This document shows positions 1 through 64,000 of a DNA stretch of 64,000 nt, one piece after another; position 1 is the first letter of the stretch, and every line of letters begins with the position of its first letter. Below the pieces are notes generated by a model. It searched no databases and was not told the DNA's origin. It worked only from the letters and a program-made list of their open reading frames with translations. This DNA comes from Sipunculus nudus (Eukaryota > Annelida > Sipuncula > Golfingiida > Sipunculidae). Made by a program: the position numbers and the translations under genes. Location: positions 28,260,714 through 28,324,713 of the forward strand of contig CM049320.1 in NCBI GenBank assembly GCA_026874595.1, in the 5' to 3' direction.

Positions 1-620
1 TTCTGTCAGAGATATAAGAAAGATGGGGCACTAAACAGTTAATAATATAAAAAATTATCCTTTTGCAATGAATAAATATCAACAACCTGGATATGGCCTT
101 GACCTGTGTGGGTTATGTACAAGTTTGACTGAATTTATTCAGTCAATATTTTAAGTATTATCCTATGCAATAGATTTCATGGTAATATAAATGGTACAAT
201 CAAATAACTGATTAATAATTTATCATCAATCATTTTTTTTGTCTTTCAATCATTGGATATGTTTTAACAACAAATTCTTACAACTACCAGATACCTATGA
301 ATAAAATAAAACTGTATGAAATTTTAACAGAAATATAATCTGGTGTCTTTACTCATTTATAGCTTTTTGCAGTTTTGACTAAAAGCTACCTACCTTGACA
401 AGTTAATTACATTTTGAAGGTAATTTATCTGTGCTTCCAAGGAATGGTTCAAATGGTATTCATTTAGTAGGTTAATTGCTGATGAGTATAGACATTTTAA
501 GAGTGACTCACCTTTTTTCACAGGTATACTAAACCAATGTTAGCATTCTATATTTGATGGGGTGCATGACAGGGTGTTTTAATTATTCATGGAGGTATCT
601 CTTTCAAAAGTGATCATATT

Positions 621-1024
621 GTTTATCTTAAGACCTTTTTTTTGTTGTGGTAAAAGCCTCCAATTTTTTATGCTTGCTTAACTAAGTATTTACATCTGCA
701 GAATTCCCTTCCGGTTTTGGACTACAGACAGGGGCTTAAACGCAATAATTCTGGCATCAACTAGGCAAGGTGTATCACTCCTGTGGGTTCTGGTTGTGTG
801 TCATCCCCATTGCTGGGTCATCATATCGAGGAACCCCCAAAAGGCGAACTTGTTTGTGAGTGAAACATGACTGTTGGGCACAGTCTCCCCATTAAACCTG
901 CAGAACCTAGGTTCTGACCATGAAAAATCTCACATCCTCGGCTGAGATTCAAACTCACAATCTCCCGGCTTTGTGCCCTGTGCTCTACTCCTGAGCCACA
1001 GAAGCCAGTTTATCTGAAGACCTT
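621..1024 (-). mobile_element. tRNA-derived SINE, copy 1 (with target site duplication)
   Basis: A SINE of about 370 bp read on the minus strand. The head near 940-1007 carries an A box (TGGCTCAGGAGTAGAGC, reverse complement) and a B box (GTTTGAATC), the internal RNA polymerase III promoter of a tRNA gene. The tail is the T-run (A-run on the element strand) at 636-643. The flanks 621-637 and 1008-1024 are a 17-bp target duplication, GTTTATCT-AAGACCTT, with one mismatch. The body is closely related to the copy at 41299-41688 but more decayed. No coding capacity; mobilised in trans by a LINE. Confidence 0.88.
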
Positions 1025-4000
1025 GTTGATATGAAGTAAACCACGGTATATTTGTTTATATTTACACCAACATATAGATATAATCTCAACAAAAATTGCA
1101 TTTCTTTGCATTAAAGTTGATAAACAAGTATAAATCTTGGAGGACTATACAATGCATGTGGCAATCAGTTGGCCGTTTAAAACTGAAGAATCAAAACAGG
1201 ATATTGAGGATCTATGTTTATATGATTTGCTATCATTTTTGTGATTGGTGTGATCCAAAAGTATCAATTACTGGAATATTCCATGTTATCTTAGCTATCT
1301 GAATGATTGACATTTTACCATTATGAATATTCATAAATGAAATAGCAATAGTATTCTGCTATAATGAATATTCAAATATGGCCTGTTTCCAGGACTTGGG
1401 CAGTGAGGCATTCTGACTTTAAGGTTTGGAGGTGGATACACTGATAAAAACCCTTGCCACTGAAATATTCCAGTGCTCGATCAAAGTGATGCAATGCCTG
1501 CCATTAAACTCACGCAACTTTCAGTGGCCATGAAAGGAAACTTATTCATGGAGTGCCATTTATCACTCTTCCATCCTGTGTACTTTATTTGCATAATGAG
1601 GACATGCTTTTTGCATATATTGTATTATTTTCTTCTCTGAATAAGGGTATGCTTTGGAGAATTTCTTCATTACATGAACAAACTAAAAATGAGATTCCTG
1701 ATATATAAATAAAAAGTTGAAGCCTGGAGAAAAAAAAACTTAACTGTAGATTATTGTGTGGACATTTCATCTCCACTCATGAGACATAATCTAATATAAT
1801 TTTGTGGCAAAAATTAAATTCCTGAAATGTGTGGAATGTGGTGGCCTGGGGTTATTGCCCTGGACTTAGGGGCCCCTAGATGACCACCTTGTGCAGTAAA
1901 CTAAGACTTCTGGCCAAGGTCCTTACCACAAGGGAGCACCCTTTCCAGAGAGGGGTGAATGGGTACAGGTCATGGGTGGCAGATACAAATATAGAAAGAA
2001 TTACCTTATAGCACCTATTATGGATGCTTGGGTTGTATGCTCAATGAGCACTTAGAACAGACACAATAATGAACAGGACTGAAAAACCTGAAAGGTAAAA
2101 TGATAAGTCAATGAGACTACATGAGAGAGAGATATATTTGTTTTTCGACATAAAAGTAATGTATCCATAAAAAATATATTCAACATGTAATTTTTTGGTT
2201 TTTATTGTCTGGAGACTATTGTTAAGTCTTTTAAACCACTTATACAACAGCTTCTGGTGACACATGGAAAAAATGTACATAATATGGAAGTTAAGATTTA
2301 TACTTTTCATAAAATTTGAGATTAAATGATTTAATGAGGAAATTTAGGAGAAACTGGGAAGATTATCAACTTGATCGAGATACTGAAATAACAGTTTGTT
2401 ATCTATTTTAAGGGTCATTTTTTTAGGCTTAGACTAATTTTTACAACAGATGTAACAGTTTATCTAAAGGCATTTGTCTTTATATGTATTTATAAAATGT
2501 TGCTTGGTGTAGCAAATCAATCCTTGAAGACTATGAGTGAAGATTTTGTCAATAATGATTTAGCGTCTTCATTGGAATCAGACTATAAAACCCAGCCCTA
2601 CCTTACCTTTACCTTACAGTAGAGCTCTAGTTATTTTCCATTTATGTCAGTCTGGTGTATTTTTTGTAATTGCATGTGGATTTGAGGACATTAGAAACAA
2701 ATTGATTTTCCTGGAACAAACAAGCATCCCCTGTGCCGACGTGATCAATTAGAGCTTTTTTTATGGTAACAATCAATGCGTGATTCACTTGGAATTCGGA
2801 TGCTGGGGCTGCAAATATCAATATGATAAAGGTTAAGCCTTATAGTCTTGTGATGTGGAAGTGGAGACATGACTTTCCACAGAGATATTTTTGACTGATT
2901 GTAAATAATGATATGCCCATAGCCTCAACCTGAGCTGAACAATTTAAATGTTTAACAGCAGTATATGATTTACATTTATACCATATGTAACCTGTCCTTC
3001 ATTGCATAGTATACTTGATATTCATCATATACCAAAGTAACCTTCATTTTAATATATATTGTGTAGAGACGATAATTGAATATTGATTATGTCTTATTGT
3101 AGAATCTAAAATTGAATATTGATAGGTGTTTTGTAGGGTATGGTTGTACTGTGTAGTTGGGGTCACAGGCTAATTTTTACTGTCTTATATTACAGATGAG
3201 TTGGGTGGTATTGGGGTCAAGTATTAGTAGAACACAGTGAATAAGTCAACATGGCTGGACAGTCTGGGTTTTGTCAAAGTTAGGAAACCGTGTGTTCATG
3301 TGTTCCTAGAGGTTTTGTGTGTTTCGTGTATTACACAAGTGTGCATGCGTAACTTTTCATCTTTGATTGTGCTCTTGTATGAGCTAATATTTTGATAAAT
3401 GTGGACTTTGTATCCTTTGGTCAATTTAAAGTGACACTGGCTACACTTATAAATCCTTCATCTTTATGCATTTGCAATGTCTTCCTCCTTTTGTATCATC
3501 AGCATATTGCAAGCTTGTTCTTGCATTGGGACAGATCCACATCAGTTTGACCAAGTTCGTCTGGAACAGGTTTTCCATGGGCCAAGTTAACCAATTGGAT
3601 ACACGGGGCTAGTTTCTGATAGACAGCGCTGTGATAGACAAACCTTCATGAAATTTCCCCCATCTCTGAGGAGTTGCCATCAAGGGAGTTGCATGACGAG
3701 TTAATAGTTCCACTGTTAATTTTGATACAGATTCATTAACTGCATCCTTGTGCATCTTTTATATCATTAATCAATATGTAAAACCCATATACATCATCCC
3801 ATCCTTCATCCTTCCTTATTGTTTAACAATGGTCACCCATCAGGGAAAATGCTGGATGATAGGAAAATGTTGGGAAAATGCTGGATAAGAAAAATGTTTA
3901 CTAACTTTGGTTGAAAGTGGGCTTCCAAGGCTTGATTTACTTGTCTGGTGAATCATAAGACTTGTTTGAGTTGCATTTTTTGAAATATCTATTTTAAAAG

Positions 4001-4260
4001 ACTTTCTGATAAGGGCACTGTATGTTGCTTTGAAATTATCAGGTCTCTGCAGCATCAGACCCTTTTAACACACAGTGGACAAATGAATTGCTTCTAGAAC
4101 TAATGCTTCAGGCAGTTAGATTAATTACACACAATACATTAATGTTGAGGGGCCTGTAAATCAAACCTGGTTGCACAAAGTCTGCACACATTAGGGAATG
4201 AAATTAAGGAAGCAAGTTGGAATAAATATACCTCTGTTTTTATTGATTCTGACTTAGCTG
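1025..4260. other. AT-rich sequence without a recognisable gene
   Basis: I see no exon-like ORF and no RNA gene here. It holds one SINE-like fossil (1825-1990) and otherwise unique-looking DNA. Near 2595-2625 a pyrimidine-rich run TACCTTACC/TTTACCTTACAG resembles a splice acceptor, but no open exon follows it. Confidence 0.5.
1825..1990 (+). mobile_element. Decayed SINE-like fragment
   Basis: The segment starting at about 1835 reads TGGCCTGGGGTTATTGC, an acceptable Pol III A box. About 90 nt later come AAGGTCCTTACCACAAGGG and GAATGGGTACAGG, phrases I associate with the bodies of tRNA-derived SINEs. The B box is not convincing and no target duplication was found, so this is a tentative fossil. 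Confidence 0.4.
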
Positions 4261-4264
4261 TTGA

Positions 4265-4690
4265 TGGGTTGAAAATGGCAGTAGTACCCAGTTCTATAAG
4301 GGACAAAATCCTCCTGTATACATGTATATCTAAATTTAGAAGACATCAGGAAAAGAATAAATGTAGAAGACAAAGTGTAAGAGGATAAAGTTCTGCACAA
4401 TCTGTAAATGAATGTACACAGCTAACACTGATCAGAGACTGTAGGCCACAGTGACATTATTTCAGATCTCTAGACATTTTTTTTCAGGAAACTCTATGGC
4501 TCTTAATCAAATTAGAAGTTTCTAGGTCCACCTGTAACCAATGTGCAAATAGGTTGATATGGCAGTAGTGCCCAGTTCTAGAATGGACAAAACCTATATA
4601 TGTATATATCAAAATTTAGAAGACATCAGGAAAAGAAGGAATGCAGAAGACAAAGAAAATAAATGTCTGCACAATCTGTAAAATGTTATA
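4265..4690. repeat. Old tandem duplication, about 285-bp offset
   Basis: Positions 4270-4410 and 4555-4690 are diverged direct copies. Both contain ATGGCAGTAGTNCCCAGTTCTA, then TTTAGAAGACATCAGGAAAA, GAAGACAAAG and CTGCACAATCTGTAAA in the same order. It looks like a simple segmental duplication, not a transposon, since there are no terminal repeats. Confidence 0.7.
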
Positions 4691-5034
4691 CCTGTGGAAT
4701 GTATTGTGTCTGATTGATATCTGTATTTTCAGTAGAGTGGCGTGATACCTGTATCTGTAACATTAGTATGACTATAGGTGTTTTCTGTGAATACTCTGCA
4801 GTCTAAGTGATATCATTTGTGATATGTAGGATACAAATAGTATGGGTGTGATAAGGACATAAGAAAAATGCACATACACATGATTCATACACAGGATTAC
4901 CATCTAATGATAATATTAATATTGGCCTTGAAGGTTTTTCTTGGCGCAAGGCTGAAAATTATACACACTGGGGGACCTGGAATCTCATTTCAGTTATGAA
5001 CCTATAACAACCTTAGAGGCAAAGAAAATAACAG

Positions 5035-6590
5035 ATAAGGAGATGGTCCTGAAAATGGGACAATGGACAGGGTAAAATCAGGAGAAGGTAAAGTCAATGG
5101 GACAATGGATGGACCAAGACAAGGAAAAGCTAGGTGCTGTCAACCGAACAAGGAAAGGACCGAGAACAACAAAAGGTAATGTGAATGGGACACAGGAAAG
5201 ATCAATATCAAAAGGTAATGTCAATGGGACAATGGATGGACCATGAACAACAGAAGGTAATGTCAATGGGACAATGAAAGGACCATGAACAGGAAAAGGT
5301 AATGTCAATGGGACAGTGGATGGGACAAGCCCAGGATAAGGTAATGTCAATGGGACAGTGGATGGGACAAGCCCAGGATAAGGTAATGTCAATAGGAGAA
5401 GTGGATGAGCCAAGAACAGGAGAAGTTAATGTCAATGGGAAAATGGATGGGTTGATCAAGCCCAGGATAAGGTAATGTCAATTGGACAGTGGATGGGCCA
5501 AAACACAGAGAAGTTACTGTCAATGGGACAGTGGATAAAAACAAAACACTGAGAAGGTACTGTCAATGGGACAGTGGATAAAAACAAAACACTGAGAAGG
5601 TACTGTCAATGGGACAGTGGATAAAAACAAAACACTGAGAAGGTACTGTCAATGGGACAGTGGATGGGCCATGGAGGAACAGGAGAAGGTACAATGTCAA
5701 TCAGACAAATGAAGGACCAAAATCAGGAGAAGGTAACATCAAAGGGACATAGGATAGATCAATGAATAACAGAAGGTGATGCCAATGGGACAAAGAAAGG
5801 ACCAAGAACAGGAGAAGATTATTTCCAATGAACAAGAAAAGTATTAAGACCAGAATATGACATCGTCCAGGGCACAAAAAAAGAGTGGAGATTAGTGTAT
5901 GATAATACCAAATGAACCTGAAAGGACAAATACTGATAGAAGATAAAGTGCAGAGGACAAGGAAAGAACTGATTCAAAAGTTAAGGCCACTGGGACAAGG
6001 GACAGAGCAAGACTAGGGAAAGTAATGTCAATGAGACAAGAAAAGCACATTTGCAAAGACCATAAGAAGGTTATGTCAATGGGAAAAGGAGAGGGCTAAG
6101 ATTATAAAATGGTGTCCAGGAGACAAATGAAAAGCCAAGAATAGAGTCAGATAATGCCTAATGGATTAGGAAAGAGTTCAGATTATGTGACCAGACAAAT
6201 AAAGGAACAAGACAAAAAGAAGATGTATGTCAATATGACCAAGAAAAGGAAATTACATGGGCCAGTGGGACCATGGGACAAAGTAAGATGCAAGACCAGA
6301 AGATAAGTAAGCAATGGAAAAGTGAAGGACTGAGACTAGGAAAAGATACTCCTGTCTGACAAGAAAAGACCAAGAGCAGGGATGTATAATTCCATGGGAC
6401 ACAAAAGGTATAAATAAGATAATACCAAAGGTCAAAGGTCAACCAGCATATGGTAATGTCCATGGAACAAGAAAAAACAAAAGCAGCACAGGAATACACA
6501 ACCATGCAACATATAGAACCATCAGGTGGGCTGTCATTTGACAAAGAAAAGATCAAGGCTTACAGGGGGAAATTGAAACAAACACCAACA
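5035..6590. repeat. 42-bp minisatellite array
   Basis: Units of 41-43 bp with the core GTCAATGGGACA-TGGA, a stretch like GGACCAAGAACAGGAGAA and the junction GGTAATGTCAATG. Cores start at 5221, 5263, 5305, 5347 and 5389 (exactly 42 bp apart), then 43 bp apart at 5521-5650 (CAATGGGACAGTGGATA). The array is most regular at 5200-5690 and decays gradually to about 6590. As 42 is a multiple of three, minus-strand frames stay open (111 codons at 5078-5413); I read these as repeat translations, not genes. Confidence 0.85.
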
Positions 6591-6599
6591 AAAAGTTTC

Positions 6600-8590
6600 T
6601 GGGGAAAATAATATGATAAAAGGGCTGGTGATTAATTATTTATTGATTATTTTATGTACTTTCTGTATTTCTGTGAAATCTGTTTTATAAGGCTGTATTC
6701 TTATAAAGATTTGATTATTCATTGGGAGCTTGTGAGCTTGTTAACACTTGTTTGCTGCTCAAAGTTCAGTTTAATGTGTCCAGCCTTCCTTATATCTCCT
6801 TAGATCAATACTGAATTTTTTTCAAAGATATATTGACTTTTTTGCAGGTACATCACCTGTGTTTAATCATTCACAGTGAGGAAAGGAAAATTTGTGGGAC
6901 TGGAGGGAATCAATATGGAAACATGATAATATGTATGAACCAAAGACAGGGATAAACTTCAAGACAAAGACATCTTATGTCACAGTGGCAGGAGTAAAGG
7001 ATTAGTTTTGAAGGACAATTCCATGGCCTGTAGTTTTAAAGGACAGGTCCATGGCCTGTTGATGTCAATGTTTAATGAATGAGAATTAAGGTAAACATAA
7101 TATAGGAAAATATCAATGTTACACCTTTTGGAATTAAGGTTTTTATATGCATATGGCCAGTAATAACCCAAAAACCATATCCTGTACTTAAGACACAATC
7201 TCTTGAGGTTCCACTGATATTCACTGCACTAAACCAGGGACTTCATGTCTTGGAGTCCTTCATCTTAATCACTAGGCTACATGCTACTCCAAGATGAGTC
7301 AATGTTATATGTTCATGGAACATCCACAAGGATGTGGACAGATAAGGGGTAATGTCTGCATGCAGGACACTTAAATGTGGTTGCAGAGATGTATGTGTAT
7401 TACAGTAAAAGAAACCAGATAACCATGAAAGGAAAAAAGAATAAAAAGGCCCAAATTATGAATAAACACAAGATGCAGCAACAGTTGTTGAATATTTTTT
7501 TATGTGCAAAACAAGAACATTATCAAAAGGGATGAACACTAAAACAAAACAAAATGGAGTTGTTTCAGATTTATTGCAGAGCTTTTTCCTTTTTATGACT
7601 GTTTTACCAATATCCATGATTCAACTTGACATATTCTATTGTTTGCCTGCAGGGGCTTTCAAGTCGCTCCAGCTGATGAATATTCAAGAGCAATTTTAAG
7701 CACCGGTGTGATATATAATTCACAGCGGGCATATGTTCTGATTGTTACACTCCACTCTCCACACATACATACATAATGCAGTGGTAGCTTATAACACATG
7801 CTCTTTTTCCTTACACACAAAAGCCTCTCCATGTGCTTTATGTGGGGCAGAGGGTCTGGCATCCCCTGGTGACACATTGTCACCTTGTGTCACACCTCGT
7901 AAAAATCACGCTCCAGGCCTGATCATTAAAATTATCACTACAGTCTATTGAATCCCTGTTGTTATAATGTTCTTTGATGTACTTATGTAAACTGCATTAA
8001 ACAAGTATAGAGCGCTTGCTCATTGTCATAGTCTACCATTTACAAATTATGACTACATTTGCAACAGTTTAAAAATGCTTCATGTCAGGTAAGTATGACA
8101 AGTTTTGTATTAGACTGGAACCATGAGCTACACTGACAGGCAGTAATTAACAAAAATTTTAGGGCATTGGTCAGTAAACATTTCTTAGAATAAATTACAT
8201 CTTAACCTTATTTTCTTGAATGCAGAATTAACCAAACCCTCTTAAAACTCTGAGTAAACTGTTTCATTTCTGTTTATTTTCAGATATCGGGACATGTAGA
8301 ACCCATCAAAGCATTAAAACAATATACAGTGATTCCTCAATAAAACTATGACATTATTTATTTCTACATCAATATCTATTTCCTTTACCATTCTTTTGTT
8401 CAACTGAAAAGCTTTGTTTTTGCTGTTTATCATTAATCGATAAAAAGACTTTTTAAATTAGGTTTAGTACCTGTGATAATATTTGTAGCTATTCAGCCTA
8501 ATCTGCCCTAGCTGTTCAACCAAAAGTGTCCCAATATGCCCATGACTATGGTTAATAATAGGCAATACCCAGTTAATCAGAATGGAGGTA
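6600..8590. other. AT-rich sequence without a recognisable gene
   Basis: No exon-like ORF and no RNA gene. It holds a SINE-head fossil at 7195-7300. A somewhat GC-richer patch at 7650-7930 has CACCTTGTGTCACACCTCG and similar E-box-like words and might be regulatory, but nothing specific supports that. Confidence 0.45.
7195..7300 (-). mobile_element. Fossil tRNA-like SINE head
   Basis: On the minus strand, TAGCCTAGTGATTAAGATG (about 7262-7280) fits a Pol III A box. Downstream, AAGTCCCTGGTTTAGTGC occupies the place of a B box but is mutated. The order and spacing fit a tRNA-derived SINE; the body was not delimited. Confidence 0.45.
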
Positions 8591-8599
8591 ACCATAACC

Positions 8600-8890
8600 A
8601 TAATATTGATAATAACCTCCGCCCATGGGCAGAGTTTATTTTTTTTCAGGAGTTTGTCTGTTAGCAACATTACTCAAAACGTTATTAACAGATTTTGAAG
8701 AAATTTTCAGAATACCTTGGCAATGATACAAGGAACGAATAATTAAATTTTGGGGGTGATACTGATCACCATCTGGATCCAGGAATTTTTAAAGTAAAAA
8801 TGCTGCATTTCAGACAATGCCATATTGCGGTAATGAGCTGTCTTGGTGGAGGTCTGCACTCTCCAAGTGCATTTCTAGTTTACTATGCAG
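8600..8890 (+). mobile_element. Dispersed repeat fragment with GGAGGTCTGCACTCTCC terminus
   Basis: This segment strings together phrases I recall from a repeat common in mollusc and other invertebrate genomes: GTTTGTCTGTTAGCAACAT, AGATTTTGAAGAAATTTTCAG, ATCTGGATCCAGGAATTTTT and TGGAGGTCTGCACTCTCC followed by AAGTGC. It reads as a decayed copy of a non-coding mobile element. Identification rests on memory; no terminal repeats or target duplication are visible. Confidence 0.5.
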
Positions 8891-8934
8891 TCTTTAGTAT
8901 CTCAAGTATTCTAGGAATGAAGCTTGAAATGATG

Positions 8935-8996
8935 CACATAATCATTATTATTAGGCATTATAATTATTATTATAATCACTATTATTATTAGGCATC
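8935..8996. repeat. ATT microsatellite
   Basis: Imperfect ATT/TAA trinucleotide run, interrupted by two TTAGGCAT words at about 8951 and 8986. It lies just beyond the repeat fragment at 8600-8890. Confidence 0.8.
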
Positions 8997-11065
8997 AATA
9001 GAAGTTAGTCTTAAGATGTAGCTGTTAACATGTAGAAATTAAAAAGTGACCCAACCAAAAATGAACTGTTGGTATACAAGTCCTTATTACAATGAGCTGA
9101 AACTGGTTACCTATGCCACTGTTTAATTCAAATATATTTGCTTTGTTTGCCAGTTTCCACGGCAATTAATATAATCATGAACTGTAAAACAGGTGAAAAA
9201 AGAATAATTCTGGTTGAAGGATTTTAAGTTCTACTCAAGTTAACAAAAATTAACATAACAGATAACAGATGTCAGGTACACTATTATTTGCTATGTTTGT
9301 TACGCATATATTGTATATATAAGTGTATATACTATTCTAGTGCAGGTACACATCTGTGTGTCTATCAACACAAAGCGGGTGTCATTTTCCATCAGACGCT
9401 GAGGGCTAAAAGGCCCAGAATACAAAGTGTGAGTAAGTGGGTACTTGTGTGGAAAATAAGATTGGTACTTGTATCGGGGTACTGGATATTAATTGCATCT
9501 GTCACTGTGTTCTTATCCTTTAACCGTGCTACCTGTTAAGGTACATTCGGGTCATACATAGAGATTTATATAATAACTATCAGTATTTATGCCCGCATTT
9601 GGTGTGAGCTGTAGTCGTAGTATATACTATGGGTGGCTTTATATAATTGTAAGGTATTCATGATTTTTACTTCTTAAGTATTTCACAAGGGTTTAATATT
9701 TGTGATTTACTTGCACAATGTACATAACCCTTGTTATATCAATTACCTTATATGTATGTAAAATTCATTAAACTGCATGAGAAGCTAAGGGAACACTGAA
9801 CAGGTGGAAATTCTTCATATAAAAAAGACAGGTATTCAAATTAAACATATGATATTATTTCAATCATCAATCTTTGATTTACATGCAGGTACCATACAAT
9901 GTGTGCTAATATTGCTGAAACTGACACAATATATACATGATATGCCATTGAGGATATAGGATACGTTATGGTTAACAAGTGCAGATATGGCATCTTATTA
10001 ACAAAGGTTTCATTTTCACAATAATTTCCCCTTTGCAAATATCGCAAATTTCAAACCCTCTGGAACAACAGGCCAACCACATTATTAGCAGTGTGCCAAA
10101 ATAATTGAATAAATGTATGTATGCACATGAAAACTGTCATATTATTCAGGAAAGATGGTTTTAATCCTTCCTGAGTTATAAGAAGGAAAGGACACGAAGG
10201 AGTGAATAGCAAATTAACTCAACCTTACATACAGTGCAGCAAACAAGTGTCATCAACCCTGCCTTATTTTATCTTTTAGCTTTTTGGTGATGGACAAACA
10301 AGTTATACCAATTAAACTTTGGCAATATTTCAGATATAATTTAAAAGAGCATATTTCATTGTAATATTAATAATCTATGACTGGTTGTTTTACTTTCCTC
10401 GATCATTGTACATTGATTTAACAAGTACAACCAATTCCTATTCCAATTCCTATAATATTAGTTCACTCATGATACAGTACATTTAGGATGCAATGCATAC
10501 TAGTTATATTATAGTTCAGTTTCTAAGGAAATTCCCATTTCAGTTCATTGAATTTTAGCAAAATGTCAACTAATAACATTTTTTTCCCAAAATATGCATA
10601 CATTTTTTGCCAAGCAAGTTTACTTCTGCAATTATTGACATTTTATTTGGAACAGCCTTCTCCGACTGTTTTATCCTGCAGCAAGATACAGCAAATCAGA
10701 CCCTGCTCAACTGAAATGTTTCTTACCAACACTTCACCTTACACACAAACCATTTGCTGTGCTGAGAGATGATTATTAAACATTATACAACACTTTTAAT
10801 CAGATTATAAAAAAAGATTACCTTCAAATGGAAAGACATCTGATGATATACTAATACAATATCTGACTTTGTACCATCTGTCAGTGCGTCCATCCTGCTC
10901 AAAGCCTATATGATGTCCAAATGTCATAAACTTTTTAACGCTGGGTATATCTGGACTGCAGCCAGCATTATAATTTATAACACAGGGTTGCATTTGTAAA
11001 TTGTTTTTCAACTACATGCGTAAATTAACCAAAAATGAACAACACACACCTAGTGTATCACTTGA
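8997..11065. other. AT-rich sequence without a recognisable gene
   Basis: No exon-like ORF. A short perfect inverted repeat ACAAGGGTT/AACCCTTGT (9685-9693 and 9726-9734) flanks TTTGTGATTT. A related half site, ATCGCAAATTTCAAACCCT, lies at about 10038. See the similar hairpin at 27855-27910. Confidence 0.45.
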
Positions 11066-11069
11066 AAAG

Positions 11070-12789
11070 ACTAGATGTGTCAGAACGACACGAATGCCCC
11101 CGCCTGGGGCAAATTAGAAACATTTGTAAAATTTTGAAAATTTTTTTAAGTTCAGGAGGTGTCTTATGGTCAAAAGTAGGTCAACAAGGGCAAAATGCAA
11201 ACTCGATCTGTAACGGGTCATTATCAAGCAACACACCAAAAATCATGCCAGTACATGCAGGCATTGTGAAAAAAAGTCCATACATGTGCATTTTCCATAA
11301 AAATTTCTGTCTTTCATGAAATTTTCTATGTTTAGGAGCCGTAAAACAATCTAAAGTAGGACAACCTGGACGAAACGCGAACTCCATCTGTAACTGTCAT
11401 TATCTGCCCACACATAAAAAATCAGGGTGGTATCTGCAGGCACTGAGGAAAAAAAGTCAGTACATATGCATTTGTTATGAAAATTTCTATTTTTCATGAA
11501 ACTTTCTATGTTCAGGAGCAGTCAAATGGTCAAAAGTAGTTCAACTGGGACAAAACAAGAACTCGATCTGTAACTGGTCATTATCTGCCTACACACCAAA
11601 AATCAGGCCCGTATCTGCAGGCACTGCAAAAAAAAGTCCATACATGTGCACTTTTTTATGAAATTTTCTATGTTAGAGCACCGTCAAATGGTCAAAAGTA
11701 GGTCAACTGGGACAAAACGTGAACTCGATCTGTAACTGGTCATTATCTGCCCACACACCAAAAATCAGGCCAATATCTGCAGGTATTGCGAAGAAAAGTC
11801 TGTACAAGTGTATTTGTCATGAAAATTTATATTTTACATGAAATTTTCTATGTTCAGGAGCCGTAAAACAATCAAAAGTAGGTCAACTGGGACGAAATGC
11901 GAACTCTATCTGTAACTGGTCATTATCTGCCCACACACCATAAATCAGGCCAATATCTGCAGGCATTGCGAAAAAAAGTCCGTACATGTGTATTTGTCAT
12001 GAAATTTCATATTTTTTATGAAATTTTCTTTGTTCAGGAGACGTAAAAGGGGTCAAAAGTAGGTCAACTGGGACGAAACACGAACTTGATCTGTAACTGA
12101 TCTATATCTGCCCACACACCAAAAATCAGGCCAATATCTGCAGGCATTGAGAAAAAAAGTCCGTACATGTGTATCTGTCATGAATATTTCTATTTTTTAT
12201 GAAATTTTCTAAGTTAAGGAGGCGTAAAACAATCAAAAGTAGGTCAACTGGGACGAAACGCGAACTCGATCTGTAACTGGTCATTATCTGCCCACACACA
12301 AAAAATCAGGCCAATATCTGCAAGTATTGCGAAAAAAAGTCCGTACATGTGTATTTGTCATGAAATTTCTATTTTTCATGAAATTTTCTAAGTTTAGGAG
12401 CCGTAAAACGGTCAAAAGTAGGTTAACCGGGACGAAACGCGAACTCGATCTGTAACTGGTCATTATCTGCATACACAACAAAAATCAGGCCAATATCTGC
12501 AGGCATTGCGAAAAAAAGTCCATACATGAGTATTTGTCATGAATTTCTATTTTTCATGAAATTTTCTAAGTTTAGGAGCCATAAAACAATCAAAAGTAGG
12601 TCAACCGGGACGAAATGCAAACTCGATCTGTAACTGGTCTATATCTGCCCACACACCAAAAATCAGGCCAATATCTGCAGGCACTGCGAAAAAAAGTCTG
12701 TACAACTGTTTGATTTCGGAATGACGGAAGGACGGAATGACAGACATGGGTAAAACTATATGCCCCGGCCACTTTGTGGCGGGGGCATA
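11070..12789 (+). mobile_element. Non-autonomous Helentron/pearl-like element with tandem-repeat core
   Basis: A head, a tandem core of about 180-bp units and a hairpin tail form one unit of about 1.7 kb. The head has a small hairpin GTGTC-AGAAC-GACAC (11077-11091), then TGCCCCCGCC (11095-11104). The tail ends in a strong hairpin at 12759-12789: two 14-nt arms around a TTT loop with one mismatch. The outer tail word GGCGGGGGCA (12778-12787) is the exact inverse of the head word, giving 10-bp subterminal inverted repeats. Helentron-derived elements (HINEs) and the bivalve pearl elements have this architecture; they lack a transposase and use the Rep/helicase of autonomous relatives. No coding sequence is present. 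The class name is inference from structure. Confidence 0.7.
11150..12712 (+). repeat. Core array of about 180-bp repeats (nine units)
   Basis: The word GAACTCGATCTGTAAC or a one-base variant recurs at about 11197, 11380, 11562, 11724, 11901, 12083, 12263, 12442 and 12620, so the period is 177-183 bp with one shorter unit of 162 bp. Every unit also has AAAAATCAGGCCAATATCTG, a GTCCGTACATGTGTATTTG stretch and TTTCATGAAATTTTCTATG. The third to ninth units are more alike than the first. Confidence 0.92.
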
Positions 12790-12945
12790 AAAATCAGTCT
12801 TATTAGTAAAAAGCAAAAGAATGCCTAAATAGCAGGAAAAACTGTACAATTACTTAACTGAAGTCAAATTTCATTTCTGAAGCAAATTTATTTTTGGATA
12901 AGCCAATTATATTGGCATCATTTTAAAAAGGCAAAAAAAAAAAAT

Positions 12946-13230
12946 AAAAGGTATGGTTCTCAGGCACGGCCTGCATCAATTTTAACCCCGCTCATTAACT
13001 ATTTTTATTTTTATTTTCATCTTTCAAGAAGATAAAATAATACAATTTTGATAAGATTTTCTTTGTTATGTAGTGATTTCACATGTTTAGACATAAAATT
13101 CTTTTATTTCATGCTTTTCCCTGATCATATGACATTTTTATTGAAACATACAAAAAAGGTAAAAAAAAAAAAAAATATCGTCCACCCACACTGATTTCTG
13201 AAAAAAAAGTGCCTGAGAACCATACCTTTT
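12946..13230. mobile_element. MITE with perfect 22-bp terminal inverted repeats
   Basis: The left end (12946-12967) and right end (13209-13230) are perfect inverse copies over 22 bp, with the core GGTATGGTTCTCAGGCAC. The 285-bp interior is AT-rich and non-coding, as expected for a miniature inverted-repeat transposon moved by a transposase elsewhere. I find no clear target duplication: the left flank is an A-run and the right flank T then G. It sits about 155 bp after the Helentron-like element. The superfamily is undetermined. Confidence 0.85.
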
Positions 13231-15996
13231 TTGGGGGGTCTTATATAAACATTTTTTTTTTTCAAATATGAATGAGTGAAACATGCTTATCAATATGAAA
13301 TAGGTGCTTCAAAAAACAGTGAAGGACCTGGATTAGTTTACAATAGTCTTGAATTTGTCATTTATCCCACCTGAGAAAGATAGGGAGGCCCTTGTAGCTT
13401 TCCAAGATATCATGATACTGTTACACAAATACTCAGGAATGTACACATTGTCAAACCTCCAGTATTTTTTGTAGCCCTCCCACAAAAACTTATCACATGA
13501 CTGTCAGCCTGTGAGCTGCATAGTAAAACCTGACACTCTCACAACATCAGGTATTAGAGTGATGTTCAAATACGCTGTATCACAGCTTGTTGCATGTATG
13601 TACTCATATCTGTTTACTGAAGAAATACAGTTTGAAGATTATTCAATGTGTGGCACATCTATCGTTATATAAAGCACATTTTTTTTCCAAAAATCATGAC
13701 TTCTGTCCCTAATACACAGCTATTAGCGGAGTCATAACCAAAAATAATAGCAGTGGTACTAGTTTGGGTTCATTTAATTAAAATATGTGCCCTTTTTATA
13801 ACTCTAGTTCCCTCTGCTTAAAAAATAACAGTTAACCATATGAGTTTAAATAAATTTATAATTCACATAACATTGATTATATGATTATATGATAAAATTT
13901 ATAAAATATATAATCTTGAAACAATTATTATTTCTTATTAATTTAACTTAACTGAAATAGAAAACACCATTTTAATGAATGAAAGCCTCTCCCATTTGCT
14001 TATTCAGCTCATATTCCAAAGTGTATTTATGTAAGCCTCTTCAATTCACTTATTCAGCTCATATTCCAAGGTTTATTTTTGCACAAGAGACAGTAGATTT
14101 GTAACCATTTCTTGATGATGTTCCTTGATCCAGATCATGTGCCAAACCTACATCAAAATCTGAAACTGTGATAGGTTCTTCATTGGTCTATTCCTGAAAT
14201 TCCCTGATTATTTAATGAATTTCCGTTCATGATTGCACAAGTATTGTTGTCAGCAAACTCACACACAAACACACAGACGGGGATAAATGCATACCCTCCA
14301 GGCAGAAGCAACAATTACAAACATATGACACAGGCAATAAATTCCTGTGGAAGAGCTCTCTGTACTTGAGATTTTCTAAATAATTTATTATAATGCACAA
14401 ACATAAATGGTCTATTTGACATTCTAAGAAAATATCACTGTGACCTAGGCTATCTCTTTGGTATCACGGTAACAGGAAAATCAAGCAATATATTCTATAT
14501 ACTGAAAGCTTCATTATTCAGAATTCTAGATCATATCCTGGTGTTAAATTTGAATATTTTTTTTTACCTGCAAGACTTCATGATTCTTACATATATACCA
14601 ATGGTTCAGTATTAAAAGGACATAATCAGGAGCAATATTATGCTTATTCTTTCACACTATCAGTCCAGTTTTGCTTTATACAAAGGTTACCTTGCAAAAC
14701 CATCCCAGCACACAGTTTAAGTACCTCTTATTTGGCTGTTTAATACCTTGTTTTTGGGTCTGCGTGATGGTAAACACAGTACACATAACAAGGCTGCTCA
14801 AAAGGCTGTGTTTCAGCCAGCGGGAACATGTATTACATTTTTTGGGCCAAGTCAGTCAAAACATCTCCTGATTGATATATGTTTGGCCGGGCGATGCAGG
14901 CATTGTGTTTATGTTGATACCTTTGATAACGCCCAGTCCACTGTTGACACTCTTTTACAGGAGTAATAAACGGTTTCAGGGAATGCTTTTGGCAGGCACA
15001 AATTTATTTTAAAAGGAAAGAAGCTATTTTTTGTGTTAATTGAAAATGCTTTATAGGTGATTGGGCCCCTTTAAGAGAATGACTATTCAGAATACAGTTT
15101 TAATATAAACAATACAAAAACAATTCAAGTGGCTCTTCGTTGCAAAATAAACTGTTAACAAACAATGCTGACATAAACAGGTGACAAGTTTTATTCAAAC
15201 ACAAAGTATATTGATTGGTATATGAATATTGAAAGTAAAGTAAGAAGTATAAACATACTGCCCGGGGAAAAGAGAATGGACTTGACATATGCACAGTACA
15301 TCTTGGATGGACATGAAAAAGTTAAGGGACCAAGAGAGGGGTGGTGAAGTGAAAATTCTCCTTTGCTATTTATTGATGGCCTGACAATTTGAATAAAGAG
15401 GTCCTTTTTCAAATGACCAAATGTTCCCTCTCTCTTTCTCTATCTCCCTTTCTCTTTCTTTCTTGTTTTTTTTTTCTCTTGTGCTTTCCATTGGTGTATA
15501 TACCTTACTTATTTTTTAGATGATCTGACATTTGTTTCATTAATTTTTATTTTATCTTAAATAATGCATCAGTTTCAATGTTAATAATTGACTGCAATTT
15601 ATTCACCCTCAGCTGGATAACAAATCAAACTAATGGTTGGCACAAGTTAGTCCTGCTAATTTCATAGAATAATTAATTCTGCTGATGATCAGCCAGATCC
15701 AACTCTATAATAGAAAGTAACATACTTTCTAATTATTTAAATACTTGCTTCATAAAAATTCAGAATTACCATAAATACTTGGGTAAAAACTAAAATTCCT
15801 AAAATATTATTAAAGGATCTGATATGACTGATTGAGACTAAGAAATGTCCTGAAACAGTAAGTTCTCCTATGGCATGTGTCAACAGTGAAGAATCTACTC
15901 AATATATTATGGTGGCTGAATTCATATTTGCAAAGTTTAATTTGCAATAATTACATGAATTATTGTGATGATGGTAAAACAGGGAAGGTATAACTT
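13231..15996. other. AT-rich sequence without a recognisable gene
   Basis: No defensible exon. Contents: a short direct duplication at 13984-14078 (AAGCCTCT, then CTTATTCAGCTCATATTCCA, twice, 55 bp apart); a slightly GC-richer patch at 14740-14970 with a 72-codon ORF I do not recognise; and a CT-rich run at 15423-15480. Confidence 0.45.
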
Positions 15997-16295
15997 TCCT
16001 TGATTTTAATATGCAAATTAGAAAACCTCCAGTTACTTTATTTTCAGATGAAAATTAGAAAACCTCTAATTCCTTGATTATAATTTGCAAATTAGAAATC
16101 CTCCAGTTCCTTGATTTTAATATGCAAATTAGAAAACCTCCAGTTCCTTGATTTTAATATGCAAATTAGAAAACCTCCAGTTTCTGATTTTAATATGCAA
16201 ATTAGAAAACCTCCAGTTCCTTGATTTTAATACACAAATTAAAAAAACCTCCAGTTCCTTGATTTTAACATGCATTTAGAAAACCTCCAGTTTGA
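15997..16295. repeat. 37-bp tandem array (eight units)
   Basis: The unit TTGATTTTAATATGCAAATT-AGAAAACCTCCAGTTCC recurs with GATTTT (or a variant) at 16002, 16039, 16076, 16113, 16150, 16186, 16223 and 16261, so the period is 36-38 bp. Most units contain ATGCAAAT, an octamer word (POU-factor site), so the array could bind such factors repeatedly; that is inference only. Confidence 0.88.
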
Positions 16296-16299
16296 TAAG

Positions 16300-17120
16300 G
16301 ACCTTAGGGAACAACAAACTTGGAATTATTTTTTTTATTACTAAATGAAACATAAAAGACATAATAATTTTTTTTCATAATATCAATAACTGATTAACAG
16401 GAAATTTTAATATCTGCTATGTTTTTATAATATAAATATTTTGCCTTTTGACTTTCAACCATATATGACATAAACAACATGCCAGCGAGCCTGCTATATA
16501 CGAATGACTGTTCCCTTTTTTATGGTGTGCCTTATTCAGGAAAGTTTAATTTTTTACCAATAATTTAAATTTAGGTAATACTGCATATTTGAACCGTTGG
16601 TGAAGATATATTGAACCAACCACAGTACGGGCATACATGTACATGCATTATCCACATAACAGCATAATTGCTTATATATAGCCTGCAATGAGAAACGGTT
16701 CTACAGAGGAGTGCCACAAAGACCAGGAGCTCATAAATACAGTGTGATTCGCAGTGAATGAACTTCCTGCCCAATAAACTTTCTAATAATAGCGTCCCTT
16801 CTGCAAGGCTGACAATCTGGCAGCTGGGGGTACAAATAAATGTCCATGGAAATTTGAAAAAATATTCTGACAAATCAGACATACAGAAGATCTAGTGTAG
16901 ATAATTGGCAAGATTTGGCATGTATGTGACACTGTACATATTATCAAAAGTAAATTGTAGCCATGCATGCAGCCTTGAGAATAGGACCAATACAATGATC
17001 TGTCTAAATATTTATGGTATATATATGAGGTGTCATTTTTTGCACACACAAATGAGTCTGATTATTTTCACTAAAGAATCCTTTTCATCTGTTGACCTAC
17101 ATGAACTGATAAAAATATGA
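16300..17120. other. AT-rich sequence without a recognisable gene
   Basis: Unique-looking DNA between two tandem arrays. Short ORFs overlap on both strands at 16571-17120 but none resembles a known protein. Confidence 0.4.
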
Positions 17121-17124
17121 CCCT

Positions 17125-17915
17125 GTTACCATTCAAGAAATGAAAATACAATGTACATAGTTGTTTTTGGTTTGTATGGTAATTACCGTTCAAGAATTTT
17201 AATTAAATGAACATAGTTGTTCTAGGTTTGAATGGTAATTGCCATTCAAGAAATTTAAATACAATGTACCTAGTTGTTCTAAGTTTGTATGGTAACTACC
17301 ATTAAAGAAATTTAAATACAATATATATAGTTGTTCTAGGTTTGTATGGTAATTACCATTCAAGAAATTCAAATAAAATGTACAAAGATGTTTTAGGTTT
17401 GTATGGTAATTACCATTCAAGAAATTTAATTATAATGAACAGAATTGTTCTAGGTTTATATGGTAATTACCATTCAAGAAATTTAAATACAATGAACAGA
17501 GTTGTTCTAGGTTTGTATGGTAATAACCATTCAAGAAATTTAAATACAAAAAACAGTTGTCTAGGTTTGTATGGTAATTACCATTAAGGAAATGTAAATA
17601 TAATGTACATTGATGTTCTAGGTTTGTATGGTAATTAGCATTCAAGACATTTAAATAAAATGTACATAAATGTTCTAGGTTTGTATGGTAATTACCATTC
17701 AAGAAATTTAAATACCATATACATAGTTGTTCTGGGTTTGTATGGTAATTACCATTCAAGACATTTAAATAAAATGTACATTGCTGTTCTTGATTTGTAT
17801 AGTAATTACCATTCAAGAGGTTTAAATAAAATGTACATTGATTTTGTAGGTTTTCTTGGTAATTATCAATCAAGACATTTAAATACAATGTATATAGTTT
17901 TTCTAGATTTGTATT
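17125..17915. repeat. 57-bp satellite with palindromic core (about 14 units)
   Basis: The unit reads GTACATAGTTGTTCTAGGTT-TGTATGGTAATTACCATTC-AAGAAATTTAAATACAAT. GGTAATTACC starts at 17178, 17234, 17291, 17348, 17405, 17462, 17519, 17573, 17630, 17687, 17744 and 17801 (here AGT) and 17858, a strict 57-bp period apart from small slips. ATGGTAATTACCAT is a perfect 14-bp palindrome present in most units. As 57 is 19 codons, frames stay open on both strands: a minus ORF of 152 codons (17430-17888) repeats LNGNYHTNLEQLCTFYLNF and plus ORFs repeat YGNYHSRNLN. I read both as by-products of the array. Confidence 0.92.
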
Positions 17916-19680
17916 TTATTTCCAAATGAATTCTACTGTAACTCTGATGGTCCTATTTATGGAAGATTGATTTATATATTTTACATTTCACATTTCTTGG
18001 TAAAAGTAGCTTATCATATCCTATTTGGAATCAGGATAATTAATGAGTATAATACAAAATAACAATTATTGTTTTTGTTGCTAAGTTGATATGATTTCAG
18101 AATATATTGTGACTGTACAAAAGTAAATACATCAATATCTGTGACAATACAGATATACTATATGGATTTTTTGTAAATATATCTACAAGGGATATATTGT
18201 GACAATAGTTTTAGACCATACTGAGCAAAATGTTGTGATCATATAATTAGATTAGACATGAATTAGATTAGACATGGATATGTTATGATATCCATGAATA
18301 TGTTTGATAACATAGTTATAGAATATGTTAATTGTGACAGTATGGTAAGTTTATGTTGTACAATAAGATAGCTATATGCTGTCAACATATATATGAGCAT
18401 TTATTTATATTCAAGTTACAACACAGTAAATTTGTTAGTATATAATAACATATGTTGAACTACATACTGCTGCAAAAATAAACTAACACACAAAGCTGCC
18501 CCTCACATACATAATAACAAGCAAGCACTACAGTAGATGAACAAACAATATTCTTAATACAAACAGATGTGTATGAAAACTTAAAATTCCAATGGAGGTG
18601 GTACAGTGTAAAACATTTAATACACTTATAAGATCTTTGGAATTCATAACAAAGGAGCTTTAACATAAATATTACATAGCGATGCCAGAACATGGGAACC
18701 ACAGGCTATACATGAAGGAGCTAGGTTATCATCTCCATTTATGTATATTTTATCTGGACAAAATATGACAAGAATGAGACCTTTATCAAATGGGGGTCAA
18801 GTGTTTGTAAGGCCGCAAAGGTGACTGGGTGATGATGTACCAGGCGGTGAGTAAGAGACGAGGATTTGAAATCATATCACAACTGAATGCCAGAATTCAG
18901 CACAGCAAACACCTTTGCCAGGGCAATAAAACCCACCTAGATAAATCCTTTTTCTGGATCTGCACCAATATTGAAAAGTTATAATTAATTATTTTTAGTG
19001 GAAAATAGGTTTGGGACTTTTTATACATTCTATTTACCAGCAAACAAAAAAATCAAGAAAGTTATGTAATCCGGAATGCTCACTGCAAACAAACAAACCA
19101 ACAAACAGACAGAGGTGAACCAAAAACAATCAGAGGTGAAACCATAACCTCTTTGTCAGAGGTATGACCACTGTGACTGTGAATTGTGCATTTATAATGA
19201 CTCAATTCACTCACAGCAAGTACCCCTAAATGAAGCAAGAGTTATTTTAGTAAATTCTGTGTGTCTGTGTGTGTAGGCAAAATACTTGAAGAATGGTTTT
19301 ATGGATTGAGACATATCAGTAAGGGAGTGTGAACAACTCAAAGTACTGACAATTAAATACCAGCATGCATGATACATAATTATCTGATGTGAAAACACTG
19401 AGAACAAATCCAGTGATAAGGTGACTGCATGTCTGTCACCCTATGTACAGCATGATGATAGGTGATGACAAATTGTTACTACAGGGAAGGAATATTATGA
19501 CATATAGGAAAGAGACATGTTTGAGTGACTCATCCAGAGACACAAGAGACAGACTCAAGGGTGAAACATCTGATGCTGCATGAAGAGCAAGGCACAGACT
19601 TATGGAGTGCATTATGTGGTGCCCAGCAGACAGGCAGAGAGGGTCTGCCAGAGAGGGTCTTCTGTGGATTACAAAGGAGG
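17916..19680. other. AT-rich sequence without a recognisable gene
   Basis: No exon-like ORF. At 18810-18960 a patch with AGGATTTGAAATC could be a very decayed SINE, but the A box is poor. From about 19500 the text drifts into the degenerate edge of the next minisatellite. Confidence 0.4.
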
Positions 19681-19689
19681 AAATGGTCA

Positions 19690-20480
19690 AACAGGTGTGC
19701 CTTGTCTTCTTCTGCATGATGTAGCCAACCACAGAGAGCTGCACAATCTACAGTCAGAGGATAAGAGAAGAAAAAGGTGTGCCTCATCCACAGTGACAGG
19801 ATGAGACAACAACTCTCAATAGAGTAATTAACTCGAAAGATGAGCCACATTCACAGTCAGATGAGGGCTGGTAAAAATACAGGAAGGTTACCTCATCCAA
19901 AGTCAGTAGAGGAGACAGCTACAGAAATGTGCTTCACACACAGTAAAAGGAATAAACAACCACAGAAGGGTGCCCAAGGAGACTAAAAAATAGCAGGGTG
20001 CCTGTTCCAGTCAGAGAAGGTCACAGCTGCACAGGGGTACCTCTTCTACAGTCATATGCTGAGGAAACAACTATGGTCAGAGGATGATAGAACCAGAGAG
20101 GGATGCCTCGACTACAGTCAGAGGAGGACAAACCCAAAGAGGGCACGTATCTCATCTATTGTTAGAGGAGGGGACAACCAGATGGGGTGCCTTATCTATA
20201 AATTAGTATAATCAGATGAGGAGACAACCAGAGGGGAGTGGCTCATATACTGTCAGAGGAAGAGAAAACCAGAGGGCTGCCTCTCCTACAAACAATAGGA
20301 GGAGACAATAATACGGGGTGTTCACCTACAGAGGAAGAGAATACCAGGGAGATGCACCTCTACTTTATAATCAGTGGATGAGAAAACCAGGGAGGAGTTG
20401 TTTATCTTTTGCTAATGGATCAAACGACCAGAGAGTGTGCCTCATCTATAATCAGAGGAGCCAAGCAGAATAGTGGCTCA
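19690..20480. repeat. Degenerate left arm of the 41-bp minisatellite
   Basis: Loose units of about 40 bp share GTGCCTCATCTACAGTCAGA and GGAGACAACCAGAG. They are much more diverged than the core at 21095-23415 and fade out toward 19500. Confidence 0.75.
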
Positions 20481-20489
20481 TCTTCTTCC

Positions 20490-21090
20490 AGAGCAGGGCT
20501 AAAAAAATTTCCAAAACTGTACTTGCCCTGCAGGACTAGTGACCTTGAAACTTTACTCACCCTTAAAAAATTTTACTCACCTTACAAAAATAATAAGAAA
20601 GCATTAAGTGACCTGGAAAGATTTATGTATTGTTATTTTGTTGTTTAATCTTTAATATTAAGTTTTAAAATTATACTATTTGTTTGTCAACAAGAATATA
20701 CTGATTAGGTAGACAAGACAGATTTTTAAAATTGTGTATGACTTAAAGCAGTACAAATGCAGGTAGATGTGTGAGTTAATCAAATTAAACATATCAAACT
20801 TTAAATGTTTACCACAATGTTTCATAATCTTTTTATATGTCACAACATTTCCATGTCAGATGGACTGTCAATCTGGCAGTCCACAGGTTCCTTCAGTAAT
20901 GTTTTTGACTGCAGCCCTGAGCACTTGTGACTGACATTTTGCCTAGATCCTTTTGAGTTCTCCATTTCATTTGCATAGCCATGGACATGAAAGGGAACAA
21001 TACAGCCAAAATTCATTTGAAAAATAACATTAAGAAACCATCCTTCATAATTCTGACATTGGAAGTGCACTGGCATGACAGGGCAAGCAG
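20490..21090. other. AT-rich interruption of the minisatellite, possible MITE remnant
   Basis: About 600 bp of different sequence splits the array. Its left edge, CAGGGCTAAAAAAATTTCC (20494-), ACTTGCCCTGCAGGACTAGT and GACCTTGAAACTTTACTCACC, resembles the terminus of hAT-like MITEs that begin CAGGGCT, as I recall them. A matching AGCCCTG occurs at 20913-20919, but I found no 8-bp target duplication, so the element is not proven. The 79-codon ORF across the edge is not a recognised protein. Confidence 0.35.
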
Positions 21091-21094
21091 TCAC

Positions 21095-23415
21095 AGTCAA
21101 CCAGAGAGGGGTGCTCAATTACTGTCAGAGGATGAGGAAACCACACAGAGGTGCCTCAACTACTGTCAGATGATGAGAAAATCAGAGAGGTGTGCCTCAA
21201 CTACTGTCAGAGAATGAGAAAACCAGAGAGGGGTGACTAACTACTGTCAGGGGATTAGAAAACCAGAGAGGGGTGATTAACTTCTGTCAGGGGATGAGAA
21301 ACCAGAGAGGAGTGACTAACTACTGTCAGGGGATGAGAAAACCAAAGTAGGATGCCTCAACTACTGTCAGAGGATGAGAAAACCAAAGAGGGGTGCCTAA
21401 ACTACTGTCAGAGGATGAAACAACCACACAGAGGTGCCTCAACTACTGTCAGGTGATGAGAAAAGCAGAGAGGGGTGCCTCAACTACTGTCAGAGAATGA
21501 AAAAACCAGAGAGGGGTGACTAACTACTGTCAGGGAATGAGAAAATCAGAGAGGGGTGACAGAGAACTGTCAGGGGATGAGAAAACCAAAGTAGGGTGCC
21601 TCAACTACTGTCAGAGGATGAGAAAACCAAAGAGGAGTGCCTCAAATACTGTCAGAGGATGAGAAAACCAAAGAGGAGTGCCTCAAATACTGTCAGAGGA
21701 TGAGAAAACCAGAGAGGGGTGCCTCAACTACTGTCAGAGGATGAGACAACCAGAAAGGGATGCCTCAGCTACTGTCAGATGATGAGAAAACCAGAGAGGG
21801 GTGACAGAGAACTGTCAGGGGATGAGAAAACCAAAGTAGGGTGCCTCAACTACTGTCAGAGGATGAGAAAACCAAAGAGGAGTGCCTCAAATACTGTCAG
21901 AGGATGAGAAAACCAAAGAGGAGTGCCTCAAATACTGTCAGAGGATGAGAAAACCAGAGAGGGGTGCCTCAACTACTGTCAGAGGATGAGACAACCAGAA
22001 AGGGATGCCTCAGCTACTGTCAGATGATGAGAAAACCAGAGAGGGGTGACAGAGAACTGTCAGGGGATGAGAAAACCAAAGTAGGGTGCCTCAACTACTG
22101 TCAGAGGATGAGAAAACCAAAGAGGAGTGCCTCAAATACTGTCAGAGGATGAGAAAACCAAAGAGGAGTGCCTCAAATACTGTCAGAGGATGAGAAAACC
22201 AGAGAGGGGTGCCTCAACTACTGTCAGAGGATGAGACAACCAGAAAGGGATGCCTCAGCTACTGTCAGATGATGAGAAAACCAGAGAGGGGTGACAGAGA
22301 ACTGTCAGGGGATGAGAAAACCAAAGTAGGGTGCCTCAACTACTGTCAGAGGATGAGAAAACCAAAGAGGGGTGCCTAACTACTGTCAGAGGATGAGAAA
22401 ACCAAAGAGGAGTGCCTCAAATACTGTCAGAGGATGAGAAAACCAAAGAGGGGTGCCTAACTACTGTCAGAGGATGAGAAAACCAAAGAGGGGTGCCTAA
22501 CTACTGTCAGAGGATGAGAAAACCAAAGAGGGGTGTCTCAACTACTGTCAGAGGATGAGAAAACCAGAAAGGGATGCCTCAGCTACTGTCAGAAGATGAT
22601 ACAACCAAAGAGGGGTGCATCAACAACTGTCAGAGGATGAGAAAACCACACAGAGGTGCCTCATCTACTGTCAGAGGATGAAACAAAGAGAAGGGTGCCT
22701 CAACTACTGTCAGAAAATGAAACAACCAGAAAGGGGTGCCTCATTTACTACCAGAAAAGACAACCATAGAGGGATGCCCCAACTACTGTCAGATGATGAG
22801 AAAATCAGAGAGGGGTGACTAACTACTGTCAGGGGATAAGAAAACCAAAGTAGGGTGCCTCAACTACTGTCAGAGGATGAGACAACTAGAAAGGGATGCC
22901 TCAGCTACTGTCAGGTGATGAGAAAATCAGAGAGGGGTGACTAACTACTGTCAGGGGATAAGAAAACCAAAGTAGGGTGCCTCAACTACTGTCAGAGGAT
23001 GAGAAAACCAAAGAGGGGTGCCTCAAATACTGTCAAAAGATGAGAAAACCAGAGAAGGGTGTCTCAACTACTGTCAGAGGATGAGAAAACCAGAAAGGGA
23101 TGCCTCAGCTACTGTCAGAGGATGAGAAAACCACACAGAGGTGCCTCAACTACTGTCAGATGAAGAGAAAATCAGAGAGGGGTGCCTCAACTACTGTCAG
23201 AGAATGAGAAAACAAGAGAGGGGTGACTAACTACTGTCAGGGGATGAGAAAACCAAAGTAGGCTGCCTCACCTACAGTCAGAGGAGGAGAAAACCAGACA
23301 GGAGTGCCTCAACTACAGTCAGAGGAGGTGACCGCCAAAGAGGAATGCCTCATCTGCTGCCAGAGTGGGACACAACCAGAGAGGGAATTTCATCTACTGT
23401 CAGGTTACAGGAACT
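21095..23415. repeat. 41-bp minisatellite core
   Basis: More than 50 units of 40-41 bp with the consensus GGGTGCCTCAACTACTGTCA followed by GAGGATGAGAAAACCAGAGA. Variants include CTCAAATACTG, GTGACTAACTACTG and GACAGAGAACTG units, which alternate in patterns and reveal a higher-order structure. ORFs of 60-67 codons inside it are repeat translations. Confidence 0.95.
21556..22340. repeat. 245-bp higher-order repeat in the minisatellite
   Basis: The variant GTGACAGAGAACTGTCAGGG occurs at 21556, 21801, 22046 and 22291, exactly 245 bp apart, so a block of six 41-bp units is repeated three times and starts a fourth. The three complete blocks read as identical by eye. Such homogeneity flanked by diverged units points to recent unequal exchange or gene conversion. 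Confidence 0.93.
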
Positions 23416-23574
23416 GATGAAACACCCCAGGATCAATATGTATGCAAAAAATCATGGTGATCAATGCATTTATTGTTCTGATACTGCAGCTTTTGTATCT
23501 AAATTTCATTTATCCTATGAAGGTCTTCAGAGCCTCATAGCTTGGAGGATACTGGAAACAGAGATCTAATTTTA

Positions 23575-23745
23575 GGTTTCCATGGAGATTTTTATGGACC
23601 TCCCTAGATGTCCAGTTAGAAGATTCTAGGTCCAGCATTTATGATTTGTCCCTGGTTAACAGATGGACAGACAGACAGACGGACAGATGACAGACAAAGA
23701 GTGAACGCTTTAGGTCAGATGACTTTCAGTCAGCTGAGCTAAAAA
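23575..23745 (+). mobile_element. Dispersed repeat terminus inside the minisatellite
   Basis: A stretch unlike the array: GTCCCTGGTTAACAG, a GACA/GACG-rich run at 23662-23697, then AGGTCAGATGACTTTCAGTC and GAGCTAAAAA. I recall this kind of ending (a GACGGACAGAC run followed by AGGTCAGCTGACC and GTGAGCTAAAAA) from repeats in mollusc genomes. It probably inserted into the array, which resumes at about 23750. Confidence 0.5.
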
Positions 23746-23749
23746 CCAA

Positions 23750-24390
23750 AAAGGGGTGCCTCATCCACAGTCAGAAGAAAAAGACTGCTACAAGGATGTG
23801 CCTCATCTGTGGTCAGAGAAACATCTAAAAAGTTGAGCCTCATTCCTGGTCAGACGAGGACAAATGAAGACTCAGACAAGTGAAAGAAGGGACACCCACA
23901 GAAATGTGTCTCACCCAGAGGTTAAGAGACACCCATATGGGGGTGGATGCCTTATCCAAGAGCCGAAGAGAAAACAACAGCATACCTGATCAACAATTAG
24001 AGAAGCCTACAGGGGTACCAAGCTGCAGTCATACAAGGAGGTAATCACAGCAGGGTTCCTTGTCTGCAGTAAGACAAGTAATGAAAATGCAGAGCAGTGC
24101 TTCATCTGCTAGTACATTCAGAGGAGACAATCGTATAACAGTGTGTCATCTGCACTTAGTGGAGGCACCAAATGGTGCCTCATCCTGAGCAAGCAAGCAG
24201 ACAAACAGAGATGGTGCCTCATTTACAATCACAGAAGAAGACAACTAGAGACGGGTGCCTCATTTACAGTTAGAACAGGGGGAACCCAATGAGAAGAGCC
24301 CCATTTGGAGCATGACAGGAGACAGTCAGGGAAGGATGAGTAAGAGGAGACAACCTGAGAGGAATGCCTCATCTACAGTCAATGATCAGG
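23750..24390. repeat. Degenerate right arm of the 41-bp minisatellite
   Basis: Loose units with GTGCCTCATCCACAGTCAGA and AGACAACCAGAGA words, as diverged as the left arm at 19690-20480. The array ends where the SINE at 24393 begins. Confidence 0.75.
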
Positions 24391-24392
24391 AG

Positions 24393-24655
24393 ATAACTCT
24401 AATTGGTTCATGATTGAAGTGCTGTTGTTCTGGACAGTCAAGCTCTCTCCCCTCGACTCAGGTTTGATCTCCGGCATGAGAAGGGGTTGTAGTTGCCTGT
24501 CCAATCTCAGTGTTTTTTTCTAGGTTCTCCAATTTCCTCCACCCTTGCATACTTACTGAATGCCACCATCTGAGCCTTGGAGAGTGCCATGGTTAGTTAT
24601 AATCTATTTGTTATAACTTTTTAACTCTATGTAAAATAAATTTGCTATAAACACA
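24393..24655 (+). mobile_element. tRNA-derived SINE, second family
   Basis: The head has an A-box-like TTGGTTCATGATTGAAGTGC (about 24399-24420) and a B box GGTTTGATCTCC (about 24461-24472), at tRNA-like spacing. The body holds TCTAGGTTCTCCAATTTCCT and CCACC at about 24518-24543, which resembles the conserved central domain of several animal SINE groups (a CTCC-GTTTCCTCCCAC motif, from memory). An AT-rich tail follows at about 24600-24655. Distinct from the family at 621 and 41299. Confidence 0.72.
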
Positions 24656-25364
24656 ATTTGTAAATCACAGGACCAAAAAGATGTCTGCATTTAATTTGAA
24701 CAACATCTGTGAATTAAAAAAAAAATCCATACCCCAGAAGATGCAGCAGATTGGCTCAATGGAAGACTATTTCCTCTTGTTTGCCAAAAATCAACATTTA
24801 AATTGAGCATTCAGGTCCATTGCCTTGAAATCTATGGATAACTTATCCTTCCCTTTTACCTTTAAGATACATATAAAAATGGTGGACTCTTTGGAAAGCA
24901 TCCAGCAGATATGGGATAAGTATATCACCTATTATAATTGTTTCATACAAGATATTATTGTATCTGTTGTATAATGTACATTGGTCACACCAACAAGTTA
25001 AACTCCACTATAATAATACCAACAACTCAAGTTAGTGGACTTCTGTCACAAGAGGTTCTCAAATAGCTAAGAGTATGCATGATTCAGCCAGTACTAATAT
25101 TCCACAGAGCAATATCAATGATCCTAAAGATGACATTACACTGCTACAATTGTGTTATAACCAAACACAAGGTGTGAAACTCTAAACCAGTCAGAATGGA
25201 ACAAATATTAACTTTAAAGCAGATATAATAACAAATGGTCAATGCATCAATTACCCTTCCCGAGGAAACATCATTTGTCCCTTTAGAGGTCTGCAGGGTC
25301 TGGATGGACATGTATGTATTGTGTATTAAATAACAATGGACATAAATTTACCAGATGTGTCAAT

Positions 25365-25465
25365 TATACCTGTGCCAGGTCTTGAACGTATGACAACCAC
25401 TTTGTTGTTGACCCAGTAACTGTGTATTAATCCCTCTAGGGCCATCTAAACAGGCCCTGCTGGAA
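25365..25465 (-). mobile_element. Fossil tRNA-like SINE head
   Basis: On the minus strand, GATGGCCCTAGAGGGATTAA (A-box region, about 25431-25450) is followed at tRNA-like spacing by CGTTCAAGACCTGG (B box, about 25375-25388). No target duplication was identified. Confidence 0.5.
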
Positions 25466-27359
25466 GGGTGTGTACCATGCAATCAAGGGAGAAACACTCT
25501 CGTGCCCGACTTATGAGATCCAACATCGAGTACCCGCTTGGCAGGGTGGGCCCATTCATCAATATTGGTAAAGCCTTTGATAAAGTTAAGTGGGCAGAGA
25601 AAAGACGGGGCATGCTGATCTAGGTATGGCAGAGTCTCTTGTATTGATGTGACCTTTGATTTGTGGGTGACACTCCCTGACACCCTTACTGTACATAAAG
25701 GACAAGGGTCAAAAGACTTTATCACACGCTAATCATACAGAGGTGTCAGACCAACACATAATGCATGTTTGAAAAAATATACCCAACACCATATGTCAAG
25801 ATAAAGGATATACAAATCTCACAGCATATGCTCCTATTCCTTTCTATGATATTTTTATATGAAGACTTATCTCAAAAGGTACTATTGCCATGCAAGGAGC
25901 ACAATCTTGAAATATAAAAGGGAAGTGGATAATACTCAGAAAATACTAGTGGTCTGCTGAATTCTATGAGAAGAAAATGGTAAATAATCTTTACTTTAAG
26001 AACAGATCAAATATCTCTAAGGAGGTTTCTAAACGGGCCCAAGAACATTGATGTTTCATCTTTTTTCAGAACCAGTCTTAAAGATCACTGGCACCTGCAG
26101 AGTTCTCTAAGTGGTTTTAAGAATATTGGTGCCTACAGTCATGAAGTTCTAGGTGTTTTTGTTAAAAATACAAATCTCTACTGTGAATTGGCAATGGTCT
26201 TTAGCCTCTTCAGAGAGTAGTGTTTCTCCTTAGTTGTTATGCCTCCTGTCTTAAGAGAAGCCTTGAATTCATACTGGATAGTGACAATATTGACGATCAC
26301 ATGCCAGTGTTTGTGTGACATGTAGGGGTTCAAGGATACATAATCTGAATAATTTGGTTTTATAGTTTGATATGACAGACAACATGAGGTTCATTAACTT
26401 CACTTACAGACATATTTTTCTTTGTCTCTTGTGCCTGCTCATTGATGCAGCTTTTCTTAGCTTACAAACAACCAAAGACACAACAATGAGCCCTAGAAAA
26501 ATGTTCTACTTTCAGCATTGACCAATGAACACTCTACTAATTTATTTGTTTATTTTATGTTTTTTTTTTTGGTTCTGCATTTACACAGTACCAAATTCAG
26601 CAGTGTGATACTGTTCTAGAGCATAGAACATAAAATAGTAAAAAGCATGTATAAATAACAAAAAAGGCATATATTTAAACACATTCACCAGACATATTAC
26701 ACACAGATTAGAGGCAGCAGAGAAAATAGAAGTGAAAATATGTTAAATACACAAGTGAAGAGAAGGTATTTAACACTTTTTAAACAGATACCACAGACTT
26801 CAAATGTCCTGATATGAAGTAGGCAAGCACTTCTGAAGTTCTGGTGCTGCACTCACAAACCAACAATCACCATATGTAACCCTTCAGGCTTGTGGCAGCT
26901 TCAACTCGATGATTGTAGAGACCTACCAGGTGTATAAAGCTGCAATAGGTCCTAGTTGTAAGCTGGTGATTGTCCATTTCTTTGTGAAGAGGTTACAGCC
27001 ATATGGTTCAGATACTGGTCAGAGGTTTTAGTGCTTTGCTGAGGAATCCAAAGCGTCTCAAGCCCATAACTTTGGAGTTAAGTCCACTGCTAAAACTACA
27101 AAGCTCAACAAGATGAAAGCTCCGGCAGAACTACTACCTGTGTATAAAATTCTTGCTGTTATAAGAATATGACAACTGTAGGTGGCACTGAATATCATAT
27201 GAGGATGTGCAAAATGATTAAAATGATTTGGTATTAATTAGCCATCTGATTTACAAGTGTTTATATTCAAACAGTTAAGAATATCCCACATGTAGTAAAC
27301 ATAGTCAAGGTATGAAATAGGAACTCCAAGGTTGTAATAACAATTTCTTGTGACATTTA

Positions 27360-27465
27360 GCACTGCACCTGGTGGCCGCAGTTGGATAGATTCAAACCTG
27401 GTTCCTTCAGAAGTCAAACACATTAACCATAATTTATGTCCTAGCCCTTGATGCATAGTAATTTC
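27360..27465 (-). mobile_element. Fossil tRNA-like SINE head
   Basis: Minus strand: TATGGTTAATGTGTTTGAC stands where an A box and D arm are expected, and GGTTTGAATCTATCC (about 27386-27400) is a good B box. The text after it, CTGCGGCCACCAGGTG, looks like SINE body sequence. Confidence 0.5.
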
Positions 27466-27854
27466 CATTCTGGTATGTAGCTTGTGACATACATTATTTG
27501 ACTTAAGTGTAATCAATGTGATATGTCAACATATTCCTTGTGGTCCAAGATTACTGTGGTTGGCTTTATATTGGCGAGGCTGAAATTGAGTGATTTCTTC
27601 GTTTTGGGTGTTTTGGTAGGGTTTCATTTTTCGTGATTGCACCAGAACCTATACAATCTAAGTACAGCTGTATTAGTATTGATTTTGAATTTAGAACAAA
27701 TCCTACAATACTTCACTCATATCTGGTTCAGTCATTCACTTAAGACCGGTGTCACAGTTGATATATATCTCATGCAATTAACCCATAACTAATCTGTTTT
27801 TGCAGATGCATCATCCCCTCTTGTTAATCTAAGTTGATGGGGCATTATTCCCAA

Positions 27855-27910
27855 GGGTTTTATATTTGTGATTTTTTCATATTCGGGAATATCGCAAAAA
27901 TAAAACCCTG
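27855..27910. repeat. Small inverted repeat AGGGTTTTAT / ATAAAACCCT
   Basis: AGGGTTTTATATTTGTGATT faces ATCGCAAAAATAAAACCCT, an imperfect stem with a TTCATATTCGGGAAT loop. The same words occur in inverted form at 9685-9734 and as a half site at 10038-10057, which suggests a tiny MITE or palindromic family. Confidence 0.6.
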
Positions 27911-28595
27911 GTGAATAAAAAGACAACCACAGTACATGATGGGAGGACGGAACCCAGAACAGAGACTGGACTCTGATGTGATTCACTAGTGAAAGAGTGA
28001 TACCATGGATCAAATATAGAAATGACTTCAATTTAGCAACACATATTGTTTCTATTCTCCCTTGCAATTCTGGTGCTCTGGATTGTTTTTTTTTTCCTAC
28101 TTTGGCTGATAATGCTGCAGATTTGGGAGTGCCATACAAATGCTTAATTTTAATAACAAATCATAAATCTAAATTTTAAATTTTTTTCTTCATGGAAATG
28201 GGCTCAGGTTATACTAAATTATTAATATTATTAATATTATTCACAGATTTAGTACGAGTAAATTTGCTCTTTGATAATTAAAATAAACTGTTTTACTGGA
28301 CATAAAGTTAACCAGTTGCTTATAATGATCAGTTAAGAGGCAACACATAACAGGCATTAGACAGAAATATTTAAGATGTTGAATAAGGAAGGATTAATGA
28401 AGGAACAGTTCATGGTAAGACGGAGCAAGTAAGGAAATGTTTACAAAGGTCACTAGGTCACGCTTGAAGTCCACAGGGCTCATGCTTATGAAACTAAACA
28501 AGGAACTATAAGGACAATAAATTGTTTAAATGCCTTCCACTTTTTACTGGTTTTATATATGAAATAGCATTTGTTGATTTATTTCATAGGTTTAC

Positions 28596-28745
28596 ACAGC
28601 CTCCATGTCGGTGTGATGTAAAGGATGATGTAATACTTTAATATCACTCAAAGCCTGGGTTCAAAGCTCAGCTTCCTGGGTTCTTGTAATTTTTTCTGCA
28701 AAGGAGGTAATGTTTTAACCTGTGACCGAATTTTTTTCCAGCAGA
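28596..28745 (+). mobile_element. Fossil tRNA-like SINE
   Basis: CCTCCATGTCGGTGTGATGT (A-box region) is followed by CCTGGGTTCAAAGCTCAGC (about 28652-28671), which contains a B-box-like GGTTCAAAGCTC. The tail near 28735 is T-rich. The body is short and decayed. Confidence 0.45.
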
Positions 28746-28980
28746 AATGATTTCAATTAAATATTGAAAAGGGAAGGGATATGGGCCAGGGAAGACCCAT
28801 TAAGTTCTGTGCAGATCCAGGTTTGGATCCAGCAGATTTGTTTTGCGATGGTGGAGGTAAGCGCTCTAATGAGAATGCCATGGTATTTCATATACATGAC
28901 TGAATTAAACATATCAAGCATACTTCTAATTAAGACAATTTCACTGTTTTCCATAGTTATACAGAGAAACCAGGAAATTA

Positions 28981-29128
28981 CAGGACCTCAATAAAGTGGT
29001 TGCATTTTTGAGGTGGTCCTCCAAGCGAGGTCTGTTATATGAGCAAAAAAGAAATTGGGACCATAAAATAGTGGTAATAATTTGAAGTGGTCACTAAACT
29101 GAGGTGGTCCTAAGGCAAGATTTTAGTT
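28981..29128. mobile_element. GAGGTGGTC-family MITE, copy 1
   Basis: About 148 bp flanked by TA. It contains repeated GAGGTGGTC/GAAGTGGTCACTA words and ends AAGGCAAGATTTTAGTT. It aligns along its length with the copy at 34059-34236, including GAGGTCTG, TGGGACC and CTGAGGTGGTC. Non-coding. The TA duplication and short terminal inverted repeats would fit a Tc1/mariner-type system, but that is only inferred. Confidence 0.7.
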
Positions 29129-29224
29129 TACAATGAATTACAAATACCTTTCAAACCTACCAGATAAAGATGTGTAGAGACAAGTATAGCAATGAGACAC
29201 ACTTCTAAGTTTTCACCATTTGCT

Positions 29225-29335
29225 GAGGATTTCACTCACATGGTGGCCCCAGGAAGGGTCCAAACTGTGCACTTTTTATGTTACAAGTCCATACCTTATC
29301 TATTTATGCACTGAGCAATACATTAAATTGCTGGT
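29225..29335 (-). mobile_element. Fossil tRNA-like SINE head
   Basis: On the minus strand, TTGCTCAGTGCATAAATAG (A box with a small insertion), GACTTGTAAC (anticodon-arm-like) and GTTTGGACCC (B box, about 29254-29263) follow in tRNA order and end in CTGGGGCCACC. The body continues toward 29150. Confidence 0.55.
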
Positions 29336-29779
29336 CTAAGTTAATCATGAATAAACATACAACTTTATCAACTTTAAATTAACTTTCAGACATGTGTTTC
29401 TCCCATAAATTCATTTAATTTTATTTTTAAAATTTATTGTATCTCTGTGCCTTAAGAGATGTTAGTGTTATATGTATGTGGGTTCACCTCCTGTTCAATA
29501 CTACTTGCAGTACTGAACTGTGACTATTTTCTTGGTTTAAAATTGTTTGTATCTATAAATAGTACCCTAAGTGTCATCCAAAATAGCATTAGATCACACT
29601 GTTGCCACTGCAAAGGTATGTAATGGGCCAAAGCATACAAGCCTCGGAACAATACAACAACCTTCACTTGCACTTCAGCTTAAAACATCACATTTCTGAT
29701 AATTAAAACAACAAACCCAGCAGTAAATTACAGGGGAAAGTTAATTAACTCCAACCAAAGGCTGGAAATGGAAGATACT

Positions 29780-30180
29780 ATTGATTTCAAAATTATGGGT
29801 GCGCATTCACAACACTGACCCTGGTCCATTAGTGTTCAAACCATTAAGGTGCGGGTGTCGCAATTATACCATTACCATCACACCTGGAATAGTGAGGATG
29901 TCACGGAGTATATCGCTAAGTGTACATTAGCTATGTACACCGCCTGGGGGGGTTTGTGGTTACAGTAGGCCCCGGGGGACACATTGTCAGAAACCCCTCA
30001 TATTATTTCCTATAGCTTCAACCACCTGGAGAATACTTTTCGCTGCGTGACCACAGGGAATCCTGGGATTACTGGTCCACTTAAGCTGCAGGGGGCGGGT
30101 GTTCACGGGATCGGACAAAGGCTATATAAATCATGGTGGCTACTGTATAATACGCTTTTGCAATAGCTCTTTTGCTCCAG
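29780..30180 (+). promoter_or_regulatory. GC-richer block with TATA box (possible promoter)
   Basis: A block clearly richer in G+C than its surroundings. GGGGGCGGG (30091-30099) resembles an Sp1/KLF site and TATATAA (30123-30129) a TATA box about 25 nt later, so a plus-strand start near 30155 would be plausible. CACCTGG E-boxes occur at about 29883 and 30023. No coding exon follows before the mobile element at 30513, so this may be a non-coding promoter, an enhancer or chance. Confidence 0.35.
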
Positions 30181-31861
30181 AGGTTAATTCAAATCTCTCT
30201 CGATCCATCATCCCCCAATCCTATTTGATCACAGATTGTGTCCATTTCTGGTCCAATAATTATCAATCAATAACCTTATTCAGCACTATAGTGCAGGTGT
30301 GTTCTAGTGTTAAAATTCAATTAACTAATTATATCCCTATAGACTGTTTTGTGTTTGTATGTAATTGCTTGTGTAGATATAATTTCCTGATTCACACAGG
30401 AGAAGAATAATAAATCTGCAACAAACCCCATGAAATATGTTCTCATACTTGAAATGTACCCACTTATGGCTTGACTCATGGTTGTATTTACTCATGAGGA
30501 TACATTGACAGACTACAGGCCGGTGAGACGCAGATTTTTCGGACGTAGGCCGCCGGGACGTACCCACTGAAGCGTATCCCGATAGGACGTATTGTTAAAA
30601 TAAGAGTACATGTATCACTTGTCTGACTGTCTAAACTTTCCACGTACTAAAACAAAAAGACTAAGTAATAATAGTTAATTATACTTTCGTTAGTAAATCC
30701 TCTCTTGGGTCACTTTGGGAAATCATTAAGCTCTGTGATCGATGCAACATACGTCAAATCAGCACACGTTAATGCCTAGTATATCTGTGTTATCCATTAT
30801 TACTATATTACCCTCATGCATTTATGTCGTTGTGTTCCTTAACTGAAGTTTGACAAAATATTTAGTAATTTTATTGTTAATTAGAGCATTATTTTGGCTT
30901 AAAGTACGACCATCCCTCAATAGTGATAAACTCCGGGTATGGTTAACCCATCAGCGTTCTCCAATTTATTGGCCTAACGGAGGTTTAAATGACTAATAAT
31001 TACAGGTTTAACGTGTAACATCTTACTTTATTTTCCATATTCCTGTTATAATTTTCACTATTATAAGTATGTATATCATGTCGTGAGAACATATTAAGTC
31101 TGCTCAAACATGAACGAATTGCTCACCAGAGACCAGCGAAGCCGCAGTATAAACGCGGTCACGAGAAACCATTCACCCGACGCGGCCACTCGTACAGTTC
31201 AAAGGATGAACCTTTAATTAACGGACTAAAAATGTCGATCAAAGGTTTCTGGATGATGAATCATTTATATTGATCTCTTACACGCACTTAATGTATTAAG
31301 GAAAGAATAAATATTTACATATTTTGATTATATTCGACTTCTGACAAGACCACATTCCGAATAAAAGACATTATAAATAGACAACAATTTTATGAGAAAA
31401 AAAACTTTATAGAATAAAAAATTAGGTTGGTTGTTATTTTGTTAACATGAAAATACTACCTGTGCGTAGTATTCCGTTAGTATCATCCGGTCTGGCGCAA
31501 GTATGATCGGTGGCGGGTGACCTATTTTGGAACAAATTAAGTGCCGCGGTTGGTGTAGACAATAAAACTATCCTGAAAACGATTTCTCTCCAAATTGTAT
31601 GTGTATATTTAATTTCTCGCGTGTGTCTGCATGTTTAAACCGCAGTGTTAAAAACTATCGTGCTGATTGAAGATTCCTCTTCAAATTGTGTGTGTGTGTT
31701 TTTTTTTATTTCATGGGTCAGACTATGTGTTGAAACTGCTGAATAGTGAAGGCCGAATAACAATTATACCTTTGAGTTCCAACTACCCGCTAATTGAGTC
31801 CATAAAGAACCGATAATGAATACCCATCTTCCATCAACCAACCGTAAACTTAATGTAAAAC

Positions 31862-32120
31862 CAGAAGACAAAAATAAACGAAAGAAAGAAAGAAAGAAAG
31901 AGTTATGTAACGAAGGGAAGAATGAAGGAAAGACTGAAAGACAAAAGAAAGAAAGAAAGAAAGACTAAAAGAAAATTGAATGAAAGACCGGAGGAAGAAA
32001 GAAGTAAAGAATATGTAACGAAGGAAGAATGAAGGATAAGACTGACAGAAGGAAAAACTGAAAGAAAGAAAGACTGAAAGAAAGAAAAAAAGAAGAACTG
32101 AAAGAAAGACCGGAAGAGGA

Positions 32121-32152
<32 letters not shown>

Positions 32153-32545
32153 AACATGTATCGAAGGGAAGGATGAAGGAAAGACTGAAAGAAAGATAGA
32201 AAGACTGAAAGAAAGAAAGGCTGAAAGAAAAAATGATTGAAAGAAAGAAAGACTGAAAGAAAGAAAGAAAGAAAGACTGAAAGAAAGAAAGACTGAAAGA
32301 AAGAATGAAAGAAAGAAAAAAAAAGAAAGAAAGAATCATGTAACGAATGGAAGGATGAAGGAAAGACTGAAAGAAAGAAAGACTGAAAGAAAGAAAGGCT
32401 GAAAGAAAGAAAGACTGAAAGAAAGAAAGACTGAAAGAAAGAAAGGATGACTGAAAGAAAGAATGAAAGACTGAAAGAAAGAAAGACTGAAAGAAAGAAT
32501 CAGGTAACGAAGGGAAGAAAGAAGGATGGAAGGAGCGAAGAAGGA
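31862..32545. repeat. GAAA/GACTGAAA compound microsatellite
   Basis: About 680 bp of almost pure purine on the plus strand: GAAA runs interspersed with GACTGAAAGAAAGAAA units and a longer unit GTAACGAAGGGAAGAATGAA recurring at about 31906, 32016, 32158, 32340 and 32505. The F/S/L-rich minus-strand ORFs of 84 and 124 codons are translations of this array. The strict strand asymmetry could allow triplex DNA. Confidence 0.95.
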
Positions 32546-32654
32546 AGGGAATTATAATTGATGACTTATAATTAATGTTTGTGGCTTACTACTGATTGAC
32601 TCCAGATGAACTAACAGACTCAGCTGTGGTGACGATCATAGGTGTTACTCAGGA

Positions 32655-33050
32655 GGGTTGGTTTAGCGTAGTTTAAATCATAAAAAATACACTTATTAAA
32701 GAGAGACGTATCTGGGCAGGATGTATACACGCAGGGTTCGTTTAGCGTAGTTTTAGCCATAAAAAATACACTTATGAAAGAGAGACGTAGACGGACAGAA
32801 AGTATACACGCAGGGTTCGTTTAGCGTAGTTTTAGTCATAAAAAATACACTTATGAAAGAGAGACGTAGACGGGCAGAAAGATACACGCAGGGTTCGTTT
32901 AGCGTAGTTTTAGTCATAAAAAATACACTTATGAAAGAGAGACGTAGACGGGCAGAAAGTATACACGCAGGGTTCGTTTAGCGTAGTTTTAGTCATAAAA
33001 ATACACTTTTGAAAGAGAGACGTAGCCGGGCAGGAGGTAAACACGCCGGG
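32655..33050. repeat. 79-bp tandem array (five units)
   Basis: GCAGGGTTCGTTTAGCGTAG recurs at 32731, 32810, 32888 and 32967, with a diverged first unit at about 32652, so the period is 78-79 bp. Each unit has TAAAAAATACACTTATGAAA and GAGAGACGTAGACGGGCAG. It sits directly inside the right inverted end of the transposon at 30513-33214. Confidence 0.93.
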
Positions 33051-33917
33051 TCCCGCAGCACGACACGCCTAATTGGAGACGGGGCGATGTTTATGGAGTG
33101 CGTCCTACCGGCCACTCGTCATTGTTTATATAGTGCGTCCTGCCGCCCTGCGTTTTATCGCACGGTCCGTTGGGACGTACGTCTTATCGGGATGCGTCTC
33201 ACCGGGTGCACACCCATTGACAGAGATACATTTTAAAATATCATCAAGAGATTATGTGTGGTAAGACTTTTAAGGAAAGATCCATAGCCTTTTAAGAATG
33301 GAGGTATTGATATAACAAGAATATTATGTTATATCCATCTGGATTTCGGAATTTATATGAACAGGGTTGGGTATAATTCATAAGCTACAGTTCAATGTAT
33401 ACCACATCCCTGAGATTAATTGATAATTCAACACTGTTAAACTGGGCTCCCATCTTCACATTTTTTTCTTTTGCCGGCTGATTTTTTTCAAGTAGCCACA
33501 AAAATCTGCCAGTCTCACTGACCTGTGAGTGCTTGCACACCTACTGATTTTCTGCACCAATCAACAGATTTTAAAGGTAATTTAATTTAGTCACTTCTGA
33601 TTTTACCTCCAGGATAGTTATTGGCCTCAGGAATGATAAAGAGAAGGAAGAGTAGGTTGTATAACAGCGATTTCTTCGGTTCCGTCATCACAGTGACCAA
33701 ATTTTTGAGAGCATATAAAAATCGGCTGATTTACAACCTACACAACTACACATGGCAGCGTGCACCCTAAAAATCAGCAGATGGGCAGCTGGCTTTATTG
33801 TGTTAGCACTGACAGGTGTATCACTATTCCTAGACACATTCAGCTCCAATATATATATATACCAAAAGGCAACATAAAATCCAATTAAGTGTTTTCTACA
33901 TAGGGTTCTGGAAATAG

Positions 33918-33998
33918 CATCAATAGCCTGTTTGACAGAAAGAATGTTGACCTATCAGGGTTTGATGGGATTTCAACACCTGATCTGATTGTGATACA
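33918..33998 (+). mobile_element. Possible fossil tRNA-like SINE head
   Basis: ATAGCCTGTTTGACAGAAAG (A-box-like) is followed by GGGATTTCAACACC, a poor B box, at roughly the right distance. Too decayed to be sure. Confidence 0.3.
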
Positions 33999-34058
33999 AA
34001 AATTGAACAGAGATTTATACTTTTTTGTAGACTTTCTCTCCTGTGTGGCATTCATATA

Positions 34059-34236
34059 CAGCAAAACCTCAAAATTACAACCACCAATGGGACCACGATA
34101 TAGTGGTAGCTTTTTCGAGGTGGTTGTTTAAGGGAGGTCTGATATTAGGAGCTAAAAAGAATGGGGACTGTGAAAAAGTGGTCATTATTTTGAGGTAGTC
34201 GCTATACTGAGGTGGTCGCTAGGCAAGGTTTGACTG
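34059..34236. mobile_element. GAGGTGGTC-family MITE, copy 2
   Basis: Flanked by TA on both sides (34057-34058 and 34237-34238). The left end CAGCAAAACCT and the right end AGGTTTGACTG are inverse copies with small differences. Inside are repeated GAGGTGGT/GAGGTAGTCGCTATACTG words. It is the better-preserved partner of 28981-29128. I recall similar short repeats with GACCACCTC motifs in many invertebrate genomes. Confidence 0.78.
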
Positions 34237-34239
34237 TAT

Positions 34240-36647
34240 TTAATTATGATCCCATGTTTAGTGTATATGACTCAGTATCATTTTTTACAATTTTCCATCA
34301 TGACTTCTTTTCAAAATAGAATTATGTGCATTTCTGTTTAAAACAAAGTATCAAAGGTACACTTTATAGTTATATTCTATAAATGACAGATTATTAATAT
34401 CTTGCTCTTTCAAGTGATTTGACTGAAAGCAGATGCTTACTTTATTTCACATAAATTCCTTGATTAGATTATGGCAACAGACATTTTTCACTTATATTAA
34501 CATAAATTAATGTACCACAGAAGGTCACCTTCCCACGAACCCTGATAATTGAAAATCACAAGTCCCTTAGAAAAAAATATATTGACCATCTTCATTAGCA
34601 ATGATATCTGCAGCCAATCTGATTGCAATAAAAACCAAATAGTACAAAGCCAGTCGCAGGAATACAAGTTTGGGCATGCTCAGCGCTTAATCGGGCTGCC
34701 ACTAATGATTTTGATGGCTATGACACCACGACAATACAAACTGGCCATTACACCGTGATCTAATAAATATTTCATTTGGAAATTCTGTGGATGGTTTATT
34801 CAGCACACAGGGCATGACATTTCCTAATATCGTGCACTGTTAATATGCAAATAAGCACGTTCACTGGTCATACATGCCTGGTAGACTGACAATGGGGCAA
34901 CAATTTTTTTTCTCACCATGATCTGCACGGCTGGATTTCATATATAACACAGGGGTTGAAATAGTTCAGACTAGTAGGATTTGAAATATTTCATACATAT
35001 TCATAGCTCTATATATAAATTAACTTTTTAAAGTGCACTTGGAAATAGAAAATCACAGTTCCATAATTATTTCAGTGACAACAAAAATATTTTAATGATT
35101 TAATAATTTTTTTACTAACAGAGTTAAATATAAATTACTCATTTTATCATTATTTGAAACATTTCATGATAGGCTACATTACTCTTGTGTAATTACAAAT
35201 ATATTCTTTAAAAAATATTAAAGTATTAATTTCATTTAGCATTTAGAGCACTTATGTGATCTGGTCCTCATGCAATCAGCAAAATGTTCATATTAATTTA
35301 ATTTGGCTTCAAGTAAATAATGATTGATAAGCATCATTTTAATGACAAAATTTTAATGTCAAATAAATCCTCTGACTATTGTGACATATGTGGGCTGACA
35401 TATATTCCTCAGTAAGAATATAATGAATATTCAGTCCGGATCCCTTGAATTCAAAATAAACTCTTCCAAAAATCATACTTGCCAGAACAGTCCACTCCAA
35501 ACAGGGGTGGTAAGCTATATGATCACATGAAACTGCACTCATACCACAATGTCAATGGTGAAAACAAGGATAAATACAGAAGCGTGTTTTTTTTTGGCGC
35601 TCAGAAGCTTGGCAAACTCTGATGGGTGAAATTTGAACACCAGAGTGTGAGACCGCCCTCCTGAATCTGATTGGAGAATACCCCACTTCCTGTCTGTGAC
35701 AATGTAGACTTCTGATCGGAGAATATAAAGTTTTGCGCAGGTGCTTATGACAGAAGAGTTGTTCCGAGAATTTCTTTCTTTGAGGAGCTGGCTTTCCTGT
35801 TGGTGCGTCGGAGCAAAATTTTTTAGAGAATGACTGTTGACCACCTAAACTGCTAAGAATCTAAATCTCAAAAATCTAAAACTGCTAAACCTCACACAAT
35901 TTTGTTTATCTAATCTAATAACTTATATTATATTCCAATAACTGCACAAGTCACTCACTAAATATTTTCTTGTGTATTTTATTTTTTTATAATGGTTCAC
36001 TTCCCCTCATCTGTGATGACTGAAGAAAACATGTTAATTTTCCACTGTTTATATTTCTCCACAGGAATGCATCTTTCTACTATATACACTTCTTACTAAA
36101 CTAGTTATAACTAACACTATCTTAATCATATACTCTCACTTCCACACGGGAATATAACTGAACCTATATTAAGCAAAATTTGTTTACAGAATATCTAATA
36201 CTGCAACTGATCTGACATCATTTTAACCTAATGTTACTGTTATTCTGTCATGTGTATACCTATCAAATGTCAAATTTTTACCTTACTTCCATCGAACAGT
36301 TCAAATCTGCTGCCATATGGGACTGCTCTGAATGAAGAAGAAATTTGATAAAAGTACAATAATATCCACATTAATCAAAACACCTGCTGAAATATCTATC
36401 ACATAATGACCAATGATTTGCTGTCCTGTTCGTCCAAATGTTCCTAAAATTGCGAGATATGTATTCCCTACAGTAAAATATCTCTCTCGTGATCGACAAT
36501 GGTTGTAACTGTCAATTGTCACTACCAGCTGCTCATGTCTATGCATAAACTTACATACGTGAATAAACATACATACTTGCAAAATTTTACTATTTTGCTA
36601 TTCTGCCAATCCTGAATCACATAAGCATGCATGTGAACCTGTTCAAT

Positions 36648-36699
<52 letters not shown>

Positions 36700-39384
36700 A
36701 ATGTTTTTTTCTGGCGTGATGGTCAATTAGTCCTCCCGGATCAAAGGCATTCATTATATACAACACTAAAACAAATAAAACCTAATTCAACTTCTAAAGG
36801 ATATCATTTTTAATTTTTTTCTGCTAAAGAATTGAAGTATATCCCTCTGCCAGTCCTATTATTTACTGACAAACTACTAATAATGTATACATTCTTATGA
36901 AAGACCTGATATCCTTTTGGACTATACTTTTCCTGCATTATGCTACTGCAACAAAGCATGTCTGTCTGATACAATAAGATCTATTCTTCTGTCAGCCATG
37001 ATAGAATCGGACACGCCTAAAATAACATGCAACTACACCAAACCAGCTGAATATTCTGTACCTAATGCCTGGTGTATGTATCTGATGACAAATCTATACA
37101 GAGAGTCCCTATTTTCATGCATATTCACAGCAAGCCACACCAACGCAGTTATGAATGGGGCGACAAAAACCATCCTTGAGAATGCATAACCAACACATAC
37201 ACTATTGCAACCTGGTGCATGACATTTTCACTGCCAGCATGGCCTGTCACTGAATTAATCATGTCGTAATGACCCAAGCCTGAATTTCAACCGCGCATTA
37301 TGCAGCCCAGCTACAGATGGCTAAATAATAGTCGCTGAAGGATGCAAAATATGATAAATATAGCACCAGGTCCATTAAGATCAATTACCTACGTGCCCTG
37401 GCTAAGCCCAGATCAATAAATCCTGCAGTGTTTACCCCTGATGAATGGCTATTTATACCATAAACTATACACTGAGGAACCTTTAACTTGTCAAAAGAAG
37501 AATACAACCTCTGTCAATGATAACTTTCACCATAGACTCCAGAATATCTGGCAAATTTAAGGCAGTTTGATGCTATCTTGTTTAAACGCAGGATAGAGTG
37601 AAACCACTTATAAAAACTTGGCTTTGGTTCCTCTGAATAATAATCGGTATATCAACCGCTGTTATCTGATCAGAATGCATAGTAACCCCCTGCTGCTTCA
37701 AGAAATGGCTATTTGCGATCAGAGCGACTTCACAGCAAGGCAGCTATAATACAAGACACATGAATAGGAGGAGACTTCGTATTTATCCGCTGCTTTAGAT
37801 GCGGTATATTGATCCTAAATTTTGTGACGACATCCTAAAAACTAACAAATTATGATGCCTGGTGCTCAGTCAATAGACTAGCATTCTGTTCAATTATTCA
37901 ACAATGCATCATTTAAACTGTATGTAATAAATACTGATGTACTCATATACACATACGCGAAGGTACAACAGGTAATTCTAGATTGAGATCTTTTGACTTA
38001 GATTTTCTATATACCTATATTCGCACCTATTTCATCAATAGTCTACTCTGAAAGATTTTTTTTTCTTTTCATAAAAACTTATAATTTTTTCTCTGCTACA
38101 AAAATATGTCCAAGCAGACACAGAAAGTGAAATATGCCTGTTAATCTTTAATCTAGGTTTATATTCCCATAATTATTATCTCAGCTAGAATCTAAAACAA
38201 ATGAAGACTGTATTTTATTCTAATTCTCAGGCATAAATGATCTGGTTAAGCATATTCTAGCAATAATCTTTCTTTCACATACAAACCAGCTGAAATATTT
38301 TCATGGCTTTCTCTATCATTGGGTTTTTCTAACCACATTGTAACCTGAAAATCAATCTAGTCTGCTTAGACAATGACATTAATGGTGTCTTTCTGAATAT
38401 AAACAATATACTCTGCAATAAATTTCTAGGGCTCCCTCTATGAAATTACTAATATTCAAAGTTCAACCTGCCCTCTTTACTAACATAGATGTCAGTCCTA
38501 AATCCTGAAGTACCATGGCAGTTCAGAGCATGTTGTTATCCAATAGCCAGTAAGCACTATATACAGGATTCAAACAAACCAGGAATACAATGCAAGAAAT
38601 GCAACTTTGAATCAGTGTAAATAAAGTATTCCTCTGAAAGGTTAAATACTGATTCCTACAATATTCCTCAATAAAATATTTTCTTATTTATATGGTTCTT
38701 ATTGGCATATCTCAATTACATCTATACCCCCACTGAAATTAATAATTTCTAAAATGTCTTTAGTAATCTGTAAACTTTCACCTTTACCTGTAAATTCTCA
38801 ATTACATTAATTGACAATTATCTGGAAGATTCTCATCTAAAATATATGATGATCTGTACAATGTGTCTATATTTAGGTCAATACTATGTGTAAACTATCC
38901 TTGCATGGGTATCCCTGGGTATATTCAATATTATATGGAAACTGTACCTTTTAGAGCCCAAACTACACTTCACTAAATATAAGCAACTTGAATATACACA
39001 GAGATATTAAAACTGAATATATAAGATTCATTATTACCTGTAATATTCCATTATATTTAATATCCATGAATCATAATCATAAAATGTACATGAAATATAC
39101 ATGAGCTACGTCCCCTACATCAACTACCTGTAAAATTCAATACTTCTTATAAAATAAAAAACTGGATAAAAAAATATTTTAATCTACTTGTAAAATTCAG
39201 CAACTGATATCTCCATATGAATGCTACCTGTATTCATGTACATGATCCAAGTAATAATTAACTAGGTATTATACACCCAAATGCACTTGAGCTAAATACA
39301 TCTACTTCAATATACACACTGACAGTCGTAAGAGTAACTAGCATGCTGAAGAACTAACCAGCCAGAAATATGGACTGTCAAGCA
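34240..39384. other. Mostly unique AT-rich DNA downstream of mir-8 (minus-strand sense)
   Basis: No recognisable exon. Contents: an (AT)n microsatellite at 36647-36694; patches of higher complexity at 34590-34880 (with an octamer ATATGCAAAT), 35340-35850 and 37200-37860 that look like regulatory sequence rather than drift; and a loose recurrence of TACCTGTAAAATTC words at 38790-39235. The ORFs at 35539-35844 (minus, 101 codons) and 36917-37189 (plus, 90 codons) do not resemble known proteins. Confidence 0.45.
36647..36694. repeat. (AT)n microsatellite
   Basis: Nearly pure AT dinucleotide run of about 48 bp with one AAAT interruption. Confidence 0.97.
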
Positions 39385-39503
39385 ACAGCCTGCGGGGCTG
39401 CAGCAAGATGGAAATCAAACAGCGCCAGTAGTAGTAGCAGCAGTACTCGCCAGGAGCAGTAGGAGCAGTACTCGTTGCGTTGCGTAGATCGGCAAGCCCT
39501 GTG

Positions 39504-39526
39504 GACATCTTTACCTGACAGTATTA
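39504..39526 (-). ncRNA. mir-8: mature miR-8-3p (main arm)
   Basis: This is the 23-nt guide arm. Its seed, AATACTG (positions 2-8), is the miR-8/miR-200b/c seed. The whole arm agrees with the bilaterian miR-8 sequence as I remember it, so target choice should be conserved. Confidence 0.95.
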
Positions 39527-39544
39527 GAGAATGCAATGCACGGG

Positions 39545-39566
39545 TCTAATGCTGCCACGTAAGATG
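39545..39566 (-). ncRNA. mir-8: miR-8-5p (star arm)
   Basis: This 22-nt arm pairs with the 3p arm with 2-nt overhang geometry. It begins CATCTTAC and ends GCATTAGA, like the star arm I recall from Drosophila, with a GT replacing a CG in the middle. Confidence 0.88.
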
Positions 39567-39620
39567 TACTCAGAACCTGCGTTCATGTCACCACGCGCCG
39601 GGCGGAAAGGCAAAAGTCCC

Positions 39621-41285
39621 CATCAGCAGGTGAAAAAATTCAAGACAGAGCTGGTCACAGAATCCTGTATTTGCTGTGCTCTTTTGGACTTTTCAGTTAT
39701 GTACTCCACACAAAGGTACTAAGGAAATGAAACATTATAACAAGTATCTCTGCAGTCACACTCTCTTCAAATGTATAGTTGAAGGTCTCATTCGCATAAA
39801 TAAATGTTATTTTGCTAATCTCTGACAAATATACATTATCAGAAACAGATATATTAACATTTTTTTTCTCCCTTTACTTATTTGTACTAAATTAAACACA
39901 GTATTAATGTACAATCTCTCACAATCCTATATTTTATTATTTATGGTTTATATAAATTTAAATAATTGGTAAGTAATCATTCCTCTGTCTTATTACTAAG
40001 CCTACAAAACCTGATTACAAGTGTACTCTGAGTATAACTGTATTAAGATAAAACTGTATTTATCAAATTAAATTATTTTATTTGTATACTGTTTACAAGT
40101 ATAACTTTTATATAATTTTACTATGTGTGTTATTAAAATTTAAAGTTTCCTGTTATTATGATATAAATGATATATATTTGATAATTGATCATGTTAACAA
40201 TATTTTGTTGCATGTACACTTCATACAATGCATTGGTTTATTGCAGCATCCAGGTGATGGCAAGTCGGTAAATTCTTTAAAAGAAATATCAAGGAAAATT
40301 TTTCATTTCAATCTGATACATATATATATATATAAACTTGTCATATGATCATCTGGTTAAATATATCAAGTTTTTTATGATGACAGTCATCATGAACTAG
40401 CTGACACTATGTTATCCAACCAACATGGGCCCACCTGTGTTACCAATAATTTCCTTATGGATATTATATATCTTGGGAGTTAATTTCCGATATCCAAACA
40501 TTGACCTCGTTTGCACTCACTGACATGTATGGCCACAATCATAATCAGAACATGGGGTACAAATTCCAAAAATTATAAAAAATCCACAAAGTTGCCATAT
40601 ATAGCTTATAGGAAGAGACTTCCTGCATGTCATGGAAATCCATAATTCACCAACACAGCGTGTCCCGATAAATTCCAAAAAAGTTTTGCAGATCCGCTGG
40701 TTTATCTTATCACTGTGACATTTTCAGCTTGCAGGTGAATCTGGTAGTGTTAATGCTCCCATATAAGCAACATTAAACCTTAATTTTCTCCACTGTTGAG
40801 CTCTGACCTTTTCATTCAATTGAGTTTGTTTTCTTATTCAAGAGCTGCACCAAACCTTAGGCAGAGGCATAACAATTGCACAAATTAACAGCACTATTTC
40901 TTGTCTTGATCCTGACTCATCAACTCAAAAAGTATTGTTTCACTTGATGAATATAATGTTGTATAAATACAAAATATCTTGTGGAAATAAGCCACTAAAT
41001 ATAGTAGCAACACTCAACCTGTGTTAAATCTTCCCAAATACTGAAATTTAAGTATTTGACATAAGACATACCTATGAAAAATATGAAAAGTATTGTAATA
41101 AATATAATTGTACTTTTCATTATTACTAATAATATTAATAATTTCATTATCATCCATATTTTTCATTTAAGGTTGGATTTTTTTTTCAGACAGACATTGA
41201 CAATTGTAACACAATAATCCCATGAGATTAAATTTTAAATTTTATCTAAATCTATCATGTATTTCTTACACTTAAGAGCCTTTAA
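39621..41285. other. AT-rich DNA upstream of mir-8 on the minus strand
   Basis: No recognisable gene. If the primary transcript starts well upstream, this stretch is part of it. A TA-rich run lies at 40319-40333. Confidence 0.4.
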
Positions 41286-41703
41286 AATGCCTTTGATTTT
41301 TTTTTTTTGTTGGAGGTAACCGCCTTTATTTTTTTAATGCTAGCTTAACTAAGTGTATATACATCTGCAGATTTCCATTCCGGTTTCGGACTACTTGACA
41401 GGGCAGTATCACACGCTTCCTCCCATTTTATAGCCTGGCGTTAACAAGGCCCGGTGATTACTGCACCTGCAGGCCCTGGGTTGGTAATCATACCACCAAG
41501 GACCCCGAAAGGCGCACTCGTTTGTGAGTGACACACGGCCGTTGGGCACAACCTTCCCATTAAGCCTGCAGAGCGCTCACCCTGGGTGGGGGCCGACCGT
41601 GAAAAACCTCGCCTCCTCGTCTGAGATTCGAACTCACGATCTCCAGGCCTTGGGTCCTGCGCTCTACCCCTGAGCCACAGAGGCCGGTAATGCCTTTGAT
41701 TTT
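41286..41703 (-). mobile_element. tRNA-derived SINE, copy 2 (well preserved)
   Basis: Same family as the element at 621-1024 and better preserved. The tRNA-like head at about 41620-41688 (minus strand) has the A box TGGCTCAGGGGTAGAGC and a perfect B box GTTCGAATC. The body carries many intact CpGs, so the copy is fairly young. The tail is a T-run at about 41297-41308. Flanks 41286-41298 and 41689-41701 are an exact target duplication, AATGCCTTTGATT, extending into the T-run. The CpG-rich body may carry one of the conserved SINE central domains; I could not name it. Confidence 0.92.
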
Positions 41704-44700
41704 GTTTACTTTATCTTTTTGCAACCAAGCAAAGAGACAATGAAAAAGGTTACAAATAAATAGTAATACTGTTAAAAACAGGGCTGTATAGTCAGTACAA
41801 CCCAGATAAAAGACAACTCATGAGTCACCATGCCTGTTGCATTATTTATCTTACAGATGTATAAATGTCACAGAGATCTGTGCTAATTGCTAATGATATC
41901 AGTTTGTCAGTTGATACTTATCCATTCACATAAATACTAACTGACACTTTATCTCTTAATTCCATATTACCCACCATAAGTCAAAGAGGTCACAAACTTT
42001 GGTCTGCTTGAAGAATTCGACCCAGCATATAATCTATATGCACAGACGTTGGTTGTATGTTTCCCAGCAGATTTAGTTTGTTTTCACTTTCAAGTAACCT
42101 AGTTTCCCTAACAAGCACCTGTGCAAACATTCTTTCATATGTATGATATTTCCCCTGAAACAGGTTTTTGTAAATAACTGATCTCTCAAAGTAACCAAGA
42201 ATAAAACTATTTTAACAATTTGATTTATATTTTGTTTTTTCCTTCAGAGCAGCTGGTTTTCTGCTGCCATAAAACCAAAAAGGTACAATTAAGGTTTAAT
42301 TAAAAATAAATTACGATTAATATGTTGCAGGCTTGTGATCTTTTAATCTGGTTTTTTGAAGACAAAATCTTTTAAATAAATGAAATTCACTTTTTTTTTT
42401 ACAAAAAAGTGCTTAACAATATTATCTTTAAAACAAACAGACATACCATATATTAGATTTTTACTTCATTAATAAAAGACATATTTGATTTGATTATATT
42501 GCAAATATTTTATTCCCACCCTGTTTGGTCTTTAGTCCATTTAACAAAGTCCCTTTTTTACAGAGATAAACTTTCATGCCCTGGGGCCCATAAACATACA
42601 GATAAACCTACTCGAGTCCTATTTTCTTAATCAGCGCATATATATGACTGTTGATTACAATACAATGGTCCTGTTTCTTAAACATTTCCACAGTTCAAGT
42701 GATGATGGCAGACATTTCAGTTGTACATTTCAGTTGTTTATTTCAGTTGTACATTGGATGAGCACTGATTGGGTGTGGTTACAAGAGAACATGTGTGTAT
42801 TATACCCAATGATCACCTCACAATGTCTTAATGTCACTTCAGTTCCAGAAGTGTGATGCATTTCTATCACGAGTGAAGGAAACCGATAGATTTATGTTTC
42901 CACACAATGGTAAGTGTACCATAAAAATAGCTATTCACTGATAAAACAAATTTACAGGGGAAAAAATATTCAATTTAAGGCCAAACCTCCAATACACTGA
43001 ATAACAGTTCTAAGTTAATGGGAAACAACATTCTTTCTCAAGTATAACTCCGCCTCCAATGCAAATGGAAATCACAAACTCTCAAGCTTGGATACCGGAC
43101 ACAAGAACTGATCATTTTAACGGAAGAAATATGAGGAACTGTGGGAAAAATCCAGATAATTGGAAACAAGACAAAAAGTAAGCCCAGATGGAAAGCAAAG
43201 CCGCAGAGAAAAACAAAACAGAAAGCACTCACCTTCACTGTCTCATCCCTCTGGGACAGTATTGTCACTTTCGTTTAAGATTATACTGAAGAAGCTTCTG
43301 AAATGCTTATACATATAAGCAGTCACTGATTACAACACAGGTTTCTCGCCCATCACCTTTTACAAAATGTGAGATTATAAGTGTATATCGATAGTGCTAG
43401 GTAAGTTGCCAAAAAAGAATTTGAAACCATCTTATGATATATAAAATATAGCCGGGTGTCTTTTTCTTATTAATTATATATTTCTTTATCAAAATCAAAT
43501 AAATTGTGATTGTATCATTAAATTCAATATTAATGGATTTAAACCCAACAATATCTGGGTTTGCTGGACATGATTTTTACTAAACATTCAATCGAGAAAA
43601 AAAAACTGAATTAAAATAATTTTCAAATTGAGCATACCAATATAAACTGGGTAATTAATGTAAACCCAAGCTGTGTCAGATGATTTCTTTGAAAGAAGAT
43701 TACAGAAATTCCATTAAAATGTTAAAACTTTACTGTCTGAAGAAATGTTCTTTTTTTCAGTTACCGAAATTTTTGAAACCAATATATCAGGCACTATCAC
43801 CAATGGATCTGCTGGTATGTGAAACTGACAACACTCACCTTGCTAGGAAAGGTTCTCAAATGTATCCTCCTTGCATATGAGTGGAGAGTGGTTGGTTGGC
43901 AGTGTAACGGGAAAGATCTGGATGTAATCTATATCAAAGTGTATCTGCGCAAAGGCTATCCTATGTAAGGTTGGATAGACTTGGCTCATGAGTGGAGCTT
44001 GGGAATTCAATCCAGCATTAAAACAGGCTTGTTTCTCCATACTGAGTGAGCTCTGGGCAAGTATGTTGGCCAGACACAGGAGAAGTTTCCTGGCTGTATG
44101 TTCCAAGATCAAGGGAAACCCAGCTGTTAGCTGGCTTGTATGCTGTGGCCTAGAAGATGGTTAGGAGGATGAAAACCATCTACTAAAATGTGCATGCCTG
44201 CGCTATGATGCCCCTTACAGCAATGAATATGCTGATTCATGCGGACCTCTCTCATAAAATTAATATGACAAAGTTACTAAAATAACTCTGCTCCAAGGCA
44301 GCTGGCACAAGACCACTATTAACTTGTACTGAGAACAGTTTTAAATCGTTGTATCTCTTCTGAGCCATCAATGGACGAAATGTCATCCAATGCAAGTAAA
44401 TACTAAACGGGAACCCAAATACAACAGCCTGATCAGGCCCCCTATATCAATGGAAATATTTCATGCTATGACCTCGCATTTTTCTCCAGAAAAATAATGT
44501 CACAGGTGGCCTTAAAACCAATTATACATACAGCTCACTGATATTCAATCTGGATCTGTTGAACTCATCACTGTTTGATAATGGTGTCCATATATTTTCA
44601 AGAGAAAAAAAATTTGTTCTTCACAATGAATCATCTGTGGTATTCTCCTTTCAGAAAAGTAGTATGATGTGACTATGTCGTTATACTGCAAAATATTTTC

Positions 44701-45620
44701 CGAACTGGTTCACGATGTGACCCCACTGCAGAACTGAATACCAAGTGAGGATGTGTGCATCATTTGTGCCTCCTTGTAGCATGAGGCAGAACCTGGTGTG
44801 TGGACAGGACACTGCTACACCCCTGCCTTATAAAGCTGTGTAAACGGTATCATTGGCTTAAAAGGGCGGTGCAGAAACTAGTCTACACCGCCAAGTCGCT
44901 GGTCACATATTAGTAAAGTCCTAGTCAAACAAAATCCTCAACCACTGACCCCTACATACATTCCACCTGGACCACGGTCAAACTTCACACTGACCCTTAA
45001 TGAAAGATAACGAAGCACCCATCAAACAAACTGACGCTTTGAAGTGGCCATTGAAATTCAAAAGGGCTCAAGTATGTCTTAGGCAGCTAAGCTGGCACTG
45101 AAGGGGTGCCTGACGCCACGTTGGAAACTGCATTCTCTGGTTGTATAAACACAACTCGACTTACCTGTTTCAACATAGGTGGGTCTGTAGAGTGTGATAG
45201 GAATTTTAAATTTCTCAAACTGCACTTAACTGATAACACAGTGGATAAAATTGCACCTACCTTTACAATACCAGGGTGCAACAGGACAGCCATATGGTAT
45301 GCCCTGAACGCTGCATACTTTTATTTAAACCAGAACACCTAGCTGAAAGACTTTGCTATTGTACAGGGTAGGTTGAGCGTTACTTTTCAGTGCGTTTATT
45401 CAGAAAGAATCGGATCCAAACCTGTAATTACTCCCACTGACTGTGCACTAGACATTCAGCGATCAAAAGAACACATTGTGCCGTCAACACTTGAAAACTG
45501 AACCCATTTCACTGAGATGATTTACTTACAAAAAATGAACTTCAGTACAAAGTAGTAAAACTTGTGCTTTACCATCACAAAAAATATGACACCTACTTAC
45601 TTTATAATTTAAATCGACAT
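41704..45620. other. Unique DNA without a recognisable gene
   Basis: No exon I can defend. At 42706-42754 the word ATTTCAGTTGT(A) occurs three times. The blocks 44200-44720 and 44780-45480 have higher sequence complexity and CpG content than the neighbourhood. The latter includes a 78-codon plus-strand ORF (45106-45342, start MPDATLETAFSGCINTTRLT) that I do not recognise. Confidence 0.4.
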
Positions 45621-45627
45621 TTGTGTA

Positions 45628-45654
45628 AATATATATATATATATATATATATAT
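45628..45654. repeat. (AT)n microsatellite
   Basis: A pure AT dinucleotide run of about 27 bp. Confidence 0.97.
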
Positions 45655-48600
45655 CCGTGTGTCTTTTTATAGCTTAAAGAAACAAATCCTAGGTTCCTCA
45701 ATAGGCTATACCCAAGGCTACTACTGTATTATATTATATATTACCCCATTACATGCAATATGGGGCAAAACTTTCTTCCAGAGAGTATGTGTATTATAAA
45801 ACTTCCTCTCCTTTTGTACTAGAGAGCTCCTTGAATCCTCCAAACGGTGCTGGACACCTGCAGTCTCGAGGAAATACAGGGATTGAAATTAAAACATGGC
45901 AACACATACCATTGCACACCTGTTTGAATATCATGTGCTTAATGTTCCCCAGGGTTTCAAATTTTAAAACTGAACGAAAAAAAATTATCAAGAAACTTAG
46001 AGGGACAACACATCCAATCAAAACAGATGAAAAGTAATTTATACAATAGCTTATGTATATGTTACTTGTGAATCAATGATTGATAATATAAATAATACAA
46101 GATCCTTTATATTATCTGTGAATAATAAACAAGAATTTACACCCCTTGGATCTTCCCTTGGGTCTTTTTTATTAAAGCTAGGTTGTTAAGATCTTGTCTA
46201 TATAAAAACTTAATTAAATAATCCACTCCATAATGGCAATACTCTATGTAGGATACTGCATTTCATGAAGCTTATTCAAGGTCTTTTCAAAGCACTATTT
46301 TAATATAGATATCTATAAATATATATTTATAATAATTAAACTACCCATGTTATTAGCCTGGGCAGAGAGTAATATATTTTCCATTTAAATGACTGACGGG
46401 AAATATACTCTGCTCGGCAATGGTTCGTTTGCACATGCTCAGATATGCACGATAATGAAATCATGACACTCAGAAGCACTCTTGTATAGTTCCCATAAGG
46501 CATTAAGGAAACGAGCATGTCGTGACTAGACATGTCAGGGAATGACTGCTCTAATCCATTACTCATTTCTCCCTCTAATTCTCTCTCTCTCTCTAATTTT
46601 TAGTTAGATAATTATTTATCATAAATTAAATATGGTCATTTTCTCAATGAATTCCTGTATCTATTTTACAATTTATTAATTATTATTTTAAATATTTAAT
46701 GTGTTTTATTAGTGTATTAGGTCTAAAACTTTTTCTCCAAATTTTTTTCAATGAGTATTATATGGAAATTATATTGTTTTCAACTGCGCACTAAATGTTA
46801 GTTTTGTAAATTCTTTGTTGATTTTGAATAAAAAAGGTTTATAATACATGGCCTTTTTTAATGACATTACACATTTTGATTGTCTGATTGTTCTGTGCCC
46901 AGACTGATCTTGAAATAATGAATATTCATAGTGAGGTCAAAGGTTCAATAATGAACAATGTATGGACAAACCAAGCACAGATGGCAATAAACATTATTAA
47001 GACATGGGGCTGCAAAGTCTAGAGCAAATTAGATAAGGAATTATATATATCATTTTATATATGTGTATCCCTCCAGCCAAGGTTCTCAGCCGTTTTTTTG
47101 TATTACAGTATTTTCCTCGAGACAGCTATGTAAACTTGTATTAGCACCTGTGCCAATTTGAGCGCGCCACCTGACATCGACTAAAACATGTTCTGACAGG
47201 GCATTAATTAGAACGATTCACTTTTCCACAATTTCTCTGTCCCTATGATTAACTGCCTCGTCAATTTTCACACATACATTAATCACTCATTAACATGTGC
47301 TTGTGAAAACTCATTATTATTTATTTCAATTAACAAAGTACAGTTAAAATAAATAACCCTATTTAATTTTAAACAAAACTGGGAAGATATATAAAATCTA
47401 TTGTTAATTCCAACTGAGCTCATGAAAAATCAGTTGTTGCATATTACACTTTAAATATTAATATGAACATCTTGTACTGCAAGCAAATTATTTATAAATA
47501 CTTATAATATGTCCAAATAAATGCACAATTTAGACTTTCCTTATCTATTCGTCCCTGGTAGATTTGCTTAATATATTCGATATGTTAAATATATGATGAC
47601 AACATTCTGATGAATATTTATTAATTCATGAATATTCAAGGTTCTATATTATAATGACATCAGGATTCCTGGCATCTACTAGGTAAAACACATGCAATTG
47701 ACATTTCATTATGATTTGATCATTTCATTACTTCAATTCATAATTCTCATTCTTTTTCAATTTTTTTTATATATCTATTTTCAAGTCCTAGCTTTCATGG
47801 AGTCCTATATGGCTTCTATGCAATAAGAAGTCTACAGAGTTTGGTATGTGTTATGTAAGTGTGTGCATTTTTTTGTACCACAATGCTTGAAGATATATCA
47901 CATTGAATCATGTGTTCATGATATATCACACAATTTGTGACAATATGGAAGAAAAACCACGTCAGATCATGTCAACAAGATACAAAATTTACTAGCCACA
48001 CCTGAGGGGTGTAAAAGCCAGCATAACCAGGCAGATTTGTTACAAAGGTGGCACCTCTGAGAAATACGTCAAATGCTGGGCTTACCTGTTGTCACTATTA
48101 CAAGATGGTGTCCATAACCAGACATGCCATGTTCAGATTATGTGGGTACATCTGGCAGGCATGGTGGTAAATACCCAGTAAATACCCCTCAGGGATGGCC
48201 CCTATCTGCCCATATCTGCCAAGCAGATGTTAACATGCGTGTGCGCACCTTATTTCCTTATGTGCTAATTGTCCACCAAAGCTATTAAGGTTACTGGGAG
48301 GTGGTCTCTCCCATGTAGTGGCTGACAAAGAGACCATTGTAATAAAAGGATCTATTTCAGGAAATACAGGTTGCATGAAGATTGAAATGACCAAAACAAT
48401 TTTATATAATGATTTGTGCTATTTTAGATTTTTAAATTAGAAAGCGTGTCTCTTTTGTGCAAAAGTTAACATCACTAAAATGTGGCATTTAGCCAATTAA
48501 CCAAGTTTTCCCTATAAATAATGGCAATTTTATGAAAATTTAAAACAATTAAACCATATAAAATCCAAGGAAGCATGAATTTAGACAAACTGTCTCAGCA

Positions 48601-51179
48601 TCCCTAGCATATCCAAGAGATCATTAAAACTTAATTTTAGGTAAATTAAATAACATTCAAAACAAATATAACAGATTGAGAAAATTAAATTAGGTAGGAT
48701 GCTTCATGTTACATTCTTTGTTTGAATTTATGTAAATTAATGCAAACAATGCCCATCATCTGTAGAACACAGTACTGACTGACCTGTCATTTTAGTACAT
48801 GTATACCATCATGCAGACGATTTAGTGCACAAGTACACCACGTTACAGGTGGGTCACCGTGGGTGTGTTGTGGAAAGGCAGTTGAACTCTGGGATACTTT
48901 TATGATCAAAGAGACAAGGTACACCTGCTTGGTTGCGCAGATACTAAGAAGGTCATTTTAAACTTGGCGGTCAACTCAGGCATCTGACGGACTACGCAAA
49001 CATGTTGAAATACAGGACGATGAGCCTACCAGGTTTAAATATCCCACCCTCTGTGGGGTAAATGAACATACATAAAGGTTTACATACTTATTAAATACAG
49101 AATACCTAAACATTTACAAAAGCTGATATATAAGGATTTTTTTTTATTATATAAAATTTATCATATTATTAATATAATATATATTATTTACAACAATATA
49201 AATTTCTTATATAAGGTGTGTGATACAAAACTAAATACAGATGTCATTTCAGTATGCCTCTCATGACACATAATATATTATCTGAATAAAAAATTAACAT
49301 ATTAGGTATGGCTTCTTTTGCTGTGGTTAACTTACAATTTGAGTTTATAATAAGCACTGATGAAATTATAATTAATTTAATAATTAAAAGGTAAATTCCT
49401 CTGCCTTAACATTACACAGGTTTGTCTGAAGAATGTATCTGACAAAAATACCTACATGATAATTTTTTACCAACATGAGAAGAATGTTGAGAAAAAAAAA
49501 TATGTTTCAAATCTGTGTGTAAATGATAAAATTACACATCCAGTGTGCAATGGATGAATCAGACAAATTTTGCATGCTGGATGCACACATACAAAGATGT
49601 TATCTATATAAGCAACGTTTAGGGGCAATTTAGTCCCACGATGAATGACTACACTGTAAGTGTTATAGTAACAGATGAATGGATAAACGATCACCATCTG
49701 ACACCATCAGGGGACTAGGTTTCCAAACACAGCTGCTATCAGTATTATCACGTGAAGCCAGTGATAGCTGGTGTAGTAACAATCATACTACATTAACGTA
49801 GCTGATATGATACAAACATTGGTCACACACCAGCAACGTGGAACTCCATCAAACGCTGGTGATATAATCTGCGACCGGACACAAAAGGGATCACGTGTAC
49901 AGTGTGGCCGGAACAATGAACCATTTTCCAATGAAAGCTACAAGCATACTTGTCTTTATTCTAAGAAGACCCCTGAGCATATTTCCCACGTTGCAATGGT
50001 TGCCAACATGCAAAAAATTCAAACCTCATTTATCACAATGAAGAAAATTTTAATTTTTTTCTAATATTTTATAAGTTATCCCAGCAGTAGTTTATCTATC
50101 TCCTGTTCTATTAAAATGATGGTTTGAGTTTCAGCAACTGTTGCAAAGTCAGTTAATGCAACTGTAAAGGGTAGTTTTCTATGTGTAGCATGACACAGTT
50201 TTGATTCAATCTGGTAGATGCAATTACTAGTAATCCATGCATGTTCAATTCTGAGTTAATTTGAATTTATTATAATAAAAAGTTTATATGGCAATTATGG
50301 TAAAAGTACAAGTGTGAAAAAAATGAACTCATTCTCAAAAAGAACGTGAAACACAATTCAGCACAATTAACCACTATAAAAATGAGTATATTCATGCCAG
50401 AAAAAAATAATGATTTGCTATATGGTACAATGAAACCAGAAAGCCCCAATTGTGTATAACTCAATCAGCCTTAAAACACTGGTACAAAGAAACTATAAGA
50501 CCATTTATAAATAAGACTACATGTGTGAAGTGCTCAAGTTGTAGCAAAATGCCTGGATAAAATGAGACACAATCTTGGGAAAACATTAAACCTTTATGAA
50601 ATAATGACAAAGAGAAAAGAATTCCACACTATAATATTAAAATTGGAAGACAATTGGTCCACTCGAAACAAAGAAAATGTCAGCCGCCCCCCCCCCCCCC
50701 CCAAAAAAAAAAAAAGAAAAAAAAATTCTTTTTGCATTATAAACATGGGAAATTTTTCAATCTGTACAATTAAAATATGATACCATAAGTTCTTCCCCTT
50801 AAGCATATTGTTACAAATAAACTTTTAACAATTTATTTTTCTGTTACTCTGATACACAAGGAAAATGTGAAACCATTTTACAAACCGTTAAAATTAGTGT
50901 GAAATTAAGAAGAAATGACTATGCTTACAATGTAATTAATGAATAAAATTTACACTTTATATACAACAGAATAAACAGAAAGTGTTGTAGAAGTGTGCTA
51001 CATACAACATACACTTACTTGAACCTAAAACCTGAAGACAGGACAGAGACATCCACCAACAAACATAACAAAGTTCAGCCACAACACTTACAGGAAACTT
51101 CATCCATGCACAGACATGGAGTCTTTACGGTATGAATAAAGAATGTCTTTATGGTAACAATAAAATCATGCTGGGTACA
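45655..51179. other. AT-rich DNA without a recognisable gene
   Basis: No exon-like ORF. Complex patches that could be regulatory: 47085-47290 (CACCTG E-boxes, TTAATTAG homeodomain-type site, a small CpG cluster) and 48830-49060 (CAGGTGG, GATCAAAG TCF-type site, ACACCTG). A C-run followed by an A-run lies at 50687-50715. Confidence 0.4.
50687..50715. repeat. Poly-C / poly-A run
   Basis: Sixteen Cs followed directly by about thirteen As. Such junctions are prone to assembly and sequencing error. Confidence 0.95.
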
Positions 51180-52690
51180 AAGGAATGCTGTGTCCTTGTG
51201 CCAGAGCAGCACCTAAACTAATCTGTGACTGATTACAGCACTGCTGAATGACCCCAAGTTTACTTAACAGCCCTGCAAATACAAGCCTGGGCCAGTCATC
51301 AAGGACTGCTACACACTGGGCCATTTACAGTACTGCAGGGTTAAGCATTGGACACAGTACATGCAGGTGGCAACAGGATCCATAGAACACACTGGTCAGG
51401 GGAGAAGTAAAACAAACCATATGGTCCTCGGATCTGATCTGGACGTGATCCACCTGCATGTGACCATTTCAAGGAGCCCCCCCTTCTTTGTATTCCATCC
51501 ATTTGTTCTGAACGGTGCCAGAGTTGTTGAGAAACCACCGCCCTGGATCACCACATGTTGCTTATAACTACAACTGTCCAATTGTGCATTGGTTGCCGCA
51601 GCTCGCCGGATCCAATTTAGTTTAACAATGTATCGTTTACTTGTGGCTTTGTTTAGCCATTTACTACCCCTTCCCAGAAGCCCCCCATCCCCATTGGAGT
51701 GACCAACCGGCAGTCTGGACGTATAACAAAGGGGTCCTACCTGATGTGCTCACGTGTTGAAAGTGGTGCCGTCAGATCCTGGTATGTGTGTATGTATGTA
51801 AGCGCGGGCTGTGGGTTAGCCCTGCGCGGAACTGGATAACCGTTGATGCACCCAGTATCCACATGCCAGCAGTGTCTGTCTACCTAGGTTTAGATCTGAG
51901 TCCTGTACTGTAGGACCAGACCTGCAGTCTCCACATCCAGCCGATTTCATGCCTGTAAATGAAGCTAGGGGTGGAACCTCTTTGATGCCGACCTCTGACC
52001 TCTGGGCTAGTACTTTTTACAACCTGCACAGGTGTGTAGCATAAGATAAAGCACAGGTACGATCCACTCTAGGCGTCAAGGGGTGCCAGCTTAAAAGCTT
52101 ACAGTACCTCCTTGGCAATAACAAGTGGGATTGCTCCAGAATAAATCATCCAATGCTTACTGTTGCTAAAGACACTTCAGGTTCGCAACTATTGACTGGT
52201 TGTGGGCTGGCGTGCTGTGCCCCTTTTATGACACTTGGGACCTGCACCACCCCTCCCGTGGAATGGTTTGGCCCAGGCTACATATATCACGTTGTTGGTC
52301 AAGTGTTTGTACATGGTTGCCGCCTACAACACTGAGAGACCAAACTTAACTTTGGGCCCATTTGGTTGCATTAGCTATACCACTGAGTATAATTGAATCA
52401 GAGAATGTGGTACAGGGAGATGGGGTGACAGGTTGGAAACCGAGCCGGGCTCCCTTTTTGTACTGGAAATCTGTGTATACTTATTGATCCTTTGAATTGG
52501 CACACTGGAGCTCAAGGGGGAGTTCCATCAGGCCTTCCGCTTAAAGCTGGTTGACCTGGACTCGTAGCTTCTGTAAACCAATTACACCTTCACACCTGTA
52601 ATGTAATGAGAACTGACCCACTCTCCACAGATGAATCTCGTTACCATTGTCACTCTCCAGCAGATAGCAGTACACAGCTACTCTCTTGTA
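51180..52690. promoter_or_regulatory. Long GC-richer block, possible regulatory module
   Basis: About 1.5 kb of balanced base composition in a region otherwise near two-thirds A+T, without long ORFs and without tandem or terminal repeats. It is dense in E-box words (CAGGTGG at 51364, CACCTGC at 51450, CACAGGTG at 52027, ACACCTG at 52593) and has GATAA and CCAAT-like words. It lies about 12-13 kb upstream of mir-8 on the mir-8 strand. It could be an enhancer cluster, a promoter with non-coding exons, or an old mobile element of unknown type. Confidence 0.35.
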
Positions 52691-52995
52691 CTCATAGTTG
52701 ACAAAAGGGATCAACTGGAGACACAGCTAGAAAATATTTCCACATCACTGTGATATATTTAACACAATTGCCACTCCATATTTTCAAAGACTAATGATAT
52801 CTTATCCTTGACAATATGACTTCTCAGCAGAAACTATCAAAATTCCTTCCTCAGTGCATAGTGATGAATAAATCATACAGATTTATTTAAATAACAATCA
52901 AACATCATCTTTCTTACAAATTTTCTATCTTTTTCTTTAAACTGATGATCTGACACATGGTGTTAAATTTTTATCTAAAAAGTAACAAAATAAGT

Positions 52996-53000
<5 letters not shown>

Positions 53001-53057
<57 letters not shown>
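53001..53057. repeat. (AT)n microsatellite
   Basis: Two AT runs separated by ATTATAT slips, about 57 bp. The AT-rich unique DNA on both sides (52691-54870) shows no gene. Confidence 0.97.
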
Positions 53058-54879
53058 AATGATCCCATATATAGATCTGTTTAAACAGACACAAATGTCT
53101 TTTTCTTCAAATAAATACTGTCTATAGTATTACAAGGCAAACTACCAATATAATATATAGACCATATATCTAAATTGTATTGCAATATTCATGTGTAATA
53201 GTTTACACCAAGGGTGTCTTTTTGTTAACCACCAGTGTATTATATGTATAATGTATCCCAATGTGAGATTATTACTATTTGCAACAAGATGTAATTGAAT
53301 TACAACGGTCTGCAAGTACCTATCTCAGTTATGATTAGAAGTATCCCCAAAAGCAGAATTTCCATGGATAAGGGTTAGTCTTAAGACACTAACATCACAA
53401 AAATGCTGTAAAAATTAAAGTGAGAAACTCAGTTAAACACTCAGTTTCTCAGTAACAGGTCCCTCAAGTGTACTTTCATCTTAGTACATCTTCATAAATA
53501 GCTTCACAGCAAAGCTCCCAAGGATAAAAGCCTAAGGTGAATATTAAACTTTCTTGACATTTTAATGAGCTTAATTAATGAACATTATGTATGCAATACC
53601 AATGGAAAAAAAAAAAATTTTATCACCTGGGTGGTTATTCTGAAATTTGTAAAAATTAATTTCTCCAGAAAATTATATGCCATATATATAGAAATGTCAC
53701 AATTTGTGATATATTTAAATCCCTCATGGTACATCTAGCACAAGCTGGTTAGCTTAGATTATAAATATGGACAAGCTCTTTCTTCTATTCAAGAACATTA
53801 TACATTCAATAGGAAAAAAAAATCCTTCTAACAATAATTTCTTTATCTTCCATACAAGAGATAGTCAAAGCATAAATGTAAAATTCCAGAGTATGCTTGT
53901 TTTTCTTATAACATCTGTGGCTAGCAAATTTATGCTGTTTTCCTGGTACCTATGGTAATGCATAAACAGCTCATAAATTTTCATGGGTCTGAATAAATTT
54001 GACTATCTCTATGGCTTATGTCATCTGCTTATGTTATAGGTTTGATAATGGTATAACCTCACTGCTTTGTTATGTTAATGTATGCGCATATGCTTTAAAT
54101 GGAAGAAAACCATATGACTTGATGCATCACATACATGCACTCTGTGGGAAACTACCTCAGTTTTGTTCAGCTGAACGAAATGTTGGCACCACAGGTGTAT
54201 GGTGTATCAGTTCCATGAAAATTCATGTTCAAGTACAACATATTATTTTCTTTTGTAGAAATCTGATTTAAATATTTTTTAAATTAAAAGGCCACAAATT
54301 ATGGACAATAATTCAAGAAAAAATTGAAAGATATAATTTGCTTTCAAAAATTTTTTAATGGGAGCAAAAACTGCATTATATCTTTTGTGTCATATATTTT
54401 CTATTTTATTCTGTTACATTTAGCATGGAAGCTTTGCAAATAAAAATCTGACCATGGAAATAATGAATTATAATAATGCAGCATATTGTATTTTTCTCTT
54501 AAAAATTGGTTATCCTATATTTATATACAATAATCAGGCTGTAATTAGAGAAATTAACAGAATAGCATGAATGCAAGGATCACAAAGAATAGTTTGTGAT
54601 GTGTCTCGGTTATTCCAGTTTAAAATAGCTCTCCACATTGAAATCTGAATAATGCATATCTTGCATAATTTAAATATAATATTTCAACTATATTATAAAT
54701 GATTACTAATGAGCTGTTTTTAATATTTCCTGTGTAAACTATTGTGTATTAATTACAACTCAAACATTTCATGTTTTTTTTTCCTGTGCTCCAACAATAT
54801 TATCAGTTACATGTGCATGATTCATTCCAATAATACAATAAAGATGTTGCTATGTAGGAATATGTGACAGGAAGAATTT

Positions 54880-55320
54880 TTGATTAAATCAACCAGACTT
54901 TGGAGTGTATTGTTAGTAAGATCAGTGCCAGTGCAAGACAGTGACCTAAATACAGACAATAAAATAGTATCTGTGAAGCAAAAGTGCCTGGCCATCCTTG
55001 TGCGACAGTATGCATATTGGTACAAACACGCAAAAGAAGCAAATTGTAATGCGCTGCGAGGGCTATAATGGCCGGATGAATGACACCACAATCGTGTATT
55101 CTATTGACTAACAAAGAAGCCCCATAGCCTGTGATTTTGTAGTCTGTCTGCCAAAAGCGGCCCCACCTTTCATGACAAATTGGCATCACGCAGACTGTCA
55201 AACGACGCCAGGTCTTTAATATTGCCAGCAATTGCCGCAAACTGTATGGGGTGTCCCGCATGGGCGTAAGATGCAACCGTAAGGAGGGCACAGGCACCGC
55301 TGTGCCACACTGTATAAAAC
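54880..55320. promoter_or_regulatory. GC-richer block with an unsupported 137-codon ORF
   Basis: A patch of about 440 bp with more CpG than its flanks, including CCAAAAGCGGCCCCACC and GACGCCAGG. The longest non-repeat ORF of the window lies here (minus, 54884-55297, start MPVPSLRLHLTPMRDTPYSL), overlapped by ORFs in two other frames. I do not recognise any protein family in it and see no intron context, so a regulatory block is at least as likely as an exon. Confidence 0.3.
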
Positions 55321-58300
55321 ACTCAATATAGCACGCTTTTTTACCACTCTATATCTCTATACATACTCCCCCAAGTGTACTTAACTGTAACTAATTCCTA
55401 TACAGTGAAAGGAAGAGTGGTTCACCCAGAATGCCATCGGAAAAAAGTCCTTGTAGTCCATCAAAAGAGAGGCTTACACCAATATGAACACAACTATTGA
55501 TGCGCCCCAAGAAAAAGGTCAGCTAGGTACGTTTACAACCAGAACCCGCTAACAATGAGAAATGAAGGTGCAGTTTACAGGACCAATTACCTTGATGGCT
55601 GCCCGTTTTGTGATAGGTCCCTGTGCTAGCTTAGAGCACATGGTCGTTTGCTTTAAGATTCTGTAATCAGCATACACTCTTGAGTCTGGTATTGAGAGCG
55701 GGGACTAAGGACAATGTAAATGCGGTCAAGTATATAACACGTTTTGAGTCCACCACTTCTCCCATTTACAAGTGACAGATTCACAGTATAGCAATCCCAA
55801 GCATTATATATACATCTTGGCTCTCTAAGTTTAGTTATGACAATGTAATACATGTGAAAGTAAAACAGAAATCCTACTCAAAATGCAGATTCACTGGTTT
55901 TATGCAGTACAATTCCTATGACAACAAACATGGTGTAGACCTTAATATTTTTATATACTGAAAACTAAAAGCACAATAATACATTGATTTAAATTTTTTT
56001 TTAGACTTATAATTCAAGTTTAAAAGTCTATGAATGATTCAACCTAAATATGTTTGTATTTTTCAAATCAGATTTGTGTTGCTTTGTTTCAGGCCTTTAA
56101 GTCAAGTATATAAATCCCTTGTGAATGATTCAAACTGCATGTGTTTGTATTTTTCAAATCAGGTTTCTGCGAAACAATAAAATTAAAAAAAATAAATAAA
56201 ATTAAATTACCTTCAAGATTTCCTAATGTTGGTTAAGAGGATTATATAAGATGATAATATATGCACTACAAATGCTAAATGAGTATGTTCACCATTATAA
56301 AAGTGATAAAGTGATGCAGATATGACTTGATATGTTACTTCACAATTTATAAAGCCTCATACAGTCATAGGGAACTATCAATTTAAGTGAGGGAAATAGG
56401 ATATGCATAATAGTGCAAGGGGATACTCTGTAGGCAGGAAATAGGAAGTTTTTAATGCTTTCATTAAACATTCAACAGGAAAATAAGGAATTATTTCTGT
56501 TTGAAAAGGGGAAATATCATGGAAAGGAAAAAGAGGGAACTTTCACAAGAGGCATAAAACCTGCATCAAACTTAATTATATTTATAATGAAGTGGCTATT
56601 CATGTATATAAAACACTGTACACTAGGATGCAATATATATTCATGTACTGAGTACTTAGTGTCCACCTTAGTCATACGCACTTTCCTTAAGCTGTATATA
56701 TTAAACATATTATTATATCATCTCTGATATCCTATCATTAATATATTAAAATTATACCATAAAGAAAATAGACTTCATTTCTGGTCATATTCAACCATCT
56801 CAACATGAATGGTATATCAATTTAAGTTATCTGATGTTTTAATGCTGCATCTGAAATAAGAGGAAATCTTTTAATTCTGAAATGTCACCAAAATTGCAAT
56901 GTTAAATTCAGTGACTCCAGTGAGCTGAATTTCCCTGACATACACACAATATCTGTACAACCAAAATTAATTTGTGCAATTACCTCCAACATTCATATGA
57001 ATTATCACAAAACGGAATGAGTCAATCTGAACCAATAATTGCTTCATTATAGTTGAACAATGGCATTAATTTCTGCAACGAGGTTCTGGGGGAAAAAAAA
57101 ACAACAATTTAATTCTACTCCTGGAAAATTAATTTACAAATGGCTGAAGGCCAATTTAGGCAATTGCGAAGCAAATTAACCTTCATGAAAGCTGTGACCA
57201 TGAGATCATCATACATTCCTATATAAAGAAACCTACAGCATTCAGCAAATGTAAGGTCATGCAACCATTATATCAATATATAGGGATTACTGCAGCTAGA
57301 TTGCAAATAGTAGGCATAATCAAGGCATAGTAGGATCCAGCTCCGCAAGCACTACTCATCATCATATTCACATTCACAATTATTGCCTCAAGGTTACAGT
57401 GTTTAAAGCAATTCCATTATGTCAGCAAATATTTCTTCCAGAGTTTGTGAACAGTTTATGGGTTTCTAAAACAAAATGCAAGGATTTTTCATCTAAAACA
57501 AGATGCATAAGGACTTCTCAGTTAAAACAAAATGAACAGATTTTTCAGTTAATGCTTTTGCCAGTGTCAGAATAAACTGGTAAAATTTGAATGTTTTATT
57601 TATAGATAGGAAAGAGGAAGATTATGAAATTTGCAAATATCCCCACAGCAAAGAGATAATTAATTATTTATAGCTAAAGCAGGGATTTACATGAATCAGT
57701 GAAATATTCAAATTACTGATAACAACCACATCCTTATTCATTATCATCTGATATTTTTTCACAATTTCTGTTTCAAATTATAAATGTTGCTTATTTTTTT
57801 AGTACCTGTCTTACCTGAAAATTAATTGCATTTCTAAGAAATTACATAAATGTTTATATGATTTTACCAATTTGTTTTTCACAGTATAGTCTAAATGATT
57901 TTAAATATAAACAAAACAATTAAATAACTGGTATTAAAACATAGATTTTTACTATGTTTAAGAGGACTTACTTTCAGAAATCTTAGAATCAGTTACCTCC
58001 CCATTTTGCGATCACTGTGTTCATGTTGCTTAAAATTAACTAAATAAACTGATACCTGATGTATCAAATCCTGTCAATGTTAATAAGACAATTTTAAAGA
58101 AAAATTCCAATATACATTTAAAATGCCTGAATCTATATTATAATACACTAAGTATGGGATATAAAGTTAACTATAGACATTTCTTGCGGTGCCATAGTAT
58201 CCACAGACAATTAATCCCCCCCCCCCCCCTTTAAGAAAAGGCCCCCAATCTTCAGCAGTATATACTGACACTTGACAAGCCACCATGGTTTCTTCCACCT

Positions 58301-58379
58301 ATCAACTTGAGAAACAATATTTTTCACCAAATATTGGGGCCAATATGGTGAATCACTCTTCAGAAAAGGGGATTAATTT
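55321..58379. other. AT-rich DNA without a recognisable gene
   Basis: No exon-like ORF. The patch at 57000-57210 packs several TAATT-type homeodomain words (AATAATTGC, CATTAATTTC, AATTTAATTC, AAATTAATTT) and looks more constrained than its flanks. A run of 14 Cs lies at 58216-58229. Confidence 0.4.
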
Positions 58380-59310
58380 ATACTATAAAAATGGTAAGGG
58401 AGGTGGCGCTACCTGTCTGGTTGACGAGAAAACTCTCCAAGATGGATGTACATGCCTAATTTCAGACCAACACATTGAAAAACTCCTCAGATATGAGCTA
58501 TTTTCACCTGAAGCAAATGTTCAAATGGAAGCCCCATGAAAATGATTGCAGATGGGGCCACCAGTCTTAAACATGGGATGAGGTATCCAAGATCTATGGA
58601 TATGCACATTTTCAGCCCAATCTGTCCATTAGTTTTTTTAATTATAATGCTCTAAGTATTGTCAAGTGGCAATGATTGGGTAATAAAAGGCGTGAAATCA
58701 AGAAAAGGACAGGTGGCACCACCTGTCTTCCGCAGAAGAAAGGCTATTCAAGATCTTCAGTCAATTTGATTTTTGGACAAATCCATGCATCCCTTATTGA
58801 GATATTTAAGAATTTGTGTGATTTTCCCCAAAAATCAACCTATTCAATGTCAAGACACTTTCCAAGAAAGGTTAGGACCCCAATTTTAATATACATCATC
58901 CCATAACCCATGTCTATGTATATGCATTATATGAAAAAAATCTGTCCATTATTATTTTACTTATAATTCTCACAGTACTGTAATGTGGCATTGATGGGGG
59001 TACTGAAAGGCACAAAAACAAGATAAGGATAATAGGTGGGCCCACCAGTTTCTGGTAAATGACAACACTATCAAAGATCTTTGGTCAACTTGATTTTTGG
59101 ATCAATCCATGCAAGATTTCTTGAGAAATTTAAGAATTGTTGTTATTTTCCCCCGAAAATGATACCTATTCAAGGTCAAGGTCACTCTCCAAGTAAAGGT
59201 CATGACCCCATTTAATAGGCTTCGTCGTCTCACCCATATCTATGCTAAGTTTGGTAAAAATCCATGAAATATTTTTTGAGTAATTGCGTCCAAAAAATCT
59301 CTGCAGAGGC
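58380..59310 (+). mobile_element. Degenerate repeat made of about 160/320-bp units
   Basis: Three to four diverged copies of one text follow each other. GTGG-NCCACCTGTCT-like words lie at about 58396, 58555, 58710 and 59034 (159, 155 and 324 bp apart). The words CCAAGATCT, TTGATTTTTGGA-AA-TCCATGCA, AAAATCTGTCCATTA and TATTCAA-GTCAAG recur in order. Phrases such as AAGGTCAAGGTCACTCTCC and TAAGTTTGGTAAAAATCCAT recall a widespread mollusc repeat. The ORFs at 58285 and 58676 (84 and 76 codons) fall in this repeat. Confidence 0.6.
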
Positions 59311-59339
59311 GGCAGCGTGACCTTGCTTGAACCATAGTA

Positions 59340-60160
59340 TCCTGACTTTGTCTGGGGATATAATTACAAATTATCCTTCGCCGTATATGGAGTAGCAACA
59401 CACTAATACCCAGAGTAAAACTTGCAAATAATTTTGGGCTATGTTTACGCTCTTTACACAGCGCTTTAACTATAGGCCTACTTCCTATATGGTAAAGCGC
59501 TGTTTATTATGACCTCGTATCCTGAATTGCTACACCAGAGGGGAGCACTGTATTTTTGTCCAATCAGATGAGACCTTGTGCTGGAAGACACGACCAAGCG
59601 AGAAATACACGGAGCCAATAATGTTCACTTCGTTTTGAGTGTCAGCTCATCGCCCCAGTAACCATATGAACAGGCCACAGGCTCAGAGAGAATTGCCGCA
59701 GACGTGGTTAACTTAGGGCCTTGGGCATATGTATAGGATGCCCGGTCGGGGAGCTGTAATTCAAACGAAACGTAACAACAAAGGCTGCGAGCACACCTCG
59801 CTGGCTGGTTTCAGTTCTGCAGACACCAGACACATGGCTACGCTAACACAGTCATACTGTCAGATTCGAATCGGTCGAAGATGCGAGAATGCAGAGGAAA
59901 CAATTAAAATTTGAACGTAAACTTGTCTTCAAACGGCGCTTGAAGTGCAGCTATGGGCGGAGCCAGGATGCCTGTCTCGTGTTTGTTTATTGGCATCTGG
60001 TTGGCTGCTTGTCACATCATACGCACGTTTTGTTCAGCGGACAACAAACCTCCATCTGGTGTCTAAATATATCATAAACGGTCAAGGCTGGCAGCGTGAA
60101 AATCAGTTGCTTCTTTTGAAGCGTAAGATTTCCGCTGCCTCGGGAGGGTAGGCTATGTTA
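59340..60160. promoter_or_regulatory. CpG-rich block with CCAAT and GC boxes (candidate promoter)
   Basis: The most CpG-dense part of the window, especially 59680-60160, in strong contrast to the CpG-poor flanks. It contains GTCCAATCAG (59558-) and GAGCCAATAATG (59611-), both CCAAT boxes, GGGCGGAGCC (59955-), a GC box, and at 60137-60152 CTCGGGAGGGTAGG, which could be an exon end. Short ORFs overlap on the plus strand but none is recognised. It lies 20 kb upstream of mir-8 on the mir-8 strand and is my best candidate for a promoter in the window, of either direction. Confidence 0.4.
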
Positions 60161-60405
60161 TGTTCTCCAGCTGTTATCACCTATATATACAAGTGAATAT
60201 AACAGAACATTAATTCCAATATATTAATAAATTGTCTATACACTCATAATTTCACTGCTTTTTTTAAACTGCACAATGCACACTAGTACATATAAATTTG
60301 ACAATCAGTTAGATAAAAGGTTTAAATATTTTTCTAACTCAAAAGTACAAACACAGTTACATGTCAAGGCTTTTAAATATGAGTACTACCTGAATTATAT
60401 GAAAA

Positions 60406-61162
60406 ATATATGTATGTCGAGGGAAGAATGAGAATTTGTTAAGGTTCAGAAACTTCCCAGGAAAAATGATAATTCTCATTCTTCCTGAGAAAAATGAGAA
60501 TCAAGAGATGATTTGAAATGATTCCTGTTCTTCAGGGAAAAATAAGAATTCCAGTCTGTTCTGGGCAAATTGTGAATTCTCATTTTTCCAGGGAGAGACA
60601 GAAGTTCAGTTTTGTAATTGAAACCTGGGAAAAATGAGAATTCTCATTGATCCCGGGAAGAACATGAATCAACAGTAATCATTTATGGCAAACTTTAACT
60701 CCTACTTTTTAAAATGTTTTATGTTTATCTTACTTCTTTTTCAGAAAGAAACTTTGATTATAATTCTTTCACATTAATTCTGAGCTGTTCAATAGTTAAA
60801 ACAATAAATATACACTCACATCAAATAGAATTATGTGAATATAATATAATATGAAGCTTACATTTTTAAGTTGAGAAAAGTTATATATATATATATATTA
60901 AACAAGTTTCTTAATTTTTTGGTATTATTATCATTATAAAAGCTAGGGCAGGTTCTTGAGATTACGAGTATAAGAAGCTGGAAAATATGGGAATTCCCAT
61001 TCTTCCCGGGACAAAACAGAATTCTCAATTGTCCTGGGGAAAATGAGAATCAAGTGATAGTATGAATTGTTTCCCATTCTTCGCAGAAAAAATGAGAATT
61101 CTCATTCTTCCTGGGAAGATTCTGGATCTTCCCAGATTCTCATTCTTCCTTGACATGCATAT
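60406..61162. mobile_element. Foldback element built from GGAAGAATGAGAATTC repeats
   Basis: The left end (60406-60435, TATGTATGTC then GGAAGAATGAGAAT) and the right end (61136-61162, ATTCTCATTCTTCC then TTGACATGCATA) are inverse copies. Both arms (60421-60675 and 60983-61150) consist of many copies of GAATGAGAATTCTCATTCTT-type palindromes alternating with TTCCCGGGAAGA-like words. A unique AT-rich centre separates the arms. No ORF of note. This is the structure of a foldback transposon; I found no clear target duplication. Confidence 0.72.
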
Positions 61163-63739
61163 ACTAAGTATATGTAATGAAAGGGCAAGAGGGACCCCTA
61201 ACTGTGGTATCATTCTGAATAAAATTATTAAATTAATTCCCATATGAAATACTCAAATCTGTGTTTTAATGTGATCTGGCAGAATGTAAAGGCTGACAAA
61301 TGTGTTGTTTTTTAGGAGGAAATTTATTTCCTATAAACTAATGGCTGAAATTAATGGTAATTATACCTCTTAAGATAAATAAATTATTCAATGTTTTAAT
61401 GTTAAATCTATTTATATAGCCTATGATTTCCCCATTGTGCATATATGTCTTAATCTGTCTGATTTCAATGAACAATTAATAATTGATAATATGCTAAAAA
61501 ATGATTAATATATGAAGGAAATACATTTCTTGGTAATGGTTAAGATCTTAATTAACTTTACTTAATTACCATGCATCGTTCTATTTATAGTACTGTCTCA
61601 TTTTCAAACTGCAAGCACCTCAGGTAATTAAACTGTAATAATTATACTACTTATCACAAAGAAATCCATAATTAATTCTTATTTTACCAACAAAATAAAT
61701 TAAAAATATTATCTGTGAAATATATGAAATATACATGCATGCATCCTTTAAAAACAACCTTTTATAAAATATTAATATATATTTATTATATATATATTTA
61801 TTTAAAGTTCTTTGTTTGTATAATCCGAATAAAAATCGGTAATTTTGGAGTTCTGCTTGATAGGCAGCTTGTCTGCATATTTTCTCTCAGTTTAGATTCT
61901 AAAACTGCTGATAACAACTGAATTATTTTCTTTAGTTATTATTCAACACTTCAGTTATTGCAAAGAGTGAACATATGTTTAAGAATATACACAATGTCAA
62001 TGATAAATAAATATAGGACTATAGTTAATCGACAAGAAAATACAATACACAATCAGCTCAAATTTTCACTCTTAATTCAGATTGAGAATCTGTTGGAATC
62101 TGCCACATGCACACAGAAATGAAGTCTAATGATCACACAACTGCCTCATATTCTGTAATTGCCAAAATGCAAAGAGATAGCCATTAATCTTAAACAGATT
62201 TTGGACAAATAAACAAAACAAAGAAATTTAAGAGAACATGAAATAATTAATTTACTGTCATGCATCTTAAAAATAAGACAATCAGCTGGAAAATTGTGTT
62301 AATCAGAAAAAGATTACCTTAAATTGTGGTACCACAGAACAGTCAATTGTGTTCATCTTTCAGTTAGGATTTTATCACTTGACACTGTGTTATTTATTTC
62401 AATACAAATGTACTGTATATCAATAATTCTTGTGGGCTGAATTATTTTTTATAACTGCTCAAATGATAATATCATGTGTTGAAATTATACCTGAATGATA
62501 GATTTAATTGCAGATGCTTAGATGTAAATGAAACAAATCTGTACAAGTATAATGAAAATTGTCTTTTTGCAGGTGATTTTTATGTGCATGCATTCATTTT
62601 TATAATGTTTGAAATCATGCTTTCTTCACTGTAAGTTCACTTAATTACAAAATGCTGGATAATGTACTGGTAATGTATATTCTTAATAAAGTCGTAATAG
62701 TCATATAATCACCAGCATTAGTTTGCCTTTCCAATCTTATCTATTTTGTATCATGATAATCTGTGAAGTTGGTGTCATTTTAAAAATATTTCAAATCATC
62801 TCAAGCATAGAGGATGGGTATATACATGTATACAGGTCTATGCTTATCAATGGCTCAAGTCCAAATCGCAAAAGAAGTGTGCTTTATTCAAATATATATA
62901 CATTATTCAATTATGCAATGGTATCACAGACAGATTATCTGCTGACCTAGGATTATATTTCAATCTTCTTTCTAGCTCTACAAACATCAATATTTGATTA
63001 TAAAAAAGTGATCACTAGACATGCATAAACTAAAATAGCAATGTAGCCTTTGTAATCTGCAGGATTATAAAGGGGCTTGACAAAATAAGTATATAACTAC
63101 AACCATCATGATAAAAACTTCCAACAAAACATAAATATGATATAATTTTTGTGTAATGCATCTAACAGATAATTGATAAAAAGTATTATGCAATTTAAGC
63201 TGATGTATATGCAGCCATATATAGTTTTGTAGTAGATTTGAAATAAAACATCTTATGTACTATACACTAAACAATGGTACATGTGTAAAACAATTAATAA
63301 TTTGTAAAATCAATTTTAACACTTGCTTTACTACCTATACATATATGATCATAAATTATATTTTTATTGAAATCATTCATTTGGTTGTTATCTTGATAGT
63401 TCACCATCCTCATATTATTTTTATTATTATTATTATTAGTAGTAGTAGAAATAGTATTATTAGTAGTATAGTAATATTACATAACAATAATTATTATTAT
63501 CATTAATAGTATTATATTATTCTTAGTCTTTCACTGACAATTTATTCTACAATACCAATTTTATTTATAGTTTGAATCACCATTTTTATCATAATTATAA
63601 TATTATACGTATGAATAATTACTATAAGGTTAGTTATTGCTATCATATAGTATAGAAGAGGCAGTGATAAGACTATGTTGACTTTTTATAATACTTGGCA
63701 AATTATCTAGTAGATAAATAACTAAAACAAAAAACTAAA
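61163..63739. other. AT-rich DNA without a recognisable gene
   Basis: No exon-like ORF. It is strongly AT-rich and ends in an ATT/AGT microsatellite. Confidence 0.5.
63411..63520. repeat. ATT/AGT trinucleotide microsatellite
   Basis: An ATT run passing into AGT repeats and back into ATT variants, about 110 bp. Confidence 0.92.
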
Positions 63740-64000
63740 CTTCCTGATCGCAGAAAAAGTGCCATCAGGGCCACAGTATGCTGATGTAACAACAGCGGCC
63801 ATGCCAGCTCAGTCAAAAACATCTGCGCGCTGCCATAAACTATATAAATGGCACATTTATAGTTTACGGTATAGTATATAAATATTACCTACAGGGCGGA
63901 CACCAGCCTCCAGTATTCAGTGCCTGCTGTCATGGTCTATATAAATCTATTTTCCCAGTAAACAATTTTGTTTAGGAGACCATCATTTATAATACAGGTC
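63740..64000. promoter_or_regulatory. GC-richer block with TATA words at the window edge
   Basis: Composition changes abruptly here (GCGGCC, TGCGCGC, GGGCGGAC). A dyad spans 63836-63866: TAAACTATATAAATG faces CATTTATAGTTTA around GCA, placing TATA-like words on both strands. A further CTATATAAATC lies at 63938-63948. The block continues beyond the window, so its nature is open. Confidence 0.35.

Follow-up and report, generated by a model that had tools for sequence, protein, structure and literature searches.

The 64-kb stretch of DNA analysed here (the window, C15:28260714-28324713) almost certainly carries this animal's mir-8 gene (mir-200 family), the single copy within the scope of our search. 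The locus is an ordinary member of a known family, and what is new is the locus itself. A mir-8 gene is expected in bilaterians; here it is placed exactly, and annotation based on open reading frames (ORFs) would miss such a gene. The initial annotation had put it at 39504-39566 on the minus strand; these positions coincide to the base with the outer limits of both predicted arms, and the proposed mir-8/mir-200 identity is borne out by the covariance model, the sequence and the fold (Table 1). From seed sites that lie downstream of its coding region, the mRNA of the transcription factor ZEB/zfh1 is predicted, by a slight preference, to be one target of mir-8 in this animal.

Table 1. Features of the mir-8 locus (window coordinates; an empty strand cell means that none was assigned)
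Feature	Position	Strand	Remarks
mir-8 precursor hairpin	39501-39571	-	RF00241, 62.9 bits; 71 nt, fold z -4.42
miR-8-3p arm	39504-39526	-	predicted guide, 23 nt, seed AATACTG; one exact occurrence in the assembly
Terminal loop region	39527-39544	-	18 nt; the fold shows a short 4-pair hairpin inside it
miR-8-5p (star) arm	39545-39566	-	22 nt; extent inferred from pairing with the 3p arm
Extended stem	39492-39580	-	12 pairs below the first base of the 5p arm; 36 pairs in total
CNNC motif (CTAC)	39484-39487	-	+17 from the 3p end; weak alone
25-bp tandem repeat	39423-39474		2.1 copies; directly downstream of the hairpin on the minus strand

The Rfam model RF00241, which describes the whole precursor of mir-8, mir-141 and mir-200, fits this locus from position 1 to 72 of its 72 positions (E 1.2e-11; gathering cut-off 47 bits), and this is the sole match at cut-off level in the window among the 4227 families scanned. 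The 3p arm, read on the minus strand and ending at 39504, is TAATACTGTCAGGTAAAGATGTC; the exact family 3p sequence UAAUACUGUCAGGUAAAGAUGUC is present at the locus, and the seed AATACTG, which had been recognized in the initial annotation, occupies nucleotides 2-8 of the arm. The sequence, fold and family membership of the locus are established. In the assembly (1.43 Gb in 153 contigs), where the hairpin lies at C15:28300214-28300284, a search for the family returned this locus alone over the cut-off among the candidates scored (E 6.3e-11). Since 65 of the 153,212 first-look candidates were scored, weak copies could escape. Beyond its single exact occurrence in the 1.43 Gb, the 23-nt 3p sequence has two further assembly matches when up to three mismatches are allowed, compared with seven for a reversed-pattern control, and the 311-bp neighbourhood of the hairpin has one assembly match, itself. 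In a collection of prokaryote genomes, no exact match to the 3p 23-mer was found.

Canonical animal microRNAs derive from a stable hairpin with at least 16 pairs between the arms. The 5p arm of this locus, read on the minus strand from 39566, is CATCTTACGTGGCAGCATTAGA, and 18 pairs join it to the 3p arm, one of them G-U. This count agrees with the approximately 18 pairs described earlier, as do both arms and the 18-nt loop. In the predicted pairing, the first 5p nucleotide faces position 21 of the 23-nt 3p arm, and the first 3p nucleotide faces position 20 of the 22-nt 5p arm. Both ends of the duplex would therefore carry 2-nt 3' overhangs, as left by Drosha and Dicer, the 5p ends themselves being deduced from the pairing. 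The hairpin is intact, and the earlier term "complete gene" holds for the hairpin alone.

Folding of the 101-nt segment 39485-39585 on the minus strand, which the initial annotation had proposed as a check, pairs the two arms at -42.2 kcal/mol (z -5.32). The 93-mer 39490-39582 gives the same energy (z -6.37), which none of its 200 dinucleotide shuffles reaches, and in a scan of 12,782 93-mers, at steps of 10 bases along both window strands, no other energy is as low. The runner-up, an unrelated 93-mer at 41448-41540, comes within 0.1 kcal/mol of the mir-8 hairpin (-42.1 kcal/mol), and for this reason fold energy alone is unconvincing. Two sequence motifs flanking the stem, CNNC at +16 to +18 and a basal UG at -14, are optional and follow rules drawn from mammalian work. 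The CNNC reported 17 nt downstream is indeed there but is weak evidence by itself: in the +16 to +18 range, its background frequency is 9.8% of window positions. The bases at -14/-13 are GC in place of the basal UG; many true microRNAs lack the UG, so that its absence does not disqualify mir-8.

Sequences of mir-8 have already been reported in several molluscs. The 3p letters are printed in 30 papers; judged by title, 25 of these deal with arthropods and five with molluscs. A text search of the mainly open-access literature found neither the 5p 22-mer nor its 15-mers. In Biomphalaria glabrata, the tabulated bgl-miR-8 has a 23-nt 3p arm identical to that of this locus, and a different 5p arm (cgucuuaccuagcagcauugga, compared with CATCTTACGTGGCAGCATTAGA here) (PMC7328434). 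The same table gives 245404 and 47380 for the 3p arm and 528 and 181 for the 5p arm, which are taken for the read counts of two libraries (PMC7328434). Another table places the B. glabrata miR-8 in an intron of a protein-coding gene (PMC12261956), whereas no host gene was found here among the ORFs scanned against Pfam. In Crassostrea gigas, the qPCR primer listed for cgi-miR-8 is the same 23-mer (PMC3916443), and in the blood clam Tegillarca granosa, the listed Tgr-nmiR-28, classed there as a novel candidate, has the same 23-nt 3p core with one additional base (PMC3972184); for these two species the comparison is confined to the 3p core.

From these features, we infer the following route of transcription, processing, strand choice and repression. 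RNA transcribed from the minus strand would form the mir-8 hairpin, which would be cut by Drosha/Pasha and then by Dicer to give a 22/23-nt duplex with 2-nt overhangs. The 3p strand would be loaded into Argonaute and would repress mRNAs with CAGUAUU(A) sites, the mRNA of ZEB/zfh1 being one probable target, as in flies and vertebrates. The assembly contains 28 matches to Argonaute/Piwi-domain exons, and RNase III-domain stretches are present on the large contigs C3 and C5.

It is very improbable that the locus is a silent mir-8 pseudogene and that a second locus holds the working gene. Such a gene could lie in an assembly gap, which escapes the search, or among the first-look candidates outside the 65 of 153,212 that were scored; against this, no other match over the cut-off was found, the exact 23-mer is the only one, the arms, the loop and the 12 basal pairs are all intact, and the 3p arm is unchanged with respect to the printed sequences. 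Use of the plus strand, in addition to or instead of the minus strand, has a precedent in the antisense microRNA of the fly iab-4/iab-8 locus, and the plus strand here gives a mir-8 match of 39.1 bits with a fold z of -3.56. This score is under the gathering score of 47 and is 23.8 bits less than that of the minus strand, and a symmetric hairpin folds on either strand by construction. An antisense microRNA is considered very improbable, and the plus-strand match was dismissed as the mirror of the minus-strand hairpin. The chance co-occurrence of a hairpin and a seed would be conceivable insofar as stable folds are not rare, as the other window 93-mer at -42.1 kcal/mol illustrates, but the E-values of 1.2e-11 in the window and 6.3e-11 in the assembly search, together with an exact 23-mer that is found once, make its probability negligible.

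The mir-8 gene looks solitary. No other Rfam family reaches its gathering score in the window or in the 40 kb on each side of it (80 kb), and a scan with a lax E-value covered window positions 30000-50000. A mir-297 candidate at 36623-36693 was dismissed (25.9 bits compared with a cut-off of 90, overlapping a TA repeat). The earlier statement that no protein gene can be supported in the 64 kb stands within the reach of the scan: the window has 19 ORFs with 90 aa or more, and in the 15 that were compared with Pfam no family exceeds its cut-off. The other four are 19436-19744 and three ORFs situated within tandem repeats (5078-5413, 17430-17888 and 31965-32339). Nor did any family exceed its cut-off in five of the 13 listed flank ORFs with 110 aa or more, and three weak Pfam matches in the scanned ORFs (E 0.036, 0.054 and 0.093) were judged to be chance. 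The ORF/Pfam scan thus accounts for long frames, and short exons of a host gene for mir-8 would escape it.

The window holds long tandem arrays at 21099-23385 (41-bp unit), 11170-12704 (180 bp), 17126-17914 (57 bp), 5054-5817 (42 bp) and 32654-33051 (79 bp). The 57-bp array keeps a 161-aa open frame on the minus strand, as is usual for arrays whose units are divisible by three. A repeat of approximately 290 bp at 41400-41690, which contains the runner-up fold of the 93-mer scan, has at least 39 other copies at 93-95% identity (40 of 4109 first-look candidates scored). It is possibly a SINE, from a stretch that resembles a tRNA T-arm, and ARAGORN called no tRNA in it.

Silencing of zfh1/ZEB by the miR-8/miR-200 family through 3' UTR seed sites is described in flies and vertebrates (PMC5919756). 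ZEB was picked as a target on account of this knowledge, with its sequence in this animal yet unseen. Its homologue is located at C12:70411011-70415928, where an open frame of 966 aa encodes C2H2 fingers together with a homeodomain. An exon 4.5 kb further on is 82% identical to a finger stretch of human ZEB1 (query entered by hand), and the best match of this query by E-value outside the ZEB gene is 52% identical. ZEB proteins have N- and C-terminal zinc-finger clusters around a homeodomain, and in vertebrates ZEB reciprocally represses miR-200. The C2H2 fingers, homeodomain and further finger exon found here reproduce this layout, and the gene was assigned to ZEB by this layout and by the finger identity.

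The 3.8 kb that follow the ZEB stop codon, which are genomic DNA and not a mapped 3' UTR, contain seven canonical miR-8 sites (three 8-mers, one 7-mer-m8 and three 7-mer-A1; site letters considered, CAGTATTA). Dinucleotide shuffles of this region have a mean of 1.03 sites, and none of 4000 reaches seven; for the 8-mers the shuffle mean is 0.14, and two of 4000 reach the three observed. Two sites are present on the reverse strand of the region. Thirteen control zinc-finger genes, taken from the list of ZEB1-finger matches and spread over 11 contigs, have 10 sense sites in 49.4 kb, with a maximum of three per gene, and no sense 8-mer (one is present on the reverse strand).

Because the length of 3.8 kb was chosen with the sites known, the shuffle test was repeated at eight lengths. 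At 1, 2, 3, 3.8, 4.5, 5.35, 7 and 9.7 kb, the observed site count was reached by 75, 2, 3, 0, 1, 0, 4 and 17 of 1500 shuffles, respectively, and the observed 8-mer count by 1500 (none being observed at this length), 124, 7, 0, 0, 1, 0 and 1 of 1500. Among 144 overlapping 3.8-kb background segments, one has eight sites and one has six, and none has more than two 8-mers. Background clusters of at least five sites occur on the minus strand of the window only, and four of the five sites printed for that cluster fall, in converted coordinates, in the 41-bp tandem array at 21099-23385.

One of the sites after the ZEB stop, at L023:3936, has long additional 3' pairing with the microRNA (-20.7 kcal/mol). 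Among 20,000 contexts from the ZEB region, which include that of the site itself, 97 attain this energy, as do 114 of 20,000 from the window, and the lowest pairing energy among 14 background 8-mers is -15.2 kcal/mol, the mir-8 locus itself excepted. Since eight sites were looked at, this pairing is supportive, not decisive.

The polyadenylation signals of the region bear on how much of it belongs to the mRNA. AATAAA occurs 68 and 263 nt past the ZEB stop (L023:330 and 525), ahead of all seven sites, and next at L023:5604, while ATTAAA occurs several times among the sites. These signals could end the ZEB message before some or all of the sites. By analogy with fly zfh1, the AATAAA at L023:330 and 525 may form a switch between a short and a long 3' UTR; the short zfh1 isoform of Drosophila is described as lacking the miR-8 site (PMC5919756), and here two AATAAA precede every site.

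It is quite possible that the seed sites after ZEB arose by chance or from composition and that ZEB is no target in this animal. The 3' region is genomic DNA with an early AATAAA, CAGTATT ranks 5th of the 16,384 heptamers in it, one of the 144 background segments had more sites, and Atrophin, the second classic target, has no sites near its tentative stop. Against this, the choice of ZEB followed from what is established in flies and vertebrates and preceded any view of its sequence here, the site count is beyond every one of the 4000 shuffles, the reverse strand has two sites, and one site has the long 3' pairing described above. We lean narrowly towards repression of ZEB/zfh1 by mir-8 through several 3' UTR sites, with the early poly(A) signal perhaps letting some ZEB messages escape. 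This prediction, made from sequence, has in common with the miR-8/zfh1 and miR-200/ZEB pairs the microRNA family, the homologous gene and the seed sites after the stop. If it is true, a microRNA-target pair of flies and vertebrates would be present in a third great animal branch; spanning Lophotrochozoa, Ecdysozoa and vertebrates, the pair would therefore date to the last common bilaterian ancestor. A literature search for a link between miR-8 and ZEB in molluscs gave none among the matches listed, which were mainly open-access.

Atrophin is a classic target of miR-8 in flies. Exons that match the Atrophin-1 family are present at C15:12888345-12893163, and one of the three frames scanned (L022:7-444) scores 27.1 bits, below the cut-off of 29.9. 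A search with the human sequence, run without a positive control, gave no match to the C-terminus, and the stop was placed tentatively at L024:8243-8245. The first 5.4 kb past this tentative stop contain no miR-8 site, the nearest being at +5431 and +6056, and Atrophin as a second target of miR-8 is not supported. The mir-8 and Atrophin loci fall on a single 64-Mb contig, with 15 Mb between them. A comparable arrangement exists in human, where the mir-200 clusters lie on the chromosomes of the two atrophin genes (1p36 and 12p13). The shared contig may reflect either old macrosynteny or chance.

Further observations concern other parts of the assembly. Several small contigs within C61-C94 are bacterial (e.g. 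C61:1281859 and C89:675178; L041, L049 and L050; C61 has 2.2 Mb and C89 3.3 Mb). FlaA, which belongs to the flagellar sheath of spirochaetes, has 43 matches; these are spread over 13 contigs, each of them within C61-C94 (best E 7.8e-43). An RNase III frame of 237 aa, of one score and length, is found at 10 places on nine contigs, and its regions on C61 and C89 are 99.9% identical over 1373 bp. A pattern-based scan gave six relatives at 37-42% identity, and closer ones are possible. The picture suggests that the animal lives in association with several strains of a poorly known spirochaete, for which Cristispira, from the crystalline style, is a conjecture. Contig C108 (77,911 bp; L042) has an RNase III gene unlike the former, within a 1-kb segment at 51% GC, and is probably a second kind of bacterial contig. 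For a muscle-myosin exon of the assembly, the eight best PDB matches of the 60 listed (103 in total) are 3i5f, 2ec6, 2os8, 1dfk, 1dfl, 1b7t, 1kk7 and 1qvi, which are squid and scallop myosins; by this likeness the animal would probably be a mollusc. In a muscle myosin gene of the animal (C2:44849337-44852248), four adjacent exons each match model positions ∼109-153 of the head domain, suggesting that they are mutually exclusive alternative exons.
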